Below are positions 1 through 61,513 of a DNA stretch of 61,513 nt, piece after piece. How positions within the stretch are numbered: the first letter of the stretch is position 1; every line of letters starts with the position of its first letter. Source of the DNA: Candidatus Puniceispirillum sp. (GTDB lineage: Bacteria; Pseudomonadota; Alphaproteobacteria; Puniceispirillales; Puniceispirillaceae); NCBI GenBank assembly GCA_016778895.1, contig JADHOR010000010.1, forward strand, positions 1 to 61,513, given 5' to 3'. The notes beneath the pieces were generated by a model. The model saw nothing but the letters and a program-made list of their open reading frames with translations, was not told the origin of the DNA and searched no databases. Both the position numbers and the translations under genes were made by a program.

Positions 1-948
1 CTTGAGCTTGAGGCGGCAATTGATGAAAACCGTGTTTGTGGAGGAATGGTCCGCGCGCATGATGAATGGCTGAATGAGCCACATGGCAAAATCATCGCTG
101 CAAAGCCAACCGTTGAAATTATCAAGATTGGTGATAGTGAGCCAGAGCCGATGCCAGCGGGCAAGCGCCCTTTGTCGGGGATTAAGGCGCTTGATCTGAC
201 ACGAATTCTAGCGGGGCCAATTACTGGACGGACGCTGGCTGAACATGGGGCTGATGTTTTGATGGTTTCGGCACCGCATCTGCCACAGGTCTGGTCATAT
301 GTTGGTGATACAAGTCATGGCAAGCGCAGCTGTTTCCTGGATTTGCGGAATGATGGCGACAAAGACACGCTGCTGGATCTGGTGAAAGGCGCCGATGTGT
401 TCTCGCAAGGCTATCGCCCCCATACCATTGAGCAATTGGGCTTTGGTCCAGAAAAGCTTGCCGAAAAACGCCCCGGCCTTATATATGTGTCAATCAGCTG
501 CTATGGGGCGGACGGGCCCTTCAGCCACCGAGCTGGTTGGGAACAGATCGCGCAGATTATGACAGGCATTGCAGCAGAAGAGCTTCAAACGTCATCAAGT
601 TACCAGCCAAATATGTTACCGGCGGCGGCGAATGATTATATCACCGGTTATCTTGGCGCTTATGGCGCGTTATTGGCGCTTGGACGGCGCGCGCGTGAAG
701 GTGGCAGCTATCACGTGCGGGTGTCATTATGCCAAACGGCAATGATGATTTATGCACAAGGCAAAATGGATAATTTGCCGCATGATCTGGGTCTAGATCT
801 CGCTGAGATTGATGCGCTCTCTGTCGAAACAGATTGCCATATTGGCCGGACAAAACATCTACGGCCTCTGCTCAACTTGTCAGAGACTGCGCCGCATTGG
901 GTGCTGCCAACGCCGAAGCTTGGTGCTAGCAAGCCAATATGGCAATGA
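1..948 (+). CDS. CaiB/BaiF family CoA-transferase (5' end outside window)
   Basis: Class III CoA-transferases move CoA between a carboxylic acid and an acyl-CoA. The reading frame is open to the left edge with no stop, so the gene starts outside the window. The ATG at position 46 is internal. From about residue 58 of the visible part the typical family domain appears: GIKALDLTRILAGPITGRTL, then a KRSCFLDLRN block, LIYVSISCYG, and the catalytic-Asp region ANDYITGYLGAYGALLALGR. The protein ends in a PKLGASKPIW tail like those of two-part family members of about 450-480 residues, so the 3' end looks intact. The next gene is on the opposite strand and ends 50 bases away. Substrate unknown. Confidence 0.85.
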   Translation, partial: LELEAAIDENRVCGGMVRAHDEWLNEPHGKIIAAKPTVEIIKIGDSEPEPMPAGKRPLSGIKALDLTRILAGPITGRTLAEHGADVLMVSAPHLPQVWSYVGDTSHGKRSCFLDLRNDGDKDTLLDLVKGADVFSQGYRPHTIEQLGFGPEKLAEKRPGLIYVSISCYGADGPFSHRAGWEQIAQIMTGIAAEELQTSSSYQPNMLPAAANDYITGYLGAYGALLALGRRAREGGSYHVRVSLCQTAMMIYAQGKMDNLPHDLGLDLAEIDALSVETDCHIGRTKHLRPLLNLSETAPHWVLPTPKLGASKPIWQ

Positions 949-998
949 TGCAAGTGGTATTTGCGCCCTAAAAGCGGTGAGCGAAAAGGGTTGGAATC

Positions 999-2612
999 TC
1001 AGAGCTCACGAAGCGCGTTGAACTGATCGACATAGCCGCTGGCGTCAATCTTGACCCCGATTACGGTTGTTTCGTTGCTTTTTAACGCATGGTCAATAGC
1101 CTTGACAAGGCCGTCCTCAGTGTCAACATTCGTGCCGTTTGCGCCAAAACCGCGGGCAAGATGTTCCCAGTCAATCCCGCCAATATGAACGCCGTAAGGA
1201 TCAATGCCTTTGATGCTTTGTTTGGTGCGTATCAGGCCAACCTCGCCATCGTCAAACACCAGAATGATGATCGGCATTTTTTCGCGGACGGATGTCTGGA
1301 TATCAGCAACAGCCATCAGCATGCCGCCATCACCGGTGAAAGCCACCACCGGACGGTCGGGGTGGGCCAAACGGGCGGCCAATGCCCCGGGGATCGCAAA
1401 CCCCATCGAGCCAAGGCCGTTTGATGTCAGAAATTCACGCGCCCCATAGCTTTGCCATTTCTGCACAACCAGCAACCGGCTTGCACCGGCGTCACAGGTG
1501 GCAATCGTATCCCGCGGCATGATCTCGCGAACGCGCTCGACCACCCATTGCGGTGAGAGGCCAGTTGCGGGCGTGTCCAATGCCTTATGGACACGATCAC
1601 GAAATTCTTTGGCGGCTTCAAAACCCCAGCCTGATCCTTGTGGAACCGCCGTGCGCACTTCGGTCATTAAAGCGTCAAGGTTGCCGATTACTTCTTCGTT
1701 GCAGGCAACCAGTCCGTCCAATGATGGGTGATTGGCAAATGAGAGAACTTTTGTTGCATAGGGCCAGCCCTTTGGCTGTAACTCAACTGCGTCTAGACCA
1801 ATGGTGATGATTAAGTCCGCTTTTGAAACCAAATCACGTTCGATCAAGCCGCCGATGATGCAGCCTGCCCGCAGCGGGTGATCTTCGGGGATCGCGCCTT
1901 TGCATTTTGATGTGGTCAGAACAGGCGCCCCAAGATGTTCCGCCAGCGCAACCATTGCCGGACAAGCACGATCCCACAAAGCGCCCAGCCCAACCAACAG
2001 CACCGGCCGATCGGCGGCCTTGATCATCGCAACCGCATCATCCAATCCGCGCGGATCAGGCTTTGGGTGATAATAATTTGGCATAAGGTCTGGCAGGTTT
2101 GGCGCGGTCCCAGCAGCTTTTTTTGTTTCACTCTGCGGCAAATCAAAATGAACCGGACCGGGTGCATAGCCGGTGGCAATTCTTATGGCACGCCGCAATT
2201 GCTGTTTAATCACAGAGGCGTCAATGGCGGTTGACCATTTAACAATTGGCTGCAGCACGGCCTGATGGTCGAGACGTTGGCGAATACCAATTGCCTGTTC
2301 GGGTGCGGAATAACGATCGGTAATTGCGATAAGCGGTGCACGGTCTAAAAAGGCGTGAGCAATGCCATTTACCATATTTGTTGCGCCTGGCCCGCGGGTT
2401 GACAGGCACACGCCCGGACTGCCGGTAATTTCGCCCCATGTCGCTGCCAGCATGGCGCCAGCGACTTCCTGCTTCATAAGAATGAAACGCATCCCATTAG
2501 CTTTAGCAGCGTCCATTAACTCGACTGACTCACCACCTGGATGCCCCACAATAAATGGCGTTCCCATCTCTTTAAAAGCTGCTGCCATCTCTTCAACTGT
2601 TGTCGTTGTCAT
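999..2612 (-). CDS. Thiamine-diphosphate-dependent enzyme, acetolactate-synthase-like catalytic subunit
   Basis: About 537 residues with the three-domain layout of the acetolactate synthase / benzoylformate decarboxylase superfamily. The N-terminal pyrimidine-binding domain carries the activating glutamate (LMKQEVAGAM, about Glu49) and the RGPGATN loop. The C-terminal domain has the TPP/Mg motif FTGDGG and a downstream acidic segment. It should act on a 2-oxo acid by decarboxylation or ligation. I chose the ATG at 2612, with AAGGG 12 bases upstream. An in-frame ATG at 2639 has AGG abutting it, too close to serve. No regulatory (ACT) subunit gene is adjacent, which argues against a biosynthetic AHAS. 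The substrate cannot be read from sequence. Confidence 0.75.
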   Translation of the reverse strand: MTTTTVEEMAAAFKEMGTPFIVGHPGGESVELMDAAKANGMRFILMKQEVAGAMLAATWGEITGSPGVCLSTRGPGATNMVNGIAHAFLDRAPLIAITDRYSAPEQAIGIRQRLDHQAVLQPIVKWSTAIDASVIKQQLRRAIRIATGYAPGPVHFDLPQSETKKAAGTAPNLPDLMPNYYHPKPDPRGLDDAVAMIKAADRPVLLVGLGALWDRACPAMVALAEHLGAPVLTTSKCKGAIPEDHPLRAGCIIGGLIERDLVSKADLIITIGLDAVELQPKGWPYATKVLSFANHPSLDGLVACNEEVIGNLDALMTEVRTAVPQGSGWGFEAAKEFRDRVHKALDTPATGLSPQWVVERVREIMPRDTIATCDAGASRLLVVQKWQSYGAREFLTSNGLGSMGFAIPGALAARLAHPDRPVVAFTGDGGMLMAVADIQTSVREKMPIIILVFDDGEVGLIRTKQSIKGIDPYGVHIGGIDWEHLARGFGANGTNVDTEDGLVKAIDHALKSNETTVIGVKIDASGYVDQFNALREL

Positions 2613-2738
2613 ACTGTATATCGACCCTTGTGAAATCATCCTGAACGTTGCGTTTAGTGAACTAAAAATCGCCTAGTTTGTCACTTTATGATTTCGGGTT
2701 AGTGGCTAATTCTTGGCCTTAGATTTAACTTCATATCT

Positions 2739-2779
2739 CAAAAAAGAGCCATGCTTGCTTCTGGCAAACATGGCTCTTT
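2739..2779 (-). terminator. Rho-independent terminator of the first tct operon
   Basis: On the minus strand, directly after the tctA stop, 11-base arms (AAAGAGCCATG / CATGGCTCTTT) are separated by 15 bases that can pair further (TTGC with GCAA). A run of T follows. This is a clean intrinsic terminator in the right orientation and place. Confidence 0.85.
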
Positions 2780-2813
2780 GTATCATTTTGCAATAGCTAT
2801 GAGGCGATTAGCG

Positions 2814-4400
2814 TCACGACTGAATTGTTGGTTTCTTTTTGTGGGAGATTGTTGAGTAAGCACGGAATCCAACAACCAAAGCTCCAATAATCAGGAATAT
2901 TGGTGCATAGGAAAACTTACCCATGTACTCAAATTTAAAGAAAACCATCAAGCCGCTATTTGATATGATCATCGACTGTCTGAAGGCTTCTTCCATGCTT
3001 GAAGTTAGAACGAAGGCAATAATGAACGCCGCTGCTGAGAAATTTGTGCGCCGCATACCATAGCCAATAACACCAAATAAAATGGCAAAACCAACATCCC
3101 AGATCGACGCACGCGATGAATAGCTTGCTGCTAGTGAGATCATGAAGATAACGGGATAGAGGTATTGAGTTGGTAAAAGCGCAATCGCTTTGCCGATTAG
3201 AGGCGCTGCGAAATAGCCAATGATCGCGTAGGCCGCAATCCCGACAAGGCCAGCGGCAAAAATACCAAAGATAAATTCGCGTGGGCTCATCAGTTGCCCG
3301 GCCACAAATAAGGGTGGCTCAGTGGCAAAGATTTGTGGGCCAACCTGCAAACCATTCACTAGGAACATACCTATCAAAACTGCTGCGATAGTTGAACCTG
3401 GGATTCCCAAAGTCAGCAGTGGGATCATTGATGGGCCGGAAACAGCATTGTTAGCTGATTCCGGTGCCGCAATGCCTTCAACGATACCAGTCCCCCATTC
3501 GTTTTGGTTCTTTGCGCGTCTTTTTTCTTCGCCATATGCAACAAAACAAGCAACTGATGAGCCGAGGCCTGGCATCATGCCAATCAGTGATCCATAGATC
3601 GACGAACGGAACATCAAAGGGAAACACCGCTTGAACTCAGGCCATGTAAAGTAATGCGCTGTTGGGTCATCAAGTTTGCTTCTATCGAGGTCCACCATCT
3701 TCACCTTAGCGGCCTTTTCTGCCTGAATGATAACCTCTGAAATAACAAACACACCAATCAACAATGGGACCAAGGCCATCCCTGATTCGAGTTCATCAAT
3801 GCCCATTGTCATCTTGAACTGCCCAGTTATGGTGTCTTCGCCGATGAGCGCAATCACGGCGCCAAACAAGGTCGAAATAATGCCCTTTATGATGCTGTCA
3901 CTTACCACGGACCCAATAACAACAAAGGCCATAAGATAAATGGCAAAATTTTCAGGTGGGCCAAACTGCTTGGTGAAGGCAGCAATAGATACAGCGCCAA
4001 AAATCAAAATGATTTCACCAAAATAATCACCATACGCAGATGCAATAGTAGCTGTTTTTAAAGCTTTGCCGGCACGTCCAGATTGCGTCATGGGGTAGCC
4101 ATCTTGCATGGTTGCGGCCGAGGCTGCTGTACCTGGTGTATTAAACAGGATCGCTGCAATTGAGCCACCATATCGCCCTGATTTACCGATTACATAAAGA
4201 AATGCAAGTCCAGCCAGTCCGCCAATTTCATCGTTATATGCTATAAGAATAGGGAGCATCATTGCGATGGCAGCTGCTGCAGTGAGGCCAGGTAGTGCGC
4301 CAAAAACGATGCCCACAAATGCAGCAAGGAAAACGAACCAAATGGCATATGGATCGCTAAAAAGTGTGGCGAAGCCGCCTAAAATATCTGCGAATACCAT
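2814..4400 (-). CDS. tctA: Tripartite tricarboxylate transporter, large membrane subunit TctA
   Basis: This is the 528-residue large permease of a TTT secondary transporter, which imports carboxylates together with TctB and a periplasmic binding protein. The N-terminal family signature FGALPGLTAAAAIAMMLPI is present, a second GMMPGLGSSVACFVAYG repeat lies mid-protein, and there are about twelve hydrophobic segments. Length is normal for the family (about 500 residues). It lies 6 bases after tctB and is last in tctC-tctB-tctA. GGAG lies 11 bases before the ATG. The gene is visibly more AT-rich than the catabolic operons: a 60-base sample from 3721 counts 26 G/C. The substrate is not readable from TctA. 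Confidence 0.93.
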   Translation of the reverse strand: MVFADILGGFATLFSDPYAIWFVFLAAFVGIVFGALPGLTAAAAIAMMLPILIAYNDEIGGLAGLAFLYVIGKSGRYGGSIAAILFNTPGTAASAATMQDGYPMTQSGRAGKALKTATIASAYGDYFGEIILIFGAVSIAAFTKQFGPPENFAIYLMAFVVIGSVVSDSIIKGIISTLFGAVIALIGEDTITGQFKMTMGIDELESGMALVPLLIGVFVISEVIIQAEKAAKVKMVDLDRSKLDDPTAHYFTWPEFKRCFPLMFRSSIYGSLIGMMPGLGSSVACFVAYGEEKRRAKNQNEWGTGIVEGIAAPESANNAVSGPSMIPLLTLGIPGSTIAAVLIGMFLVNGLQVGPQIFATEPPLFVAGQLMSPREFIFGIFAAGLVGIAAYAIIGYFAAPLIGKAIALLPTQYLYPVIFMISLAASYSSRASIWDVGFAILFGVIGYGMRRTNFSAAAFIIAFVLTSSMEEAFRQSMIISNSGLMVFFKFEYMGKFSYAPIFLIIGALVVGFRAYSTISHKKKPTIQS

Positions 4401-4406
4401 TTAGGG

Positions 4407-4913
4407 TCAATCTCCACTGATTAAATTTGTGTAAGGTCGAAGGTCAATGAGAACGCCTTTTGGATCGTTCAATCGCATGACCCCCATAAAGAGCCATTGC
4501 AACACGATTGCCATAATCACAGCGCCCGTGATTACTTTAATTTTATCTTTTACGCCAAAGGCTGTTAAGGTGCAGATGTACCCCGCTAAAATCGCTACAA
4601 AATAGCCAAACAGCCAAAAAATCAGTACGAACAAAGCTCCACATCCAACAACGAGTGCAATTCGCGGCAGGTTGCTATCAAGAAAGCCATAGCCTGCCTT
4701 GAGGTTGCCAACCTTGCCTCGAAATGCTCGAAGCGCAAGCCAAAGGCCCCCAAGGGTGAGTCCAATAGCCAATGCCATTGGCATGGATTGTGGGCCTATT
4801 GCCTCGTTTGAAGACCGGATTGTTGTTGCTTGATAAATAAAAAAGACACCGATCAGCACCACAACGGCAGCGACACCATATTCGAGTTTTTTCTTATAGA
4901 GCGTTTGATCCAT
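4407..4913 (-). CDS. tctB: Tripartite tricarboxylate transporter, small membrane subunit TctB
   Basis: A small TTT membrane subunit of about 168 residues. It has four hydrophobic segments (starting YGVAAVVVLIGVFFIYQA), a short loop with the IGPQSMPMALAIGL segment typical of TctB, and a final helix near RLNDPKGVLIDLRP. An upstream ATG at 4967 has no ribosome site, whereas the ATG at 4913 follows GAGGA at a normal distance, so I use 4913. It is separated from tctC by a strong hairpin and followed 6 bases later by tctA. Confidence 0.88.
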   Translation of the reverse strand: MDQTLYKKKLEYGVAAVVVLIGVFFIYQATTIRSSNEAIGPQSMPMALAIGLTLGGLWLALRAFRGKVGNLKAGYGFLDSNLPRIALVVGCGALFVLIFWLFGYFVAILAGYICTLTAFGVKDKIKVITGAVIMAIVLQWLFMGVMRLNDPKGVLIDLRPYTNLISGD

Positions 4914-4969
4914 TGGTTCCTCAATTTCAAACCGTTTTTCTGCATAAATAAAAAATTTATTAAACAAAT

Positions 4970-4994
4970 AGGGGCAAGTTTAAAACTTGCCCCT
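4970..4994 (-). terminator. Intercistronic hairpin between tctC and tctB
   Basis: A perfect 25-base inverted repeat (12-base arms AGGGGCAAGTTT and its complement around one base). It sits just after the tctC stop on the minus strand and is followed by an AT-rich stretch. It probably acts as a leaky terminator or 3' stabiliser that makes the binding protein more abundant than the membrane subunits. The placement is seen; the role is inferred. Confidence 0.7.
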
Positions 4995-5016
4995 GAATGA
5001 TTTTGAATAAGTCAGC

Positions 5017-6000
5017 TTATTGATTTGCTACGAGCTTTTCCATAATTGGGGTCATCGTCTCGTACATCACATTTTGAGCCTTAACAGCGGTTGCCGCATC
5101 AATGTAGAAAGCGCCAAGATTATTCTTCTTCATGAAGCTTTTAAAGCCTTTGATACCCGCGACATGTTCAATGGCAGCACCAACTTTTTCTTTAACTTCA
5201 TCAGAAACTCCTTTTGGAGCAAAAAGGCAGAACAGACCGGTAAAGTCAGCCCCTTTCATCCCTTGCTCTGCAAAAGTTGGCAGATCAGGCATGGTTGGGT
5301 CGCGCTCTGCGCCAGCGGTTGCCAATGGACGAATTGTATCCTCAAAACCTGCAATGGTGTTATTACCACCAAAAACTGCCTCAACTGATTGAGAAACAAT
5401 TGCGGCACGCGCTTTTGATCCACCTTTAAATGGAACCATCTTGTGAGGGATTCCGTATGTATCAAAGAATGTCGTACCGATGCCCGAATGCATGGTAGTT
5501 GCGCCAGATGTACCCCAAGTAATAGTTTTGCCTGAAGCTTTTGCATTAGCAATGAACTCAGCCATAGTTTTTGATGGGCTTGAGGTGTGCACCTGCATTG
5601 AAGTTACCAGCTGAGACATACAGCCCAGGTTAACCCAATCGTCTTTCACGCTGTAGGGCTTATCTTTTCCCTTGGCCAATTCACCAACAATAAAGGTGCC
5701 GATGTTGATCATATAAAGTGTGTGACCGTCTGCTTTTTCACCAAGAACTTGTTTTGCACCTTTTTGTCCAGATGCGCCTGGCACGTTGACGATGTAGGCA
5801 GGCTGCCCACCCATGCTTTTAGCTTCATGCAGGTATGATGCAAAGCCACGTGATGTGGTATCAGTTCCGCCACCAGCGGAGAAACCAACAACGATTTTTA
5901 CTGGCTTTGATGGGTAAGAACCGTGCCCTCCTGCAATTGCCGAACCAGAGGCGAGCGTTAACGCCGCTGCGCTAAGGGCGACTGTTTTCAAAATTCTCAT
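5017..6000 (-). CDS. tctC: Tripartite tricarboxylate transporter, periplasmic binding protein TctC
   Basis: A 327-residue binding protein of the TctC/Bug family. A signal peptide (MRIL..., cleavage likely after AIA near residue 23) is followed by YPSKPVKIVVGFSAGGGTDT, the ligand-loop start typical of the family. Later come VPGASGQKGAKQ and ITWGTSGATTMHSG. It binds a carboxylate and delivers it to TctAB. CGGAGGAATAA precedes the ATG, a very strong ribosome site. It is first in the operon and followed by a hairpin. Ligand unknown; the neighbouring TPP enzyme would fit a 2-oxo or hydroxy acid, but that is speculation. Confidence 0.92.
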   Translation of the reverse strand: MRILKTVALSAAALTLASGSAIAGGHGSYPSKPVKIVVGFSAGGGTDTTSRGFASYLHEAKSMGGQPAYIVNVPGASGQKGAKQVLGEKADGHTLYMINIGTFIVGELAKGKDKPYSVKDDWVNLGCMSQLVTSMQVHTSSPSKTMAEFIANAKASGKTITWGTSGATTMHSGIGTTFFDTYGIPHKMVPFKGGSKARAAIVSQSVEAVFGGNNTIAGFEDTIRPLATAGAERDPTMPDLPTFAEQGMKGADFTGLFCLFAPKGVSDEVKEKVGAAIEHVAGIKGFKSFMKKNNLGAFYIDAATAVKAQNVMYETMTPIMEKLVANQ

Positions 6001-6318
6001 TTATTCCTCCGAAAGTTTAATTGAGTTTTTTTGTACAGATATAAGACCACAATTTGTGTCTCTTTGGGCCCTTCATGTCAATCCATTTCTATGAATTCAG
6101 CCAGATTCTTCATAATTATCAATATTTAAAATTTTGCGGCTTACGAGTTCCAAGCTAATACATAAAGGGTTTTTAAATCTTCCAATATAGGCATAATCCA
6201 TCTGACGGATTTGGGTGGGCAGCAGTTTGTTCACGCGTTTTAATCAGGCACCATCGGCAGGCTTTGGTTGGTGGCAGTACCAAGATTTATGCAAATACAA
6301 CCCGAAGGAATTGTTTTT
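6001..6318. other. Divergent intergenic region between tctC and the quinone oxidoreductase gene
   Basis: 318 AT-rich bases with no convincing gene. It must contain the tctCBA promoter (minus strand). A small symmetrical element CACAATTTGTG lies at 6048-6058 and TTGTACAG near 6031-6038; both are possible but unproven operator pieces. I cannot assign -35/-10 boxes with confidence. Confidence 0.5.
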
Positions 6319-7317
6319 ATGGCGAAACCCCCCGAGGAAATGATTTTCATTGGCGTCAGTGAGCCGGGTGGGCCCGATGCCCTTACCTTGCTCAAAGCCC
6401 CTGTTCCACTGCCGGCCGCAGACGAGGTGCTGATCAAGGTTCATGCGGCAGGTGTTAATGGTGCTGATTTGCGGGAACGTCAGGGAAAATATCCGGTTCC
6501 TCCAGGTGCGCCAGATATCATGGGTCTGGAGGTGTCGGGCGAGGTCATCAAAGTTGGAAGATCGTGCCAAACCCTAAAGCCGGGGGATAATGTCTGCGCG
6601 CTGTTAATCGGTGGAGGCTATGCTGAATATGCGGTGGCGCCCGAGGGCCAATGTATGCGTGTTCCAAACGGTGTGCCGGTGATAGATGCGGCTGGCCTAC
6701 CGGAAGTTTTCTGCACTGTATGGACAAATATGATGGATCGCTGCCGGTTGCAGGCCGGTGAGACTGTTCTTGTTCAGGGCGGTACCAGCGGGATTGGCTT
6801 TGCCGCGATTAAGATTGCCAAGGCATTTGGTGCGTCTGTGTTTGCTACTGCGCGTACGGCGGCAAAATGTGAGGCGATTCGTCGTTTTGGTGCTGATGCG
6901 GCAATTAATTACACGGTTGATGATTTTCACGATGTTGCGCTTGAATTGACGAATGGCCGCGGTGTCGACGTGATTATCGATATTATCGGCGGTGATTATC
7001 TGCCACGAGAGGTTGCGCTGCTTGCCCATGGCGGACGTTTGATGATCATCAATTTGCGTGGGGGAAAAATTGCAGAAGTTGATTTTGGCCATGTTCATAG
7101 CAAGCATCTTACCATAACCGGCGCACGATTGAGGCCACGGTCAATTGCTGAGAAATCGGCTATTTGCCGATCACTGGAGGCGAATGTCTGGCCGTTGTTT
7201 GAGGATCGCACCATTATGCCTGAAACCTATGCGGTATTTCCCTTTAGTGAGGCAGCAGCAGCACACCGCCTGATGGAGTCAAGTGAACATATTGGCAAGG
7301 TTTTGCTGGTGCCGTAA
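6319..7317 (+). CDS. NAD(P)H:quinone oxidoreductase, PIG3 type (MDR superfamily)
   Basis: A medium-chain reductase of about 332 residues that should reduce quinones or reactive enones with NADPH in the cytoplasm. It has the N-terminal GroES-like domain (VLIKVHAAGVNGADLRERQG, then GLEVSGEV) and the Rossmann segment VLVQGGTSGIGFAAIKIAKA with the AxxGxxG-like turn. It lacks the zinc ligands of alcohol dehydrogenases. I use the ATG at 6319 because GAAGGA precedes it by 8-9 bases and because the length then matches the family (325-335). The upstream ATG at 6268 has no ribosome site. It converges on tupA with only 14 bases between stops. Confidence 0.85.
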   Translation: MAKPPEEMIFIGVSEPGGPDALTLLKAPVPLPAADEVLIKVHAAGVNGADLRERQGKYPVPPGAPDIMGLEVSGEVIKVGRSCQTLKPGDNVCALLIGGGYAEYAVAPEGQCMRVPNGVPVIDAAGLPEVFCTVWTNMMDRCRLQAGETVLVQGGTSGIGFAAIKIAKAFGASVFATARTAAKCEAIRRFGADAAINYTVDDFHDVALELTNGRGVDVIIDIIGGDYLPREVALLAHGGRLMIINLRGGKIAEVDFGHVHSKHLTITGARLRPRSIAEKSAICRSLEANVWPLFEDRTIMPETYAVFPFSEAAAAHRLMESSEHIGKVLLVP

Positions 7318-7331
7318 CCGGCTGAAAAGTT

Positions 7332-8138
7332 CTAGTCAGCGTTTGGAAAGAATAACTGCTTACCATTCAAGCGGAACGTCGCAATCGCACTCTGTCCTTT
7401 TTTGGAAATCAGCCAATCAATAAATGCCTGACCCTCTTTAGATTTGACGGTTGGGCATTTTTTCGCACTAACCAGCATGGCCCCATAGAGGTTAAACAAT
7501 TGGTCATCGCCTTCAACCATGATTTTAAAATCGCCCTTGTTGCCATGCGCGCTCCATGAGGCTCGGTCACTCAATGAATAGGCGCCCATTCCAACTGCGG
7601 CATTCAACGTTGCTCCCATACCCGAGCCCGTTTCACGATACCAGTCGCCTGATCCGGCGGTTTGATCAATGTTAGCCACTTTCCACAAGGATTTTTCCTT
7701 GCCATGAGTGCCCGAATCATCACCCCGTGACGCAAATATTGACTTGGAAGTGGCAATTTTTGCCATCGCGCTGGCGATATTCTTGCTGCCGGCAATGCCA
7801 GCTGGATCAGCTGCGGGGCCAATAATCACAAAATCATTATACATGATGTCATAACGCCGCCGAGCATAACCATCGGCAACAAACTTGTCCTCACGCTGGC
7901 GGCTATGAACAAGCAAGACATCACCATCGCAATTCATCGCATTTTTTATTGCCGCACCGGTGCCAACCGCAACAACATTAACGGTAATACCGGTATCAGA
8001 CTTGATCATCGGCAGAAGATAATCATAAAGGCCTGAATTTTTTGTCGATGTGGTGGACTGCACAAGGATTGACATATCGGCCATTGCCGAACTGGCTGCA
8101 AAGATGGTGCTAATTGCGATTAAACCCAAAGTCTGCAT
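7332..8138 (-). CDS. tupA: Tungstate ABC transporter substrate-binding protein TupA
   Basis: A 268-residue periplasmic binding protein. A short signal peptide (residues 1-20, ending SSAMA) is followed by ILVQSTTSTKNSGLYDYLLP, the oxyanion-binding signature of the TupA family rather than ModA. VGTGAAIKNAMNCDGDVLLV and YNDFVIIGP are further family blocks. It should bind tungstate (possibly molybdate) with high affinity. GAGGAA precedes the ATG. The signal peptide n-region lacks the usual Lys/Arg. It is third in the operon, 33 bases after tupC, although most tup operons place it first. Confidence 0.87.
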   Translation of the reverse strand: MQTLGLIAISTIFAASSAMADMSILVQSTTSTKNSGLYDYLLPMIKSDTGITVNVVAVGTGAAIKNAMNCDGDVLLVHSRQREDKFVADGYARRRYDIMYNDFVIIGPAADPAGIAGSKNIASAMAKIATSKSIFASRGDDSGTHGKEKSLWKVANIDQTAGSGDWYRETGSGMGATLNAAVGMGAYSLSDRASWSAHGNKGDFKIMVEGDDQLFNLYGAMLVSAKKCPTVKSKEGQAFIDWLISKKGQSAIATFRLNGKQLFFPNAD

Positions 8139-8171
8139 TTGTTTCCTCTGCCTTTGCTGACATGTTGATGA

Positions 8172-8906
8172 TTATAGAACCAGTTTGCCAGCCAGATAGG
8201 CCCTGGCGGCAGCTGATTTTGGGTTTTTAAAAAATGTGGCGGCCTTACTATGTTCAATCAGTTTTCCGTGATGCAGGAATAGCACATCATCGGCGAGTCG
8301 TTTGGCTTGCCCAACATCATGTGTCACCAGAATGATTTTCGTGCCCCGTTTACTGACTGATTGTAGATTGATTTCGATGGTTTCAATCGAGGCTGGATCA
8401 AGGTTTGACGTTGCTTCATCCAGAAATAATAATGTGGGTTTGGTGATCAGCGCCCGCGCCAGTGCAAGACGCTGTTTCTCGCCGCCAGATAACAGCCGCG
8501 CCGGATGATGGGCAAGATGATCGAGCCTAAGTTGGCGCAGATATTCACCTGAGATAGCGGGGTCATCAATGCCGCGTTGACGGGCAACAAACAGCAGGTT
8601 CGCCAAAACTGTCCTTCGCAGGATGGTCGGTGTTTGAAAGACCAGCGACTGCTGCTTTCTGATCGATGGATTTAGAGGTTTATCAGCATAGAGGATTGCG
8701 CCGCTATCGGGGATTGCAAGGCCGTGCAGACAGCGCATGAAAAGACTTTTTCCGGCGCCATTTGGCCCCATGATTATGCTGATCCCGGCTGATTTGATTG
8801 TACAGGACAGATCATCAATCAGTCGACGGTCATTTAGCGTCAGGGTGATGCTTTGAACGCTGATCGGCATGACGCCTGAATGCTTTTCCCCGGTGTGCTT
8901 AGACAT
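8172..8906 (-). CDS. tupC: Tungstate ABC transporter ATP-binding protein TupC
   Basis: A 244-residue ABC ATPase. Walker A is MGPNGAGKS, the Q-loop is near QSLVFQTP, the signature is LSGGEKQRLALARAL, Walker B is TLLFLDEATSNLD and the switch histidine lies in LVTHDVGQAKR. It energises uptake through TupB. Its start overlaps the end of tupB by 8 bases, indicating translational coupling, and tupA follows after 33 bases. Assignment to tungstate rests on the TupA partner. Confidence 0.88.
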   Translation of the reverse strand: MSKHTGEKHSGVMPISVQSITLTLNDRRLIDDLSCTIKSAGISIIMGPNGAGKSLFMRCLHGLAIPDSGAILYADKPLNPSIRKQQSLVFQTPTILRRTVLANLLFVARQRGIDDPAISGEYLRQLRLDHLAHHPARLLSGGEKQRLALARALITKPTLLFLDEATSNLDPASIETIEINLQSVSKRGTKIILVTHDVGQAKRLADDVLFLHHGKLIEHSKAATFFKNPKSAAARAYLAGKLVL

Positions 8907-9606
8907 AGGCGCGTCGTTTCGCCGAGGCCTTTAACCACTGCACCAGAAAATTCACTGCAAGTGATATCGCCAGCAAAATAAACCCAAGCGCCAACGCGAG
9001 CGCCAACTCGCCCTTTGACGTCTCAAGCGCAATCGCGGTGGTCATCACCCGCGTCAGATGATCAATATTACCACCGACGATAATCACCGCACCCACTTCT
9101 GAAACAGCCCGACCAAACCCGGCAAGAATAACCGTCAAAAGCGAATAGCGCGCGTCAATAATATAGGCCAGAAGGGCGGTGCGCCGCGGCACCACAAGAC
9201 TGTCAAAAAAATCCTTATAATCCTCATGCAGATCTTCAAGGACCTGACAGGACAGCGCGACAATGATCGGCGTGATCAATATCATCTGGGCGATCACCAT
9301 TGCTTCTGGCGTGTAAAGTAGCCCTAGCCAGCCAAAGGGGCCAGATCTTGATAGGTGCAAATAAACCAAAAGGCCGACAACCACCGGCGGCAGCCCCATC
9401 ATTGCATTGAAAACACCCACCAGAAAATCGCGCATCGGAAATTGGCGTATCGCCAGAATGGCGCCCAGTGGCAGGCCGATCAGACAGGATAGTGCCAGAG
9501 ATGCGAGACTGACATTAAGTGACAGCGCCAGAATCTCCATCAGATCATTATCTGAACTTGCCAATAAATGAAAGGCAGCGGCGAACGATTCTGAATAGAT
9601 TGGCAT
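8899..9606 (-). CDS. tupB: Tungstate ABC transporter permease TupB
   Basis: A 235-residue inner-membrane permease with about five membrane helices. It carries the EAA-type coupling loop of binding-protein-dependent permeases (VVPRRTALLAYIIDARYSLL ... GRAVSEVGAVIIVGGN). The SEVGAVIIVGGNI segment is typical of TupB/ModB-like permeases. AGGAAA lies just before the ATG. It is first in tupB-tupC-tupA. The tungstate transporter would supply the BisC-type enzyme at 45 kb. Confidence 0.87.
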   Translation of the reverse strand: MPIYSESFAAAFHLLASSDNDLMEILALSLNVSLASLALSCLIGLPLGAILAIRQFPMRDFLVGVFNAMMGLPPVVVGLLVYLHLSRSGPFGWLGLLYTPEAMVIAQMILITPIIVALSCQVLEDLHEDYKDFFDSLVVPRRTALLAYIIDARYSLLTVILAGFGRAVSEVGAVIIVGGNIDHLTRVMTTAIALETSKGELALALALGFILLAISLAVNFLVQWLKASAKRRAYV

Positions 9607-9701
9607 AAGCTTTCCTAGCGATGAGTGCCTACATCTACTATGAAAAAATCAGATGATCAACCGTTATGCTTAAAAGATCACAACGAATGGGTTTTGCCAG
9701 C

Positions 9702-10598
9702 TCACTTGTCGCTAAATTCGGTGCCAAGCGCCTTTTCATAAACCTTGATGATTGCGCTTTTAGGCTGGCGGCCAAAACCGGCGGCAATGGCATTTTGATA
9801 GCTGCTTGTCATGGCGTTAACCAAGGGTGTCATAGCGCGTTTTTCAATCGCAAGCTGTTGCACGTTTAAAATATCCTTGTAGGCATCTTCCATCGGGAAA
9901 TCATTGTCGAACTGACGCGCCAGCATGCGCGGCACAAAGTGATCGCCGGCAAAACTACGCGAACTGGCGGTTGTTACAACCTTTCTCAATGCCTCGGTTG
10001 ACAGTCCGCCTGCAACCGCCAGCGGCAATACCTCACAAAGTGCGACAATATTGATGTCATAGATAATGTTATTGATCGCTTTCATCATCTGGCCAGCGCC
10101 ACTATCGCCGCAATAGACGATGAACTCGCCCATCGCATCAAGCTGGGGTTTAGCCCGATCAAACAGAGATTTGCTACCACCAAACATCAGGGTCAATGTG
10201 CCATCTGTTGCCCGAAAGGGCAGGCCAGAAATCGGACAGTCAGCATAGGCAATGCCTCGGTTTGCGAGCTTGTCATGGATGGCGATGGCTTCGATCCGGT
10301 CAATGGTTGAATTGTCGATGATGGCAAGACCGTCAAGCGCCGTTTCGGCAATACCACCAGCCCCAAAAATCACCTCATTTACCTCTTTCGCCGACGGTAG
10401 GCATAAAAATATCAGATGACAATTTTCCGCCATTTGAGCGACCGAATCGGCAATGATCGTATCGTCGCCATTGAGCCGTTCAGTGGCTGTGTTTACCGCG
10501 TCATAAGCATAGAACGGGCGGTTAATCCGGCCCAGATTATTTGCCATGCCAAGGCCCATTTGACCAAGGCCAATAAACCCAATTCCTCGATTGCTCAT
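9702..10598 (-). CDS. NAD(P)-dependent beta-hydroxyacid dehydrogenase (3-hydroxyisobutyrate dehydrogenase / GarR family)
   Basis: A 298-residue protein. The N-terminal Rossmann fold carries GFIGLGQMGLGMANNL, and the substrate motif DCPISGLPFRATDGTLTLM is close to the family's D-x-P-V-S-G-G. The catalytic lysine is in GAGQMMKAINNI. Family members oxidise 3-hydroxyacids or reduce tartronate semialdehyde. It diverges from the galD-like gene across a 151-base promoter region, so both may answer to the same signal. It is 95 bases upstream of tupB, probably a separate unit. A tartronate-semialdehyde reductase or a step of an aromatic-acid pathway are both possible. Confidence 0.82.
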   Translation of the reverse strand: MSNRGIGFIGLGQMGLGMANNLGRINRPFYAYDAVNTATERLNGDDTIIADSVAQMAENCHLIFLCLPSAKEVNEVIFGAGGIAETALDGLAIIDNSTIDRIEAIAIHDKLANRGIAYADCPISGLPFRATDGTLTLMFGGSKSLFDRAKPQLDAMGEFIVYCGDSGAGQMMKAINNIIYDINIVALCEVLPLAVAGGLSTEALRKVVTTASSRSFAGDHFVPRMLARQFDNDFPMEDAYKDILNVQQLAIEKRAMTPLVNAMTSSYQNAIAAGFGRQPKSAIIKVYEKALGTEFSDK

Positions 10599-10660
10599 GA
10601 TCGTCCACCCTTTTGATTTACAACGGATGCTGCCACGGTTTGTGCTAGCCTAATTCAGTC

Positions 10661-10699
10661 TATACAGAAATTTTGTCCTGTATATATTATGACCTGTAC
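10661..10699. promoter_or_regulatory. Candidate operator, TATACAG/CTGTATA inverted repeat
   Basis: Between two divergent genes, 7-base arms TATACAG (10661-10667) and CTGTATA (10678-10684) form a perfect inverted repeat with a 10-base spacer. A third related half-site, CTGTACA, lies at 10693-10699. Position and symmetry suggest a regulator site, possibly of a GntR-type protein. No regulator gene is adjacent. Confidence 0.4.
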
Positions 10700-10749
10700 A
10701 CCAATGGTGAAATTAGAGTTTTTGTTAGATAAGATCGAGGATCCCTTAC

Positions 10750-11823
10750 ATGTCTCAGCGTGAAATTCCCTTTTTGTTTATGCGTGGCGGCACCTCGCGA
10801 GGCCCTTATTTTAACGCTGCTGATTTGCCATCTGATCGTGATACGATTGCCGAAATCCTGCTAAAGGCGGTTGGCGCAGGCCATCCGTTGAATATTGATG
10901 GTATCGGCGGGGGTAATGCAGTAACGAACAAGGTTGCGATGCTGTCAAAATCTGCTGATGATGATGCCGATATCGACTATTTCTTTGCACAGGTTTCGGT
11001 AACTGACCAACTGGTCGATTTCAGGCCAACCTGTGGCAATATCCTTTCCGGCGTTGGCCCGGCGGCAATTGAAATGGGGTTGATGCCGGCGGTTGATCCG
11101 GTAACAGAGGTGCGGATCAGGCTGGTGAATACAGGTGCGCTGGTGGTGGCAAAGATACAAACACCCGGCGGCATCGTGCGTTATGACGGCGACACCGCGA
11201 TTGATGGTGTGCCGGGGACGGCCGCAAGAATTGATCTGCAATTCATGGGTGTTGTTGGCGCGGTTACCGGAAAAATGTTGCCAACGGGAAATCTGCGCGA
11301 TCAGTTTGAGGGGGTTGAGGTCACTTGTATGGATGTGGCGATGCCGATCGTTTGCGCCCGCGCCGATGCGTTTGGGCTGTCTGGATATGAGTCTGTTCAA
11401 GATCTCGAAGCTAACAGAGATTTTATGGCAAAAATGGAAACTGTTCGGCTTGCTGCAGGTAGGGCGATGGGCATGGGAGATGTGCGCAAATCTGTCACGC
11501 CTAAATTCGCGCTGTTTGCGCTGGCAAAGGCCGGCGGCACGATTGCCGCGCGTTATTTCATGCCGTGGCAGGCACATCCGACAATGGCGGTAACTGGCGC
11601 ACAATGTCTGGCGTCCTGTGCGATCACCCCGGGCAGTATTGCCGATGGGTTGTTGACGCGGCCAAGTGCTAGCCCTGCAACTGTTACCATCGAGCATCCG
11701 TCTGGAACGATTGATGTGGTTGTTGATTATGGCATTACTGACACCGGGCTTGAGTTGAAATCGGCCGGTCTGGTGCGTACTGCGCGCAAATTAGCAGCGG
11801 GGCAGCTATTCGTCTCCAACTAA
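10750..11823 (+). CDS. galD: PrpF-family isomerase, 4-oxalomesaconate tautomerase-like (GalD)
   Basis: A 357-residue protein of the PrpF / diaminopimelate-epimerase fold. The start IPFLFMRGGTSRGPYF, then IDGIGGGNAVTNKVAML, DADIDYFFAQVSV, and FRPTCGNILSGVGPAAIE with the catalytic Cys-Gly-Asn closely resemble GalD of Pseudomonas putida, which converts the keto and enol forms of 4-oxalomesaconate in gallate degradation. GAGGA precedes the ATG at 9 bases. Ligand context: an oxaloacetate decarboxylase gene (20.4 kb) and a tricarboxylate transporter next door would fit growth on a tricarboxylic or aromatic-derived acid. An aconitate isomerase-type PrpF activity is the main alternative. Confidence 0.8.
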   Translation: MSQREIPFLFMRGGTSRGPYFNAADLPSDRDTIAEILLKAVGAGHPLNIDGIGGGNAVTNKVAMLSKSADDDADIDYFFAQVSVTDQLVDFRPTCGNILSGVGPAAIEMGLMPAVDPVTEVRIRLVNTGALVVAKIQTPGGIVRYDGDTAIDGVPGTAARIDLQFMGVVGAVTGKMLPTGNLRDQFEGVEVTCMDVAMPIVCARADAFGLSGYESVQDLEANRDFMAKMETVRLAAGRAMGMGDVRKSVTPKFALFALAKAGGTIAARYFMPWQAHPTMAVTGAQCLASCAITPGSIADGLLTRPSASPATVTIEHPSGTIDVVVDYGITDTGLELKSAGLVRTARKLAAGQLFVSN

Positions 11824-11935
11824 CTGCCCGTAAAAACCTTTAATATCGCGCTTTTGGGTGATGGAGGTTTGGCGGCGGGCTCCCCGGCTGGCATGATCGC
11901 TTACACCAGCTCCGCCTTCCTGTGAGGTCTGGCGT

Positions 11936-13579
11936 CTAGGCTTTTGGTTTATTGCCAAACCGGCGCCAGAGGACAACGCTGCTAACCGCGATTGCTGCCA
12001 TTGCCAGCGTGCTGCGCAAAAGACCGCCCATCATGAATAGGGGTAGTGATAGGCTGAGCAGCATCATCGGCGAGAAGAGACGCTCAAGTAGTGAGCCGGT
12101 ATCGCGGTGTTTTTGATAGATCGGGAAAATCATCGAAAACACGGCAACAATGGCAAAGAATAATGACCAAGGCCGAACAAAGAACAGCATCGGGTCGGCG
12201 TCAATTGCTAAGGCCCGGGCCAGATTCAGTTCGGCGATATTGCCAAGAACAACGCCAAGGATCATCGGTGCCAATGGGAACCCGAACTGGCGCATAACGA
12301 AACCCAGAATACCAAAGAAGAACAATGTCCAGATATCGTCTATTGAATTATGCAGGGCAAAGACACCAATCGTCGCAAAGGTCAGAATAACAGTTGCCAG
12401 CACATAGGTTTTAATACGTGTAACCAGAACAAAAATCCGAAGAACCCCCGACTGCATTCCAATCATGATGAAACTTGCCAAGAAAAACGCGATGTAAATT
12501 GAGTAAGCCAGTGCCGGCTCATCCTTAATGAAGGTTGGGCCTGGCACAATATCATGCATGAGCAGAGCCCCAAGCATGATCGCCGCAGTGATATCGCCTG
12601 GAATGCCTAGAGCCATAAGAGGGGTAAGGGCACCTCCTTCGACTGCATTGTTTGACGCTTCGGGTGCGATGATGCCTCGAGGGTCTCCTTTTCCAAAACT
12701 GGAATCATCTTTTGCGGCTTTTTTGGCCTGATCATAGGAAAGGATATTCGCAATTGATCCTCCAGCACCGGGCAAGATCCCCGTAAACATTCCGATTAAT
12801 GCTGAGCGAATTACGACCACCCAGTTTTTTATCAAGATTCCGATCGCGCGCCGATGTTCGATTTTTACCTTGACCTGCTTTCGGTCACTAAGAGCATTGC
12901 GTGCCGTCACTGGATTACGTAAATCAGAGAGCAGTTGGGAAAAAGCAAACAAGCCAATAAGCACTGCAATAAAGTCAAAACCTGTCAAAAGGTAGTCAGA
13001 GCCAAAATCAAAACGCCCAACACCAACCGCGTCATCCTCGCCTACTGTTCGAATTAATAACCCAGCAGCACCGGCAATCAAGCCCTTTACTAGATGCTCT
13101 CCGGCAAGTGACGCTGTCACCGTAAGAGCGAACATAACCAGCATGAAGAAATCCCAAGGTTGGAACTCTAGGCCTACCATTGCCAGTTGAGGTGCAAACA
13201 ACACCAACAAAATTGCTGATATTATCCCTCCACAAAAAGAAGACCAGACACCTATGCCAAGTGCAAGGCCGGGCTCACCATTGCGCGCCATTGGAAAACC
13301 GTCAAAGGTTGTTGCAACGGACGATGGTGTTCCTGGAATGCCTGTCAGAATGCCAGACATAAGGCCGCCGGAAAGGCCACCAACAAGAACCGAAATCATT
13401 GTCGCAAGCCCTTGTGCGGGTGGCATTGAGAATGTGAAGGGCAGGGTCAGGACAATCGCCATCGCAATGGTAAAGCCCGGTATTGAGCCAGCCATCAAGC
13501 CTGCACCAACACCGATGATCATGTATATCAAAGTTACCGGATCAATAATGTTAAGAAGTGCTTCAAGAAAAATATCCAT
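11936..13579 (-). CDS. tctA: Second tripartite transporter, large membrane subunit TctA
   Basis: A 547-residue TTT permease. The N-terminal signature reads MAGSIPGFTIAMAIVLTLPF and the internal repeat GMFTGILPGAGGSIANILSY. About twelve membrane segments are visible, with a hydrophilic PEASNNAVEGGALTP block like the substrate region of TctA. It is clearly different from the copy at 2.8 kb (one reads IPGFTIAM where the other reads LPGLTAAA), so it is a separate paralogue and not a recent duplicate. It is last in its operon and starts 7 bases after tctB. Confidence 0.92.
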   Translation of the reverse strand: MDIFLEALLNIIDPVTLIYMIIGVGAGLMAGSIPGFTIAMAIVLTLPFTFSMPPAQGLATMISVLVGGLSGGLMSGILTGIPGTPSSVATTFDGFPMARNGEPGLALGIGVWSSFCGGIISAILLVLFAPQLAMVGLEFQPWDFFMLVMFALTVTASLAGEHLVKGLIAGAAGLLIRTVGEDDAVGVGRFDFGSDYLLTGFDFIAVLIGLFAFSQLLSDLRNPVTARNALSDRKQVKVKIEHRRAIGILIKNWVVVIRSALIGMFTGILPGAGGSIANILSYDQAKKAAKDDSSFGKGDPRGIIAPEASNNAVEGGALTPLMALGIPGDITAAIMLGALLMHDIVPGPTFIKDEPALAYSIYIAFFLASFIMIGMQSGVLRIFVLVTRIKTYVLATVILTFATIGVFALHNSIDDIWTLFFFGILGFVMRQFGFPLAPMILGVVLGNIAELNLARALAIDADPMLFFVRPWSLFFAIVAVFSMIFPIYQKHRDTGSLLERLFSPMMLLSLSLPLFMMGGLLRSTLAMAAIAVSSVVLWRRFGNKPKA

Positions 13580-13586
13580 TTGAAGT

Positions 13587-14066
13587 TTACACCCCTGTCA
13601 AAGACCCGCGTGGCAGAAACACTTCCAACACGACGGTGAATAAAAGCCACATACCTCCAGACGCCCCGAAAGCGATCAACAAATGCATTAGAATCGCACT
13701 CCAGCCACCCAATACGGTTAGAAGGATAAAGCAAAACAAAATATTACCAATTAGCATTCCTAAATAGGGAAGGGCCGCCAGATAAAGTGCAAAGATTGTG
13801 AAAACAGCGATAACATTTCGCCAATATAAAATAAATTCAACCATGGTCTTTCTCGGCGCTGCCTCAATCTTTTCCTTTGGCATGCCAATTGACTGCAACA
13901 AGTAGACCACACTCAATAAACCAAGAATAATGACGATGAGACGAGGCCAAGCTGCAGGTGACAAAACGCCGTAGTCAGGCTCACGAATTTCAAAGGTGGC
14001 AAGCATCAACCCGGCACTCATCATAATAAGGCACAATGCTACCAAGCTATCTCGATTTAGCGACAT
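13587..14066 (-). CDS. tctB: Second tripartite transporter, small membrane subunit TctB
   Basis: A 159-residue protein with four hydrophobic segments. The N-terminal helix LVALCLIMMSAGLMLATFEI is followed by the loop DYGVLSPAAWPRLIVIILGL, which matches the TctB pattern. The last segment is MWLLFTVVLEVFLPRG. No strong ribosome site precedes the ATG, so it may depend on readthrough or coupling after the hairpin upstream. It lies between tctC and tctA. Confidence 0.85.
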   Translation of the reverse strand: MSLNRDSLVALCLIMMSAGLMLATFEIREPDYGVLSPAAWPRLIVIILGLLSVVYLLQSIGMPKEKIEAAPRKTMVEFILYWRNVIAVFTIFALYLAALPYLGMLIGNILFCFILLTVLGGWSAILMHLLIAFGASGGMWLLFTVVLEVFLPRGSLTGV

Positions 14067-14103
14067 CTGAAGACCACGTTATTAGAAGGGTTAATAAAAG
14101 CCT

Positions 14104-14132
14104 TTGGCTGGCAACGTTTGGTCGCCAGCCAA
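14104..14132 (-). terminator. Intercistronic hairpin between second tctC and tctB
   Basis: Perfect 9-base arms TTGGCTGGC / GCCAGCCAA with an 11-base loop. It lies after the tctC stop and before tctB, followed on the minus strand by a T-rich stretch. It parallels the hairpin at 4970-4994 in the first operon and probably limits expression of the membrane subunits relative to the binding protein. Confidence 0.65.
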
Positions 14133-14171
14133 CAAATTTTTACAGATCAATTGCAACGGCAGTTAATCTGA

Positions 14172-15152
14172 TTATTTTTTATACATGCCAATCTCAATAG
14201 CAACGGCTTCGTAAGCGTTATACAACTCTTGAGAATAAGCGGTGAACTCTTCTGGGCCCTGGTAACGCAGTCCAGTGCCCTTAGCCGCCATAGCTTTTTG
14301 CAAGCTTGGGTTATCAACAGCTTGCTTGATAATGCCAGCCCACATATCGATTATCTCTTTTGGCGTGCCTTTTGGCGCCACAACTCCGCGCTCAAGTGCA
14401 AAGCTCATATTAATACCGCGCTCTTTAAGAGTTGGGGTATTCGGCAGTTGAGGATCACGGTCGTCATTAGCTATTGCCAAAGCCTTTATAGTTCCTGCTT
14501 CCAAATGCTTCTTGCCTGAGGCGACGTTTACAGCCCCTAGCGTGATCGCACCGGATAACAAAGCATTCATCCGTTCAGCAGTGCCATCATAAGGAACGAG
14601 CTTGAGGTTCACGCCAGTAGCTTTTTGCAAAAGCAACCAAATGAAGTGCGATGTCGAGCCAAATGTTGCCCCTGCTGTGACTTGTCCTGGGTTGGCCTTG
14701 GCGTATGCTACCATCTCCTCAATTGAGTTGAAGGGAGCATCAGCAGCAGCACCGATGATGTCAGGCGTAATAGTTACGTTTGCAACCTTGTCAAAGCCGT
14801 CATAGTGAAAATCAATCCTTCCATTCAAAAAGCTGGTGATGGCTGATTGGTGGATCGCAAATAAGGTACAGCCATCCGGCTTTGCCTTGGCAGCCTGCTT
14901 GGCGCCTTTGTTGCCGCCCTGACCCGGTACGGTGACAACTTTGAGGTTGTAGGGCGTATCCATTTCACTGATTGTTTTTTCAACCAATGCATACAGGACC
15001 TGTGTGCCGCCACCTGCTTTCCATGGAACGATCAGCTGCGCAGTATCACATGGCAGTTTTGGAACCGAATGGGATCCTGCCTGTGCAACGGACGTTGCCA
15101 ATATCAGGCTGGCAGCGGCGGCGCCGAGAATTGAAAGTCTTGATTTTAGCAT
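14172..15152 (-). CDS. tctC: Second tripartite transporter, periplasmic binding protein TctC
   Basis: A 326-residue Bug/TctC-type binding protein. The signal peptide ends near residue 25 (SVAQA). The mature start holds LIVPWKAGGGTQVLYALVEK, with VPGQGGNKGAKQAAKAKPDG and GATFGSTSHFIWLLLQ as ligand-site loops. GGGAG lies 10 bases before the ATG. It heads a tctCBA operon and diverges from the aspartate-dehydrogenase-like gene 189 bases away. The substrate is a carboxylate of unknown identity; proximity to galD suggests a di- or tricarboxylic acid. Confidence 0.9.
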   Translation of the reverse strand: MLKSRLSILGAAAASLILATSVAQAGSHSVPKLPCDTAQLIVPWKAGGGTQVLYALVEKTISEMDTPYNLKVVTVPGQGGNKGAKQAAKAKPDGCTLFAIHQSAITSFLNGRIDFHYDGFDKVANVTITPDIIGAAADAPFNSIEEMVAYAKANPGQVTAGATFGSTSHFIWLLLQKATGVNLKLVPYDGTAERMNALLSGAITLGAVNVASGKKHLEAGTIKALAIANDDRDPQLPNTPTLKERGINMSFALERGVVAPKGTPKEIIDMWAGIIKQAVDNPSLQKAMAAKGTGLRYQGPEEFTAYSQELYNAYEAVAIEIGMYKK

Positions 15153-15341
15153 TTGAAAAACACTCCCTGTGATTTGTTACATAATAATTTGTCACGTGCG
15201 GCGGCAAAAAAAAGAGGCACCACAATCGATCAACTTTTCGTGAATTAGGTTGCAAAGGTTCGCTACGCCGAGTCAATATATTTGTTAGTTCGTGGAGTAA
15301 ACTTTAATTAAAAAATCTGCCCAGACCGGGCCGGAGAAAAT

Positions 15342-16145
15342 ATGCTATCGGTAGGAATTATTGGCCTTGGAACCATTGGCAATGTGGTTGCAAAAGCGCT
15401 TGATGACAGGATCAGCGGCATGAGGTTGGCGGCGATCGCCTCGGGGCGTCGTGACAAGGCACTTGCCAGCATTGCAAAGCTATCAGAACAGGTTGATCTT
15501 TTGACAATCGACGAGGTGGCTGAGCGCTGTGACATAATTGTTGATTGTGCGCCAAAGGCGGTGTTTCGCGACATTGCGATGGCAGTATTGTCGCGTGGTC
15601 GAACCCTTGTAACAGTCAGTGGAGCCGGCATTCTTGCCAATGAGGATATCGAAGAGGTCGCACGCCAGAATGGTGGGCAGCTGGTTCTGGCGACCGGTGC
15701 GCTGCTTGGCCTTGACGCAGTGCGCGCCGCCGCCGAGGGTACAATTCATTCGGTGCGGATGATCACCCGCAAACCACCTAATGCGTTGAGGGATGCGCCT
15801 CACATCATCGATAATAATATCAGCCTTGATCGTTTAAATGGTGCTATTCGAGTATTTGAAGGCAGTGCCCGCGAAGGCGCTAAGGCCTTTCCTGCCAATG
15901 TTAATGTGGCGGCGGCTTTGGGCTTGGCCGGGGTTGGTGCTGATGCAACCCAGCTTGAAGTCTGGGCTGATCCGCACCTTGATCGCAACACCCATGCGAT
16001 TGAGGTTGATGCTGATAGTGCAAAATTTACCCTGCAAATCGAGAATGTACAATCTGAGAGCAATCCGGGCACAGGCAAGATTACGGCTTTGAGCGTGATT
16101 GCCTGTTTGCGCGGTATGACTGCACCAATGAAAGTCGGCACTTAG
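15342..16145 (+). CDS. L-aspartate dehydrogenase-like protein (NadX family)
   Basis: A 267-residue protein. The N-terminal NAD-binding fold has VGIIGLGTIGNVVAKAL. The middle holds VTVSGAGILANEDI and a GALLGLDAVRAAAEG loop. The C-terminal domain has the conserved FPANVNVAAALGLAGVG block of aspartate dehydrogenases. The family interconverts aspartate and oxaloacetate or iminoaspartate with NAD(P). Length matches (about 265). GGAG lies 5 bases before the ATG. No nadA, nadB or nadC is next to it, so a catabolic role tied to oxaloacetate or a related amino acid is more likely than NAD synthesis. It diverges from the second tctC. Confidence 0.75.
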   Translation: MLSVGIIGLGTIGNVVAKALDDRISGMRLAAIASGRRDKALASIAKLSEQVDLLTIDEVAERCDIIVDCAPKAVFRDIAMAVLSRGRTLVTVSGAGILANEDIEEVARQNGGQLVLATGALLGLDAVRAAAEGTIHSVRMITRKPPNALRDAPHIIDNNISLDRLNGAIRVFEGSAREGAKAFPANVNVAAALGLAGVGADATQLEVWADPHLDRNTHAIEVDADSAKFTLQIENVQSESNPGTGKITALSVIACLRGMTAPMKVGT

Positions 16146-16235
16146 ATCAAGCGTGCAACGGGGCCGGCACCAGACGGCTTCGTGGCGGCGTTAAATGATA
16201 ATCATTGAAATTATGGTGGATAGAGGAGAGCCGTT

Positions 16236-17093
16236 ATGCGGTTAGTTGCATTTGAAAAGGCGGATGGGCAGCATATTGGTGTTATCACTGATCGGGGCGT
16301 TGTCGATTTGTCGCTTATTGACCCATCGGCTCCGCGCGACCTTGGTGCGGTTATCAAGGCCGGTCAGCTGGATGAGATCACTGCCATTATGGCCCGTGCC
16401 GATGACGCAGTGCATCATCAAATGGCCGATTTGAAATTTGCCCTGCCAGTTGCACATCCGGGCAAGATTTTGTGTCTTGGTCTAAATTACATGGATCATG
16501 TGGCGGAGGGGCCGTTTGATAAACAGCCATTTCCGGCTATTTTCATGCGCAGTGCAACATCGCTGGTGGCAGCCAATCAACCGATCATTGCCCCAAAAGT
16601 TTCTGAAACGCTGGATTATGAGGCTGAGCTGGCGGTGATCATCGGCAAGGAATGTAAAAACCTTACCGAAGAGAACGCACTGGAGGCTATCGCCGGCTAT
16701 AGCTGTTTTAATGATGGATCGGTGCGTGAATTCCAGCGTCATACGATACAGTGGACGATGGGAAAGAACTTTGACAAGACTGGCCCTTTCGGCCCGATCA
16801 TTGTAACGCCCGATGAATTGCCAGCGGCAGCAACTGGTCTGAAAATTGAATGCCGGCTAAATGGCCAAACTGTGCAGTCAAGCACAACTGATATGATGAT
16901 TTTTCCAATTATCGAAACGCTCGTATATATCACCAAGGCCGTCACCCTTGAGCCGGGTGATCTGGTTATTATGGGCACCCCGTCTGGCGTTGGTCACGCC
17001 CGAAAGCCGCCTTTATGGATGAAAGATGGCGATCTGGTTGAGGTCGAAATTGAAGGCATTGGAATTCTAGCCAACCCCATTAACGCTGAGTAA
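16236..17093 (+). CDS. Fumarylacetoacetate hydrolase family protein
   Basis: A 285-residue FAH-fold enzyme. The core starts near residue 75 (GKILCLGLNYMDHVAEG). The metal-binding acidic cluster is in ETLDYEAELAVIIG, followed by YSCFNDGSVREFQ, the GKNFDKTGPFGPIIV segment and GDLVIMGTPSGVGHAR. Members hydrolyse or decarboxylate beta-dicarbonyl acids, or isomerise them, in aromatic and sugar-acid catabolism. GAGGAG precedes the ATG. It is 90 bases after the aspartate-dehydrogenase-like gene. Acylpyruvase, oxaloacetate decarboxylase and hydroxymuconate-type activities are all possible. Confidence 0.85.
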   Translation: MRLVAFEKADGQHIGVITDRGVVDLSLIDPSAPRDLGAVIKAGQLDEITAIMARADDAVHHQMADLKFALPVAHPGKILCLGLNYMDHVAEGPFDKQPFPAIFMRSATSLVAANQPIIAPKVSETLDYEAELAVIIGKECKNLTEENALEAIAGYSCFNDGSVREFQRHTIQWTMGKNFDKTGPFGPIIVTPDELPAAATGLKIECRLNGQTVQSSTTDMMIFPIIETLVYITKAVTLEPGDLVIMGTPSGVGHARKPPLWMKDGDLVEVEIEGIGILANPINAE

Positions 17094-17345
17094 TTGCCAA
17101 TTTTTTTGAATGGCGTTGCCTGCCGTAAAATCGAAAAAAATTGCGCCAAAGCCGGCGAACAGGGAATTTAAGTCCATTTATTAAGAAATTTTGTTAAATT
17201 CTCACTGCTTTGGCGGTGTGGATTTCAAAAAGCCTTTTATATCATTGGCTTTTGGTGTGCCGCCGTAGCGTCTGGGCGTTGAAGTTTTGTTTGTTACAGG
17301 CTAATAAAGCTTATTATTTTCCCCCATCCTGGAGACTCCCCCAAA

Positions 17346-18413
17346 ATGACTCCTCTAAACATACTAATTCTTGGTGCATCATATGGCTCGCTTTTGGCGA
17401 CCAAGATGGTTTTGGCGGGTCATAATGCCAAAATGATCTGCCTCCCTGCCGAGGCTGACCTGTTTAATGCCGAAGGTACGATTATTCGCACACCGGTAAA
17501 AGGCCGCGACGGCCTTGTTGAAATTCGCACCAGCGGATTGGCTGGTCAGCTGTCAGCAGGAGGGCCAACCGATGCTGATCCGGCGGATTTTGACCTGATC
17601 GTGCTTGCCATGCAGGAGCCGCAATATTCATCACCTGGTGTCCGTGATTTGCTTCAATCGGTGGCGATATCCGGTGTGCCTTGCATGTCGATCATGAATA
17701 TGCCACCGCTTTGCTTTATGAAGCGTTTGCCGAATATGCATATTGATGCGCTGCGGGTATGTTATTTGGAATCAAATCTGTGGGATGCCTTCACCCCAGA
17801 AAAATTTACCCTGTGCAGTCCCGATCCACAGGCGTTCCGGCCCCCTGAAGAAAATCTCAATGTCTTACAGGTCCGCTTACCAACGAATTTCAAGGCAGCT
17901 TCGTTTCATCATGACGAAGATAACGCAATGCTGCGCCGCCTGCAGGCCGATATTGAGGCTGTTCGCTTTACCACTGATGATGGTGAGACAATCGAGCTAC
18001 CCGTCAAGCTGAAGGTGCATGACTCGGTTTTTGTGCCATTGGCCAAATGGGCAATGCTGGTTGCTGGCAATTATCGTTGTGTGCAGAGCACTGAAATGCG
18101 ACCGATCCAGGCTGCCGTTCATACCGACATTGAGCAGTCACGCGAAATCTATAACTGGGTTGTTGACCTTTGTGTCAGCCTTGGTGGCGCGCCAGCAGAT
18201 TTTGTTCCTTTTGAAAAATATGCCAATGCAGCGCAGTCACTTGGCAGCCCATCATCGGCTGCCCGTGCGCTTGCTGCTGGTGCAAAAAATATCGAGCGTG
18301 TTGACAAGCTGGTAAAAACCGTTGCCGCGCAAAAGGGCCTTAAATTGGCGAGCCTTGATGACACAGTTGCGCTGGTTGATGGCTGGCTAGAAAAGAACCG
18401 TAACGCCGGTTAG
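17346..18413 (+). CDS. Ketopantoate-reductase-like (PanE/ApbA) dehydrogenase
   Basis: 355 residues. It starts with an NADP-binding Rossmann pattern NILILGASYGSLLATKMVLAG and has a DFDLIVLAMQEPQYSS segment at the end of the nucleotide fold. The C-terminal half is helical, with LKVHDSVFVPLAKWAMLVAG matching the PanE C-terminal domain position. It is longer than true PanE (about 300) and too divergent to claim pantoate synthesis. Opine-dehydrogenase-like activity on an amino acid plus a 2-oxo acid is an alternative. GGAG lies 11 bases upstream of the ATG. It is transcribed in line with the FAH gene after a 252-base gap. Confidence 0.6.
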   Translation: MTPLNILILGASYGSLLATKMVLAGHNAKMICLPAEADLFNAEGTIIRTPVKGRDGLVEIRTSGLAGQLSAGGPTDADPADFDLIVLAMQEPQYSSPGVRDLLQSVAISGVPCMSIMNMPPLCFMKRLPNMHIDALRVCYLESNLWDAFTPEKFTLCSPDPQAFRPPEENLNVLQVRLPTNFKAASFHHDEDNAMLRRLQADIEAVRFTTDDGETIELPVKLKVHDSVFVPLAKWAMLVAGNYRCVQSTEMRPIQAAVHTDIEQSREIYNWVVDLCVSLGGAPADFVPFEKYANAAQSLGSPSSAARALAAGAKNIERVDKLVKTVAAQKGLKLASLDDTVALVDGWLEKNRNAG

Positions 18414-18524
18414 GGACGAATGCTCTATGCCGGTTATCATTTTGCCGTGACATAGGGCGTATGAAATAGAGCCATGGATGGATGCAATAACTGGCATTGA
18501 TCCATGGCTTTTTGTCGGCAAATC

Positions 18525-18926
18525 TCAGGCCGGTGGATCGACAAGCCGGGTGGCGAAATTGGCCGGTGACACAATCTCCAGAACTTCGAAATCATCTGAA
18601 CAGGCAATTTCCCGATGTTTGATTAATGGCACCTGCAACACGGTATCGCCTTTGCGGATGGTACGCTCGCCCTGACCTTCATATTCAAATGTGGCCCAGC
18701 CATTCAACACATAAACGAGCTGGAAATCACAATCATGGACATGCCATGACTGGACGCCGTCGGCAGCCTCAGTCTGATTGCGGCGGATTACATGAGCGAC
18801 AAAATCACCATTAGTACCGTCCTTGATGCCAAGATCACGATAGTCAAAAATCTTGCGAAGGCCGGTACTCCATGCAGCGTCATCTGCACGGCTAAGAACA
18901 AAACTCCATTTATCCGGACTACTCAT
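18525..18926 (-). CDS. Small cupin-domain protein
   Basis: A 133-residue single-domain cupin. Motif 1 has WHVHDCDFQLVYVLNGWATF with histidines and a downstream acidic position, and motif 2 has GDTVLQVPLIKHREIACSD. The fold binds a metal and serves as a dioxygenase, isomerase or sugar/acid-binding domain; the reaction cannot be told. AAGGA lies 7 bases before the ATG. It converges with the ketopantoate-reductase-like gene (110 bases between). Confidence 0.75.
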   Translation of the reverse strand: MSSPDKWSFVLSRADDAAWSTGLRKIFDYRDLGIKDGTNGDFVAHVIRRNQTEAADGVQSWHVHDCDFQLVYVLNGWATFEYEGQGERTIRKGDTVLQVPLIKHREIACSDDFEVLEIVSPANFATRLVDPPA

Positions 18927-19361
18927 TACAACTTCCTTCTCTGCTATGGATCATGCCTTCTTGGTCATCCCATCCATAATGCAAAGATGGCGTCAATTGG
19001 CAAGATCATCTCAAATCATCCGGGATGCGCATCGAAAAACCTGATGAAAGTGGGCGTTGTGGCAAATTCTTAATAACATCGGAGTCATATAATGTTTTTC
19101 AAAAGGCCGACGCAATTTGATCACCGGGTGCGATATTGTCTATGCGTTACCAGATCTTACCTTAGCCGGCGTCCATATCTGCTAAAACATAGCCTTTGTT
19201 TCGCTGCGCCTTACCGCGTGCCAATATTTGACTTGCCGTTTTGGTGATTGCCCTAGGTTACGTGTCTGGCGTTTTGGGGTTTTTCATTTTGTTCAGGCTG
19301 TCGGTCGAGAGAGCCGAATAGCGCCGAAAGCCGGCATATATCGGATCATTGCTTGATAGGA
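18927..19361. other. Gene-free stretch between cupin and ureidoglycine aminohydrolase genes
   Basis: 435 bases in which I find no convincing coding region, RNA or repeat. Apparent short open frames have no ribosome site and no recognisable composition. It must hold the cupin promoter and possibly the 3' end of the allE transcript. The only small hairpin I see is CGGTCGAGAGAGCCG near 19302-19316, too weak to call. Confidence 0.5.
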
Positions 19362-20183
19362 TTATAGGTCAAGCGGCATATGCCGGTTCACGTCCTTGTA
19401 CAATAAATAGCGGAACGGATCTGGCCCTCCGGCGTAGCAGGCTTGCGGGCAAAAGGCACGAAGCCACATATAATCGCCAGCCTCAACCTCGACCCAATCC
19501 TGATTCAAATGATAAACTGCCTTACCGCTTAGCACGAACAGCCCATGTTCCATCACATGGGTTTCGGCAAAGGGAATGGTGCCACCGGGCTGAAACGTCA
19601 CAATGTTAACATGCATATCATGGCGTAGATCGGCCTGATCAACAAAGCGGGTGGTGGCCCAGCGTCCGTTGGTGTCAGGCATGGCAATTGGCTCGATTGC
19701 GGCGTCACTGGTCACAAAGGCGTCGGGGTGATCAATGCCCTTAACGGCATGGTAACGTTTCCGGATCCAGTGGAACGTAGCGGTTTGATCGCCGTCATTA
19801 ACAAGGCGCCATGTGGTGGCTGCGGGCAAATATGCATAGCTGCCGGCGGTCAAGGCATGGCTGGTTCCATCAATAGTGAGGCTGAGGGCACCACTTGTGA
19901 CAAAAAGAACTGATTGCACCGCAGAATTATCATCCGGCCGGTCACTGCCGCCACCGGCTTCAACCTCCATCAGATAATGTGAAAAGCTCTCGGAAAAGCC
20001 AGTCATTGGACGCGCTAGAACCCATAATCTGGTCTTGCTCCAGAACGGAAGATAGCTTGTTACAATATCGGATAAAACGCCTTTTGGAATCACTGCGTAG
20101 CCGGTAGTGAAAACGGCACGGTCTGATAGTAATTGAGTTTGTGGCGGCAGGCCGCCTGATGGTGTCCAATATGGTGACCTCAT
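19362..20183 (-). CDS. allE: (S)-ureidoglycine aminohydrolase
   Basis: A bicupin of about 273 residues. AllE/UGHY releases ammonia from ureidoglycine to give ureidoglycolate in the allantoin (purine) pathway, using a Mn-binding cupin. Visible family blocks are RAVFTTGYAVIPKGVLSDIV, ARPMTGFSESFSHYLMEV, and in the second cupin VTFQPGGTIPFAETHVMEHG with metal ligands Glu, His, His and Glu. It closes with EAGDYMWLRAFCPQACYAGG. I chose the ATG at 20183, with AAAGGA 8 bases upstream, over the one at 20216. No other allantoin gene is in the window, so the role may sit in a scattered ureide pathway. Confidence 0.87.
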   Translation of the reverse strand: MRSPYWTPSGGLPPQTQLLSDRAVFTTGYAVIPKGVLSDIVTSYLPFWSKTRLWVLARPMTGFSESFSHYLMEVEAGGGSDRPDDNSAVQSVLFVTSGALSLTIDGTSHALTAGSYAYLPAATTWRLVNDGDQTATFHWIRKRYHAVKGIDHPDAFVTSDAAIEPIAMPDTNGRWATTRFVDQADLRHDMHVNIVTFQPGGTIPFAETHVMEHGLFVLSGKAVYHLNQDWVEVEAGDYMWLRAFCPQACYAGGPDPFRYLLYKDVNRHMPLDL

Positions 20184-20383
20184 ATCATCATTCCTTTCAC
20201 GACACTGATCTATCACGACGCCGATTTGTCATCATATCGGTCAGTGTCCTCGGCAATTTGTCTCACCTTTGTGTCAATTAGGGCGAATTTCTTAAAATTG
20301 TCAAATCCACAGGGTATATCCTGAACAGATTGCGCGGCTGGCGGGCAATTGTTAGCGGGCAGTTGGCTGTGCCATTTTCTAAT

Positions 20384-21256
20384 TTATCTTAAAAACTGCC
20401 CGGAATCGCTGTCATAGGTGTCTTCTCGGGTTAGCTGTCGCAGAATTTTATCGTCGATAACGGGCGGTGCTGCTTGTTGCGACTTTTGGCCATCATTATT
20501 TTGGCCAAGCACCTGCTGGATGGCGCGATAGGTTGCGGCGAGCGATGCCAGATAGGGCTGATGCCCACGAAGGCAAATACGCGCGCCCATTTTCGCCGCC
20601 TCGTCTGGCTCCGGTGCGATTGACCCGAGGCCGCCAAGCATGATCGGAAGATCAGTGGCAGCGCATAATGCCTCGAGATCGTCGCGCGATCTGGCACCGA
20701 TCAGAGTAATGCCATCAACGCCGGTTTTTTCATAGGCCTTGATCCGTGCAATACAGTCATCGCGGCCTGTGATGATGGCGGCGCTGGTCCGCGCAAGAAT
20801 GACCAGATCAGGATCAACACGTCCGGCAACTGCCGCCCACATCTTGCCGACACCCTCTTCGATGCTCAAAAGCTGGGCATCGACCGACCCAAAGGGTTGC
20901 GGTAAATCTGTATCTTCAATGGTAATCGCTGCAAGACCAGCATGATCAAGCTCGCGAACCGTACGCTGCACGTTCATCGCATTGCCGTAGCCATGATCGG
21001 CATCAGCAATCACCGCCAAATCACCAGCCCGGCAAATCCGCAATGCCATATCGGCAAACTCACTTGCGGTAATCAGCATTTTATCTGGTGCGCCAAGAAT
21101 TGCCATCGCGGCGACCGATCCGGCAAGCATGCCAACCTGCCCGCCAAGGTCTTCGACCATGCGTGCTGACAGCGGGTCAAACACCGTGGCAGGAGTGATA
21201 CAGTCAGTACCTTTTAGAATCTGGCGAAATCTTTGGCGGCGCGGCGTCCAGTTCAT
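20384..21256 (-). CDS. Oxaloacetate decarboxylase, isocitrate lyase / PEP mutase superfamily
   Basis: A 290-residue TIM-barrel enzyme. It closely resembles the Pseudomonas PA4872-type oxaloacetate decarboxylase: TPATVFDPLSARMVEDLG, GMLAGSVAAMAILGAPD, and the metal-binding segment VIADADHGYGNAMNVQRTV. It also has AAITIEDTDLPQPFG and DLVILARTSAA. It lacks the KKCGH cysteine loop of isocitrate lyase, as expected for this subgroup. It would convert oxaloacetate to pyruvate and CO2, useful downstream of 4-oxalomesaconate or citryl-CoA breakdown. AAGGA lies 9 bases before the ATG. The last ~40 residues are hydrophilic and poorly conserved. Confidence 0.82.
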   Translation of the reverse strand: MNWTPRRQRFRQILKGTDCITPATVFDPLSARMVEDLGGQVGMLAGSVAAMAILGAPDKMLITASEFADMALRICRAGDLAVIADADHGYGNAMNVQRTVRELDHAGLAAITIEDTDLPQPFGSVDAQLLSIEEGVGKMWAAVAGRVDPDLVILARTSAAIITGRDDCIARIKAYEKTGVDGITLIGARSRDDLEALCAATDLPIMLGGLGSIAPEPDEAAKMGARICLRGHQPYLASLAATYRAIQQVLGQNNDGQKSQQAAPPVIDDKILRQLTREDTYDSDSGQFLR

Positions 21257-21316
21257 GCTGACTTGTCCTTATTACTGAAGTTCAGGTGGGGAATAGCGAA
21301 AAATACATCTGGGAGT

Positions 21317-22183
21317 CTAACTGATCTTATCTTGGGTTTTGGTATCAAAATCGCTGACGTCATGGCGCTCATGGAGCTGATATTGTGGCGCCCCAGATAT
21401 TCGATTGACCATACGGCCCCGTTTAACCGCTGACCGGTCATCAATCTCCGTGGCCCATCGCGTCACATGGGTATAGCTGGTAACATCAAGAAATTCGGCG
21501 GCGTCATAAAGACGGCCAAGCGCCAACTGCCCATACCATGCCCATATCGCAATATCGGCAATGCTATATTCGTCACCGGCAATATAGCTTTGGTCAGCAA
21601 GCTGGCGATTGAGGACATCCAACTGGCGTTTGGTCTCCATAGTATAACGATCAATTGGATAGGCCATTTTGGACGGCGCATAAGCATAGAAATGACCAAA
21701 GCCACCGCCAAGGTAAGGTGCGCTTCCCATCTGCCAGAAAAGCCATGAGAGGCATTCGGTTCGTTTCGCCGGTTCGTCTGGCAAAAGCCGGCCAAATTTT
21801 TCGGCCAGATAGAGCAGAATATTGCCTGATTCAAACACGCGGATTGCTGGTGATGTCGAATGATCCATTAGCGCCGGAATTTTTGAATTCGGATTGACCT
21901 CGACAAAGCCGCTGCTAAATTGATCCCCGCCGCGGATCTTGATTAGCCACGCGTCATATTCTGCTCCGGCAACACCTCCTGCCAACAACTCTTCCAGCAT
22001 CACGGTAACTTTGACTCCGTTGGGTGTAGCCAGCGAATAAAGCTGCAGCGGATGTTTGCCAACCGGCAATGGCTTGTTATGGGTCGTACCTGCAATCGGA
22101 CGGTTGATATTGGCAAAAGTGCCACCATTCTCGGCCTCCCATTTCCAGACAGACGGCGGGGTGTAAGTGGTGTTATCTGTCAT
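21317..22183 (-). CDS. yghU: Glutathione S-transferase, YghU/Nu class
   Basis: A 288-residue Nu-class GST, which reduces disulfides and peroxides with two glutathiones. It has the long N-terminal extension seen in YghU (WKWEAENGGTFANINRPIAG), the thioredoxin-fold core (LQLYSLATPNGVKVTVMLEE), NPNSKIPALMDH before the cis-proline, ESGNILLYLAEKFGRLLP, and a helical C-terminal domain. GGAG lies 7 bases before the ATG. It is on the same strand as the oxaloacetate decarboxylase gene but 61 bases upstream of it. Probably a housekeeping stress enzyme. Confidence 0.88.
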   Translation of the reverse strand: MTDNTTYTPPSVWKWEAENGGTFANINRPIAGTTHNKPLPVGKHPLQLYSLATPNGVKVTVMLEELLAGGVAGAEYDAWLIKIRGGDQFSSGFVEVNPNSKIPALMDHSTSPAIRVFESGNILLYLAEKFGRLLPDEPAKRTECLSWLFWQMGSAPYLGGGFGHFYAYAPSKMAYPIDRYTMETKRQLDVLNRQLADQSYIAGDEYSIADIAIWAWYGQLALGRLYDAAEFLDVTSYTHVTRWATEIDDRSAVKRGRMVNRISGAPQYQLHERHDVSDFDTKTQDKIS

Positions 22184-22217
22184 TTTTCATCTCCATGGTG
22201 ACTAGATGTTTTGAATC

Positions 22218-23513
22218 TTACCTTGCTTTTGCAACTTTGGCGTCTTCGGGTGGGCACAGATCAGCAAGCCTGTCCAGATGGCGCAGCTTTGGAAATAAAT
22301 ACCAGCCGCCAACTGCAACGCCTAATGCTGCCAGCCCGCCAATGAAGACAGTTGTCACAGGGCCCAAAATTGCGGCGGCACTGCCAGCTCGCACATCCCC
22401 CATTTCATTTGATGATGAAATAAAAATGGCATTAACTGCGCTCACTCTGCCGCGAAGGTGATCGGGGGTGGCAAGTTGGATCAGTGTCATACGAATGTTA
22501 ACGCTAACCATATCGGCCGCACCATAGACAAACAAGGCCACAAGGCTAAGCCAGTAAATGGTCGATAGTGAAAAGACCAGAATTGAGCAGGCAAACACGA
22601 CCAACGACGCAAACAGGCAAAGCCCCGAGCGCCGCATCGGCGGTAGGGCGGCAAGGCCCAGGCCAACGACAACGCCGCCAAGCGCAGGCATTCCGCGCAA
22701 CACACCAAGCGATTCTGGCCCAACATTCAAAATATCGGCGGCATATACTGGTAATAATGCAACAACCGAACCCATCAGAACGATAAAGAGATCAAGCGCA
22801 ATGGCGCCCAGAACAATCGAATTCGACCGAACATAAGCAACCCCACCAAGAACCATCTCAAGGCTTCTGCCAGTTGGTTTCAGGCGGGTCAATTTTGGCA
22901 GGAATAAATAAGCAATGGTACCGATAGCCATCAGTCCAGCCGCAACAAGATAGGTGTAGACATCAATTAAGGTGATCAAGATACCAGCCAGCAGCGGTCC
23001 TGCTGTTCCGAAAACCTTGCCAATAGTTGAATTTAGCGCAATCGCCCGAGAAAGCATATCCTCTGGCACGATATTCGGGATGATCGCTTGTTGTGCGGGA
23101 GTGTAAAACGCCTTTACGCCGCCATGTGCGAATAACAACGAAAAGATGATTGTCAGGTTCAACTCATCTGCCAGCATAGCAAGCGTGATGCCGCCTAAAA
23201 TTAACATTTCACTGATTGTACAGATGATCAACAGAGCCTTGCGCGGTAGGCTGTCGGTGGCCCAGCCGGTCACAAAGAAGAACAGAAAAATTGGCAGAAT
23301 CTGCATGAGCCCGACAAGAGCCAAATCAAATGGGTCGCCACTATTTTGATAAAGATGCCAGCCAATCGCAATTGACAGCATTGCGGTAACAAGACTGACA
23401 GCAGCGCGGGCGGTTAGAAAGGCGTAAAAGGTGGCTGGCATGGCTATTGGTGATTTCTTTTTGCAGGGCTTCAAACCGGTAGGCTTACTAACGCCCTGAC
23501 TGGATATCGGCAT
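22218..23513 (-). CDS. MFS transporter (EntS/MFS_3-like exporter)
   Basis: 431 residues with twelve predicted membrane segments. The MFS loop 2-3 motif appears as GWATDSLPRKALLII and a second-half counterpart near TPDHLRGRVSAVN, the pattern of the MFS_3 group that includes the enterobactin exporter EntS. The substrate is not predictable. Neither the first ATG nor the internal one at 23441 (MPATFYAFL, the natural start of helix 1) has a clear ribosome site, so the N-terminus is uncertain by 24 residues. It lies 34 bases upstream of the yghU gene on the same strand and may be cotranscribed. Confidence 0.82.
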   Translation of the reverse strand: MPISSQGVSKPTGLKPCKKKSPIAMPATFYAFLTARAAVSLVTAMLSIAIGWHLYQNSGDPFDLALVGLMQILPIFLFFFVTGWATDSLPRKALLIICTISEMLILGGITLAMLADELNLTIIFSLLFAHGGVKAFYTPAQQAIIPNIVPEDMLSRAIALNSTIGKVFGTAGPLLAGILITLIDVYTYLVAAGLMAIGTIAYLFLPKLTRLKPTGRSLEMVLGGVAYVRSNSIVLGAIALDLFIVLMGSVVALLPVYAADILNVGPESLGVLRGMPALGGVVVGLGLAALPPMRRSGLCLFASLVVFACSILVFSLSTIYWLSLVALFVYGAADMVSVNIRMTLIQLATPDHLRGRVSAVNAIFISSSNEMGDVRAGSAAAILGPVTTVFIGGLAALGVAVGGWYLFPKLRHLDRLADLCPPEDAKVAKAR

Positions 23514-23644
23514 ATGTGATTTGGTTAAGTTACGCTACCATCCGCCGATTGTCGTGGAAAATTTCGTATCAGAAAATTGCGCCAGAATATCCAGAATATC
23601 AAGAAATTTGGGTCAAAATATTCGGCCTGCGCACATGATAAGGG

Positions 23645-24901
23645 TTAGTCTGGCTGTTGAAAAATGGCGCGATCAGAAATTAATTTGTCAATCTCATTAT
23701 CTTGAAATCCGGCTTCGGCAAGCAGGCTGCGACTATGCTGGCCAAGCGTGGGCGCCGGAAACCGCAGGCGGCTAAGGTTATCCTGCATGATAGGTAAGGG
23801 CTGGTGCATTGCCACATCGCTGCCCGAATTATCCTCAGCCGCAACATAAATGCCGCGTTCGATAAAATGCGGATCTGCGGCATTGTCTGCAATGTTATTC
23901 ACTGGGGCTGCGGTGATGCCCTCGGACTCAAAAATTGTCATAACCTCTTGCCGGCTGCGTTTTGCAATCCAGCCACCAACGATTTTATCGATTACGGCCT
24001 GATGTTTAACCCGCGCCGCATTTGTGGAAAAGCGCGGATCTTCAATCATTTCTCCAACTCCAACGGCCGTGAATAGCCGTTTGGCGGTCGATTGAATAGA
24101 GGCTGAAATAGCAATGAAATGATTATCTGATGTTTGATAGATATTTCGTGGGCTTGCCGTGTTCGAGCCATTGCCAACGCGTTGTTTCACTGCACCAGTA
24201 ACGGCATAATCAAACGCATCAGGTCCAATGACCGATACCATAGAGTCAAGTAATGCAAGATCAATAACCTGCCCAAGACCAGTTTTCTGGCGGCTTTGCA
24301 GCGCCATCATAATCCCGTTTGAACCATAAAGGCCGGATACCATATCCGCCAGTGCTACCGGCGGTAATAGCGGCCCACCGCCAACTTCACCAGTGCGGCT
24401 GGCAAATCCCGACATTGCTTCGATCATCGTGCCAAAGCCAGGTCGGTGGCTGTAGGGGCCGGTCTGACCAAATCCTGATACACGTAAAATGATTAAACCC
24501 GGATTGCGTTGATGTAGCTTTGCTGGCGCCAACCCCATCGATTCCAAGGTTCCCGTTCGAAAACTTTCGATTAGAACATCAGCCCGGTCAATCAGCCGCG
24601 TTAAAATGCCGATCGATTGATCATGCCGGAAATCCAAAGCGAGACTTTTTTTATTGCGGCAATAGACCGACCAAAATGTCTGGATTCCATCCTGCTGCCA
24701 AGCACGAAGCGGGTCACCTGCGGTTAGGGGCTCGATTTTGGTGACGTCAGCGCCCGCATCGGCAAGTTGAAGTGACGTCATATTACCAGCAACAAGGCGC
24801 GATAGATCAACCACGCGCAAACCATGAAGGGGCCCGGTGCTCGTTGGTGAAAATCGCACTTTTTTCCATGGTTGCCGACCGGCAGCTTTGGGTTGTTCCA
24901 T
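23645..24901 (-). CDS. CaiB/BaiF family CoA-transferase
   Basis: A 418-residue class III CoA-transferase of full length. It shows GLRVVDLSRLVAGNMTSLQL, ADVTKIEPLTAGDPLRAW, NKKSLALDFRHD, VSGFGQTGPYSHRPGF, and the catalytic Asp (about 186) in VALADMVSGLYGSNG. AAGG lies 10 bases before the ATG. It is 49 bases downstream of the SLC13 transporter on the same strand, so import of a carboxylate and its activation to a CoA thioester may be coupled. The acid itself cannot be named. Confidence 0.9.
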   Translation of the reverse strand: MEQPKAAGRQPWKKVRFSPTSTGPLHGLRVVDLSRLVAGNMTSLQLADAGADVTKIEPLTAGDPLRAWQQDGIQTFWSVYCRNKKSLALDFRHDQSIGILTRLIDRADVLIESFRTGTLESMGLAPAKLHQRNPGLIILRVSGFGQTGPYSHRPGFGTMIEAMSGFASRTGEVGGGPLLPPVALADMVSGLYGSNGIMMALQSRQKTGLGQVIDLALLDSMVSVIGPDAFDYAVTGAVKQRVGNGSNTASPRNIYQTSDNHFIAISASIQSTAKRLFTAVGVGEMIEDPRFSTNAARVKHQAVIDKIVGGWIAKRSRQEVMTIFESEGITAAPVNNIADNAADPHFIERGIYVAAEDNSGSDVAMHQPLPIMQDNLSRLRFPAPTLGQHSRSLLAEAGFQDNEIDKLISDRAIFQQPD

Positions 24902-24950
24902 GCTGTCTAAACCTTCCCGTGTGGCGGGGCGCGATAACTAATTTTTATAA

Positions 24951-26795
24951 CTACAACCCGTAATACCAGGGCACAAAGGCCGAATAAACCAGCCAGATTA
25001 GGATCACCAGCGGAAACCCGACTTTGAAAAAATCTTTGAAATGGTAACTGCCCGGTCCCATCACCAGCAAGCTAGTCTGATAGGCAAAAGGGGTGGCAAA
25101 GGCGCAATTGGCCGCAAAGACAATGGTGATTGCAAAAATGCGGGGATCAACCCCGATCTCGGCACCAATATGAAGACCAATAGGCGCAAATAAAACGGCA
25201 CAGGTTTTGGTGCTGATAATGTTTGACATCAGTGCGACAAGCAGGAAAAACGAACTAAGGACAATGGTTGGACTTGCGGTTCCGGTAACCGACAAGATCA
25301 GGTTGGCAAGATAGGTCGCGGCGCCGGTTGCCTCCATCGCAACGCCAAGCGCAAGAGCTGCCGCGATGGTCGTTATGACCTTATGATCGAGCGCACGCGC
25401 GGCCTGATGCAGGGTAATGACGTTTGTCACCACCATCGCCAAGGCGCCAAAGAAAGATGATATAACAATTGGCACGAGGCCAAATGCCGCCGACAGAACT
25501 ACCGCCATAAAAATGCAAATTGATACATTTGCTGCCCTAAGGTTGGGTAACTCTTCAACTGAAAATTCGACCAGAACAACATCAAGATCCTCGCGCAACC
25601 CACGCAAGGTTTCGGCGTCGCATTTGACCAGTAAAAGATCGCCAGCGGATAATTTTGCCTGTCCCATTCGACTGCGGATCATATGGGCGTGATGTTGTAT
25701 GCCCAGAACCTGACAATTATGCCGATATTCAAATCCAGTGCGGCCAATGGTGGAATCCACCAGCGATGATGATGGCGTGACCATCATCTCGACAATAATC
25801 TGTTCAGATTTTTTGTGACTGGTTGGGTTGCGCCGATAACCCTCGGCAGGTGTAAGGCCATAACCCGACTCCATCAGTTTCGTTAGGTCTTCGCGCGTTG
25901 CTGACAGCGCGATATTGTCGCCATGCCTCAATTTAAGTCCAGTAAAAGGTGGTAAAATGGTTTTACCAAGACGATTGATCATGCGAATATTTATCTCAGG
26001 TAATTCCTGAAACATCCGAACCCCAAGCGATTGGCCAATTAGTTTTGAGTCTTTGTCGATCGAGATTTCTGCCATGAAATGCTGATCAAGACGTTCCCGC
26101 ATCCGATGACTAAGGCTGGTACGGTGCGGCAAAAATTTTGGCGCAATTAGCATCACATAGGCAAGGCCAGTACCGGCGAGAAGTAATCCGGGAAGGGAGA
26201 ACTCAAAAAAGCTAAAACCTTTCAATCCAGCCTCGATCAGGGCGTTTGATACCAGCAAATTTGTGCCGGATCCAACCAACGTTGTCATGCCACCAACCAC
26301 CGCAACGAAACTCAGTGGCATCAATAATTTTGACGCTGGCACATGAAATCTTTGGGCAATACCTTGCATGATGGGGATGAAGATAATGACCACAGGAATA
26401 TTGTTTAAAAAAGCACTTATGAATAGCACTGTAATCAAGGAAATTAACGTAGCTATCCATAATTTACCCATGCTGAGGCTAAGCACATGGCGTGAGAAAA
26501 TCTCCAGAATACCGGTTTTGACAACACCTTGCCCAACAACGAGCAAGGCCAAAACGGTTAGCATCGCTGGATTCGCAAAGCCTGCTAATATTTTGCTCGT
26601 GGGAAGTTGATTAACACCATTTGCATCAATGATCGGCGAGAAGTAAAAGAACACCAATAGGATCAAAATTACCCCAAGGGCGGTGACTTCCATTGGTATG
26701 GCCTCACTTGCATAGCAAAATAACGCACCAACGATCAGCCCGAAAAGGAACAGCATTTCAACAGACATGCCAGCATTTTCGATCAAGATGTTCAT
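24951..26795 (-). CDS. SLC13/DASS-family anion transporter with two RCK_C (TrkA-C) domains
   Basis: A 614-residue inner-membrane transporter. The first half of the membrane domain (FLNNIPVVIIFIPIMQGIAQ, GSGTNLLVSNALIEAG) carries the SNT-type motif. A cytoplasmic insertion at about residues 240-420 holds two TrkA-C repeats (DSKLIGQSLGVRMFQELPEI and DSTIGRTGFEYRHNCQVLGI). The second half includes ALALGVAMEATGAATYLANL. Relatives (YfbS-type) import sulfate, sulfonates, dicarboxylates or citrate. AAGG lies 11 bases before the ATG. The CoA-transferase gene that follows favours an organic-anion substrate. Confidence 0.87.
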   Translation of the reverse strand: MNILIENAGMSVEMLFLFGLIVGALFCYASEAIPMEVTALGVILILLVFFYFSPIIDANGVNQLPTSKILAGFANPAMLTVLALLVVGQGVVKTGILEIFSRHVLSLSMGKLWIATLISLITVLFISAFLNNIPVVIIFIPIMQGIAQRFHVPASKLLMPLSFVAVVGGMTTLVGSGTNLLVSNALIEAGLKGFSFFEFSLPGLLLAGTGLAYVMLIAPKFLPHRTSLSHRMRERLDQHFMAEISIDKDSKLIGQSLGVRMFQELPEINIRMINRLGKTILPPFTGLKLRHGDNIALSATREDLTKLMESGYGLTPAEGYRRNPTSHKKSEQIIVEMMVTPSSSLVDSTIGRTGFEYRHNCQVLGIQHHAHMIRSRMGQAKLSAGDLLLVKCDAETLRGLREDLDVVLVEFSVEELPNLRAANVSICIFMAVVLSAAFGLVPIVISSFFGALAMVVTNVITLHQAARALDHKVITTIAAALALGVAMEATGAATYLANLILSVTGTASPTIVLSSFFLLVALMSNIISTKTCAVLFAPIGLHIGAEIGVDPRIFAITIVFAANCAFATPFAYQTSLLVMGPGSYHFKDFFKVGFPLVILIWLVYSAFVPWYYGL

Positions 26796-27167
26796 CTGTT
26801 ATATACCTTTTCCTCACGCGAAAATTTCAAATGTCAGAGCTGGATGTGTGTTTGATTTTGGGGTTTTTTAGACTTTAAATTAGACTTGGGTGAACTTTAG
26901 CCGAGCAAGTCTCAAAATCCAGTATTTTTTGGCATATTGCTTAAGAAATAGGCATCTGCGCTTTTCCGTCATGCAGATTTGCTGAATGCAATGAGCGATC
27001 GAGCTAATTTGGGTTTGTTACGTGTGGGCTTTATCTGTTTATTGCATCATGACTGCATAAGTTTTACTTTTCATTCAGCCCATTTTACCTTTTCATATTG
27101 GATAGGTGTCATAGTCCGGTCGCCGCCATAAATTATTATCCCTTATTAAATCGAGGTAGACCCCGCT
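26796..27167. other. Divergent AT-rich promoter region
   Basis: 372 bases between the divergent SLC13 and DUF3604 genes. No coding frame, RNA or clear operator is visible. It is AT-rich and must hold both promoters. I do not see boxes strong enough to place. Confidence 0.5.
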
Positions 27168-29360
27168 ATGCCCTATAATGATTATCGCCAAGACCTGATG
27201 GGTGAAGCCAAATTATCGCCAATAGGAAGCTTTGAAGTTGGCACATACCAGACCTTTAAACTGGTTTATACTGCGGGCAAATTCGGCCTTGACGATCAGG
27301 GCGGTTTGCGTATCGGTTTTCGGGGCCATTTTGATGGCACAACAATCCAATTTGATGATCCTACGGCACCTGGATATACTACGGTTGAGGCATCGAATGG
27401 TGCCGTTCTCGACGTAGCGTGGGAGGCGCGGCGAAATATTCGCCCGTGGAACAAAAGCCTTTATATTCGCTGCCTGCGTTTTTTGCGCGAGGGCGACCAG
27501 ATTGAGATTATCTTTGGCAATCAAACCAAGGGATCGCCCGGCTGGTTGATGCAAACCTTTTGCGAGTCTGCTTTTACCTTTCAGATCACCGTAGACCCGT
27601 TTGCCACGCAAGATTTCATTGCCCTGCCCAGTGCGGCAAATCCGACGATCTCAATGGTGCCCGGTGATCCTGTGAACTGGAAGGCTGTGCTCCCGACATT
27701 GCGCCGCCTCGGTGAAGCCTTCCGCTTGTCGATAAAGGGTGATGATAGCTGGGGTAATCCGTCCAACCGGCTTGGCGGCGAGATCAGGCTGCAAAGTAAT
27801 ATGCCCGTAAAGGGCCTGCCTGATATGGTTGATCTCAAAACTGGCGAGTTTGCTGTGGTCATCGAAGAGCTGTCAGTTGATGCTGAGGGGGTCTTGTATA
27901 TCAGTGTTTTGAATGAACAGGATGACGTGATTGCAACGACAAATCCACTGGTAATCCGTAACGCCGAATGGGCGCATTTTTGGAGTGACATGCACGCCCA
28001 AAGCGGCGAGACAATCGGAGTTGGAACTGCACGTGAATATTTTGATTTTGCCCGCAATAAGGCGTTTCTCGATATCGCAGGTCATCAAGGCAATGATTTC
28101 CAGATTACCGATGCTTTCTGGCAGCATTTAAATGAGTTGACCGCCGAATATAATGAAGATGGCCGCTTTATGACATTGCCCGGTTTTGAATGGTCGGGTA
28201 ATACTGGCCTTGGCGGTGATCATAATGTCTGGTTTCGCACCGAAGGCCGGCCAATTTACCGGTCGAGCCGTGCGCTGATCAGTGACCGTAACTATACAGA
28301 AAATGATGCCCTCTCAACGCCTGACCTGATTGAAAAGCTGCAGGCTGAAGACGCCATTGTTGTTGCCCATGTAGGGGGCCGCTATGCCGATATCAAATAC
28401 GCGCATGACGCCAAACTTGAGCCATCGGTCGAAGTGCATTCGTCGTGGGGAACATTTGAGTGGATCCTTCGGGATGCGTTCGAATCTGGCTATCGGGTTG
28501 GCATCGTCGGATCAAGTGATGGCCATAAGGGCCGGCCGGGCGCCGAATATCCGGGCGATAGTCAATTTGGCTCATATGGCGGGCTTACCTGTCATATGTT
28601 ACCTAAACTGGATCGCGATACGTTTTTTGGCGCGTTTCGCAATCGCCGTCATTACGCGACGACAGGTGCACGGATCTATATGGATGTAACAGCACGCGCC
28701 GGCGATCAGCATTTGCAAATTGGCGATATCGTAAGCAGTGATGCGGATCGGCTTAGCCTTGAATTTGAGATTATCGGTACGGCGCCGCTTGAACGTGTGG
28801 ATATTTTCAATGGCCTGGATCTGGTGCGCACAATCCGTCCATGGAACGATCAAAGCCCGCTCAGCCGGTTGCGTGTTACCTGTGCCGGGCAGCATTACCG
28901 AGGGCGTGGCCGACTGGTCAAATGGGACGTATCGACGATGTTCAGCGCCGGTAAGGTCAAGCGCATAAATCCAATAAATTTCTGGAATCCTAACCGGCAG
29001 CCACAGCAGGTTTCTGCCACTAAAGTTGAATGGAAAACTGTTACAACTGGAGGCGCATCATCGGTAGATTTCTGGCTTGATGATGCAGCGCTGGCAAGCA
29101 CGGTTGCAGTGCAAACCAATTTCGAATCATTAGAGGCATCGCTAGCTGACATTGACCAGCACGGTATTTCCGTTGATTGTGGCGGCATGGACATCCGCCT
29201 GCTTGTTGAACGGCTGCCTGATTTGCTGGACAGCTACACGCTATCTGGTGAGCAGTCATTTACTCTTGAAAGTGGGACTGAACAGCGGCTTTATGTGCGT
29301 GTTACCCAAGAAGATGGTCATCAGGCATGGAGCAGCCCGATTTATGTTCAAAAGGCCTAA
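27168..29360 (+). CDS. DUF3604 protein with PHP-like metal-binding domain
   Basis: 730 residues, no signal peptide. The N-terminal ~260 residues are beta-rich, with no domain I can name. From about 268 a PHP/amidohydrolase-like metal site appears: SDMHAQSG (Asp274, His276), AGHQGND (His306), GFEWSGNTG (Glu341), GDHNVW (His352), VVAHVGGRYAD (His401) and SSDGHKGRP (Asp451, His453). The C-terminal part is again beta-rich. This arrangement is that of DUF3604, whose reaction is largely undefined. GAGG lies 11 bases before the ATG. It is followed 63 bases later by an enolase-superfamily gene, so it probably acts on an organic acid, ester or lactone in the same route. Hydrolase activity is inferred only. 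Confidence 0.8.
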   Translation: MPYNDYRQDLMGEAKLSPIGSFEVGTYQTFKLVYTAGKFGLDDQGGLRIGFRGHFDGTTIQFDDPTAPGYTTVEASNGAVLDVAWEARRNIRPWNKSLYIRCLRFLREGDQIEIIFGNQTKGSPGWLMQTFCESAFTFQITVDPFATQDFIALPSAANPTISMVPGDPVNWKAVLPTLRRLGEAFRLSIKGDDSWGNPSNRLGGEIRLQSNMPVKGLPDMVDLKTGEFAVVIEELSVDAEGVLYISVLNEQDDVIATTNPLVIRNAEWAHFWSDMHAQSGETIGVGTAREYFDFARNKAFLDIAGHQGNDFQITDAFWQHLNELTAEYNEDGRFMTLPGFEWSGNTGLGGDHNVWFRTEGRPIYRSSRALISDRNYTENDALSTPDLIEKLQAEDAIVVAHVGGRYADIKYAHDAKLEPSVEVHSSWGTFEWILRDAFESGYRVGIVGSSDGHKGRPGAEYPGDSQFGSYGGLTCHMLPKLDRDTFFGAFRNRRHYATTGARIYMDVTARAGDQHLQIGDIVSSDADRLSLEFEIIGTAPLERVDIFNGLDLVRTIRPWNDQSPLSRLRVTCAGQHYRGRGRLVKWDVSTMFSAGKVKRINPINFWNPNRQPQQVSATKVEWKTVTTGGASSVDFWLDDAALASTVAVQTNFESLEASLADIDQHGISVDCGGMDIRLLVERLPDLLDSYTLSGEQSFTLESGTEQRLYVRVTQEDGHQAWSSPIYVQKA

Positions 29361-29423
29361 TAACTTCGAGGCTCAAATTAGTGCCATAGAGGCCAGCGGC
29401 ATTAATCAAAAAAGGGACAATTA

Positions 29424-30536
29424 ATGAAAGCGGTTAGCATTCAGGCAGTTGAGGTATTCGTTGTTGCGATGCCACTGGTTGGGGTTTTTTCCAGTGGTGG
29501 AAAATCCAAAAATGTCACCAAAGGTGTAGTGGTCAGAATAACCGCATCCGATGGATCTTATGGGATTAGCAGTGTTGATCCGTCAACGCGGGCGGTATTT
29601 CCTGACCGCGCCGAGGATATTGCGGCAACGATTATGCGCAAACTCAAACCGCTTATCCAAGGCCAGTCGGCCACAAATATAAATCGGCTATCGGATATAA
29701 TCGGAACTGTTGCGGATGTTCAAATTGGTGCTCGCGCTGCAGTTGAAATGGCCGCGATTGAATTGACCTGTCGCCGCTTGGGCATTTCTTTATGTGATTA
29801 TCTTGGCGGTGCAGTGGTGGATGAAGTTGTGTTTAATGGCTGGGTTGGTGAATTGCCGCCCGATGAAGCGGCGCTGGATGCGGCGCGCTGGGCAGAGGCT
29901 GGTTTTAAATCACTAAAAATTAAAATTGGCGGTGATGTCGATGCAGATATACGGCGGGTCGAGGCGGTACGCGCTGCGGTTGGTGCGGGTATGCAGTTGC
30001 GCATGGATGCAAATGAGCAATATAGCGTGAAAGATGCGATCAAATTATGCACGGCGGTTCGTCGATGTGATATGCAGCTGTTTGAGCAGCCGGTGCCACG
30101 CGACGATCTGGCCGGTTTGGCTGAAATTAGGCGCCTTGGCGGGATCAGCATCATGGCGGATGAGGCGCTTAGTGATCATGCCAGCCTGTTAAAAGTGATC
30201 GAGGCTGACTGCGCCGATCTGGTGAAATTCGGCATTGCACAGGCTGGCGGGATCATGCCGGCAGTGCAGATGATGGCAACGGCCGAGGCGGCTGGCCTGA
30301 AGGTCGTTATGGGACATGGCTTTGGCCTTGATATGAGCACGATGGCCGAAATTATGGTTGGCGCATCATCCAGCAATATTTTACCCGGTCTCGAATGTGT
30401 TGGGCCGCTAAAGGTCAAAGATACTGTGGCCAGAACCCGGCTTGATATCAGTTCGGGCAGATTTCAACTGCCGGACGGGGCAGGGCTGACGATTGATCTG
30501 GATGAGGATAAGCTGGCGCTTTATACTGTCGAGTAA
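29424..30536 (+). CDS. Enolase-superfamily enzyme (mandelate racemase / muconate lactonizing subgroup)
   Basis: 370 residues. The barrel carries the catalytic Lys-x-Lys (LKIKIGG, Lys165/Lys167), metal ligands Asp195 (RMDANEQY), Glu221 (FEQPV) and Asp246/Glu247 (ADEAL), the second-face Lys268 (DLVKFG), and His298 in MGHGFGLDMS. Lys on both faces is the muconate-lactonizing/dipeptide-epimerase pattern, suited to racemisation, lactonisation or dehydration of carboxylates. The presence of His298 as well keeps dehydratase activity open. AAGGGA lies 6 bases before the ATG. Pairing with the DUF3604 gene suggests a shared substrate. Confidence 0.85.
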   Translation: MKAVSIQAVEVFVVAMPLVGVFSSGGKSKNVTKGVVVRITASDGSYGISSVDPSTRAVFPDRAEDIAATIMRKLKPLIQGQSATNINRLSDIIGTVADVQIGARAAVEMAAIELTCRRLGISLCDYLGGAVVDEVVFNGWVGELPPDEAALDAARWAEAGFKSLKIKIGGDVDADIRRVEAVRAAVGAGMQLRMDANEQYSVKDAIKLCTAVRRCDMQLFEQPVPRDDLAGLAEIRRLGGISIMADEALSDHASLLKVIEADCADLVKFGIAQAGGIMPAVQMMATAEAAGLKVVMGHGFGLDMSTMAEIMVGASSSNILPGLECVGPLKVKDTVARTRLDISSGRFQLPDGAGLTIDLDEDKLALYTVE

Positions 30537-30645
30537 TTTGCGTGCTGATAATTTTATCGCGCCGACCCTATAAGCAGTAGTCTAGTGACCAGTAATCTGG
30601 CGACCGGTAATTGCCCTAGCGCTGAGAAGAGTGGCGGCGGTCATT

Positions 30646-31377
30646 CTATCGAAAGGCTATCCAAATAAAGTTTAGGCCGCCGCCTAAGGTTACGATATCG
30701 ACCAGCAGAGTATGCGCGCCTACTTTCAGCTTTTTCAGGATTTTCCGGCCGAGGATATTGCCCGGTATTGTTGCGAGTCCCCCGAGCACGCCGATAATCA
30801 GCAAATCCATGTCAATCAGCCCGAGGCTGCTGAAACTGGCTACCCGCGCAACATTGGTAAATGAGGCAATCACCGCCAAAGTGGCAACAAAATTAACCGG
30901 TGTCAGGCCAAAGCCAAGCATAAATGGTATCAACAGCATTCCGGGGCCGACTGCTGATCCGCACAGAAAGCCAAATAGCCCCCCGACACAGCTTAGTACC
31001 ACTGGTGAGGTTTTAATCTCGCGCGATTTTGCCCAGCGTCGGATCGGGATTGAAGATAAAATGACAACTCCCAAAAACAGCGAAATCATCCTTGGTTCAA
31101 GTACCGAATAGAAATAGCTACCCAGAAACACCATCGGTGTTGCCGGAATTGCGATGTGCAGAAATGCGCGTTTGTGAAAATCAGTTCGGTTAATCCATGA
31201 GCGTGAAAAATTGCTGATTAGCAACATAACGCTAAGCATTGGTAACAGTGACTTGATGCCAATCACCGGCGCCAGAAATACGGCCGGCAAAAATCCGCCA
31301 CCAACGCCAATAAAACCATTGATCACGGCAGTCACAAAGGCGACGCACATCACATATGCGAGTTCAAAACTGTCCAA
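30646..31377 (-). CDS. TauE/SafE (TSUP) family membrane transporter
   Basis: A 243-residue protein with about eight membrane helices. The N-terminal motif INGFIGVGGGFLPAVFLAPV and its half-repeat CVGGLFGFLCGSAVGPGMLL are the TSUP signature. Members export sulfite, sulfoacetate or other organic anions. The first codon here would be TTG, with AAGG 12 bases upstream; an ATG at 31350 is the alternative but has no ribosome site. It follows the UbiD gene by 58 bases on the same strand, so it could export a product or import a substrate of the PrpD-UbiD pair. Confidence 0.82.
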   Translation of the reverse strand: MDSFELAYVMCVAFVTAVINGFIGVGGGFLPAVFLAPVIGIKSLLPMLSVMLLISNFSRSWINRTDFHKRAFLHIAIPATPMVFLGSYFYSVLEPRMISLFLGVVILSSIPIRRWAKSREIKTSPVVLSCVGGLFGFLCGSAVGPGMLLIPFMLGFGLTPVNFVATLAVIASFTNVARVASFSSLGLIDMDLLIIGVLGGLATIPGNILGRKILKKLKVGAHTLLVDIVTLGGGLNFIWIAFR

Positions 31378-31435
31378 CTTAAGGGCTGACCTTTCAACAC
31401 GAGAGCTGGTTATAGACGACCAGAGTTATCGCGTC

Positions 31436-33079
31436 TTATTTCTTTGCAGGAAGGCTAGTTTCAGGATCCAGCTTTGTTTCAGGCTTGAGATTTTCTTGGG
31501 TCTGGCCAGCTGAAATACGGCCGTTTTCCAGATAATCACCAGTGGCAGCACGCTTGCCGGCTTGGTCCCATATCTGGTGCCATGCGCCAAGTGAATAGCC
31601 GTGCCATGGCATTTTCACATTTACTGGCGGCAATCCCAATTCGTCCCAGATGTCTTTCGCGCGCTCCATATATTCCTTGCTTGGCAGGGCTAGCGGTGGC
31701 ATCGGTGATTTCATTGTAGCATCAATCAGGACGCTGGAATCTTCCTCGCCATCATGTTCGCGCTTGGGCCCATGACCTTGGCCGCGATGCAAAAGGGTTT
31801 GCATATCCTCTGACGGGTTGGTGCGATATGACATTGCCCAGAACAGGGCATCGGCATTGTCAACATCAATATCTTCATTTACGGCAATACAGATTTTGCT
31901 GCAATCCCCTTTGAAAAATGCGGCGCTGTAGAGAGCGCGCCATATTTCGGTGCGGGGCATATTGGCGTCACAGGTGATAACAGTGACACGAAGCAGGCCG
32001 GTCAATGGTTCGTGAAGTGATACTTTCTTCACGCCCTTGATGTTGTTTTCGTCACGCAGGTGGCGCAGGAATAACGGTTCATAGGCGACCCGTTTGATCA
32101 CGCTCGACTCGCTTGGTGCAACTTGCGAGATGTAGGAGGGAACGACCGCCTTTTTGCGGCGGGTAATCGTGGTGATACGCATTGGCATATTATATTCTTC
32201 CAGCGCGATGTGCCCGTGTGATTCGCCGAACGGGCCTTCGGGCTCAACCTTGGTCGTGTCGATAAAACCCTCAATAACAATCTCGGCTTCGGCGGGGACA
32301 ACTAGATCGACGCTTTTTGCCCTGGTCACATTAATTGGCGTACCGGCAAGTCCGCCAGCAACGGTAAATTCATCAACCCCCAGCGGTAGTTTCTGCGGTC
32401 CCATAAAAGCCACATATGGCGGGCAGCCAAGGACAATTGCTACCGGCATTTCGGTAATGCCCATCTGCTGGCATTTCTGATAATGCTGGTAACCGCCCGC
32501 CCCGCCAACCCTCGTTGCCATTCTGACGACCAGCCGGTCAGGTGCTTTCAGGGCGCAGCGATAGGTGCCCATATTCTGGACACCGGTTTCTGGGTCTTTG
32601 GTAATGACATTGCCAGCGCTCAATGTTGGCGCACTGTCAAAGCCGGGGGTCGACACTGGGATGGGAAGCGCATCAAGGCCATGCCCTGGCTGGCTTAGGC
32701 TATCACCATCTTCGATGATCTCATGACACGGGGCCTCATTAACAAATTGCGGGTCAATCGGGTTTGAAATCGCATTGTCCCATTTGGCCTGAATCGCCTC
32801 GACCGAGCTGCCCATGCCAACGCTGTAGATGCTGCGATTAGCGGCCAGACCACCCACCAGGACCGGTATGTCGAACTTGCGGCCTTTGCCATCAACGACA
32901 TTGGTAAACAGGAACGCCTTGCGATCTTCTTCTTTCATGCCACCAATAAATTGCCATCTTACCAATGCGTGCATTTCGCTGTCTTTGTCGATTTGACGGT
33001 CAACCTCAATGAGGAGGTTGCGGTCTTTCAATGCGGCAATATGCTGCTGAAGATCATTATAGGCTGGTTTTGTGGTCAT
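31436..33079 (-). CDS. UbiD-family prenylated-FMN-dependent decarboxylase
   Basis: About 547 residues. UbiD-family enzymes reversibly decarboxylate alpha,beta-unsaturated or aromatic acids using prenyl-FMN made by UbiX. The catalytic triad is visible: Arg174 in GTYRCALK, and Glu281 and Glu286 in EPEGPFGESHGH. The glycine-rich GVQNMGTYR and IVLGCPPYVAFMG blocks are also present. I chose the ATG at 33079 with GGAG 6 bases upstream; a TTG 12 bases further up is less likely. No ubiX is adjacent, so the cofactor must come from elsewhere. It lies 19 bases after the PrpD-like gene, indicating one operon. It is longer than ubiquinone UbiD (about 490), pointing to a catabolic role. Confidence 0.87.
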   Translation of the reverse strand: MTTKPAYNDLQQHIAALKDRNLLIEVDRQIDKDSEMHALVRWQFIGGMKEEDRKAFLFTNVVDGKGRKFDIPVLVGGLAANRSIYSVGMGSSVEAIQAKWDNAISNPIDPQFVNEAPCHEIIEDGDSLSQPGHGLDALPIPVSTPGFDSAPTLSAGNVITKDPETGVQNMGTYRCALKAPDRLVVRMATRVGGAGGYQHYQKCQQMGITEMPVAIVLGCPPYVAFMGPQKLPLGVDEFTVAGGLAGTPINVTRAKSVDLVVPAEAEIVIEGFIDTTKVEPEGPFGESHGHIALEEYNMPMRITTITRRKKAVVPSYISQVAPSESSVIKRVAYEPLFLRHLRDENNIKGVKKVSLHEPLTGLLRVTVITCDANMPRTEIWRALYSAAFFKGDCSKICIAVNEDIDVDNADALFWAMSYRTNPSEDMQTLLHRGQGHGPKREHDGEEDSSVLIDATMKSPMPPLALPSKEYMERAKDIWDELGLPPVNVKMPWHGYSLGAWHQIWDQAGKRAATGDYLENGRISAGQTQENLKPETKLDPETSLPAKK

Positions 33080-33098
33080 TTTGCTCTCCAAAGCAGGG

Positions 33099-34571
33099 TT
33101 AGTTTGGCAAGTGATTGCCAGTTTCGCTATCGCGGCGGATTACGGCAGATGCGAGTATGCTGGCGACCTCGATGGTTTCCAGCTGCCATAACTTTTCTAA
33201 AAGCGCGTTGGTCGAAATGCTGCCCAGAATTGGCGTTGTTAGTTCAATGAATTTTGCGTTCAGTTCATTATCCGACAGCGGCAGGTCGGGGTCGCCTTTG
33301 CGAGTGGGTTGATAATGAGAAAATGTCCGGCCATCACGTGTGGTGATGGAGACATGCGCCGCCCGACGTGATGGAAATTGGGCGTCGATTTGCGGATCAA
33401 GGCTGACCTGAATATGCGGCAGCATCGCGCGAATAGCCGGATCACGCATCCGCTCTGCAGCAAAAGCCTCAATGCGGACACTGCCGTAATGCACTGCGTG
33501 CGCCACCACATATTGCATTGAAAACTTGCCCTCTTGTGGGGTTTGCGGGTCAGCTCGATCAGTAATCGAAACCGCCGGACCGTAGCTTGCGATGGCGATA
33601 TCTGCAATGTCACTGGCAATCATCTGCTCGGCATTCATCACCGCCAACACCCCATCAATAGCGGCAAAAGTATGACCACAACAGCCATGGTTCTTAAATG
33701 TAATCATCTCGATATTATAGGTATCGCCAAGGCCTGATGTGGCTTTATCCCAATCTGCTGTGCCGCTCATCGCGGCGCCCATTCCAGCTGGTCCTTCAAG
33801 CACATCAAGCGCCCCCGTGACCCCTTTGCCGGCAGCTATCGCAGCCATAGCACCGGTTTCGGCAGCATGGCCGGCGTGCAGGGGCTTGCTCATCCCGTCA
33901 GAACGAAATGCCTGCTGCAATCCGGCGGCAAGTGTTGCCGAGGTTGCCAAAGCATGGGCTGTCTGATCTCGGTTCAGGCCAAGCAGCACAGCCGTTGCGG
34001 CGGCGGCACCAAAGGTGGCGATAGTCGCGGTTGTGTGCCAATAGCGATAATGATCACGGCCCATTGCAGCACTGATGCGGCTACTAACTTCATAACCCGC
34101 AATAACGCTTCGCAGCAAGGCATCGCCGGATCGCTTGTGTTTTTGCGCAACGGCAAGCGCGGCAGCAATTGTCGCGCAGCCCGGATGTAGCCCACCATCG
34201 CGGAAAATATCGTCAAACTCGGAGGTATGAGCGCTAGCGCCATTCAAAAAGGCTGCAGTCTTGACTGTCGAATGATCGCCGGTCGGAAAGATGGTTGCGT
34301 GCTGAGGATCGCCACTGTCAAGCAAGGCAGCGCGTAGCATCGGATTGGGTTCTTGAACAGCACCCGGATACATCGCTGCAAACCAGTCGATCACGGCGCG
34401 TTTGGCGTGATGGATCGTGCGTGGTGGAAGTGTGCGGGTTTGTTCCTGCACAATATAATCGGCGATTTTTTCTATAAGAACCATGTCGGCACCAAGGGGG
34501 GTTTCTGGTCGCGAAGTGACCCGTATTGTTTCAACAGAACGGCAGTGCTGCAAGGTCAAAATAGCTTTCAT
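33099..34571 (-). CDS. MmgE/PrpD family protein
   Basis: 490 residues. The all-helical half has NGASAHTSEFDDIF (family signature), GCATIAAALAVAQKHKRSGD and GYEVSSRISAAMG. ITFKNHGCCGHTFAAIDGV corresponds to the K-H-x-x-x-x-x-H active-site region, and the C-terminal half is mixed alpha/beta. Family members are 2-methylcitrate dehydratases, cis-aconitate decarboxylases and iminodisuccinate epimerases. The N-terminus is uncertain: the ATG at 34571 has no good ribosome site, and one at 34484 gives the usual family start. It diverges from the six-gene CoA operon and is followed by ubiD, so a tricarboxylic acid or similar substrate is plausible. Confidence 0.85.
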   Translation of the reverse strand: MKAILTLQHCRSVETIRVTSRPETPLGADMVLIEKIADYIVQEQTRTLPPRTIHHAKRAVIDWFAAMYPGAVQEPNPMLRAALLDSGDPQHATIFPTGDHSTVKTAAFLNGASAHTSEFDDIFRDGGLHPGCATIAAALAVAQKHKRSGDALLRSVIAGYEVSSRISAAMGRDHYRYWHTTATIATFGAAAATAVLLGLNRDQTAHALATSATLAAGLQQAFRSDGMSKPLHAGHAAETGAMAAIAAGKGVTGALDVLEGPAGMGAAMSGTADWDKATSGLGDTYNIEMITFKNHGCCGHTFAAIDGVLAVMNAEQMIASDIADIAIASYGPAVSITDRADPQTPQEGKFSMQYVVAHAVHYGSVRIEAFAAERMRDPAIRAMLPHIQVSLDPQIDAQFPSRRAAHVSITTRDGRTFSHYQPTRKGDPDLPLSDNELNAKFIELTTPILGSISTNALLEKLWQLETIEVASILASAVIRRDSETGNHLPN

Positions 34572-34736
34572 TTAAATAAATCTTCAATGTCACAAGGGTA
34601 ATTAAATCTGCTGCATGACAACTGCGGCTTTTTACCTTATTCTCATTTGTAAATATCCGAGATTTTCTCCATATTTCTTTTTTTACAAAGCGTTATGCTG
34701 ATGTTCCAACCATTAATTCACAGAGACAAAACCCTG

Positions 34737-35528
34737 ATGACAAGCTCACCACCCCTGATTGATGTCGCCCGTGAAGGCAATGTGGCGACGGTTACATTAA
34801 ACCGGCCTGAAAAACGAAATGCGATCAATGATGCGATGCGAAATGCCCTGATCGATGCACTTAACGAGGTGAATGCTGATGACGCGGTTGGGGCAGTTGT
34901 GCTGACTGGGGCGGGGCGTGGGTTTTGCGCTGGCGGGGATATTGGCGGAATGCTTGAGCGGTTGGAGGCACCGCGTGGCAGGGTTGGATTTAATGGCTGG
35001 AAGCGGCAAAAACAGACGCACCGTCTGATTGCCACGATCTATCATATGGATAAGCCGGTCATTGCGGCGGTGAATGGTGCCGCTTCGGGTCTGGGCTGTG
35101 ATCTTGCGCTGGCGTGTGATTTCATTGTTGCAGGGCCGGCGGCAAGCTTTTCGATGACCTATCTGAAACGCGGCCTAATCCCGGATGGCGGCGGGTTATA
35201 TTTCCTGCCGCGCCGTGTTGGTACAACGCGTGCCAAAGAGTTGATTTTCAGTGCCCGCACTGTCGTTGCTGACGAGGCTCACATGATTGGTCTTGCCGAT
35301 CGGCTGGCCGCAACCGAAACGCTGCTTGATGAGGCGCGGGAATGGGCACAAAGTCTGTGCTTTGGACCACCAAGCGCGGTTGCCTTGTCAAAATCAATCG
35401 TCAATCGGTCGGTTGATTTAACGCTTGAAACGGTGTTTGCGCTTGGTTCTGAGGCGCAGTCGATCTGCTACGCCAGTGATGAGCATCATGCCTCGGTAAC
35501 AGCTTTTCTTGACAAAAAGAGCCGCTGA
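34737..35528 (+). CDS. Crotonase-fold enoyl-CoA hydratase/isomerase
   Basis: About 263 residues. The oxyanion-hole segments are FCAGGDIGGM and NGAASGLGCDLALACD. At the two hydratase glutamates of rat crotonase (144 and 164) I read Asp122 and a Tyr in SMTYLKRGLIPDGGG. The Asp150 in IPDGG matches the catalytic Asp of isomerase-type members such as PaaG. So an isomerase, or a hydratase with altered chemistry, is as likely as a standard hydratase. I use the ATG at 34737 over the one at 34695; neither has a strong ribosome site. It is first in a six-gene operon, with the next gene 1 base away. Confidence 0.82.
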   Translation: MTSSPPLIDVAREGNVATVTLNRPEKRNAINDAMRNALIDALNEVNADDAVGAVVLTGAGRGFCAGGDIGGMLERLEAPRGRVGFNGWKRQKQTHRLIATIYHMDKPVIAAVNGAASGLGCDLALACDFIVAGPAASFSMTYLKRGLIPDGGGLYFLPRRVGTTRAKELIFSARTVVADEAHMIGLADRLAATETLLDEAREWAQSLCFGPPSAVALSKSIVNRSVDLTLETVFALGSEAQSICYASDEHHASVTAFLDKKSR

Positions 35529-35529
35529 C

Positions 35530-36735
35530 ATGACCGGTCCAATGGCAGATGCGTTTGATGGGTTGCTTGTTGTGGAGTTTGCCCAAGGGGTCGCTGCGCC
35601 CTATTGCGGGCTGCTATTAGGCCGCAATGGCGCCAATGTTATCAAGGTCGAGCCGCAGGGTAGTGGTGATTGGTGCCGCTCACTTGGCCTTCGTAAAGGT
35701 GATTTTTCGGCTGAATCAATTGTCTTGAACCGCGGTAAGAAAAGCCTTGCCCTTGATATGAAAACCCCTTATGGCCGTGCTGCCGCATTCAAGCTCGCGG
35801 CAAAGGCTGATGTCATTATTGAAAATTACCGGCCTAATGTAACAAAGAGGCTGGGCATTGACTATGCCGCTGTGGCGGCAGTTAATCCGAACGTCGTCTA
35901 TGCGTCGGTTACCGGATTTGGCCCGACTGGCCCGAAAAGCCATATGCCGGCAACTGATACCGTGATGCAAGGTTATACCGGCCTGATGAGCATTAACCGG
36001 GATCAGGCTGGATTGCCGCGTCGGATTAATATGCTGGCGATTGATTATTCAACCGGCCTTTACCTCAGTCAGGCGGTATTTGCTGGGTTGTACCGGCGCG
36101 CAACGACCGGGCACGGTTGTCATATTCAAACAAGTCTTTTGGAAAGTGCGATGGCCTTTCAAGAGGCACGTCTTGTTGCGCAAAAATTTGAAGGCTCGGC
36201 CGTCCAGCCGGTTGGTGCGCCAGTTGGTACCTTTGCGACAGCGGACGGGTATCTTAGTTTAAATGCGCGCCGAGACCCGCATTTTGCTGCCCTCTGCCAG
36301 CATCTGGGTACAGATGAATGGCTGGATGATCCGCGGTTTAATTCGGCCGAGGCCCGGCTTGATAACGCCCTAGAAATCAATATTCTGGTCGCGCCTCATA
36401 TCATGCAAAAACCAACCGCCCATTGGGTAGATGTGTTGTCAAAAGCTGATATATTGAACGCGCCGGTACATAACTACGATGATCTGTTCGTTGATCCTCA
36501 AATTGCTGAAATAGAGGCAATTGGCTGGGTTGAAATTGGCGAGTTTGGTAAATTGCCAGCGGCACGCATCGCTGGGCTGACCCCAGCATCGTCAAGCAAC
36601 CAAGTGGCAATGACACCGCCGCGCCTCGGCCAGGGGGGGCGTGCGGCATTATTGTTGGCTGGATTTAGCGATGATGAAATCAACCAGCTTGCCTTCAGTG
36701 GAGCGGCTGTTTTTAATGATGATGAGGATGCCTAG
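35530..36735 (+). CDS. CaiB/BaiF family CoA-transferase
   Basis: About 401 residues. Class III CoA-transferase blocks are FDGLLVVEFAQGVAAPYCGL, ANVIKVEPQGSGDWCR, NRGKKSLALDMKTPYG and SVTGFGPTGPKS. The catalytic Asp172 is in LAIDYSTGLYLSQAV, and the C-terminal swap domain is complete. The ATG at 35530 is one base after the preceding stop, and the next gene starts directly after this stop, so the genes are translationally coupled. It probably activates the pathway acid with CoA from a product or intermediate acyl-CoA. Confidence 0.9.
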   Translation: MTGPMADAFDGLLVVEFAQGVAAPYCGLLLGRNGANVIKVEPQGSGDWCRSLGLRKGDFSAESIVLNRGKKSLALDMKTPYGRAAAFKLAAKADVIIENYRPNVTKRLGIDYAAVAAVNPNVVYASVTGFGPTGPKSHMPATDTVMQGYTGLMSINRDQAGLPRRINMLAIDYSTGLYLSQAVFAGLYRRATTGHGCHIQTSLLESAMAFQEARLVAQKFEGSAVQPVGAPVGTFATADGYLSLNARRDPHFAALCQHLGTDEWLDDPRFNSAEARLDNALEINILVAPHIMQKPTAHWVDVLSKADILNAPVHNYDDLFVDPQIAEIEAIGWVEIGEFGKLPAARIAGLTPASSSNQVAMTPPRLGQGGRAALLLAGFSDDEINQLAFSGAAVFNDDEDA

Positions 36736-37905
36736 ATGGATTTTGAACTCACTCAAGATCAGCAGATTTTCTATGATACGGTTCGACGCTTTGCCGCTAA
36801 AGAGCTAGCGAATGGAGCAGTTGAGCGAGCCAATAGCGACAGTTATCCATGGGATATTGCTGCCCGTTTTGCTGAGGTGGGGCTTCTAGGCATTACCATT
36901 CCCGAAGCTAAGGGCGGTATTGGTGGCAGTTTAAGCGATGCCGTTTTGGCCATTCAAGCGGTTGCTGAATCTTGTCCGCGCAGTGCTGATGTGGTGCAGG
37001 CTGGCAATTTCGGTGCAATCCGCACATTCGCTGAATATGCCAGTAATGATCAATTGGCGCGGTTCCTGCCTGGCCTGCTAGCAGGGAAAGGTGTGATGTC
37101 GGTTGGCATGTCCGAGCCGGATGCAGGATCGTCTGTTACCGAACTGAAAACATCTGCGACGCCTGACGGGGATGATTTTCTGATCAATGGCAGCAAGGTT
37201 TTCGGGACGAATAGCGCAGAGGCAGACTTTGTTCTGGTCTATTTACGGTTTGGTCCGGGCACCGACGGTATTGGCTCGGCGATCATCGAAAAGGGAACTC
37301 CAGGTTTTTCGGTTGGCCCGGGCTATCGCTATATGAATGGTGAGTCATGGTCACCACTTTATTTTGACAATTGCCGGATACCAAAGGCGAATATCCTGCT
37401 TGGTCCGGGCGGGTTTAAAAAACAGATTTCTGGCTTTAACATTGAAAGGCTTGGTAACGCGGCGCGGGCAGTTGCAGTTGGGCGCAAAGCCTTTAGCGAG
37501 GCCCGTGACCATGCCAAAACGCGCCAGCAGTTTGGCCGTGACATTTGTGAATTTCAGGGGATTCAGTGGAAATTTGCCGAAATGGAAATGCGGCTTGAGG
37601 CGGCCCAGCTATTGCTGATGCGGGCAGTAACAAGGGCTGATAATGGTCTACCATCAGCGCATGATTCGGCTCTGGCAAAACTGGCGTGTAACGAGGCTGG
37701 TTTCTTTGCCGCAAACGAGGCTTTGCAGGTGATGGGTGCGCTGGGCTTTAGTGATGATAGCATCGTGCAATATTGCATGCGCCGGACGCGCGGCTGGATG
37801 ATTGCAGGCGGATCAACTGAAATTTTGAAAAACCGGATTGCTGAGGGTATTTTTGAACGGCGTTTCTCGCAGCGTCCGCCGAGGCCGCCAAAAGTTGATG
37901 GCTGA
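36736..37905 (+). CDS. Acyl-CoA dehydrogenase
   Basis: 389 residues. The N-terminal helical domain is followed by the FAD motif VGMSEPDAGSSVTELKTSA and FLINGSKVFGTNS. The C-terminal domain has TRQQFGRDICEFQGIQWKFA and AGGSTEILKNRIAEGIF. The usual medium-chain catalytic Glu of the YEGT motif is Gly here, as in isovaleryl/glutaryl-type members that place the base elsewhere. It should introduce a 2,3-double bond into an acyl-CoA, passing electrons to ETF. GAGG lies 8 bases before the ATG, which abuts the previous stop. Third gene of the operon. Confidence 0.9.
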   Translation: MDFELTQDQQIFYDTVRRFAAKELANGAVERANSDSYPWDIAARFAEVGLLGITIPEAKGGIGGSLSDAVLAIQAVAESCPRSADVVQAGNFGAIRTFAEYASNDQLARFLPGLLAGKGVMSVGMSEPDAGSSVTELKTSATPDGDDFLINGSKVFGTNSAEADFVLVYLRFGPGTDGIGSAIIEKGTPGFSVGPGYRYMNGESWSPLYFDNCRIPKANILLGPGGFKKQISGFNIERLGNAARAVAVGRKAFSEARDHAKTRQQFGRDICEFQGIQWKFAEMEMRLEAAQLLLMRAVTRADNGLPSAHDSALAKLACNEAGFFAANEALQVMGALGFSDDSIVQYCMRRTRGWMIAGGSTEILKNRIAEGIFERRFSQRPPRPPKVDG

Positions 37906-37907
37906 TA

Positions 37908-40160
37908 ATGGGCGATATTATGAGTGATTTTACGAATGGGTTTGGCGATGATCTTGGGCGGGCGCTTGTTGCGCCAAAATCAATTGCGCTTATCGGTGTG
38001 TCAGGCGACGCAACAAAACTGTCGGCGCGGCCATTACAGTTCTGTCAGCAGCATGGGTTTGCCGGTAAAATCTTTATTGTTAACCCACGCCGTGACCTGG
38101 TGCTAGGCATCAAGGCCTATCCGTCGGTCTCGGCAATTCCTGAAAAGGTAGATCATGCCTACATTCTGCTTGGCACTGAATTGGTTGAGGCGGCGCTGGA
38201 TGATTGTATCGCCGCTGGTGTCAGGATTGTCTCGGTTCTGGCCGACGGGTTTGCCGAGGCTGGCAGCCAAGGCCAAGCACGGCAGGCGCGGCTTGTGGCA
38301 AAGGCGACGGCTGCCAAGATTATGCTGATCGGGCCAAATTCTATGGGTGTGGTAAACACCAATAATGGTTTTATTTGCACCACCAATGCCGCCTTTAAAG
38401 TCGACAAATTGCCGCGTGGGCGACTTGCAGTTCTATCGCATAGTGGCAGTCTGATTGGCACGCTTGTGTCACGGGGGCAGGCGCGGAATATTGGTTTTGC
38501 CGCGCTAGTCTCGCTTGGTAATGAGGCGCAGTCCTGTGTTGGCAGGCTTGGCCTGACCTTGGTTGAAGATGACAATATTGACGGGTTTGTGTTGTTTCTG
38601 GAAACGATGCGAAATCCGCAGATTTTTGCCGAATTTGCCGCTGCAGCGACACGGCTTGGCAAGCCGGTAGTGGCATATATGCTTGGCAAATCAGCCGATG
38701 GTCAGGCCCTGTCGGTTTCGCATACTGGCGCCATGACTGGTGAGGCGGCGGCGGTTCGGGCGTTTCTGGCTCAGCATTCGGTGGCCGAGGTTCACCAGTT
38801 TGATGCGCTGTTTGAAGCGCCTGCATTATTGATGAAAAAGCCCCGATTGGGACTGCGTCCACGCCGCGCAACCGTTGTGACGACAACTGGCGGCGGTGGC
38901 GCGATGCTGGTTGATCAGCTCAGCCTCCGCGGCGTTAAGCTGGCTGGATTAAGCCCGGCCTCACGGGCGTTTTTCCGTTCGCAGAATATTCCAAGCGGTA
39001 CTGGCAAACTTGTCGATGTTACGCTTGCCGGCGCCCAGTATGATATTATGAAAAAGGCCATCACCCAATTGATCAATGATCCCGAAACCGGGATTGTTGT
39101 TGTGGCAATTGGCTCGTCGGCGCAATTTCATCCCGAACTGGCAGTAAAGCCGATCATTGATGCGGTTGCCGAAAATCCGAAAGCGGCACCGGTGGCAGCC
39201 TTTCCATTGCCGGTTGCAGTCAAATCAATAATGATGCTGGAGGCGGCCGGAATTCCGTGCTTTGGCAGTGTCGAGAGCTGTGCCGACAGCATTGGGCTAT
39301 TGCTGTGTGATGATGCCGGATCCGATCTGGATGATGGTGACCAATCACATCAAATTGGCATGAAGGCGGATGACCATCTGCCCCTAAGGCAGCAGCTAGA
39401 TACGATTATTGAGGAGACCGAAATTGGTGCGTCCGGGGGGCTGTTGAATGAGGTTGATGGCTATCAGCTTTTTACCGCGCTTGGTATCGAGGGGCCGCGC
39501 CAGCTGTTTTTGCCTGCCCGTGACTTTAAAGCCGGGGTTACAAAGAATTCGGCTAAATCGGCGGCAATTGCAGCGGTAGCCGTTGCTGAAGCGGGGTTGG
39601 ACTTCCCGCTGGTTGCCAAGCTGGTCTCAGCCGATTTGCCGCATAAATCTGATTATGGAGCCGTGGTTCTCTCGATTGAGTCGGAGGCAGCGCTTGAGGC
39701 GGCAATTACCGAGATGCAGCGCGTGGTGAAAATTCATGCGCCAACGGCAACGATTGATGGGATACTGGTTCAAGAAATGGCCCTCGGGCTTGGCGAGGCG
39801 CTGGTTGGGTTGCGGCATGATAATCTGGTTGGGCCGGTCATCACAGTTGGCGCAGGCGGTATTTTTGCCGAGATTTACCAAGATGTGAGCATACGTCCGG
39901 CACCGGTTAGCCTGGCGACCGCACATAGGATGATTGCCGAGGTCAAGGGCTTTGCCACCCTTCGTGGCTATCGCGGAAAACCCAAAGGTGATCTTGATGC
40001 ATTAGCCCTGCTAATAACAAACCTGTCAAGACTAGCAGATGTTGACCGGATTGCCGAGGCCGAGATTAATCCAGTGCTGGTGCGATCTGAGGGTGTTTTG
40101 ATGCTTGACGCGCTGATCCGGATAGGTCCGAGAGATAGTGTCGACGGAGCTAATATATGA
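37908..40160 (+). CDS. ADP-forming acyl-CoA synthetase (acetate--CoA ligase type), fused alpha-beta
   Basis: 750 residues. The N-terminal CoA-binding domain (KSIALIGVSGDATKLSARPL) leads to two succinyl-CoA-synthetase-like domains with the phosphohistidine loop SVSHTGAMTGEAA. A C-terminal ATP-grasp domain follows (FPLVAKLVSADLPHKSDYGA, ILVQEMALGLGEALVGLRHD, ending AEINPVLV). It makes an acyl-CoA from acid, CoA and ATP, or runs in reverse to yield ATP. An ATG at 37920 is an alternative start. It is fourth in the operon, 2 bases after the dehydrogenase, and its stop overlaps the next start by 4 bases. Reverse action on a terminal acyl-CoA would conserve energy. Confidence 0.88.
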   Translation: MGDIMSDFTNGFGDDLGRALVAPKSIALIGVSGDATKLSARPLQFCQQHGFAGKIFIVNPRRDLVLGIKAYPSVSAIPEKVDHAYILLGTELVEAALDDCIAAGVRIVSVLADGFAEAGSQGQARQARLVAKATAAKIMLIGPNSMGVVNTNNGFICTTNAAFKVDKLPRGRLAVLSHSGSLIGTLVSRGQARNIGFAALVSLGNEAQSCVGRLGLTLVEDDNIDGFVLFLETMRNPQIFAEFAAAATRLGKPVVAYMLGKSADGQALSVSHTGAMTGEAAAVRAFLAQHSVAEVHQFDALFEAPALLMKKPRLGLRPRRATVVTTTGGGGAMLVDQLSLRGVKLAGLSPASRAFFRSQNIPSGTGKLVDVTLAGAQYDIMKKAITQLINDPETGIVVVAIGSSAQFHPELAVKPIIDAVAENPKAAPVAAFPLPVAVKSIMMLEAAGIPCFGSVESCADSIGLLLCDDAGSDLDDGDQSHQIGMKADDHLPLRQQLDTIIEETEIGASGGLLNEVDGYQLFTALGIEGPRQLFLPARDFKAGVTKNSAKSAAIAAVAVAEAGLDFPLVAKLVSADLPHKSDYGAVVLSIESEAALEAAITEMQRVVKIHAPTATIDGILVQEMALGLGEALVGLRHDNLVGPVITVGAGGIFAEIYQDVSIRPAPVSLATAHRMIAEVKGFATLRGYRGKPKGDLDALALLITNLSRLADVDRIAEAEINPVLVRSEGVLMLDALIRIGPRDSVDGANI

Positions 40161-41380
40161 TTGCTGATGCCATGCCGCTTGCGGGGCTGCGTGTGCTTGA
40201 TTTTGGCCACACGGTTATGGGGCCAACCGCCGGTTTAATCCTTGCTGATCTAGGCGCTGAGGTGATCCGGATTGAGCCTGTTGCAGGTGATCCGACACGG
40301 CGGTTAAAAGGGTTTGGCACTGGTTATTTTCCCTTTTTTAACCGGAATAAGCAAAGCGTAGCAATTAATCTGAAAGATCCGCGTGGCCTGCGGATTGTGA
40401 AACTGCTTTTGGCTGAAAGTGACGTGTTGATTGAAAATTTTGCTCCCGGAACGATGACGCGGCTGGGGCTGGATTACGGACAGATAGCCGCAGATTATCC
40501 GCGTCTGATCTATCTTTCGTTAAAGGGGTTTTTGCCGGGCCACTACGAAAACCGGGTTGCGCTTGATGAGGTTGTGCAAATGATGAGTGGGCTTGCCTAT
40601 ATGACTGGGCCGCCCGGTCAGCCATTGCGCGCTGGTGCGTCGGTCGTCGATATTATGGGCGGTGCTTTCGGTGTTGTTGCGGTTCAGGCAGCAGTGATCG
40701 AACGGCAGAAAACTGGACGAGGGCAATTGGTTAGATCGGCGCTGTTTGAGAGCGCAATGTTCCTGATGGGGCAGCATCTTGCCTATGCCGCGCAGTCGGA
40801 TGAGCCGGTGCCGCCGATGCCAGCGCGGGTATCTGCATGGGCGATTTATGATCAATTCCGCACGAAGGATGATCATATGGTGTTTCTTGGCATTACCTCG
40901 GATAATCATTGGCAAAGATTTTGCCGTATTTTTGGCTGTGATGATCTGGGCACCGATGCAACGCTGGCCACCAATAATCAGCGTATCGAGGCGCGTCAGC
41001 GACTGTTGCCACAGCTGGCGACGCTGATTGCTGGTCTTGATCTAGCGGCATTGACCGAAAAGGTGGTTGCGGCTGACCTTCCCTTTGCACCGATCGCGCG
41101 GCCCGAAGCGCTGTTTGACGATCCGCATCTGAATGACGGTGGTTATCTTCTTGAAACCACCATGCCTAATGGTGAAAAAGGCAGGCTGCCAAACCTACCG
41201 ATAAGCCTTGACGGGCGTCTTGGCAAGCTGACGCGTAATCCGCCGGTCATTGGTGCGGATACCGGCCTATGTTTGGAAAGACTTGGGTTTTCAGCCACTC
41301 AGATCAATGAATTATATGCTGACGGTATCATTGGCCTTGCCGGTGATGCAAAAGCGTCAGAAACCAGCGGTAACCAGTGA
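40157..41380 (+). CDS. CaiB/BaiF family CoA-transferase
   Basis: 407 residues. Family blocks are PLAGLRVLDFGHTVMGPTAG, AEVIRIEPVAGDPTRR, FFNRNKQSVAINLKDPRG, LIYLSLKGFLPGHY, and the catalytic Asp165 in ASVVDIMGGAFGVV. GGAG lies 7 bases before the ATG, which overlaps the previous stop (ATGA). It is the second CoA-transferase of this operon and differs clearly from the one at 35.5 kb. The GFLPGHY block resembles members acting on succinate- or citramalate-type acids, but that is a weak hint. It probably handles a second acid or loads CoA back from the product. Confidence 0.9.
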   Translation: MIADAMPLAGLRVLDFGHTVMGPTAGLILADLGAEVIRIEPVAGDPTRRLKGFGTGYFPFFNRNKQSVAINLKDPRGLRIVKLLLAESDVLIENFAPGTMTRLGLDYGQIAADYPRLIYLSLKGFLPGHYENRVALDEVVQMMSGLAYMTGPPGQPLRAGASVVDIMGGAFGVVAVQAAVIERQKTGRGQLVRSALFESAMFLMGQHLAYAAQSDEPVPPMPARVSAWAIYDQFRTKDDHMVFLGITSDNHWQRFCRIFGCDDLGTDATLATNNQRIEARQRLLPQLATLIAGLDLAALTEKVVAADLPFAPIARPEALFDDPHLNDGGYLLETTMPNGEKGRLPNLPISLDGRLGKLTRNPPVIGADTGLCLERLGFSATQINELYADGIIGLAGDAKASETSGNQ

Positions 41381-41393
41381 AGGAGCAGAATCC

Positions 41394-42179
41394 ATGACGG
41401 ATGTAGCAGATTGGTGGCAAACCGATATTATTGATATGGCGCCGGGTCAAATTCGGCTTCGGGGGTTTCCGATTGAGGATTTGATCGGCAATATCGGCTT
41501 TGCTGAAATGGTCTGGCTGATGACCCGTGGCACGCGGCCTGATAAAGCGCAGGCGGCCTTGTTTGAGGCGGCGTTGGTGTCAGCCGTTGACCATGGTCCA
41601 CAAGCGCCCTCAATTGCTGCTGCGCGGATGGCGGTGAGCTGTGGCCTGTCGCTTAACAATGCGATGGCCAACGCGATCAATATGCTAGGCGATATTCATG
41701 GCGGGGCCGGTGAGCAGGCCATGCAATTTTTCCATGATGTCAAAGCGCAGGCGGCGGAGACACGCCTGCAAACGGCGATTGAAACTGTCTTTCAGGCGTA
41801 TAATCGTCTGGTTCCCGGATTTGGTCACCGCTTTCACAAGAACGCTGATCCGCGATCATTGCGGTTGATGAGTCTGGTCGAGGCGGCGGTTTCGGCAAAG
41901 GTCTGCGATGGTGGTTTTGCCGAAATTGCCCTCGGGGTTGAACATTTTCTGGCAAATTTAAAAGGCAAGCCAATTCCGATGAATGTTGATGGTGTGACCG
42001 CGGTAATTTATGCTGAGCTCGGGTTTGAGCCTGCATTGGCGCGCGGCCTTTTCTGCCTGTCAAGATCGGTTGGAGCACTTGCGCATGCGCATGAGCAGGC
42101 TGGCCGCAAAGAGCGGAATAAAGGCCCAACACCACCCCATTACCGCTGGACTTATGGTGGCGCGAACCCAATTAAATAG
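41394..42179 (+). CDS. Citryl-CoA lyase-like protein (citrate synthase superfamily)
   Basis: A 261-residue short citrate-synthase fold. All three catalytic residues are visible: His102 in LGDIHGGAGEQA, His145 in VPGFGHRFHKN and Asp199 in PMNVDGVTAV. The C-terminal LSRSVGALAHAHEQ block is also present. The N-terminal small region of full citrate synthases (about 430) is missing, as in citryl-CoA lyases. It should cleave or form a C-C bond between acetyl-CoA and a 2-oxo acid (oxaloacetate or pyruvate). AAGGAG precedes the ATG at 41394 by 8 bases, which decides this start over upstream ones that run inside the CoA-transferase gene. Last gene of the operon. Confidence 0.85.
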   Translation: MTDVADWWQTDIIDMAPGQIRLRGFPIEDLIGNIGFAEMVWLMTRGTRPDKAQAALFEAALVSAVDHGPQAPSIAAARMAVSCGLSLNNAMANAINMLGDIHGGAGEQAMQFFHDVKAQAAETRLQTAIETVFQAYNRLVPGFGHRFHKNADPRSLRLMSLVEAAVSAKVCDGGFAEIALGVEHFLANLKGKPIPMNVDGVTAVIYAELGFEPALARGLFCLSRSVGALAHAHEQAGRKERNKGPTPPHYRWTYGGANPIK

Positions 42180-42212
42180 CATGATTGTTTATTATTAAAC
42201 CAAGCCAACAGT

Positions 42213-43433
42213 CTAATCTGCTGAAGCGTCAGCATTGCTTAGAAAATAACTCAGACTTTTGGTAATTTCCGTTTTGTCTTGATTTATCATCATTTCTTTC
42301 TGGCTCTCCCGAAGGCGAAGACGATGAGCATAGCCCTCCGGGAGGTAGGCAAACGGATCTTCTAACCCTAATACCTTTGCTGAGTGAGAAGGCCAGTCAG
42401 CATTCCACAACAGTTCGCGTGCTAAAGCTATCAAATCAGCATCGCCTGCTTGTAATATGTCTTCGGCCTGTTTTGGCTTTGTTATACCGCCAACAGCAAC
42501 AGTTTTGATGCCAACTGCTGATCTTATGCGTTTTGAAAACTCGACTTGATAGGCTGGTATGCGTGGCACCATGGGCATCTCGCTGTCGCCCATCACTCCT
42601 CCAGAAGATACATCAATCATGTCAATTTCAACTGCTTTGAGTGCTGCGGCTAGCTGGATTGACTCAAAAAGTGACCAGCTACCCCCTTTGCCATCAACAG
42701 CAGAAAGTCTGAAAAAAACGGGCTTATCTTGAGGCCAAACTTCCCTGACGGCTACGGCAACTTCGATGGCAAGCCTCATCCTGTTTTCAAGGCTTCCACC
42801 ATAAGAGTCCCGTCTTTGGTTTGAAGTTGATGAGAGAAATTGATGTATCAGGTAGCCATGCGCACCATGAATCTCAACAATATCATATCCAGAATCGATA
42901 CTCATTTTAGCAGCTGTACTAAAAGCTTTGATTACATTTTTGATGTCATCAAGATCCATTTCTTTTGGAAAAATAGGACGAGGAGGACAATTATGTGCTG
43001 TGGGGGCCATTACCTGCCAGGGAGCTTTTCCATTCTTGGCATCTTGAAGTTCGAGTGGCCGCCAACCTTCTATAGCGCCATGGCAGGATCCTTTGCGGCC
43101 AGAATGCCCCAGTTGTATAGCAGGCACAGCTCCATTTTCTTTTATGACATTGGTTAGACGGCGGTATGCGCTTATATGTTTAGTGTTGTACATGCCTGCG
43201 CAAGAGTATGTTTTGCGTCCGTTTGGCTCAACCGCAGTCTCTTCGCCAAAAACAATGCCACATCCTCCAATAGCAAGGCGGCCTAAATGCATTAGGTGCC
43301 AGTCATTGGGGCCGCCGTCTTCTGACAAATATTGACACATTGGAGATGCCATTATTCTGTTGCGTATCTCTAGGTCACGCAATTTCAATGGGGTGAATAG
43401 CAAAGGAATGGGAGGTTGAGCTGATGTTGTCAC
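42213..43433 (-). CDS. Old yellow enzyme family NADH:flavin oxidoreductase (YqjM-like)
   Basis: A 406-residue FMN TIM barrel reducing activated C=C bonds. The YqjM-type start RIMASPMCQYLSEDG carries the redox-tuning Cys, followed by AIQLGHSGRKG and the substrate-binding HGAHGYLIHQFLSSTSNQR. The FMN site DSYGGSLENRMRL and ALARELLWNADW complete the pattern. The start codon reads GTG, with AGG 9 bases upstream. The gene is AT-rich compared with its neighbours (25 G/C in a 60-base sample from 42781; 34 in one from 38641), which could reflect separate acquisition. It converges on the citryl-CoA lyase gene. No operon partner. Confidence 0.88.
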   Translation of the reverse strand: MTTSAQPPIPLLFTPLKLRDLEIRNRIMASPMCQYLSEDGGPNDWHLMHLGRLAIGGCGIVFGEETAVEPNGRKTYSCAGMYNTKHISAYRRLTNVIKENGAVPAIQLGHSGRKGSCHGAIEGWRPLELQDAKNGKAPWQVMAPTAHNCPPRPIFPKEMDLDDIKNVIKAFSTAAKMSIDSGYDIVEIHGAHGYLIHQFLSSTSNQRRDSYGGSLENRMRLAIEVAVAVREVWPQDKPVFFRLSAVDGKGGSWSLFESIQLAAALKAVEIDMIDVSSGGVMGDSEMPMVPRIPAYQVEFSKRIRSAVGIKTVAVGGITKPKQAEDILQAGDADLIALARELLWNADWPSHSAKVLGLEDPFAYLPEGYAHRLRLRESQKEMMINQDKTEITKSLSYFLSNADASAD

Positions 43434-43644
43434 GATAATAAACCTGATGGCGGGATTGGCAGCATAATGAAAAGAAAAACAAGCAAGGTACCTTGCACTG
43501 ACGAAATTGATATTTTTACCGGATCATCTTTGCTGGTCAACTGGCACAAGGCAACAGTATAATTTACCCCTGATCAGCAAAGCTTTATCATATCCCCGCG
43601 TTAGTGGTATCAGTTGTCAGCAAACCCTATTCGGAGATACAAAA

Positions 43645-44034
43645 ATGATAGAGCTTTTACCTCTTGCCGGCCATCAGCCCGCACAGATTGAGGTTCGCGA
43701 TTCACCGTTGCATGGGCTTGGCGTCTTTGCGTGTGTCGATTTACCGAAAGGTAGCCTGATCGAACGCTGTTTCTATCTGGTGATCGATGATGATGATTTG
43801 CAGGAAATCAACCGGCTGAATGATTATCTTTTTACCAGCCCTGATGTGAAAAGCGATTATCTTTGTGTGTTAGGCTGCGGAATGATCTATAATCATGGCT
43901 CACCGGCAAATGCAGAATGGCAAATTGCCGATGTTGATAACCGGTTTATCGAATTCACCGCGCTTGCCGACATCAGGGCTGGTGATGAAATTCTGCATGA
44001 TTATGGTAAGGAATATTGGGCGAGCCGTGCATAG
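43645..44034 (+). CDS. Stand-alone SET-domain protein
   Basis: 129 residues, essentially only a SET domain. SET enzymes transfer methyl from S-adenosylmethionine to protein lysines. The N-terminal part HGLGVFACVDLPKGSLIE is the typical SET start, YNHGSPANAEW holds the Asn-His AdoMet-binding pair (Asn83, His84), and the end GDEILHDYGKEYW supplies the conserved Tyr120. There is no pre-SET, post-SET or localisation signal. GGAG lies 8 bases before the ATG at 43645; an upstream ATG at 43507 is not supported. The protein target is unknown. It converges on the MBL gene with 6 bases between stops. Confidence 0.83.
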   Translation: MIELLPLAGHQPAQIEVRDSPLHGLGVFACVDLPKGSLIERCFYLVIDDDDLQEINRLNDYLFTSPDVKSDYLCVLGCGMIYNHGSPANAEWQIADVDNRFIEFTALADIRAGDEILHDYGKEYWASRA

Positions 44035-44040
44035 ACAGCC

Positions 44041-44850
44041 TTAAACAGGAGTCTCGTCAAGCTGTACCACCAAGCCTTCTTTTCCGGCCAGTGCCGGATA
44101 TTTTTTCATCACCTTAGGGTCATGGCCGGGAATAATATGATCGGGGCTTGGCGCGACCTTTTTTAGCCGGTCAAAACTTTCCATCATTTCGCCAACGTGA
44201 AAGGCGATGGTAAAAGGCCGATAGCTCTCTATATGTTCATAATAATGGCTTGCATCCGAGGCTAGAACTACCCACCCGCGCTTGGTGTGAACCGACACAA
44301 ATTGCAGCCCGGCGGAATGGCCACCAGTGCGGTGCAGCCGCAGTCCGGCAGCAAGCTCCCCGTCGCCATCATAGAATGTAACTTTTTGCGCGTAATTAAG
44401 GCGCACGATCCCGCATACATCATCTAGCTCAAACGCGTGTTGGAATTGCGGATAGCGCATATAGCGACCAGTTGCATATTGCAGCTCTTGTTCCTGAAGA
44501 TGAAACTGTGCCTTGGGAAACCGGTCAAAATGGCCCGAATGATCATAATGAAGATGGGTTAGAATAACATCATCAACAGCATCAGCCTGAATTCCAAGCG
44601 CGGCCAAAGTCTTGATCGGGCATTGGATGAATTGCCGGTTACGCTTGTTCGCCATATTGGCGGTAAAGCCTGTATCAATTACCACAATATGATTTTCAGA
44701 TTTTGCCAGCCAGATAAAATAATCCATCGGCATCGGGCCATCGTGCGGATCGCCGCCAATAAAATGCTCGCTTCTGACGGCGTCACGGGTGGCATAACGA
44801 ATGGCATAAAGCTCATAGATGGGAAGATTAGGTAAGGCGAGGTTTGACAT
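44041..44850 (-). CDS. MBL-fold metallohydrolase, N-acyl-homoserine-lactonase family
   Basis: 269 residues. The two-zinc motif THLHYDHSGH, the distal His in RTGGHSAGLQF, the bridging Asp in LASDASHYYEH and the final His in HIIPGHDP are all present. The overall pattern, including FHLQEQELQYATGRYMRYP, follows AiiA-type lactonases. It probably opens a lactone, in quorum quenching or in lactone catabolism. No luxI/luxR is near, so a catabolic lactone is at least as likely. The ribosome site before the ATG is weak. Confidence 0.82.
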   Translation of the reverse strand: MSNLALPNLPIYELYAIRYATRDAVRSEHFIGGDPHDGPMPMDYFIWLAKSENHIVVIDTGFTANMANKRNRQFIQCPIKTLAALGIQADAVDDVILTHLHYDHSGHFDRFPKAQFHLQEQELQYATGRYMRYPQFQHAFELDDVCGIVRLNYAQKVTFYDGDGELAAGLRLHRTGGHSAGLQFVSVHTKRGWVVLASDASHYYEHIESYRPFTIAFHVGEMMESFDRLKKVAPSPDHIIPGHDPKVMKKYPALAGKEGLVVQLDETPV

Positions 44851-45115
44851 AAACGGTCATCCGGTTATAGCGATAAGAGATAAACGAGGTTTAAGTGTGC
44901 CGTTACCATTACCAATCGCAACAAAAAAATATCCAGCGCCGGTCAGTAAAGCGGTGAACTCCGAAATGTAAAGCGATTAAAACTGCAGCAAAAATGGGGC
45001 TTGATTTCCAGTAGATTTTCAGCGGCAATCGCGTATTGTGATAGAGTTGCAAACGGCGCGCGCTGGCAGAATCCGTCGGCCAATCCATGGCGGGGCAGCA
45101 AGGGGATGCGATCAA

Positions 45116-47428
45116 ATGAGCCTAACAAGCGCACATTGGGGTACTTATCACGCTCATGTAAAGGATGGCCGCTTGACCAGCCTCAGCCATTTCGCTGAAG
45201 ATTCCGATCCGACTGAGATTGGCAAGGGTATTGTTGACGTTATTGATCATGAGTCGCGCATCATTGGGCCGATGATCCGCAAAAGTTGGCTGGATTATGG
45301 GCCGGCTAGCCATCCTGAACGCCGCGGCCTCGATCCATTTGTGCGGGTAAGCTGGGATCAGGCAGATCAAATCGTTGCCGCCGAGCTGGAACGGGTTATC
45401 AGCGCATATGGAAATGAGGCGATCTATGCCGGTTCTTATGGTTGGGCAAGCGCCGGCCGGTTTCATCATGCTCAGGGGCAGTTACATCGATTTTTGAACA
45501 GCATTGGCGGCTATACAAAATCGGTCAACACATACAGCTTTGCGGCGGCTGAGGTTATCGTACCGCATGTGATCGGGCATTTCCGCAATTACATATACAA
45601 TCAGACAAGCTGGAAGTCGGTGCGCGACCATGCGAAGCTATTTGTCGCTTTTGGCGGGGTGCCGCTGAAGAATGGGCAAATTGGGCAGGGTGGGCTTGGT
45701 CGGCATATTCAGAAGGAGTCTATTCTCGCAGCGCATCAAAACGGTGTTGAATTTGTCTCAGTGTCACCGCTTCGCGATGACATGATTGATGATGTTAATG
45801 CGGAATGGATGCCGATACGCCCGAACAGTGATACAGCGCTGATGATCGGCCTGTGCCATACGCTGTTTGATCAGGGGCTGCATGACCGCAGTTTTCTTGA
45901 GCGGTACTGTGTTGGCTTTGATGCTTTTGCCGATTATCTGACCGGTGCCACTGATGGTCTGGTTAAGGATGCCGCTTGGGCGGCGGCGCTTTGCAATATT
46001 GAGGTGGACGCGATCAAGGCGCTGGCAATTAAAATGGCGCAATCGCGAACCATGTTGTCATTCAGCTGGTCATTAACCCGACAGGCGCATGGTGAACAGC
46101 CATTTTGGGCTGGCATTACGCTGGCGGCGATGCTTGGCCAGATCGGCTTGCCCGGAGGTGGGTTTGGGCTTGGTTATTCGGCGGTAAATACGGTTGGTAA
46201 TGATATTCAGCGGCTACCGGTTGCGGCCATGCCGCAGGGCATAAACGGGGTTTCAAGTTTTATTCCGGTGGCGCGTATTGCTGATATGCTGCTCAATTCC
46301 GGTGGTGAATTTGACTATGATGGCGCGCGTTACCTTTACCCCGATATCAAGATGATTTATTGGGCCGGTGGCAATCCTTTTCATCATCATCAGGATTTGA
46401 ACAGACTTTGTGCAGGCTGGCAGAAACCAGAGACGATTATTGCGCATGAATGGTGCTGGAACGCTCTTGCCAAACACGCCGACATTGTCCTGCCTTGCAC
46501 GACAACGCTGGAACGAGACGATATTGCGATGTCGCCTATGGATAATTATTTCGTCTCGATGCAGGCGGCCATTGCGCCGGTTGGTGATGCTCGTGATGAT
46601 TTTGAAATTTTCCGCGGGATTGCGGCCAGGATGGGGGCTGAAGATGCCTTTACCGAAGGCCGCAATGCCGAGGATTGGCAACGCTGGCTCTATGATATGA
46701 CGAAACAGGCCGCCGCCCAGCAAGGCCATGAATTGCCTGGCTATGATGCGTTTCGAGACGAAGGCTGGTTCAAGCTGGAAACGCCAGAAGAAGCCCATGT
46801 AATGTTGGCTGATTTCCGCGCTGACCCCATCGCCAATCCGCTGGCTACGCCAAGTGGCAAGATCGAGATCTATTCGGAAACGATCGCCGGTTTTAACTAT
46901 GATGATTGCGCCGCGCACCCATGCTGGTTTGTTCCGCCAGAGTGGCTTGGCAGCCCTGATTGCGGCACCCGGCTTCACCTTCTTGGTAACCAGCCAACCG
47001 CCCGTCTGCACTCGCAACTTGATCATGGCAGTATTAGCCGCGCTTCCAAGATTGAGGGACATGAGCCGGTCAAGATTAATCGCCAAGATGCAGCGGCACG
47101 CGGGATTGAAAACGGCGATATCGTGCGGCTTTATAATGATCGCGGTGCGTGTCTTTGCGGCGCCATTGTCAGTGATGCGGTGATGCAAGGGGTGCTGATT
47201 GTCAGCACTGGTGCATGGTTTGATCCAGACCTTTCAGGAACAACCGGCCTTAGCTGCCATCACGGCAATCCGAATGTGTTGACGCCGGATATTGGCACCT
47301 CAGCGCTGGCGCAGGGCCCAGCAGCACATTCATGTCTTGTCGAGGTGGAATTATGGACCGGCGGGCCGGTTGCGATGACGGCGCATAAGCCGCCGGTCAT
47401 TTTAGATGGTCGTAAAACAACAGGGTAG
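45116..47428 (+). CDS. Molybdopterin (bis-MGD) S-/N-oxide reductase, BisC/TorA-type
   Basis: About 770 residues, DMSO-reductase family type III. The start TSAHWGTYHAHVKDGRL is that of BisC/DMSOR. The metal-ligand serine is in AGSYGWASAGRFHH (about Ser112). FVSVSPLRDD, IYWAGGNPFHHHQDLNRL and LHLLGNQPTARLHSQLDHG are cofactor-binding blocks. There is no N-terminal Fe-S Cys cluster and no Tat signal, so it is probably a cytoplasmic BisC-like enzyme. AGGGG precedes the ATG at 45116; the earlier ATG at 45038 adds a non-conserved arginine-rich leader. Likely substrates are biotin sulfoxide, methionine sulfoxide or an N-oxide. The tupBCA operon could supply tungsten or molybdenum. Confidence 0.87.
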   Translation: MSLTSAHWGTYHAHVKDGRLTSLSHFAEDSDPTEIGKGIVDVIDHESRIIGPMIRKSWLDYGPASHPERRGLDPFVRVSWDQADQIVAAELERVISAYGNEAIYAGSYGWASAGRFHHAQGQLHRFLNSIGGYTKSVNTYSFAAAEVIVPHVIGHFRNYIYNQTSWKSVRDHAKLFVAFGGVPLKNGQIGQGGLGRHIQKESILAAHQNGVEFVSVSPLRDDMIDDVNAEWMPIRPNSDTALMIGLCHTLFDQGLHDRSFLERYCVGFDAFADYLTGATDGLVKDAAWAAALCNIEVDAIKALAIKMAQSRTMLSFSWSLTRQAHGEQPFWAGITLAAMLGQIGLPGGGFGLGYSAVNTVGNDIQRLPVAAMPQGINGVSSFIPVARIADMLLNSGGEFDYDGARYLYPDIKMIYWAGGNPFHHHQDLNRLCAGWQKPETIIAHEWCWNALAKHADIVLPCTTTLERDDIAMSPMDNYFVSMQAAIAPVGDARDDFEIFRGIAARMGAEDAFTEGRNAEDWQRWLYDMTKQAAAQQGHELPGYDAFRDEGWFKLETPEEAHVMLADFRADPIANPLATPSGKIEIYSETIAGFNYDDCAAHPCWFVPPEWLGSPDCGTRLHLLGNQPTARLHSQLDHGSISRASKIEGHEPVKINRQDAAARGIENGDIVRLYNDRGACLCGAIVSDAVMQGVLIVSTGAWFDPDLSGTTGLSCHHGNPNVLTPDIGTSALAQGPAAHSCLVEVELWTGGPVAMTAHKPPVILDGRKTTG

Positions 47429-47436
47429 GACTAGGT

Positions 47437-48276
47437 ATGAGCTGGCTTGAATGGCGGCATCATGACATGGAATCACAGTTTAACCCGCGTGTTGCTGTCG
47501 GTGATGAGGCGGCGCTTTGTCTTGCTGCATGGACAGAACGTTCGGCCGCGCGCCGCGGCGAACTGGCCGGCAGGTTTAATTTGGCTTATGGGGCGCATCG
47601 TCTAATGCAGTTTGACTCGCATCCCGGGTCTGCAAATAGGCCGATTATTCTCAATATCCATGGTGGTTATTGGCGCGCACTGGACAAGGCCGACATGGAT
47701 CATCATATGGCGGATCTTGCCAAAAGTGGGTTTGGTCTGGTGAATATGAATTATCCGTTATGCCCAGAGGTTAGCATGACTCAGATGATGCAGCATCTTC
47801 GTGTTGGTATTAATGAGGTTATCGGCGTGCTTGATGCTGCAGGCCAAGACCAGCCGATCATCATGCTTGGGCATTCGGCAGGCGCGCATATCGCCTTTCA
47901 TCTGTCGCATCACCCGAAATTCCAGGGAAGGCTGGCCGGTATTGCGGCGTTGTCGGGAATATATGAAACCGAGCTGGTTCGGGAATTGGCCGTCAATCAA
48001 GATGTGCGGCTCAGCAAGGATGAGGCAAGTGACTGGAACTGTCTGACCCATATGCCTGCGTTTGGACCGGCCTATTATATTGCGGTTGGCGGCGGCGAGC
48101 CATCAGGCTGGATTGATCAATCATGTATTATGGCAGATGCGTTGCGCCAGCGTGGAGATCAGGTAACTTTTCACGTTTGCGGTGGCTTGCATCATTTCAA
48201 TCTGGTTGATCATCTATGCGATGGGCGCCACCATGACGGTGCGCGGCTTCACCGCTGGTTAAATAGCCTTTATTGA
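47437..48276 (+). CDS. Alpha/beta hydrolase, arylformamidase-like
   Basis: 279 residues. The oxyanion motif INIHGGYWRALDK, the nucleophile elbow MLGHSAGAHIAFHLS, and the catalytic His near GGLHHFNLVDHL form a complete triad set, with an Asp/Glu between. The pattern matches alpha/beta-type kynurenine formamidases and related carboxylesterases. It starts 9 bases after the molybdo-reductase stop, so the two are likely cotranscribed. Formamide hydrolysis is a guess; no other tryptophan-degradation gene is in view. It converges on the kinase gene with 27 bases between. Confidence 0.82.
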   Translation: MSWLEWRHHDMESQFNPRVAVGDEAALCLAAWTERSAARRGELAGRFNLAYGAHRLMQFDSHPGSANRPIILNIHGGYWRALDKADMDHHMADLAKSGFGLVNMNYPLCPEVSMTQMMQHLRVGINEVIGVLDAAGQDQPIIMLGHSAGAHIAFHLSHHPKFQGRLAGIAALSGIYETELVRELAVNQDVRLSKDEASDWNCLTHMPAFGPAYYIAVGGGEPSGWIDQSCIMADALRQRGDQVTFHVCGGLHHFNLVDHLCDGRHHDGARLHRWLNSLY

Positions 48277-48303
48277 GGTGAAAAGTCTCGATTAACGGGT
48301 CGA

Positions 48304-49377
48304 TCAGATCGTTTTACGAAGATAGCGTGACAGAATATCGGCGCCAAGCATGGCAACTAGTCTCGCCTGACCGCCGACTGATGCCGCATTGTCGGCTGAC
48401 GCATTGCCATCGAGGTGGCGTTTCAGAACGCCCTGCAGGATTGAGGCAAAACGAAAACACTGAAAGGCAATCAACGCCTCCCAATTTGCCGGACGATCAA
48501 GCCCGGTCTTTGCGCAGAAGGCGCTAACCAATTGCGCCTCATCAGGTATGCCAAGGCTGGCCCGGTTAATGCCGCCAAGCCCGCCAATAGGCCAGCTTGA
48601 CTCCATGCGCAGCATTGCACACCAGTAGCTAAGATCAATAAAGGCCGGCCCAAGTGTGCTAAGTTCCCAATCAATCAGCGCGGCAACTTCGGTGCGGTTG
48701 CGGATCAGTAGATTATCCAGCCGGAAATCGCCATGGATAATGCAAAATCCTGGTATCTCCCGGTCGAGACAGGCGGGTAATTCGGTTATCAGAAATTCCA
48801 TTGCGGCGATGGTTTCGGTTTCGCTGGCACGATATTGGCGTGTCCATGTAGCAAATTGGCGGTCGATGTAGCCGGTTGGTTTGCCAAAACCCTCAAGTCC
48901 TTGCGCAACCGGATCAATCGCCGCAAGTGCAGCCAGCACTTCAATTTTGGCATAGAACAGCGCGCGACGGTCATCGACGCTATAGCTGGCTAATGCCGGA
49001 TCAAATAGCGTTTCGCCATCAACTTCGCGCATGATAAAGAATTTCATGCCAACCACATCAGGAGCGTCGCAGGCTATAATCATATCTGGCACTGGCACGG
49101 GGCTTGTTGCCAATGCTTTCATTACGCGATATTCACGTTCAACTGCATGGGCTGATTTCAGCAGTAACCCGGCCGGTTGCGTCCTCAGGACGAAGCGGCC
49201 ATCCATCGTCCCAAGATCAGTCTGCAGTCGGTAGGTTGGGTTGGACTGGCCAGTAGAAAATTTATTCAGAGATACCGGAACCCCAATCTGTGGTGCGGCA
49301 CTTTTCAGCCATGTTGTGAGGGATGCGAGAAAAGCCGGGTCAGGCGCGTTTTCGGGGCTGTTTTGAGAGTTGGTCAT
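48304..49377 (-). CDS. ACAD10/11-type phosphotransferase (LvaA-like hydroxyacyl-CoA kinase)
   Basis: About 357 residues of the aminoglycoside-phosphotransferase fold. FSTGQSNPTYRLQT is the nucleotide loop, FVLRTQPAGLLLKSAHAVER holds the ATP-binding Lys, FCIIHGDFRLDNLLI is the catalytic loop (His-Gly-Asp ... Asn) and ALIDWELSTLGPAFIDL the metal-binding Asp. The GFGKPTGYIDRQFATWTRQY segment is characteristic of the N-terminal kinase of ACAD10/ACAD11 and of LvaA. These phosphorylate 4-hydroxyacyl-CoA. The ATG at 49377 was chosen because upstream residues are not family-like. It faces an SDR-ACAD-ligase operon across a 216-base divergent promoter. Confidence 0.83.
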   Translation of the reverse strand: MTNSQNSPENAPDPAFLASLTTWLKSAAPQIGVPVSLNKFSTGQSNPTYRLQTDLGTMDGRFVLRTQPAGLLLKSAHAVEREYRVMKALATSPVPVPDMIIACDAPDVVGMKFFIMREVDGETLFDPALASYSVDDRRALFYAKIEVLAALAAIDPVAQGLEGFGKPTGYIDRQFATWTRQYRASETETIAAMEFLITELPACLDREIPGFCIIHGDFRLDNLLIRNRTEVAALIDWELSTLGPAFIDLSYWCAMLRMESSWPIGGLGGINRASLGIPDEAQLVSAFCAKTGLDRPANWEALIAFQCFRFASILQGVLKRHLDGNASADNAASVGGQARLVAMLGADILSRYLRKTI

Positions 49378-49514
49378 GATATGGCTCGGGCTCGGCAGTA
49401 ACGGAGTTAATATAAAACTGCCGATACAATCACGTGATGGCAGACAAGATTGTTTTGACCATATTGGCTCAGCTAGCGTAAGTTTACTAGGCTGTTTCAG
49501 GCGATGACGAAAAA

Positions 49515-49530
49515 AAGACGCTAACGTCAA
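49515..49530. promoter_or_regulatory. Candidate operator AAGACGCTAACGTCAA in divergent promoter
   Basis: A near-palindrome (GACG-CTAA-CGTC arms) between the divergent kinase and SDR genes. It differs at three of sixteen positions from TTGACGTTAACGTCAA, a pattern I recall for MerR-family LiuR regulators of branched-chain acyl-CoA genes. A second symmetrical element, GTAAGTTTAC, lies upstream at about 49479-49488. No regulator gene is next to it, so the identity of the binding protein is inferred. Confidence 0.35.
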
Positions 49531-49593
49531 CGACCGTTATTCAGACAAGCATAAATAGGGTCAGACCTGATATATTGACCTTGGAGATATGAG

Positions 49594-50328
49594 ATGACCG
49601 GACAGCTTAACGGCAAAAGGATTTTGGTTACCGGCGCGGCGCGCGGGCTCGGCGCGGCGTTTTGCCAGACGATTGCCGAGGCTGGTGGAAGCGTACTTGC
49701 GCTGGGCCGTGATCAGCACGCATTGGCGGCAATGATCAAAGGCTTACCCGGTGACAGTCATGATCTTGTGATTGCTGATGTGGCGAAATCACACCAGCTT
49801 TCGGCCCAGCTTTCGGGTCAGCGATTTGACGGGCTGGTAAATAATGCCGGCATTGCCATTAGCTCGGCGTTGCATGAAAGCGCCGAAGATGACGTCCGGC
49901 GTCTGATCGACATCAATCTTCTTGGCAGCTTGTGGACATTGCAGGCATCGGTTCCTGCCCTAAAGGCGGCAGGCGGCGGTGTGATTGTAAATATAGCTTC
50001 GGTGTTGGGTCACCGGCCGTTGCCGCATACCGGCATTTACGCGATGAGCAAGGCAGCGATCATCCAGATGACACGCGCCGCAGCGTTGGAGCTGGCGCGT
50101 GATAATATTCGGGTAAATGCGCTGGCGCCGGGCTATGTAATTACTGATTTAAACCGTGATTTTCTTACAAGTGACGCCGGTGTGAATCTGCAAAAACGCA
50201 CCGCGCTTCGCCGTTTTGCAAACCCTGCCGAGTTAATGCCGGCGCTGCTTTTCCTGTTGAATCCGGCGAATAGCTATATGACCGGTGAGACCCTAACCAT
50301 TGATGGCGGGATGAGCGCCAGTTTATGA
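49594..50328 (+). CDS. Short-chain dehydrogenase/reductase (3-hydroxyacyl or keto reductase, LvaD-like position)
   Basis: A 244-residue classical SDR. TGAARGLGAAFCQT is the cofactor loop (TGxxxGxG), NNAGIAIS the NNAG motif, VNIASVLGHR the catalytic Ser and YAMSKAAI the Tyr-x-x-x-Lys, ending ETLTIDGGMSASL. GGAG lies 7 bases before the ATG. It heads an operon with the acyl-CoA dehydrogenase (36 bases) and the acyl-CoA ligase. In the lva pathway the SDR acts on the 3-hydroxyacyl-CoA or reduces the 4-oxo group; which one applies cannot be read. Confidence 0.88.
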   Translation: MTGQLNGKRILVTGAARGLGAAFCQTIAEAGGSVLALGRDQHALAAMIKGLPGDSHDLVIADVAKSHQLSAQLSGQRFDGLVNNAGIAISSALHESAEDDVRRLIDINLLGSLWTLQASVPALKAAGGGVIVNIASVLGHRPLPHTGIYAMSKAAIIQMTRAAALELARDNIRVNALAPGYVITDLNRDFLTSDAGVNLQKRTALRRFANPAELMPALLFLLNPANSYMTGETLTIDGGMSASL

Positions 50329-50364
50329 TATTATCGCCAAGAAAAAGAATAGGATTACCCGATT

Positions 50365-51573
50365 ATGGATTTTTCAATTGATGCCAATTTACAGGCTAAC
50401 CATGACAAGCTGCGTGCCTTTGTGCGCGACGAAATCGTGCCGCTGGAGGCGGATCGCAAAAATTATGATGCCTATGGCAATATTGATATGGCGGTATTGC
50501 AGAGGCTTCGCAGCAAAGTCAAGGATGCTGGTTTATGGGCGCCACAAATTCCGCGTGAGCAGGGTGGGCTTGGCTATGGGCCAACCGGTATGGCTGTATT
50601 ATATGAGGCAATGAATTATTCCATTTTTGGGCCGGTCGCATTTAACTGTGCGGCCCCTGATGATGGCAATATGTATATTTTGAACAAGGTCGCAACGCCC
50701 GAACAAAAAGACCGTTGGTTAACCCCGATCATTAAGGGTGATGTGCGCTCATCCTTTGCCATGACCGAGCCTGCACCCGGCGGCGGTTCTGACCCAAGCA
50801 TGATCCAGACTACGGCAAAGCGGGTCAATGGCAAATGGGTAATAAATGGCCGCAAATGGTACATCACCGGCGCAGGTGAGGCGGCGCATTTTATTCTGAT
50901 GGCGAAAACCGGCGAGGGGGCACGTGACGGGTTAACCGCCTTTCTGTTTCATCGTGATGATCCGGGGTGGCGCATTCAGCGGCGCATTGGCATCATGGGG
51001 CCAGAAGAGCATGGTGGGCACTGTGAACTGGTGTTTGAAGATATGCAACTGGGTGATGAACGCGTGCTTATGGGCGAGGGCAAAGGCTTGAAAGTTACCC
51101 AGATCCGACTGGGGCTGGCACGGTTGACGCATTGTATGCGCTGGCTAGGACTGGCAAAACGTGCGGTTGATATTGCCGCCGATTATGCCAGCTACCGGAG
51201 TGGCTTTGGGGTCAAGCTGATTGACCGCGAGTCAATTCAAATGAAGCTTGGTCAGGCGGCGATGGATATCGAGATTGGCCGGGTGATGGTGATGCGTGCT
51301 GCCTGGCGGATCGAGCAGGGATCAAAGGCGCGTCAGGATATTTCAATTGCAAAAATTCACGTTTCGCAATTATTGAACCGTGTTACCAGTGACGCCATCC
51401 AGATTTGCGGTGCACGCGGCTATTCCACCGATACGGTTCTCGAATGGATTTATCGCTATGGCCGGCAGGCGCTGCTGGTTGATGGCGCAACCGAAGTGCA
51501 TCAGATGGTCATCAGCCGCTTTTTACAACAGTCAGGTGATGATTTCTGGGGCTGGGGTGCCGGCCATGATTAA
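50365..51573 (+). CDS. ACAD10/11-type acyl-CoA dehydrogenase (LvaC-like)
   Basis: 402 residues with the acyl-CoA dehydrogenase fold. FAMTEPAPGGGSDPSMIQTT is the FAD loop, KWVINGRKWYITGAG the substrate face and GLARLTHCMRWLGLAKRAVD the ACAD10/11-specific helix. The catalytic position near the C-terminus reads VDGATEVHQ, with Asp373 where most relatives have Glu, as in ACAD11-like proteins. Such enzymes eliminate phosphate from a 4-phosphoacyl-CoA to give an enoyl-CoA rather than simply dehydrogenating. AGGA lies 10 bases before the ATG. It is in an operon with the SDR and ligase and faces the matching kinase. Confidence 0.85.
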   Translation: MDFSIDANLQANHDKLRAFVRDEIVPLEADRKNYDAYGNIDMAVLQRLRSKVKDAGLWAPQIPREQGGLGYGPTGMAVLYEAMNYSIFGPVAFNCAAPDDGNMYILNKVATPEQKDRWLTPIIKGDVRSSFAMTEPAPGGGSDPSMIQTTAKRVNGKWVINGRKWYITGAGEAAHFILMAKTGEGARDGLTAFLFHRDDPGWRIQRRIGIMGPEEHGGHCELVFEDMQLGDERVLMGEGKGLKVTQIRLGLARLTHCMRWLGLAKRAVDIAADYASYRSGFGVKLIDRESIQMKLGQAAMDIEIGRVMVMRAAWRIEQGSKARQDISIAKIHVSQLLNRVTSDAIQICGARGYSTDTVLEWIYRYGRQALLVDGATEVHQMVISRFLQQSGDDFWGWGAGHD

Positions 51574-51598
51574 TGTGAACCCGGGGGGAGCTTGAGGT

Positions 51599-53236
51599 AT
51601 GTCTGAAGGATCACCATTCGCCGCGCTGGATATGCAAGGGGCTGATATGCAGCCGCTATCGCCGGTGCATTTTATCCAGCGTGTTGCGTATGTTTTTTCG
51701 ACAAAAACTGCGATTGCCTACGGTACGCGGCGGATAAGCTATCGCGAATTTGGCCAACGCTGTAAAAAGCTGGCGGCGGCAATTATTGGGTTGGGCATTA
51801 AGCCGCAAACCACGGTTTCAGTTTTATGCCCAAATGTGCCGGAGATGCTCGAACTGCATTTTGCCGTGCCGATGACTGGTGCCGTTCTGAACACAATTAA
51901 CACCCGCCTTGACGCCAAGGCAATTGCCACAATTCTTGAGCATGGCGAGAGCCAGATGCTGTTTGTCGACCGTGAATACGCCGATGTTGCCGAGGCCGCA
52001 TTATCGCTTTGCGGCCGCGAAATCAGCGTGATTGGTATTGATGATCCGGCAATCGAGTTTGGCCGTATGATCGGTGACACGGATTATGAGAGCTTTTTAG
52101 CAACCGGGCTGGAGACAACGCAGCTGTTCGATTTGCAAGATGAAACCATGCCAATATCACTTAGCTATACTTCCGGCACGACAGGCAACCCGAAAGGGGT
52201 GGTTTATTCGCATCGGGGCGCGGCGTTGAATGCGCTTGGCAATGTTCTGGCGATGGGGCTTAGCACCAGCAGCACCTATCTATGGACGTTGCCACTGTTC
52301 CATTGCAATGGCTGGACGCATCCATGGGCGGTGACGGCTGTTGGCGGCACGCATATTTGTCTTCGTGCGATTGATCCAGCCGAAGTTTTCCGTCTGATTG
52401 AGGCGGAAAATGTAACGCATATGGCGGCCGCACCGATCGTGCTGTCGATGCTGATCCATGCGCCTGATGAGGCAAAGCCAAAGACTGCAAGAGAGGTGCC
52501 GGTGCAGGTTGCCACAGGCGGTGCTGCACCGCCCAGCAAGGTCATTGATGACATGGAAACCATCGGGTTTAAAATCACCCATCTATATGGGCTGACCGAA
52601 TCTTACGGGCCATCACTGATTTGTGAAATGCAGGCCGATTGGGACGCAATGCCGCTTGCCGCCCGTGCCCAGAAAATGGCGCGTCAGGGTGTGCCGCACG
52701 TTCTGGCTGGCGATTATCAAGTTGTTGATCCGCAAACCATGCAACCTGTTCCCGCCGATGGTAAAACCATTGGTGAGATTATGCTTCGTGGCAATACCGT
52801 TATGAAGGGCTATCTGAAAAACCCCGAAGATACGGCCAAGGCGTCCGCAGGTGGTTGGTTTCATAGTGGCGATCTGGCAGTCCTGCATGCAGATGGCTAT
52901 GCCGAGGTAAAAGACCGGTCAAAAGATATCATCATTTCCGGCGGTGAGAATATTTCCAGCCTTGAGGTTGAAGAGGCGCTTTATCAGCATCCCGATATTA
53001 TGGAGGCGGCCGTAGTTGCCCGCCCCGATGATAAATGGGGCGAGACACCCTGTGCCTTTATAACCCTAAAGCCGGGTGCAGCCGAGCCAGATATGGACTC
53101 GCTTCGGGCGTTTTGCCGCGAACATCTGGCGAGCTATAAAGTGCCGGGCCATTTTGTGTTTTCCGCGCTGCCAAAAACCCAGACAGGCAAGATTCAGAAA
53201 ACAGTGCTTCGCGAGGCAGCAAAAGAGGTCAAATAA
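51599..53236 (+). CDS. Acyl-CoA synthetase (AMP-forming, LvaE/FadD-like)
   Basis: A 545-residue ANL-superfamily ligase. The P-loop SYTSGTTGNPKGVVYSHRG, the A5 region THLYGLTESYGP, the hinge VKDRSKDIIISGGENIS and the catalytic Lys in TQTGKIQKTVLREA are all present. It activates a medium- or short-chain acid to its CoA thioester. GGGGGAG lies 8 bases before the ATG, and the gene is 25 bases after the dehydrogenase. It would start the 4-hydroxy/4-oxo acid route with the SDR, kinase and ACAD around it. Confidence 0.88.
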   Translation: MSEGSPFAALDMQGADMQPLSPVHFIQRVAYVFSTKTAIAYGTRRISYREFGQRCKKLAAAIIGLGIKPQTTVSVLCPNVPEMLELHFAVPMTGAVLNTINTRLDAKAIATILEHGESQMLFVDREYADVAEAALSLCGREISVIGIDDPAIEFGRMIGDTDYESFLATGLETTQLFDLQDETMPISLSYTSGTTGNPKGVVYSHRGAALNALGNVLAMGLSTSSTYLWTLPLFHCNGWTHPWAVTAVGGTHICLRAIDPAEVFRLIEAENVTHMAAAPIVLSMLIHAPDEAKPKTAREVPVQVATGGAAPPSKVIDDMETIGFKITHLYGLTESYGPSLICEMQADWDAMPLAARAQKMARQGVPHVLAGDYQVVDPQTMQPVPADGKTIGEIMLRGNTVMKGYLKNPEDTAKASAGGWFHSGDLAVLHADGYAEVKDRSKDIIISGGENISSLEVEEALYQHPDIMEAAVVARPDDKWGETPCAFITLKPGAAEPDMDSLRAFCREHLASYKVPGHFVFSALPKTQTGKIQKTVLREAAKEVK

Positions 53237-53312
53237 ATGCTCGCCATATTTGGGCAATGATCGCCACCCGTAATGATCTGCGCCACGACGATGTAAGCCG
53301 CACGATGCAGGT

Positions 53313-55115
53313 CTATTCTGGAATATAGCGCTGCCCAATTGCTGGCTTGTTAACGCCAAGGCCGGGAATTTCCCAGACACCAGCGCCGGGCGGGTTTAAA
53401 TCGCCACTGATGTTGGCATCAATCAAATAAGGGCGGTTGCTTTTGATGCCGGCCAGAATGGCGTCACCAAGATCGCCCGGGCGGTCAATGCTAACCCCCT
53501 CAACGCCGGCCGAGCGCGCCATCGCTGCAAAATCGGGGTTGTAGGGAAGGCCGGTATCTGGATGATGGAAATCTGTTGCTAACTCGCGGCTGTCAAGATA
53601 GCCACGTTGCAGACCGCGGATTGACCCGTAGGCGTAATTGTTCCAGACCACCCAGACGACTGGAATATTATACTCAACTGCAGTTCCCAGAACATTGGCG
53701 TGCATAAAGAAGGCACCGTCACCACAAACCGAAACACATGGTCGGTCAGGGGCGGCAAGTTTGGCTCCCATAACACCGGCGACACCAAAGCCCATTGGGC
53801 CAAATCCCATGGATCCGATCAATGAGTCCGGGCGGGTCGGGTTACAAAACTGTAATAGCCAATTGTGATGCACACCGATATCACTTACCAGAATTGCGTC
53901 CTCAGGCAGTGCCTTATCAATCTCGACCGCGGCACGTTGCGGGTTAATCGGGCTGCTATCATCAACGAACCCCGGGGCAACAAACGCATTCCATTCGGTA
54001 CGATAACCATCAATCGTGGCTAGCCATTTGCGGCTTGCCGGCGTTGGCTCACCGCTATGGCCGCGGCGATCAAGTTCAGCCAGAACCTGCCGCAGAAAGG
54101 TACGCACATCCGCCATAAGCCCCAAGGCAACTGGGTAGTTTCGGCCAATTTCTTCGGGATCAATATCAACATGGATCAGGCGTGTGGGCGGGATTGTAAA
54201 TGAATAGCCCGGAATCCACGAGCTGGATGTGCGATCATCAAACCTGACGCCAAGGGCAAGTAGAACATCGGCTTGCCGGCAGGCATGATTGGCTTGATAA
54301 GTGCCGCCACGCTGGACAAGGCCAAGTGACAGAGGATGCTGAACCGGAATTGCACCAAGGCCGCTTGCCGATGACGCGACCGGAATCTGCAAGCGTTCGG
54401 CTAGCGCCAGCAACTCATTAGTGGCACCGCCATAGCGCACGCCTTGCCCCACGACAATCACTGGCTTTTCTGCTGATAGCAGCATATCAACTGCCTGTAC
54501 CAAGCAATCAGGATCAGCCCCGCAACGCGATGAAATATTCGCAGACCAAGCTGCCGGATCAGGGGTTTCGCTGGCAGCAGCTTCCTTGAAGATGTCAAAA
54601 GGAACGTCGAGAACTACTGGGCCGGGCCGGCCTGTTGTCATGGTTTTCCAGGCTTGGCGCATCATTAGCGGCACTTGCTCGCCGCGGGTGGGCTGATAAA
54701 CGCGTTTGCAATAAGCCTGAACTGTTGATGGGAAATCGGCCTGATAATGGCGATAGGTTTCCTGAAAAGCACCGCGGTTAAACTGGCTCGTTGGCACATT
54801 TCCGGTGATCGCAAGGAACGGAACCGAGTCAAAAAAGGCATTGCCAAGGCTGATTGGCAGATTGGCTGATCCCGGGCCGCATGAGGTAAAGGTTGCAGTC
54901 GGCTGACCAGACACGCGGTAATAGACATCTGCCATGAAACCGGCAACGCTTTCATGATGCACCGAGATCGTACCGATATCGTTCTGGCGTTCATGCATGG
55001 CGTCAATCAGACCAATGTTTCCATGGCCGCAGAGACCAAACACGTATGGCACTTTCTCCTTAATCAGATAATCAATAATAACCTGTCCGCCATTCAATTC
55101 ATTTGTCTCTGACAC
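53313..55115 (-). CDS. Thiamine-diphosphate-dependent enzyme, acetolactate-synthase-like
   Basis: About 601 residues. The activating Glu (SVHHESVAGF, about Glu55) is present, so it is not a glyoxylate carboligase, which has Val there. SCGPGSANLPISLGNAFFDS and the TPP/Mg motif VCGDGAFFMHANVLGTAV are also present, as is the central domain. I chose GTG at 55115 because GGGGGA lies 7 bases upstream; the longer frame to 55166 would need TTG without a ribosome site. No ACT regulatory subunit follows. The genes upstream on the same strand are a GntR regulator and a 2-hydroxyacid dehydrogenase, so a catabolic 2-oxo acid reaction is the better guess. Confidence 0.77.
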   Translation of the reverse strand: MSETNELNGGQVIIDYLIKEKVPYVFGLCGHGNIGLIDAMHERQNDIGTISVHHESVAGFMADVYYRVSGQPTATFTSCGPGSANLPISLGNAFFDSVPFLAITGNVPTSQFNRGAFQETYRHYQADFPSTVQAYCKRVYQPTRGEQVPLMMRQAWKTMTTGRPGPVVLDVPFDIFKEAAASETPDPAAWSANISSRCGADPDCLVQAVDMLLSAEKPVIVVGQGVRYGGATNELLALAERLQIPVASSASGLGAIPVQHPLSLGLVQRGGTYQANHACRQADVLLALGVRFDDRTSSSWIPGYSFTIPPTRLIHVDIDPEEIGRNYPVALGLMADVRTFLRQVLAELDRRGHSGEPTPASRKWLATIDGYRTEWNAFVAPGFVDDSSPINPQRAAVEIDKALPEDAILVSDIGVHHNWLLQFCNPTRPDSLIGSMGFGPMGFGVAGVMGAKLAAPDRPCVSVCGDGAFFMHANVLGTAVEYNIPVVWVVWNNYAYGSIRGLQRGYLDSRELATDFHHPDTGLPYNPDFAAMARSAGVEGVSIDRPGDLGDAILAGIKSNRPYLIDANISGDLNPPGAGVWEIPGLGVNKPAIGQRYIPE

Positions 55116-55348
55116 ACCTAATTCCCCCAACCGGTCAAACGCGATGGATGCACACGCTAATCGCAAAAATTTTAACGATATAGCATGGCATAAGCCGAAA
55201 CGGCTTCCAACAAAAATGGCTTGAAAAATAGCGTGGTTGTGGTGGTTTGTGAGGCTGAATAAAGGCTGGTTTTATGGCCGCAACTAATACCCAGACGATC
55301 GATTATCCTGGTTGTTATTGGCTGACTCATATTGGCTGGAGTAAAAAA

Positions 55349-56011
55349 TTACTCATCACCCATGATGGTGTTAAAGCTTGAAACAAGATCGTTAAAGCGC
55401 ACGCCAACAATCGTGATGTGCTTTTTCATCGTTTCCATGGCCCGCTCGGCGTCACCATCACGCAACGCTTGCAGAATAATATCATGTTCGGCCATTGATT
55501 CGTCCATCCGCCCGCGCACGCGCAGTTGAAGCCGCCGGAATGGACGCAAACGGTCATGGAGGCGGCGTGCCTCATTGGCCAGAAAGCTGTTGCCTGACAT
55601 TTGGTAAATCCGGCCGTGAAGGCGGGCATTCACTTCATAATATTTCTTGGTGTCACCCGCGGCAACGGCGGCGCGGCAGGCTTCATTATCCTTTACCAGC
55701 GCATCAATATCTGCGCTGGTTGCACGCCGTGCTGCAAGCCGAATTGCCATACATTCCAACTCAGCCATTACTTCGAACATTTCAACAAGCTGGCTAAGAC
55801 TGGGTGAGCGCACAAAAGTACCGCGCCGTGGCAAATGTTCGGCAAGACCGGATTCAGCTAGGCGTTGCAGCGCCTCGCGAACCGGTGTACGCGACACGCC
55901 GTAAAAACTGGATAACTCGGTTTCATCAAGGCGTTTGCCATGCCCAAGCTCACCTTCGACAATTCGCTGTTCAAGCGAGTCTCTTATTTTTGCCGACGGT
56001 AATTTGTCCAT
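55349..56011 (-). CDS. GntR-family transcriptional regulator, FCD (FadR C-terminal) type
   Basis: 220 residues. The N-terminal winged helix has VSRTPVREALQRLAESGLAE, the GntR recognition helix. The FCD ligand domain is all helical with metal-binding residues near VNARLHGRIY and MAEHDIILQAL. Such regulators bind carboxylates and act mostly as repressors. AGGG lies 10 bases before the ATG. It follows the 999-residue dehydrogenase by 23 bases on the same strand, so it probably controls that gene and the divergent aminotransferase through the site at 59051-59081. Confidence 0.88.
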   Translation of the reverse strand: MDKLPSAKIRDSLEQRIVEGELGHGKRLDETELSSFYGVSRTPVREALQRLAESGLAEHLPRRGTFVRSPSLSQLVEMFEVMAELECMAIRLAARRATSADIDALVKDNEACRAAVAAGDTKKYYEVNARLHGRIYQMSGNSFLANEARRLHDRLRPFRRLQLRVRGRMDESMAEHDIILQALRDGDAERAMETMKKHITIVGVRFNDLVSSFNTIMGDE

Positions 56012-56034
56012 CTAGTTATGACCCTAGATTTTGA

Positions 56035-59034
56035 TTAACTATGACGCTCATTATTAGGGGCTTTCATCCATTCGTCCAGAATAATTGCGACATGTTTTGC
56101 ATCGCGGGCGGTGCCGTCCTTGATCTGACAACGGCATGATGTGCCATCGGCAATGATGAGCGTGTCATCACCCGCTTCGCGGATTTTTGGAAGTAACGCA
56201 GAATTTGCCATTTTCATTGAGATATCAAAAGTATCTGCACCATAGCCAAAGGCGCCCGCCATACCGCAACAGCTGGTTTCGATTTTCTCTACCGCCAGTC
56301 CGTCAATCCATGACAATACCTCCTCAATCGGGCGCACCGCGTCAAATGCTTTTTGATGGCAATGTCCGTGGAGCAGGGCTTTGGCGTTGCCAGATTTAAG
56401 TGGCAGTTTAGGTTTGTCGCGGGCCAGCAATTCCTCAAAGGTAAGCGTGGCGGCAGCAACGGCCTCGGCATTCTTGTTATTCAGCAATGCCGGAATTTCG
56501 TCACGAAGTGCGAGTGTACAGGACGGCTCCAGACCAACAATTGGGATGTTTTCTTTGGCAAATGGTGCCAAAGCGGCAACCAGACGCGTTGCCTCATGAC
56601 GGGCGCGGTCAATCATGCCGGTTGATAAAAATGTGCGCCCACAACAAAGCGGCTGTTTCGTGTCCGATGGTGCCGGCGTAAAGACATCATAGCCAGCACT
56701 TTTCAATACCCGAACGGCGGCACGGATATTTTCTGGCTCAAAGTACCGGTTAAAGCTGTCAATAAACAGTAGAACCGGCGGTTTTGCGGCGTTGGCTCCG
56801 GCTTGGTTCGGATTTGTGGTGGCGGGAAGATTTGGTACCTCGCTATTGCGGAACCAGTTTCGTTGCCAATGCGGCAGTGGACGGCGCGCACTAAATCCGG
56901 TCAGTTTCTCGCTGAGCCAGGCAAAACCCGGGATGACGTCGCGCAGGCGGATTAGTGGTGCGATGGCGGTGGCATAAGGTGCGTAATCGGGAAGGTGGGC
57001 AATCAGCTTGTCATGCAGCGAGAGGCCTTTGGCTTCGGTGCGAAGCGCTGTGATCTCAACCTTCATGCGTGCCATGTCGACACCGGTCGGACATTCGCGT
57101 TTACAGGCTTTGCAGGAAACGCATAGTTTCATCGTTTCGGCCATCTCGTCGCTGACCATCGCAGCGGCACCAAGCTGGCCGGATAGCGCTAGTCTTAGGC
57201 TGTTGGCACGGCCTCTTGTCGAGTCGCGCTCATCACGTGTCGCCCGGAAGGACGGGCACATGACCCCGCCCTCAAGCTTGCGGCAGGCGCCATTGTTGTT
57301 GCACATTTCAACCGCACCCTGAAGCCCGCCAGCCGAACCCGGCCATGCCTCCCAGTTCAATCGGGTCGGGAAATCATTAACTTTGTATCCCGGTGCAAAG
57401 CGGAACAACGACCGGTCATCCATCTTTGGTGCGTCAGTGATTTTTCCGGGATTAAAAATTCCCTGTGGATCGAACAAGCGTTTAACCTGTCGAAACAGAT
57501 CAGTCATTTTGCTGCCAAACATGACCTCGTTGAATTCGGATCTGGCAATGCCGTCGCCATGTTCGCCGGAATGCGAGCCCCCATATTCCTTCACCAGTTG
57601 AAACGCCTCGTCGGCGATGCCCCGCATGGCGGCAACGTCATCGGCATTTTTCATATCCAGAACCGGCCGTACATGAAGACAGCCAACCGACGCGTGCGCA
57701 TACCATGTTCCGGTGGTGTTATATTTGTTAAAGATGCGGGTAAGCTTGTCGGTATATTCGGCCAGATCGGCGAGTTCGACCGCACAATCCTCGACAAAGG
57801 ATACCGGCTTTGCTGAGGTTTTCATCGACATCATGATATTGAGGCCGGATTTGCGCATTTCGGTGATCCGCGCCTGATCCCCGGTTTCGCCGAGAATGAC
57901 TGTGCCGCCATTCGAGTCAGCCGGATTATCCCAGCCAAAGCCAAGACCAGCCATCATCGCCTCTAATGCTTCAAGGCGGCGCAGATTTTCGGCTGGTTCA
58001 TCCTCGGCAAATTCGACCACCAGAATCGCCGCAGGCGCACCTTTGATATAGGCCTCGACGGTCGAACGGAATAACGGGATGGAACGCGCCAGATCAAGCA
58101 TGGTGTTGTCAATCAGCTCGACAGCAACCGGATCAAGCGTCACCAGATGCTGGGCTGCATCCATCGCCTTATAAAAAGAAGGAAAATGGCAGAGCCCCAT
58201 GACTTTGCGTGCAGGCAATGGCGAGAGTTTCAGCGTGATCGCGGTTGAATAAGCGAGCGTTCCTTCAGAGCCAACCAGCAAATGCGCAAGATTAATACCG
58301 TCACCGGCCTTGCCACCGGGCCGAAGCGCCATCGCATCAGGGATCAGCGCGTCAATATTATAACCGCCAACTCGGCGTAACACCTTGGGAAAACTGGACA
58401 GAATCTCGTCGCGATGGGTTTCACCGAGTGCCAGTAATGCCGGCAGAATTGCGCCCAGCTGAACGGCATCGGTGGGTGTGGACGGATCATATTTGCCAAA
58501 AGATGCGTGACTGCCATCAGCAAGAATGGCGTCAATCGCCAAAACATTATCCCGCATGATGCCGTAACGTATTGATCGACCGCCGCAGCTATTATTTGCT
58601 GTCATACCGCCAATTGTTGCGCGGCTGGAGGTCGATACATCCACCGGAAACCACAAGCCGTGCGGCTTTAGCCGGCGATTTAACTCATCCAGAACGATGC
58701 CTGGCTCGACAACGCAAACACGGTTTTCTACATCCAGCTCTAAAATCCGGTTGAGATATTTGGTGTTATCTAGAACCAGCGCGTGGTTTACCGTCTGCCC
58801 ACATTGCGACGTGCCACCGCCACGCGGCAAAAGCGCCATTCCCTGCTCACAGCAAAAGGCGATTGTGGCCTCAACATCGGCAATTGTTTTTGGAATCACG
58901 ACGCCATGTGGCATCATTTGATAGATTGATGCGTCGGTGGCATACCGCCCACGCGTGAAACCATCATCAAATAACTCGCCGGAAAGCGATTGTCTCAGCC
59001 GCTCAAATCCGGCAAAGCTGTTGCCATCAGCCAT
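56035..59034 (-). CDS. FAD-linked oxidase / (Fe-S) 2-hydroxyacid dehydrogenase, YdiJ-like
   Basis: 999 residues, a fusion of a GlcD-type FAD domain and a GlcF-type Fe-S part. Residues 40-260 hold the PCMH-type FAD site (LLPRGGGTSQCGQTVN, SRATIGGMTANNSCGGRS). The middle holds the FAD-oxidase C-terminal domain with KEYGGSHSGEHGDG. Around 638 comes the cluster motif CVSCKACKRECPTGVD, and there are two CCG repeats (LCCGRTFL near 795, CCGMAGAFGYG near 920). YdiJ-type proteins oxidise D-2-hydroxyglutarate or D-lactate and feed the quinone pool. GGAG lies 6 bases before the ATG. It is cotranscribed with the GntR gene and divergent from the serine-glyoxylate aminotransferase. Confidence 0.9.
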   Translation of the reverse strand: MADGNSFAGFERLRQSLSGELFDDGFTRGRYATDASIYQMMPHGVVIPKTIADVEATIAFCCEQGMALLPRGGGTSQCGQTVNHALVLDNTKYLNRILELDVENRVCVVEPGIVLDELNRRLKPHGLWFPVDVSTSSRATIGGMTANNSCGGRSIRYGIMRDNVLAIDAILADGSHASFGKYDPSTPTDAVQLGAILPALLALGETHRDEILSSFPKVLRRVGGYNIDALIPDAMALRPGGKAGDGINLAHLLVGSEGTLAYSTAITLKLSPLPARKVMGLCHFPSFYKAMDAAQHLVTLDPVAVELIDNTMLDLARSIPLFRSTVEAYIKGAPAAILVVEFAEDEPAENLRRLEALEAMMAGLGFGWDNPADSNGGTVILGETGDQARITEMRKSGLNIMMSMKTSAKPVSFVEDCAVELADLAEYTDKLTRIFNKYNTTGTWYAHASVGCLHVRPVLDMKNADDVAAMRGIADEAFQLVKEYGGSHSGEHGDGIARSEFNEVMFGSKMTDLFRQVKRLFDPQGIFNPGKITDAPKMDDRSLFRFAPGYKVNDFPTRLNWEAWPGSAGGLQGAVEMCNNNGACRKLEGGVMCPSFRATRDERDSTRGRANSLRLALSGQLGAAAMVSDEMAETMKLCVSCKACKRECPTGVDMARMKVEITALRTEAKGLSLHDKLIAHLPDYAPYATAIAPLIRLRDVIPGFAWLSEKLTGFSARRPLPHWQRNWFRNSEVPNLPATTNPNQAGANAAKPPVLLFIDSFNRYFEPENIRAAVRVLKSAGYDVFTPAPSDTKQPLCCGRTFLSTGMIDRARHEATRLVAALAPFAKENIPIVGLEPSCTLALRDEIPALLNNKNAEAVAAATLTFEELLARDKPKLPLKSGNAKALLHGHCHQKAFDAVRPIEEVLSWIDGLAVEKIETSCCGMAGAFGYGADTFDISMKMANSALLPKIREAGDDTLIIADGTSCRCQIKDGTARDAKHVAIILDEWMKAPNNERHS

Positions 59035-59050
59035 GCAATTCTCCAGTTTT

Positions 59051-59081
59051 TAGTATACAATTCTCTTGTATGGATATACAA
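59051..59081. promoter_or_regulatory. Candidate GntR operator, ATACAA half-sites
   Basis: In the divergent promoter, ATACAA occurs at 59055-59060 and 59076-59081, exactly 21 bases apart. TTGTAT at 59066-59071 forms an inverted pair with the second copy (4-base spacer), and GTATAC lies inside the first. FCD-type GntR proteins commonly use TTGTATACAA-like palindromes, and a GntR gene sits in the leftward operon. Binding is inferred. Confidence 0.5.
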
Positions 59082-59165
59082 AATGCCTTTATAGTTCAAC
59101 CTTATTGAAACGATTTTCGTGCAACAACTGCATTTTGACCATGCATCTATGTGGAGAATAAATTA

Positions 59166-60338
59166 ATGCCTACACCCTACGCCGCTGGCCGTCATTTTTT
59201 ACAAATTCCTGGCCCGACAAATGTGCCTGATAGGGTGCTGCGCGCGATGGATTACCCAACCATTGATCATCGCGGTCCACAATTTGCCGAAGTTGGGGCG
59301 AAATGTCTTGCCGGGATGAAGACCATTTTCAAGACCGACAGCCATGCGGTGATCTATCCAGCATCGGGAACTGGCGCGTGGGAAGCGGCCTTGGTGAACA
59401 CGCTGCAAGATGGCGATCTGGTATTGATGGTGGAGACTGGCCATTTTGCCTCGCTCTGGCACAAGATGGCATCGCGCCTTGGTCTTGAAACCGAGTTTTT
59501 GGCAACCGATTGGCGGCGGGGGGTTGATCCACAGCAGATTGAGGACCGTCTGCGCGCTGATCCTGAAAACAAGATCAAAGCCGTTTGTGTGGTTCACAAC
59601 GAAACCTCAACAGGGTCGACCTCGCGCGTGAACGAAGTGCGGCTGGCAATGAATAATGCTGGTCATGACGCGTTGTTACTGGTTGATACAATCTCATCGC
59701 TTGCCTCGATCGATTTCCGCCATGATGAATGGGGCGTTGATGTCACGGTTGCAGGCTCGCAAAAGGGTCTGATGCTGCCACCTGGTCTGTCATTTAACGC
59801 TGTATCGGAAAAGGCATTGGCAACAGCGCGCAACGGCGGTATGCGTCGCAGCTACTGGGATTGGGAAGACCAGATTGCGGCGAATAAGGATGGTGCCTTT
59901 CCCTTTACCCCGGCGACAAATCTTCTATACGGGTTAGCCGAAGCGATTGATATGTTGCATGAAGAAGGTCTGGAGAATGTGTTCAAACGCCATGATCGTC
60001 ATGCCGCGGCAACGCGCAAGGCGGTTCAGGCATGGGGGCTTGAAGTCTTGTGTCAGGAACCAAAGGACTATTCCAGCGCATTGACCGCAGTGTTGTTACC
60101 TGACGGGCACAATGCTGATGCATTCCGCGCCGGTGTTCTAAAGCATTTCAATATGTCACTTGGTAACGGTCTGGCCAAACTTGCCGGTAAAGTCTTTCGG
60201 ATCGGGCATCTCGGTGATTTTAACGACCTGATGCTGCTGGGAACGCTAAGCGGCGTCGAGATGGGCCTCTCGCTGGCTAATATTCCGCATCAAAAAGGTG
60301 GCGTTGACGCGGCAATGAACATACTGAAAGCTGAATAA
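59166..60338 (+). CDS. sgaA: Serine-glyoxylate aminotransferase
   Basis: A 390-residue class V PLP aminotransferase. LQIPGPTNVPDRVLRAMDYP and DHRGPQFAE are the family start. VIYPASGTGAWEAALVNTL binds phosphate, and LLVDTISSLAS holds the Asp174 ring partner. The PLP lysine is Lys200 in VAGSQKGLMLPPGL. The enzyme converts serine and glyoxylate to hydroxypyruvate and glycine (serine cycle, photorespiration-like routes) and also uses alanine in some members. I use the ATG at 59166 with GGAG 9 bases upstream; a GTG at 59151 lies inside the ribosome site region. It diverges from the 2-hydroxyacid dehydrogenase and may share its GntR control. Confidence 0.88.
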   Translation: MPTPYAAGRHFLQIPGPTNVPDRVLRAMDYPTIDHRGPQFAEVGAKCLAGMKTIFKTDSHAVIYPASGTGAWEAALVNTLQDGDLVLMVETGHFASLWHKMASRLGLETEFLATDWRRGVDPQQIEDRLRADPENKIKAVCVVHNETSTGSTSRVNEVRLAMNNAGHDALLLVDTISSLASIDFRHDEWGVDVTVAGSQKGLMLPPGLSFNAVSEKALATARNGGMRRSYWDWEDQIAANKDGAFPFTPATNLLYGLAEAIDMLHEEGLENVFKRHDRHAAATRKAVQAWGLEVLCQEPKDYSSALTAVLLPDGHNADAFRAGVLKHFNMSLGNGLAKLAGKVFRIGHLGDFNDLMLLGTLSGVEMGLSLANIPHQKGGVDAAMNILKAE

Positions 60339-60397
60339 CTAACGACCCTGCTGGCTTTGCAATCCCCAAAACTGGCTACAAACATTAAGGGGCTGAA

Positions 60398-61195
60398 ATG
60401 ACTGCGTCAGATCGTGAATTGCTGATCCATATTGAGGATGGCATTGCCCACGTGAATTTGAATAGGCCGCAGGCGCGAAATGCGCTGACATTTGAGATGT
60501 ATGAGGGGCTGGCGGCACTTTGTGCCGAGGCTGGCAGAGGCGGTGATACCGATCAAATCAGGGCGATCATTATCTCAGGTGCCGGTGATAAAGCCTTTGC
60601 AGCTGGAACAGATATTGGTCAATTTACCGCCTTTTCCTCGACCGAGGATGGGCTGCGCTATGAAAGCAAGGTTGAGGCGGTCATAAGCGAGATTGAGGCC
60701 TGCCGCGTGCCCGTGATTGCGGCGCTTCACGGCGCAGTAACAGGTGGCGGGTTAGTAATTGCCGCCGCAGCGCATATCCGTATTGCAAGTGCAGCTGCGA
60801 TTGCCGGTATGCCGATTGCGCGAACGCTTGGCAATTGTCTGGCGGTCTCAAACTTGCGGCGGTTGACCGCTTTATTTGGCGAGGCGCGCGTTGCCCATAT
60901 GATTTTGACAGCTGAATTACTGGACGCCGAAACGTTGCTTGCAAGCGGGTTTGTGCATGAGGTTCTAGCGGATAAGGACGCATTGATAGCGCGTGCGCAA
61001 CAGCTCGCCGAACGGATGAAGCAGATGGCGCCATTAACGATAGAGGCTAGCCTTGAAGGATTGCGACGGTTGCGTCATGCGGTCCCATTGCCGCGCGATG
61101 ATGACCTGATTGAGCGCAGCTATGTTAGTGCTGATTTTGCCGAGGGTGTCCGCGCCTTTCTTGAAAAGCGCAAGCCGCAATGGCAAGGCAAATAG
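60398..61195 (+). CDS. Crotonase-fold enoyl-CoA hydratase/isomerase family protein
   Basis: 265 residues. The oxyanion-hole segments are AFAAGTDIGQFTAF and HGAVTGGGLVIAAAAHIRIA. Where rat crotonase has Glu144 and Glu164 this protein has Val (GGGLVIAA) and Ile (GMPIARTLGN), so it cannot use ordinary hydratase chemistry. AAGGGG lies 5 bases before the ATG. It follows the aminotransferase by 59 bases on the same strand. A hydrolase, lyase or isomerase on a CoA thioester is possible; the substrate is unknown. Confidence 0.8.
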   Translation: MTASDRELLIHIEDGIAHVNLNRPQARNALTFEMYEGLAALCAEAGRGGDTDQIRAIIISGAGDKAFAAGTDIGQFTAFSSTEDGLRYESKVEAVISEIEACRVPVIAALHGAVTGGGLVIAAAAHIRIASAAAIAGMPIARTLGNCLAVSNLRRLTALFGEARVAHMILTAELLDAETLLASGFVHEVLADKDALIARAQQLAERMKQMAPLTIEASLEGLRRLRHAVPLPRDDDLIERSYVSADFAEGVRAFLEKRKPQWQGK

Positions 61196-61267
61196 CCGCC
61201 GTCCAAAACTTGGTTTCAAGTGGCTAGTGTTTTACTCATTTTATCAAGACAGCTTTTTGGCCACGTT

Positions 61268-61513
61268 TTACTCGCGCGCCGCGATCATTTTATTGATCGC
61301 ACTAACAACAGCAAGGATTGGGGCAATGGTGATCGAGGTATCAATGCCGACACCATAAACTGATTGCCCGTCATTGGTGACAAGCTCAACATAAGCCGCC
61401 GCTTCGGCTTTTGATGTTGCTGACCGGGTATTCTGACCAAAATCTGAAAGCCGGAAACTCAGCTCAAACTCATCACGCATTGCGTTGACAAAAGCTGAAA
61501 TTGGGCCATTGCC
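61268..61513 (-). CDS. leuA: 2-isopropylmalate synthase, C-terminal end (5' part outside window)
   Basis: Only the last ~81 residues are in the window. They begin GNGPISAFVNAM and continue AAAYVELV, YGVGIDTSI and ILAVVSAINKM. This is the C-terminal leucine-sensing domain of the long LeuA type, including the G-N-G-P turn. The frame is open to the right edge. The stop lies at 61268, 72 bases from the crotonase stop (convergent). The catalytic barrel cannot be judged from here. Confidence 0.85.
   Translation of the reverse strand, partial: GNGPISAFVNAMRDEFELSFRLSDFGQNTRSATSKAEAAAYVELVTNDGQSVYGVGIDTSITIAPILAVVSAINKMIAARE

Follow-up and report, generated by a model that had tools for sequence, protein, structure and literature searches.

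Tricarballylate is known to be degraded by a CoA-free route consisting of TcuA and TcuB, in which TcuA acts on the free acid. Cleavage of citryl-CoA is carried out by the citryl-CoA synthetase/citryl-CoA lyase system (lyase structure 6hxp), which we take to be that of Hydrogenobacter; there, CoA is loaded by the synthetase and the setting is the reductive TCA cycle. The itaconate/methylsuccinate cluster of Cupriavidus and Pseudomonas encodes Ict, Ich, Ccl, Mcd and Msi (PMC12290011). In addition, operons containing TctCBA, a CaiB CoA-transferase and a lyase are recognizable, by annotation only, in Rhodobacteraceae and SAR116 relatives, and our literature searches found no described function for them.

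The window analyzed here was a stretch of 61,513 bp from the marine bacterium Candidatus Puniceispirillum sp. (GenBank:JADHOR010000010.1, assembly GCA_016778895.1). It contains six consecutive ORFs on the plus strand, encoding a crotonase, CaiB-1, an acyl-CoA dehydrogenase, an ADP-forming synthetase, CaiB-2 and a lyase (A to F, Table 1), which are separated by gaps of -4 to +13 bases with the starts chosen; neither a thiolase nor a hydroxyacyl-CoA dehydrogenase was found within the operon. Pfam and NCBIfam profiles were used to assign the families, B and E scoring 320.8 and 356.9 bits, respectively, on CoA_transf_3 (cut-off 23.3). The packing, coordinates, spacing and families given in the initial annotation were thereby confirmed. 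It was noticed that three reading frames are also open further upstream, that of A from ATG 34695, that of B from TTG 35509 (likely start, ATG 35530) and that of F from TTG 41250 (start, ATG 41394). A genome-neighbourhood search, as had been proposed, revealed the same six genes in the same order in five further genomes of the genus (six including the host), so the arrangement is not due to chance.

Table 1. Coordinates of the operon genes and adjoining features in the window
Feature	Position	Strand	Remarks
UbiD-family decarboxylase, loosely linked	31436..33091	-	7 bases behind MmgE
MmgE/PrpD protein, core gene, divergent from A	33099..34571	-	7/7 methylsuccinate isomerase residues
MmgE-A intergenic region, 165 bases, presumed site of both promoters	34572..34736	.	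putative
A, crotonase-fold protein, probable isomerase or other non-hydratase	34737..35528	+	Asp, Tyr at Glu positions; Asp in IPDGGG
B, class III (CaiB/BaiF) CoA-transferase 1	35530..36735	+	Pfam CoA_transf_3
C, acyl-CoA dehydrogenase, core gene	36736..37905	+	Glu in FNIER, none at IAGGS position
D, ADP-forming acyl-CoA synthetase, core gene	37908..40160	+	adjoins C in 12/12 C-bearing genus genomes
E, CaiB/BaiF CoA-transferase 2, cassette gene	40157..41380	+	clade pairs with lyase in other genera
F, citryl-CoA-lyase-like enzyme, citrate synthase fold, cassette gene	41394..42179	+	

The divergent MmgE/PrpD gene, which lay outside the initial account, is genetically linked to the operon. Across 16 genus genomes, MmgE and C occurred together in 12 and were jointly lacking in the other 4, and this co-occurrence makes MmgE part of the operon's system. 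Outside the genus, relatives of C (56-66% identity) adjoined a synthetase in 11 of the 12 class-sample loci, the synthetase being of the D/AcsC type in 10 of these 11. Relatives of MmgE (39-50% identity) adjoined A or were one gene away at five plasmid loci, which were fetched for A and hand-picked from match lists; for B, no close partner was found outside the genus. A UbiD gene adjoined MmgE in 9 of the 12 MmgE-bearing genus genomes; it was rejected as a core gene, since it was located elsewhere in G006 and G013, was not found in G011, and was present without MmgE in G001 and G014.

Alignment of A was judged at the positions that we take to be those of the two catalytic Glu residues of enoyl-CoA hydratases. 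Asp occupied the first position in A and in all eight close relatives aligned, whereas the second was Tyr in A and was never Glu in the relatives, in agreement with the earlier remark that both hydratase glutamates are lacking. Crotonase A is probably no hydratase, and as its family is not hydratase-like, the step from an enoyl-CoA to citryl- or citramalyl-CoA is left without an assigned enzyme.

Lyase F scored 404.9 bits on the NCBIfam profile NF004864, "citryl-CoA lyase" (cut-off 261), and its best solved relative was the citryl-CoA lyase 6hxp (E 3.7e-40). It covers positions 156-350 only of the citrate synthase profile, the large part of citrate synthase being missing. His102, His145 and Asp199 (numbered from ATG 41394), which had been pointed out as retained, indeed aligned with citrate synthase and 6hxp. 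The oxaloacetate-holding residues of citrate synthase are also kept, except the counterpart of Arg407, in place of which the nine aligned rows of F show an invariant R-x-K-G-P stretch. Thus, fold and catalytic residues are common to F and the Hydrogenobacter lyase, whereas CoA is here probably loaded by a CaiB transferase instead of a synthetase, and the operon setting is catabolic. A second short citrate-synthase-like protein (contig C21) was discarded as a second lyase, having 27% identity and lacking two of the three catalytic residues in the alignment.

Of the 12 genus genomes with C, D and MmgE, 6 lack E and F in this operon; remnants were seen in two, a piece of F in G008 and fragments of E in G010. 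Incomplete assemblies are common in the genus (completeness 51-100%), but none of the six loci lacking E and F has a break between D and the gene that follows it. CaiB-2 and the lyase thus form a separable cassette. E-type transferases formed one clade (support 100/100) in the CaiB tree, which carries a long-branch warning on the join of this clade with Ict, and they lie beside F in Azospirillum, A. larrymoorei and G074, and 6.4 kb off in Roseibium. Beside E-F in A. larrymoorei and Azospirillum is a flavoprotein scoring 350-357 bits on TcuA, below the cut-off of 369, next to which an aconitase is located in A. larrymoorei. The cassette resembles TcuABC in its TcuA-like neighbour and in a predicted role in tricarboxylate catabolism, and differs in that the true TcuA and TcuB of the host lie outside the operon.

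A wide scan for F relatives was made with patterns from the first ~16 residues of the lyase, which favours close relatives. Among the best 80 of 150 candidates, 76 named loci were counted (L046-L121; L042-L045, being genus members, were left out): a CaiB CoA-transferase was adjacent in all 76, and the tricarboxylate-transporter permease TctA was within 8 kb in 64. Acetate recycling by AckA/Pta, seen in Ruegeria, was rejected as a feature generally paired with the cassette, occurring near F in only 3 of these 76. The TctCBA-CaiB-lyase operons have lyases 59-68% identical to F beside CaiB, but their CaiB falls in a different clade from E, and core genes of at least 40% identity are absent within 9 kb. 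Among 384 class-sample genomes outside the genus, C was found in 12, F in 24 and both in 2, which is no excess; loci were fetched for all 12 C-bearing genomes and for 21 of the 24 with F (not G141, G170 and G422). Only 13 of these 21 F loci had a same-strand CaiB within 400 bp; TRAP-type and HPPD- or TPP-enzyme-like genes took its place in six of the other eight, so F may act on more than one substrate. Our literature searches turned up no account of the cassette.

By sequence comparison, the MmgE-C-D core resembles the methylsuccinate route in logic and key residues: MmgE keeps all seven active-site residues reported for Msi, and C has the same Glu placing as the methylsuccinyl-C4-CoA dehydrogenase (Mcd) of P. 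aeruginosa (PMC12290011). MmgE/PrpD, CaiB, an acyl-CoA dehydrogenase and a lyase are likewise clustered together in both. However, the identities to the P. aeruginosa proteins are only 31% (C to Mcd) and 34% (MmgE to Msi), and both proteins are closer to another clade (MmgE 39-50%, C 56-66%) and do not qualify as Msi and Mcd orthologs. The operon has a crotonase in place of the MaoC-type Ich and a citrate-synthase-fold lyase in place of the CitE-type Ccl, and contains in addition an ADP-forming synthetase and another CaiB. Ich and Ccl of these types are absent from the operon, and Mesorhizobium Ich and Ccl, used as queries against the host genome, had no match at 1e-5 (run without a positive control). 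The low identity and the two replaced enzymes led us to reject the idea that the operon is the methylsuccinate/itaconate cluster.

The initial annotation had offered several acids for one linear pathway. In its tricarboxylate form, tricarballylate or aconitate would receive CoA, C would dehydrogenate the ester, hydration would give citryl-CoA, and F would split this into acetyl-CoA and oxaloacetate. The families and alignments support attachment of CoA, dehydrogenation and a lyase with the catalytic residues of the citryl-CoA lyase family, and the conserved order of the packed genes, the transporters near F relatives and the A. larrymoorei locus point the same way; what is not supported is that the six genes make a single pathway necessarily ending in the lyase, as the cassette is missing from the operon in half of the core-bearing genomes, F relatives elsewhere adjoin a CoA-transferase without the other operon genes, and A is not hydratase-like. 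Since TcuA and TcuB, both above curated cut-offs, are encoded on contig C49 of the same genome, tricarballylate is weakened as the acid and was rejected as the favoured substrate; having no stereocentre, it would also leave MmgE idle as an epimerase. We consider this pathway unlikely. In the methylsuccinate/itaconate form, F would be a citramalyl-CoA lyase yielding pyruvate, and the shared functional set (MmgE isomerase, CaiB, dehydrogenase, second CoA-ester enzyme and lyase) speaks for it. The Mcd-like Glu placing of C and the methylsuccinate-type isomerase linked to it support methylsuccinate-type chemistry in the core, but the low identities, the presence in the host of a separate dehydrogenase with 73% identity to the Mesorhizobium cluster enzyme, and the oxaloacetate-holding residues of F, kept save for the Arg407 counterpart, make degradation of these acids by the operon very doubtful.

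Alternatively, the core could start an ordinary beta-oxidation of dicarboxylic acids, completed by dehydrogenases and thiolases encoded elsewhere, with E and F as an unrelated passenger. Relatives of C, D and MmgE do sit with hydroxyacyl-CoA dehydrogenases and thiolases, which suggests plain beta-oxidation at those loci: 3-hydroxyacyl-CoA dehydrogenases accompany C-D relatives in Martelella, A. larrymoorei, P. caribensis and Acinetobacter, the last of which also has a thiolase there. Moreover, E and F can be lost while C and D stay. Plain beta-oxidation, however, needs no MmgE, whose presence is tied to that of C throughout the genus, the Glu placing of C is that of an enzyme for beta-branched acyl-CoA, and the operon in the window has neither of the completing enzymes; we regard this as rather improbable. 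A misleading family name, with F being a synthase or acting on an unrelated acyl-CoA, is to be kept in mind because family names are no proof: Rv2498c, named CitE, is reported to leave citryl-CoA uncleaved (PMC6689899), and some F relatives lie in clusters without CaiB or a tricarboxylate transporter. The absence of the large part of citrate synthase, the solved citryl-CoA lyase as best relative and the pairing with CaiB, which fits a lyase requiring a CoA ester, render such a role of F quite improbable.

We tentatively favour, at slightly less than even chances, a catabolic operon in two parts, with a core predicted to act on a C2-branched succinate and a cassette predicted to load CoA onto, and cleave, a citrate-like hydroxyacid. 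Counting against it are the beta-oxidation-type neighbours of C, D and MmgE relatives, the F loci lacking a nearby CaiB, the TcuA-like scores short of the cut-off, the scarcity of AckA/Pta near F, the unconserved Arg407 counterpart and the lack of an excess of class-sample genomes with both C and F. MmgE would epimerise the C2-substituted succinate, D would attach CoA at the cost of ATP, and C would take two hydrogens beside the branch carbon to give an enoyl-CoA like mesaconyl-C4-CoA; A would probably move the double bond or catalyze another non-hydratase step, and B would transfer CoA between acids. In the cassette, presumably connected to the core, E would pass CoA from another thioester to a citrate-like tertiary hydroxyacid, and F would split the ester to acetyl-CoA plus a 2-oxoacid, which in the case of citrate would be oxaloacetate.

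More speculatively, it is possible that the CaiB CoA-transferase and the free-standing citrate-synthase-fold lyase constitute a widespread two-enzyme system that splits citrate or a similar acid into acetyl-CoA and an oxoacid. Tripartite tricarboxylate transporters would feed this system, an as yet undescribed counterpart of citrate lyase and ATP-citrate lyase. In SAR116 it would have been joined to a CoA pathway acting on C2-branched succinates, with later loss in some lineages. If so, the lyase named in databases after carbon fixation would belong to a common means of tricarboxylate uptake and splitting in marine and soil bacteria, and the SAR116 operon would represent a second, independently assembled branched-dicarboxylate route in addition to the methylsuccinate cluster published in 2025.

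The analysis confirmed six genes at 34737-42179, encoding a crotonase-fold protein (A), a CaiB/BaiF CoA-transferase (B), an acyl-CoA dehydrogenase (C), an ADP-forming acyl-CoA synthetase (D), a second CaiB/BaiF CoA-transferase (E) and a citryl-CoA-lyase-like enzyme (F), with gaps of -4 to +13 bases, and found the same order, with unchanged flanking genes, in another five genus genomes. F, 261 residues from its ATG, scored 404.9 bits on NF004864 (cut-off 261), retained His102, His145 and Asp199, and had the citryl-CoA lyase 6hxp as its best solved relative (E 3.7e-40). The initial annotation therefore stands as to the operon, its spacing, the families and the lyase residues. It was also noticed that a second short citrate-synthase-like protein of the host lacked, in the alignment, the catalytic Asp and the first of the catalytic His residues; similar matches of 25-28% occurred in nine other genomes of the genus, so that a possibly non-lyase protein is conserved.

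An MmgE/PrpD gene lies divergent from A. MmgE and C were both present in 12 of the 16 genus genomes (the host, G003-G011, G013 and G015), neither being found in G001, G002, G012 and G014, and D adjoined C in all 12. Of the 12 class-sample loci outside the genus with relatives of C (56-66%), 11 had an adjoining synthetase, which was D/AcsC-like in 10. A and B appear less firmly tied than these three core genes, since both were intact in 9/12 genomes; A was truncated and B absent in G010, both were absent in G011, and the G008 contig stops before them. Relatives of MmgE adjoined relatives of A, or lay one gene off, in all five plasmid loci fetched for A, and several plasmid clusters also carried tripartite transporters, 3-hydroxyacyl-CoA dehydrogenases or a thiolase. 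A UbiD decarboxylase gene adjoined MmgE in 9/12 genomes, separated by 7 bases in the window; tautomycetin biosynthesis likewise pairs a PrpD-like with a UbiD-like enzyme. A PrpF-family protein of the window scored 459.8 bits (cut-off 440 for 4-oxalomesaconate tautomerase), and a 58% relative of it was located near the core genes in G011.

As a published parallel shows, the MmgE protein of the Cupriavidus/Pseudomonas itaconate cluster is a (S)-(R)-methylsuccinate isomerase (Msi) and its acyl-CoA dehydrogenase a methylsuccinyl-C4-CoA dehydrogenase (Mcd) (PMC12290011). With the P. aeruginosa (plasmid record) and Mesorhizobium copies as references, the window MmgE was similar to Msi in retaining His88, Glu91, His102, Tyr148, His152, Lys202 and Lys266 (7/7), and the Glu of C (FNIER) fell in the same helix column as that of the two Mcd proteins (NAER), all three lacking the Glu found at the position of YEGT in many dehydrogenases. 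Isovaleryl-CoA dehydrogenase, which acts on a substrate with its branch at that same carbon, has its Glu placed in this way. However, MmgE and C were only 34% and 31% identical to their P. aeruginosa counterparts and are therefore analogues, not the same genes. Elsewhere in the host, another dehydrogenase was 73% identical to the Mesorhizobium Mcd; no relatives of Ict, Msi, Ich or Ccl, other enzymes of the itaconate cluster, were found in the 20 kb fetched around it, and it was adjoined by molybdenum-hydroxylase-like genes, so named from reading the sequences.

Locations of the features in the window and the host genome (G000)
Feature	Sequence	Position	Locus	Remark
Operon A-F	window	34737-42179		
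Start codon (ATG) of F	window	41394		
UbiD and MmgE genes	window	31436-34571		
PrpF-family protein	window	10750-11820		
TctA/B/C-like set	window	2817-6000		tripartite-tricarboxylate-transporter-like
TctA/B/C-like set	window	11939-15152		tripartite-tricarboxylate-transporter-like
DASS-type anion transporter, then directly third CaiB CoA-transferase	window	23648-26795		
Mcd-like dehydrogenase	contig C11	~177810-179045	L184	
Second citrate-synthase-like protein	contig C21	~33360-34130	L003 (1426-2193)	
TcuA + TcuB, side by side	contig C49	~81205-83785	L188	profile scores above cut-offs

The proposed pathway had included hydration of a CoA ester before cleavage, a step that the residues of A do not favour. 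Where hydratases have their first Glu, A and its close relatives had Asp, and they had another Asp within the [PS]DGGG motif (8/8 aligned); the second Glu was likewise missing in these eight. This pattern fits isomerase-type crotonases better than hydratases; consequently, no operon enzyme is assigned to the hydration step.

E and F behaved as a cassette. Neither lay in the interval separating D from the gene that follows in 6/12 genomes (G006, G008, G009, G010, G011 and G013), and the last 27 residues of F (89% identical) in G008 and pieces of E in G010 indicate that loss happened in at least those two; apart from the G008 remnant, the best match to F elsewhere in the six genomes was 25-29% identical. 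In the tree, E grouped, with full support, with transferases from Azospirillum, A. larrymoorei, Roseibium and G074; these adjoin F, except in Roseibium, where the two are 6.4 kb apart. Outside the genus, a CaiB gene of another clade lay within 400 bases of F on the same strand in 76/76 named loci (from the best 80 of 150 candidates); TctA lay within 8 kb in 64 (58 with at least 50% identity within 9 kb) and a two-component system nearby in 52-54, while none had a relative of A, C, D or MmgE with an identity of at least 40% within 9 kb, one locus (L107) carrying distant C- and A-like genes nearby (29-30%). Such a set of CoA-transferase, lyase and transporter, without dehydrogenase, implies that an imported hydroxyacid can be the immediate precursor of the substrate of F. 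In the broader class sample, CaiB adjoined F in 13/21 loci; of the other eight, L173 had CaiB further off, L176 had none of the reference genes nearby, and six (L167, L170, L171, L172, L174 and L175) had TRAP-type permeases, some with HPPD-like and TPP-enzyme-like genes, perhaps representing another pathway using an F-type lyase. The window's TctA/B/C names came from reading the sequences and a Ruegeria reference, NCBIfam giving no family for three tested. With C in 14, F in 26 and both in 4 of 386 class genomes (the host, G004, G074 and G329, the first three having them on a single contig no more than 10 kb apart), presence alone shows no excess; C and F are also 10 kb apart in A. larrymoorei, and such closeness in two lineages beyond the genus is no more than suggestive.

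Citrate as the substrate of F is favoured by the transporter class, the TctD-like regulator (the Ruegeria response regulator is closest to TctD, 190 bits vs cut-off 337), the family of F and the A. larrymoorei gene order F-E-TcuA-like-aconitase, by which tricarballylate would pass through cis-aconitate and citrate to citryl-CoA. The TcuA-like neighbours of E and F in A. larrymoorei and Azospirillum score 350.5 and 357.2, just below the cut-off of 369. The solved relatives nearest E are succinate-hydroxymethylglutarate CoA-transferases, acting on a citrate-like hydroxyacid. Against citrate, tripartite transporters form a broad family, and F has another residue in place of citrate synthase Arg407. 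As to tricarballylate, TcuA (651.9 bits, cut-off 369) and TcuB (534.5 bits, cut-off 246.6) of the known route occur in the host, with genes for a D-2-hydroxyacid dehydrogenase and an AbrB-like protein close by; a CoA-dependent route would therefore be redundant, though not impossible. As the initial annotation held, no described CoA-ester route for tricarballylate, nor any description of the CaiB-lyase pair, was found among openly accessible published papers on citryl-CoA lyase, tricarballylate, TctA, SAR116 and MmgE (including PMC11005374, PMC6689899 and PMC2864759). Overall, the most fitting reading is that of a conserved core for branched dicarboxylates to which a detachable CoA-transferase/lyase cassette has been added, the substrates being putative.
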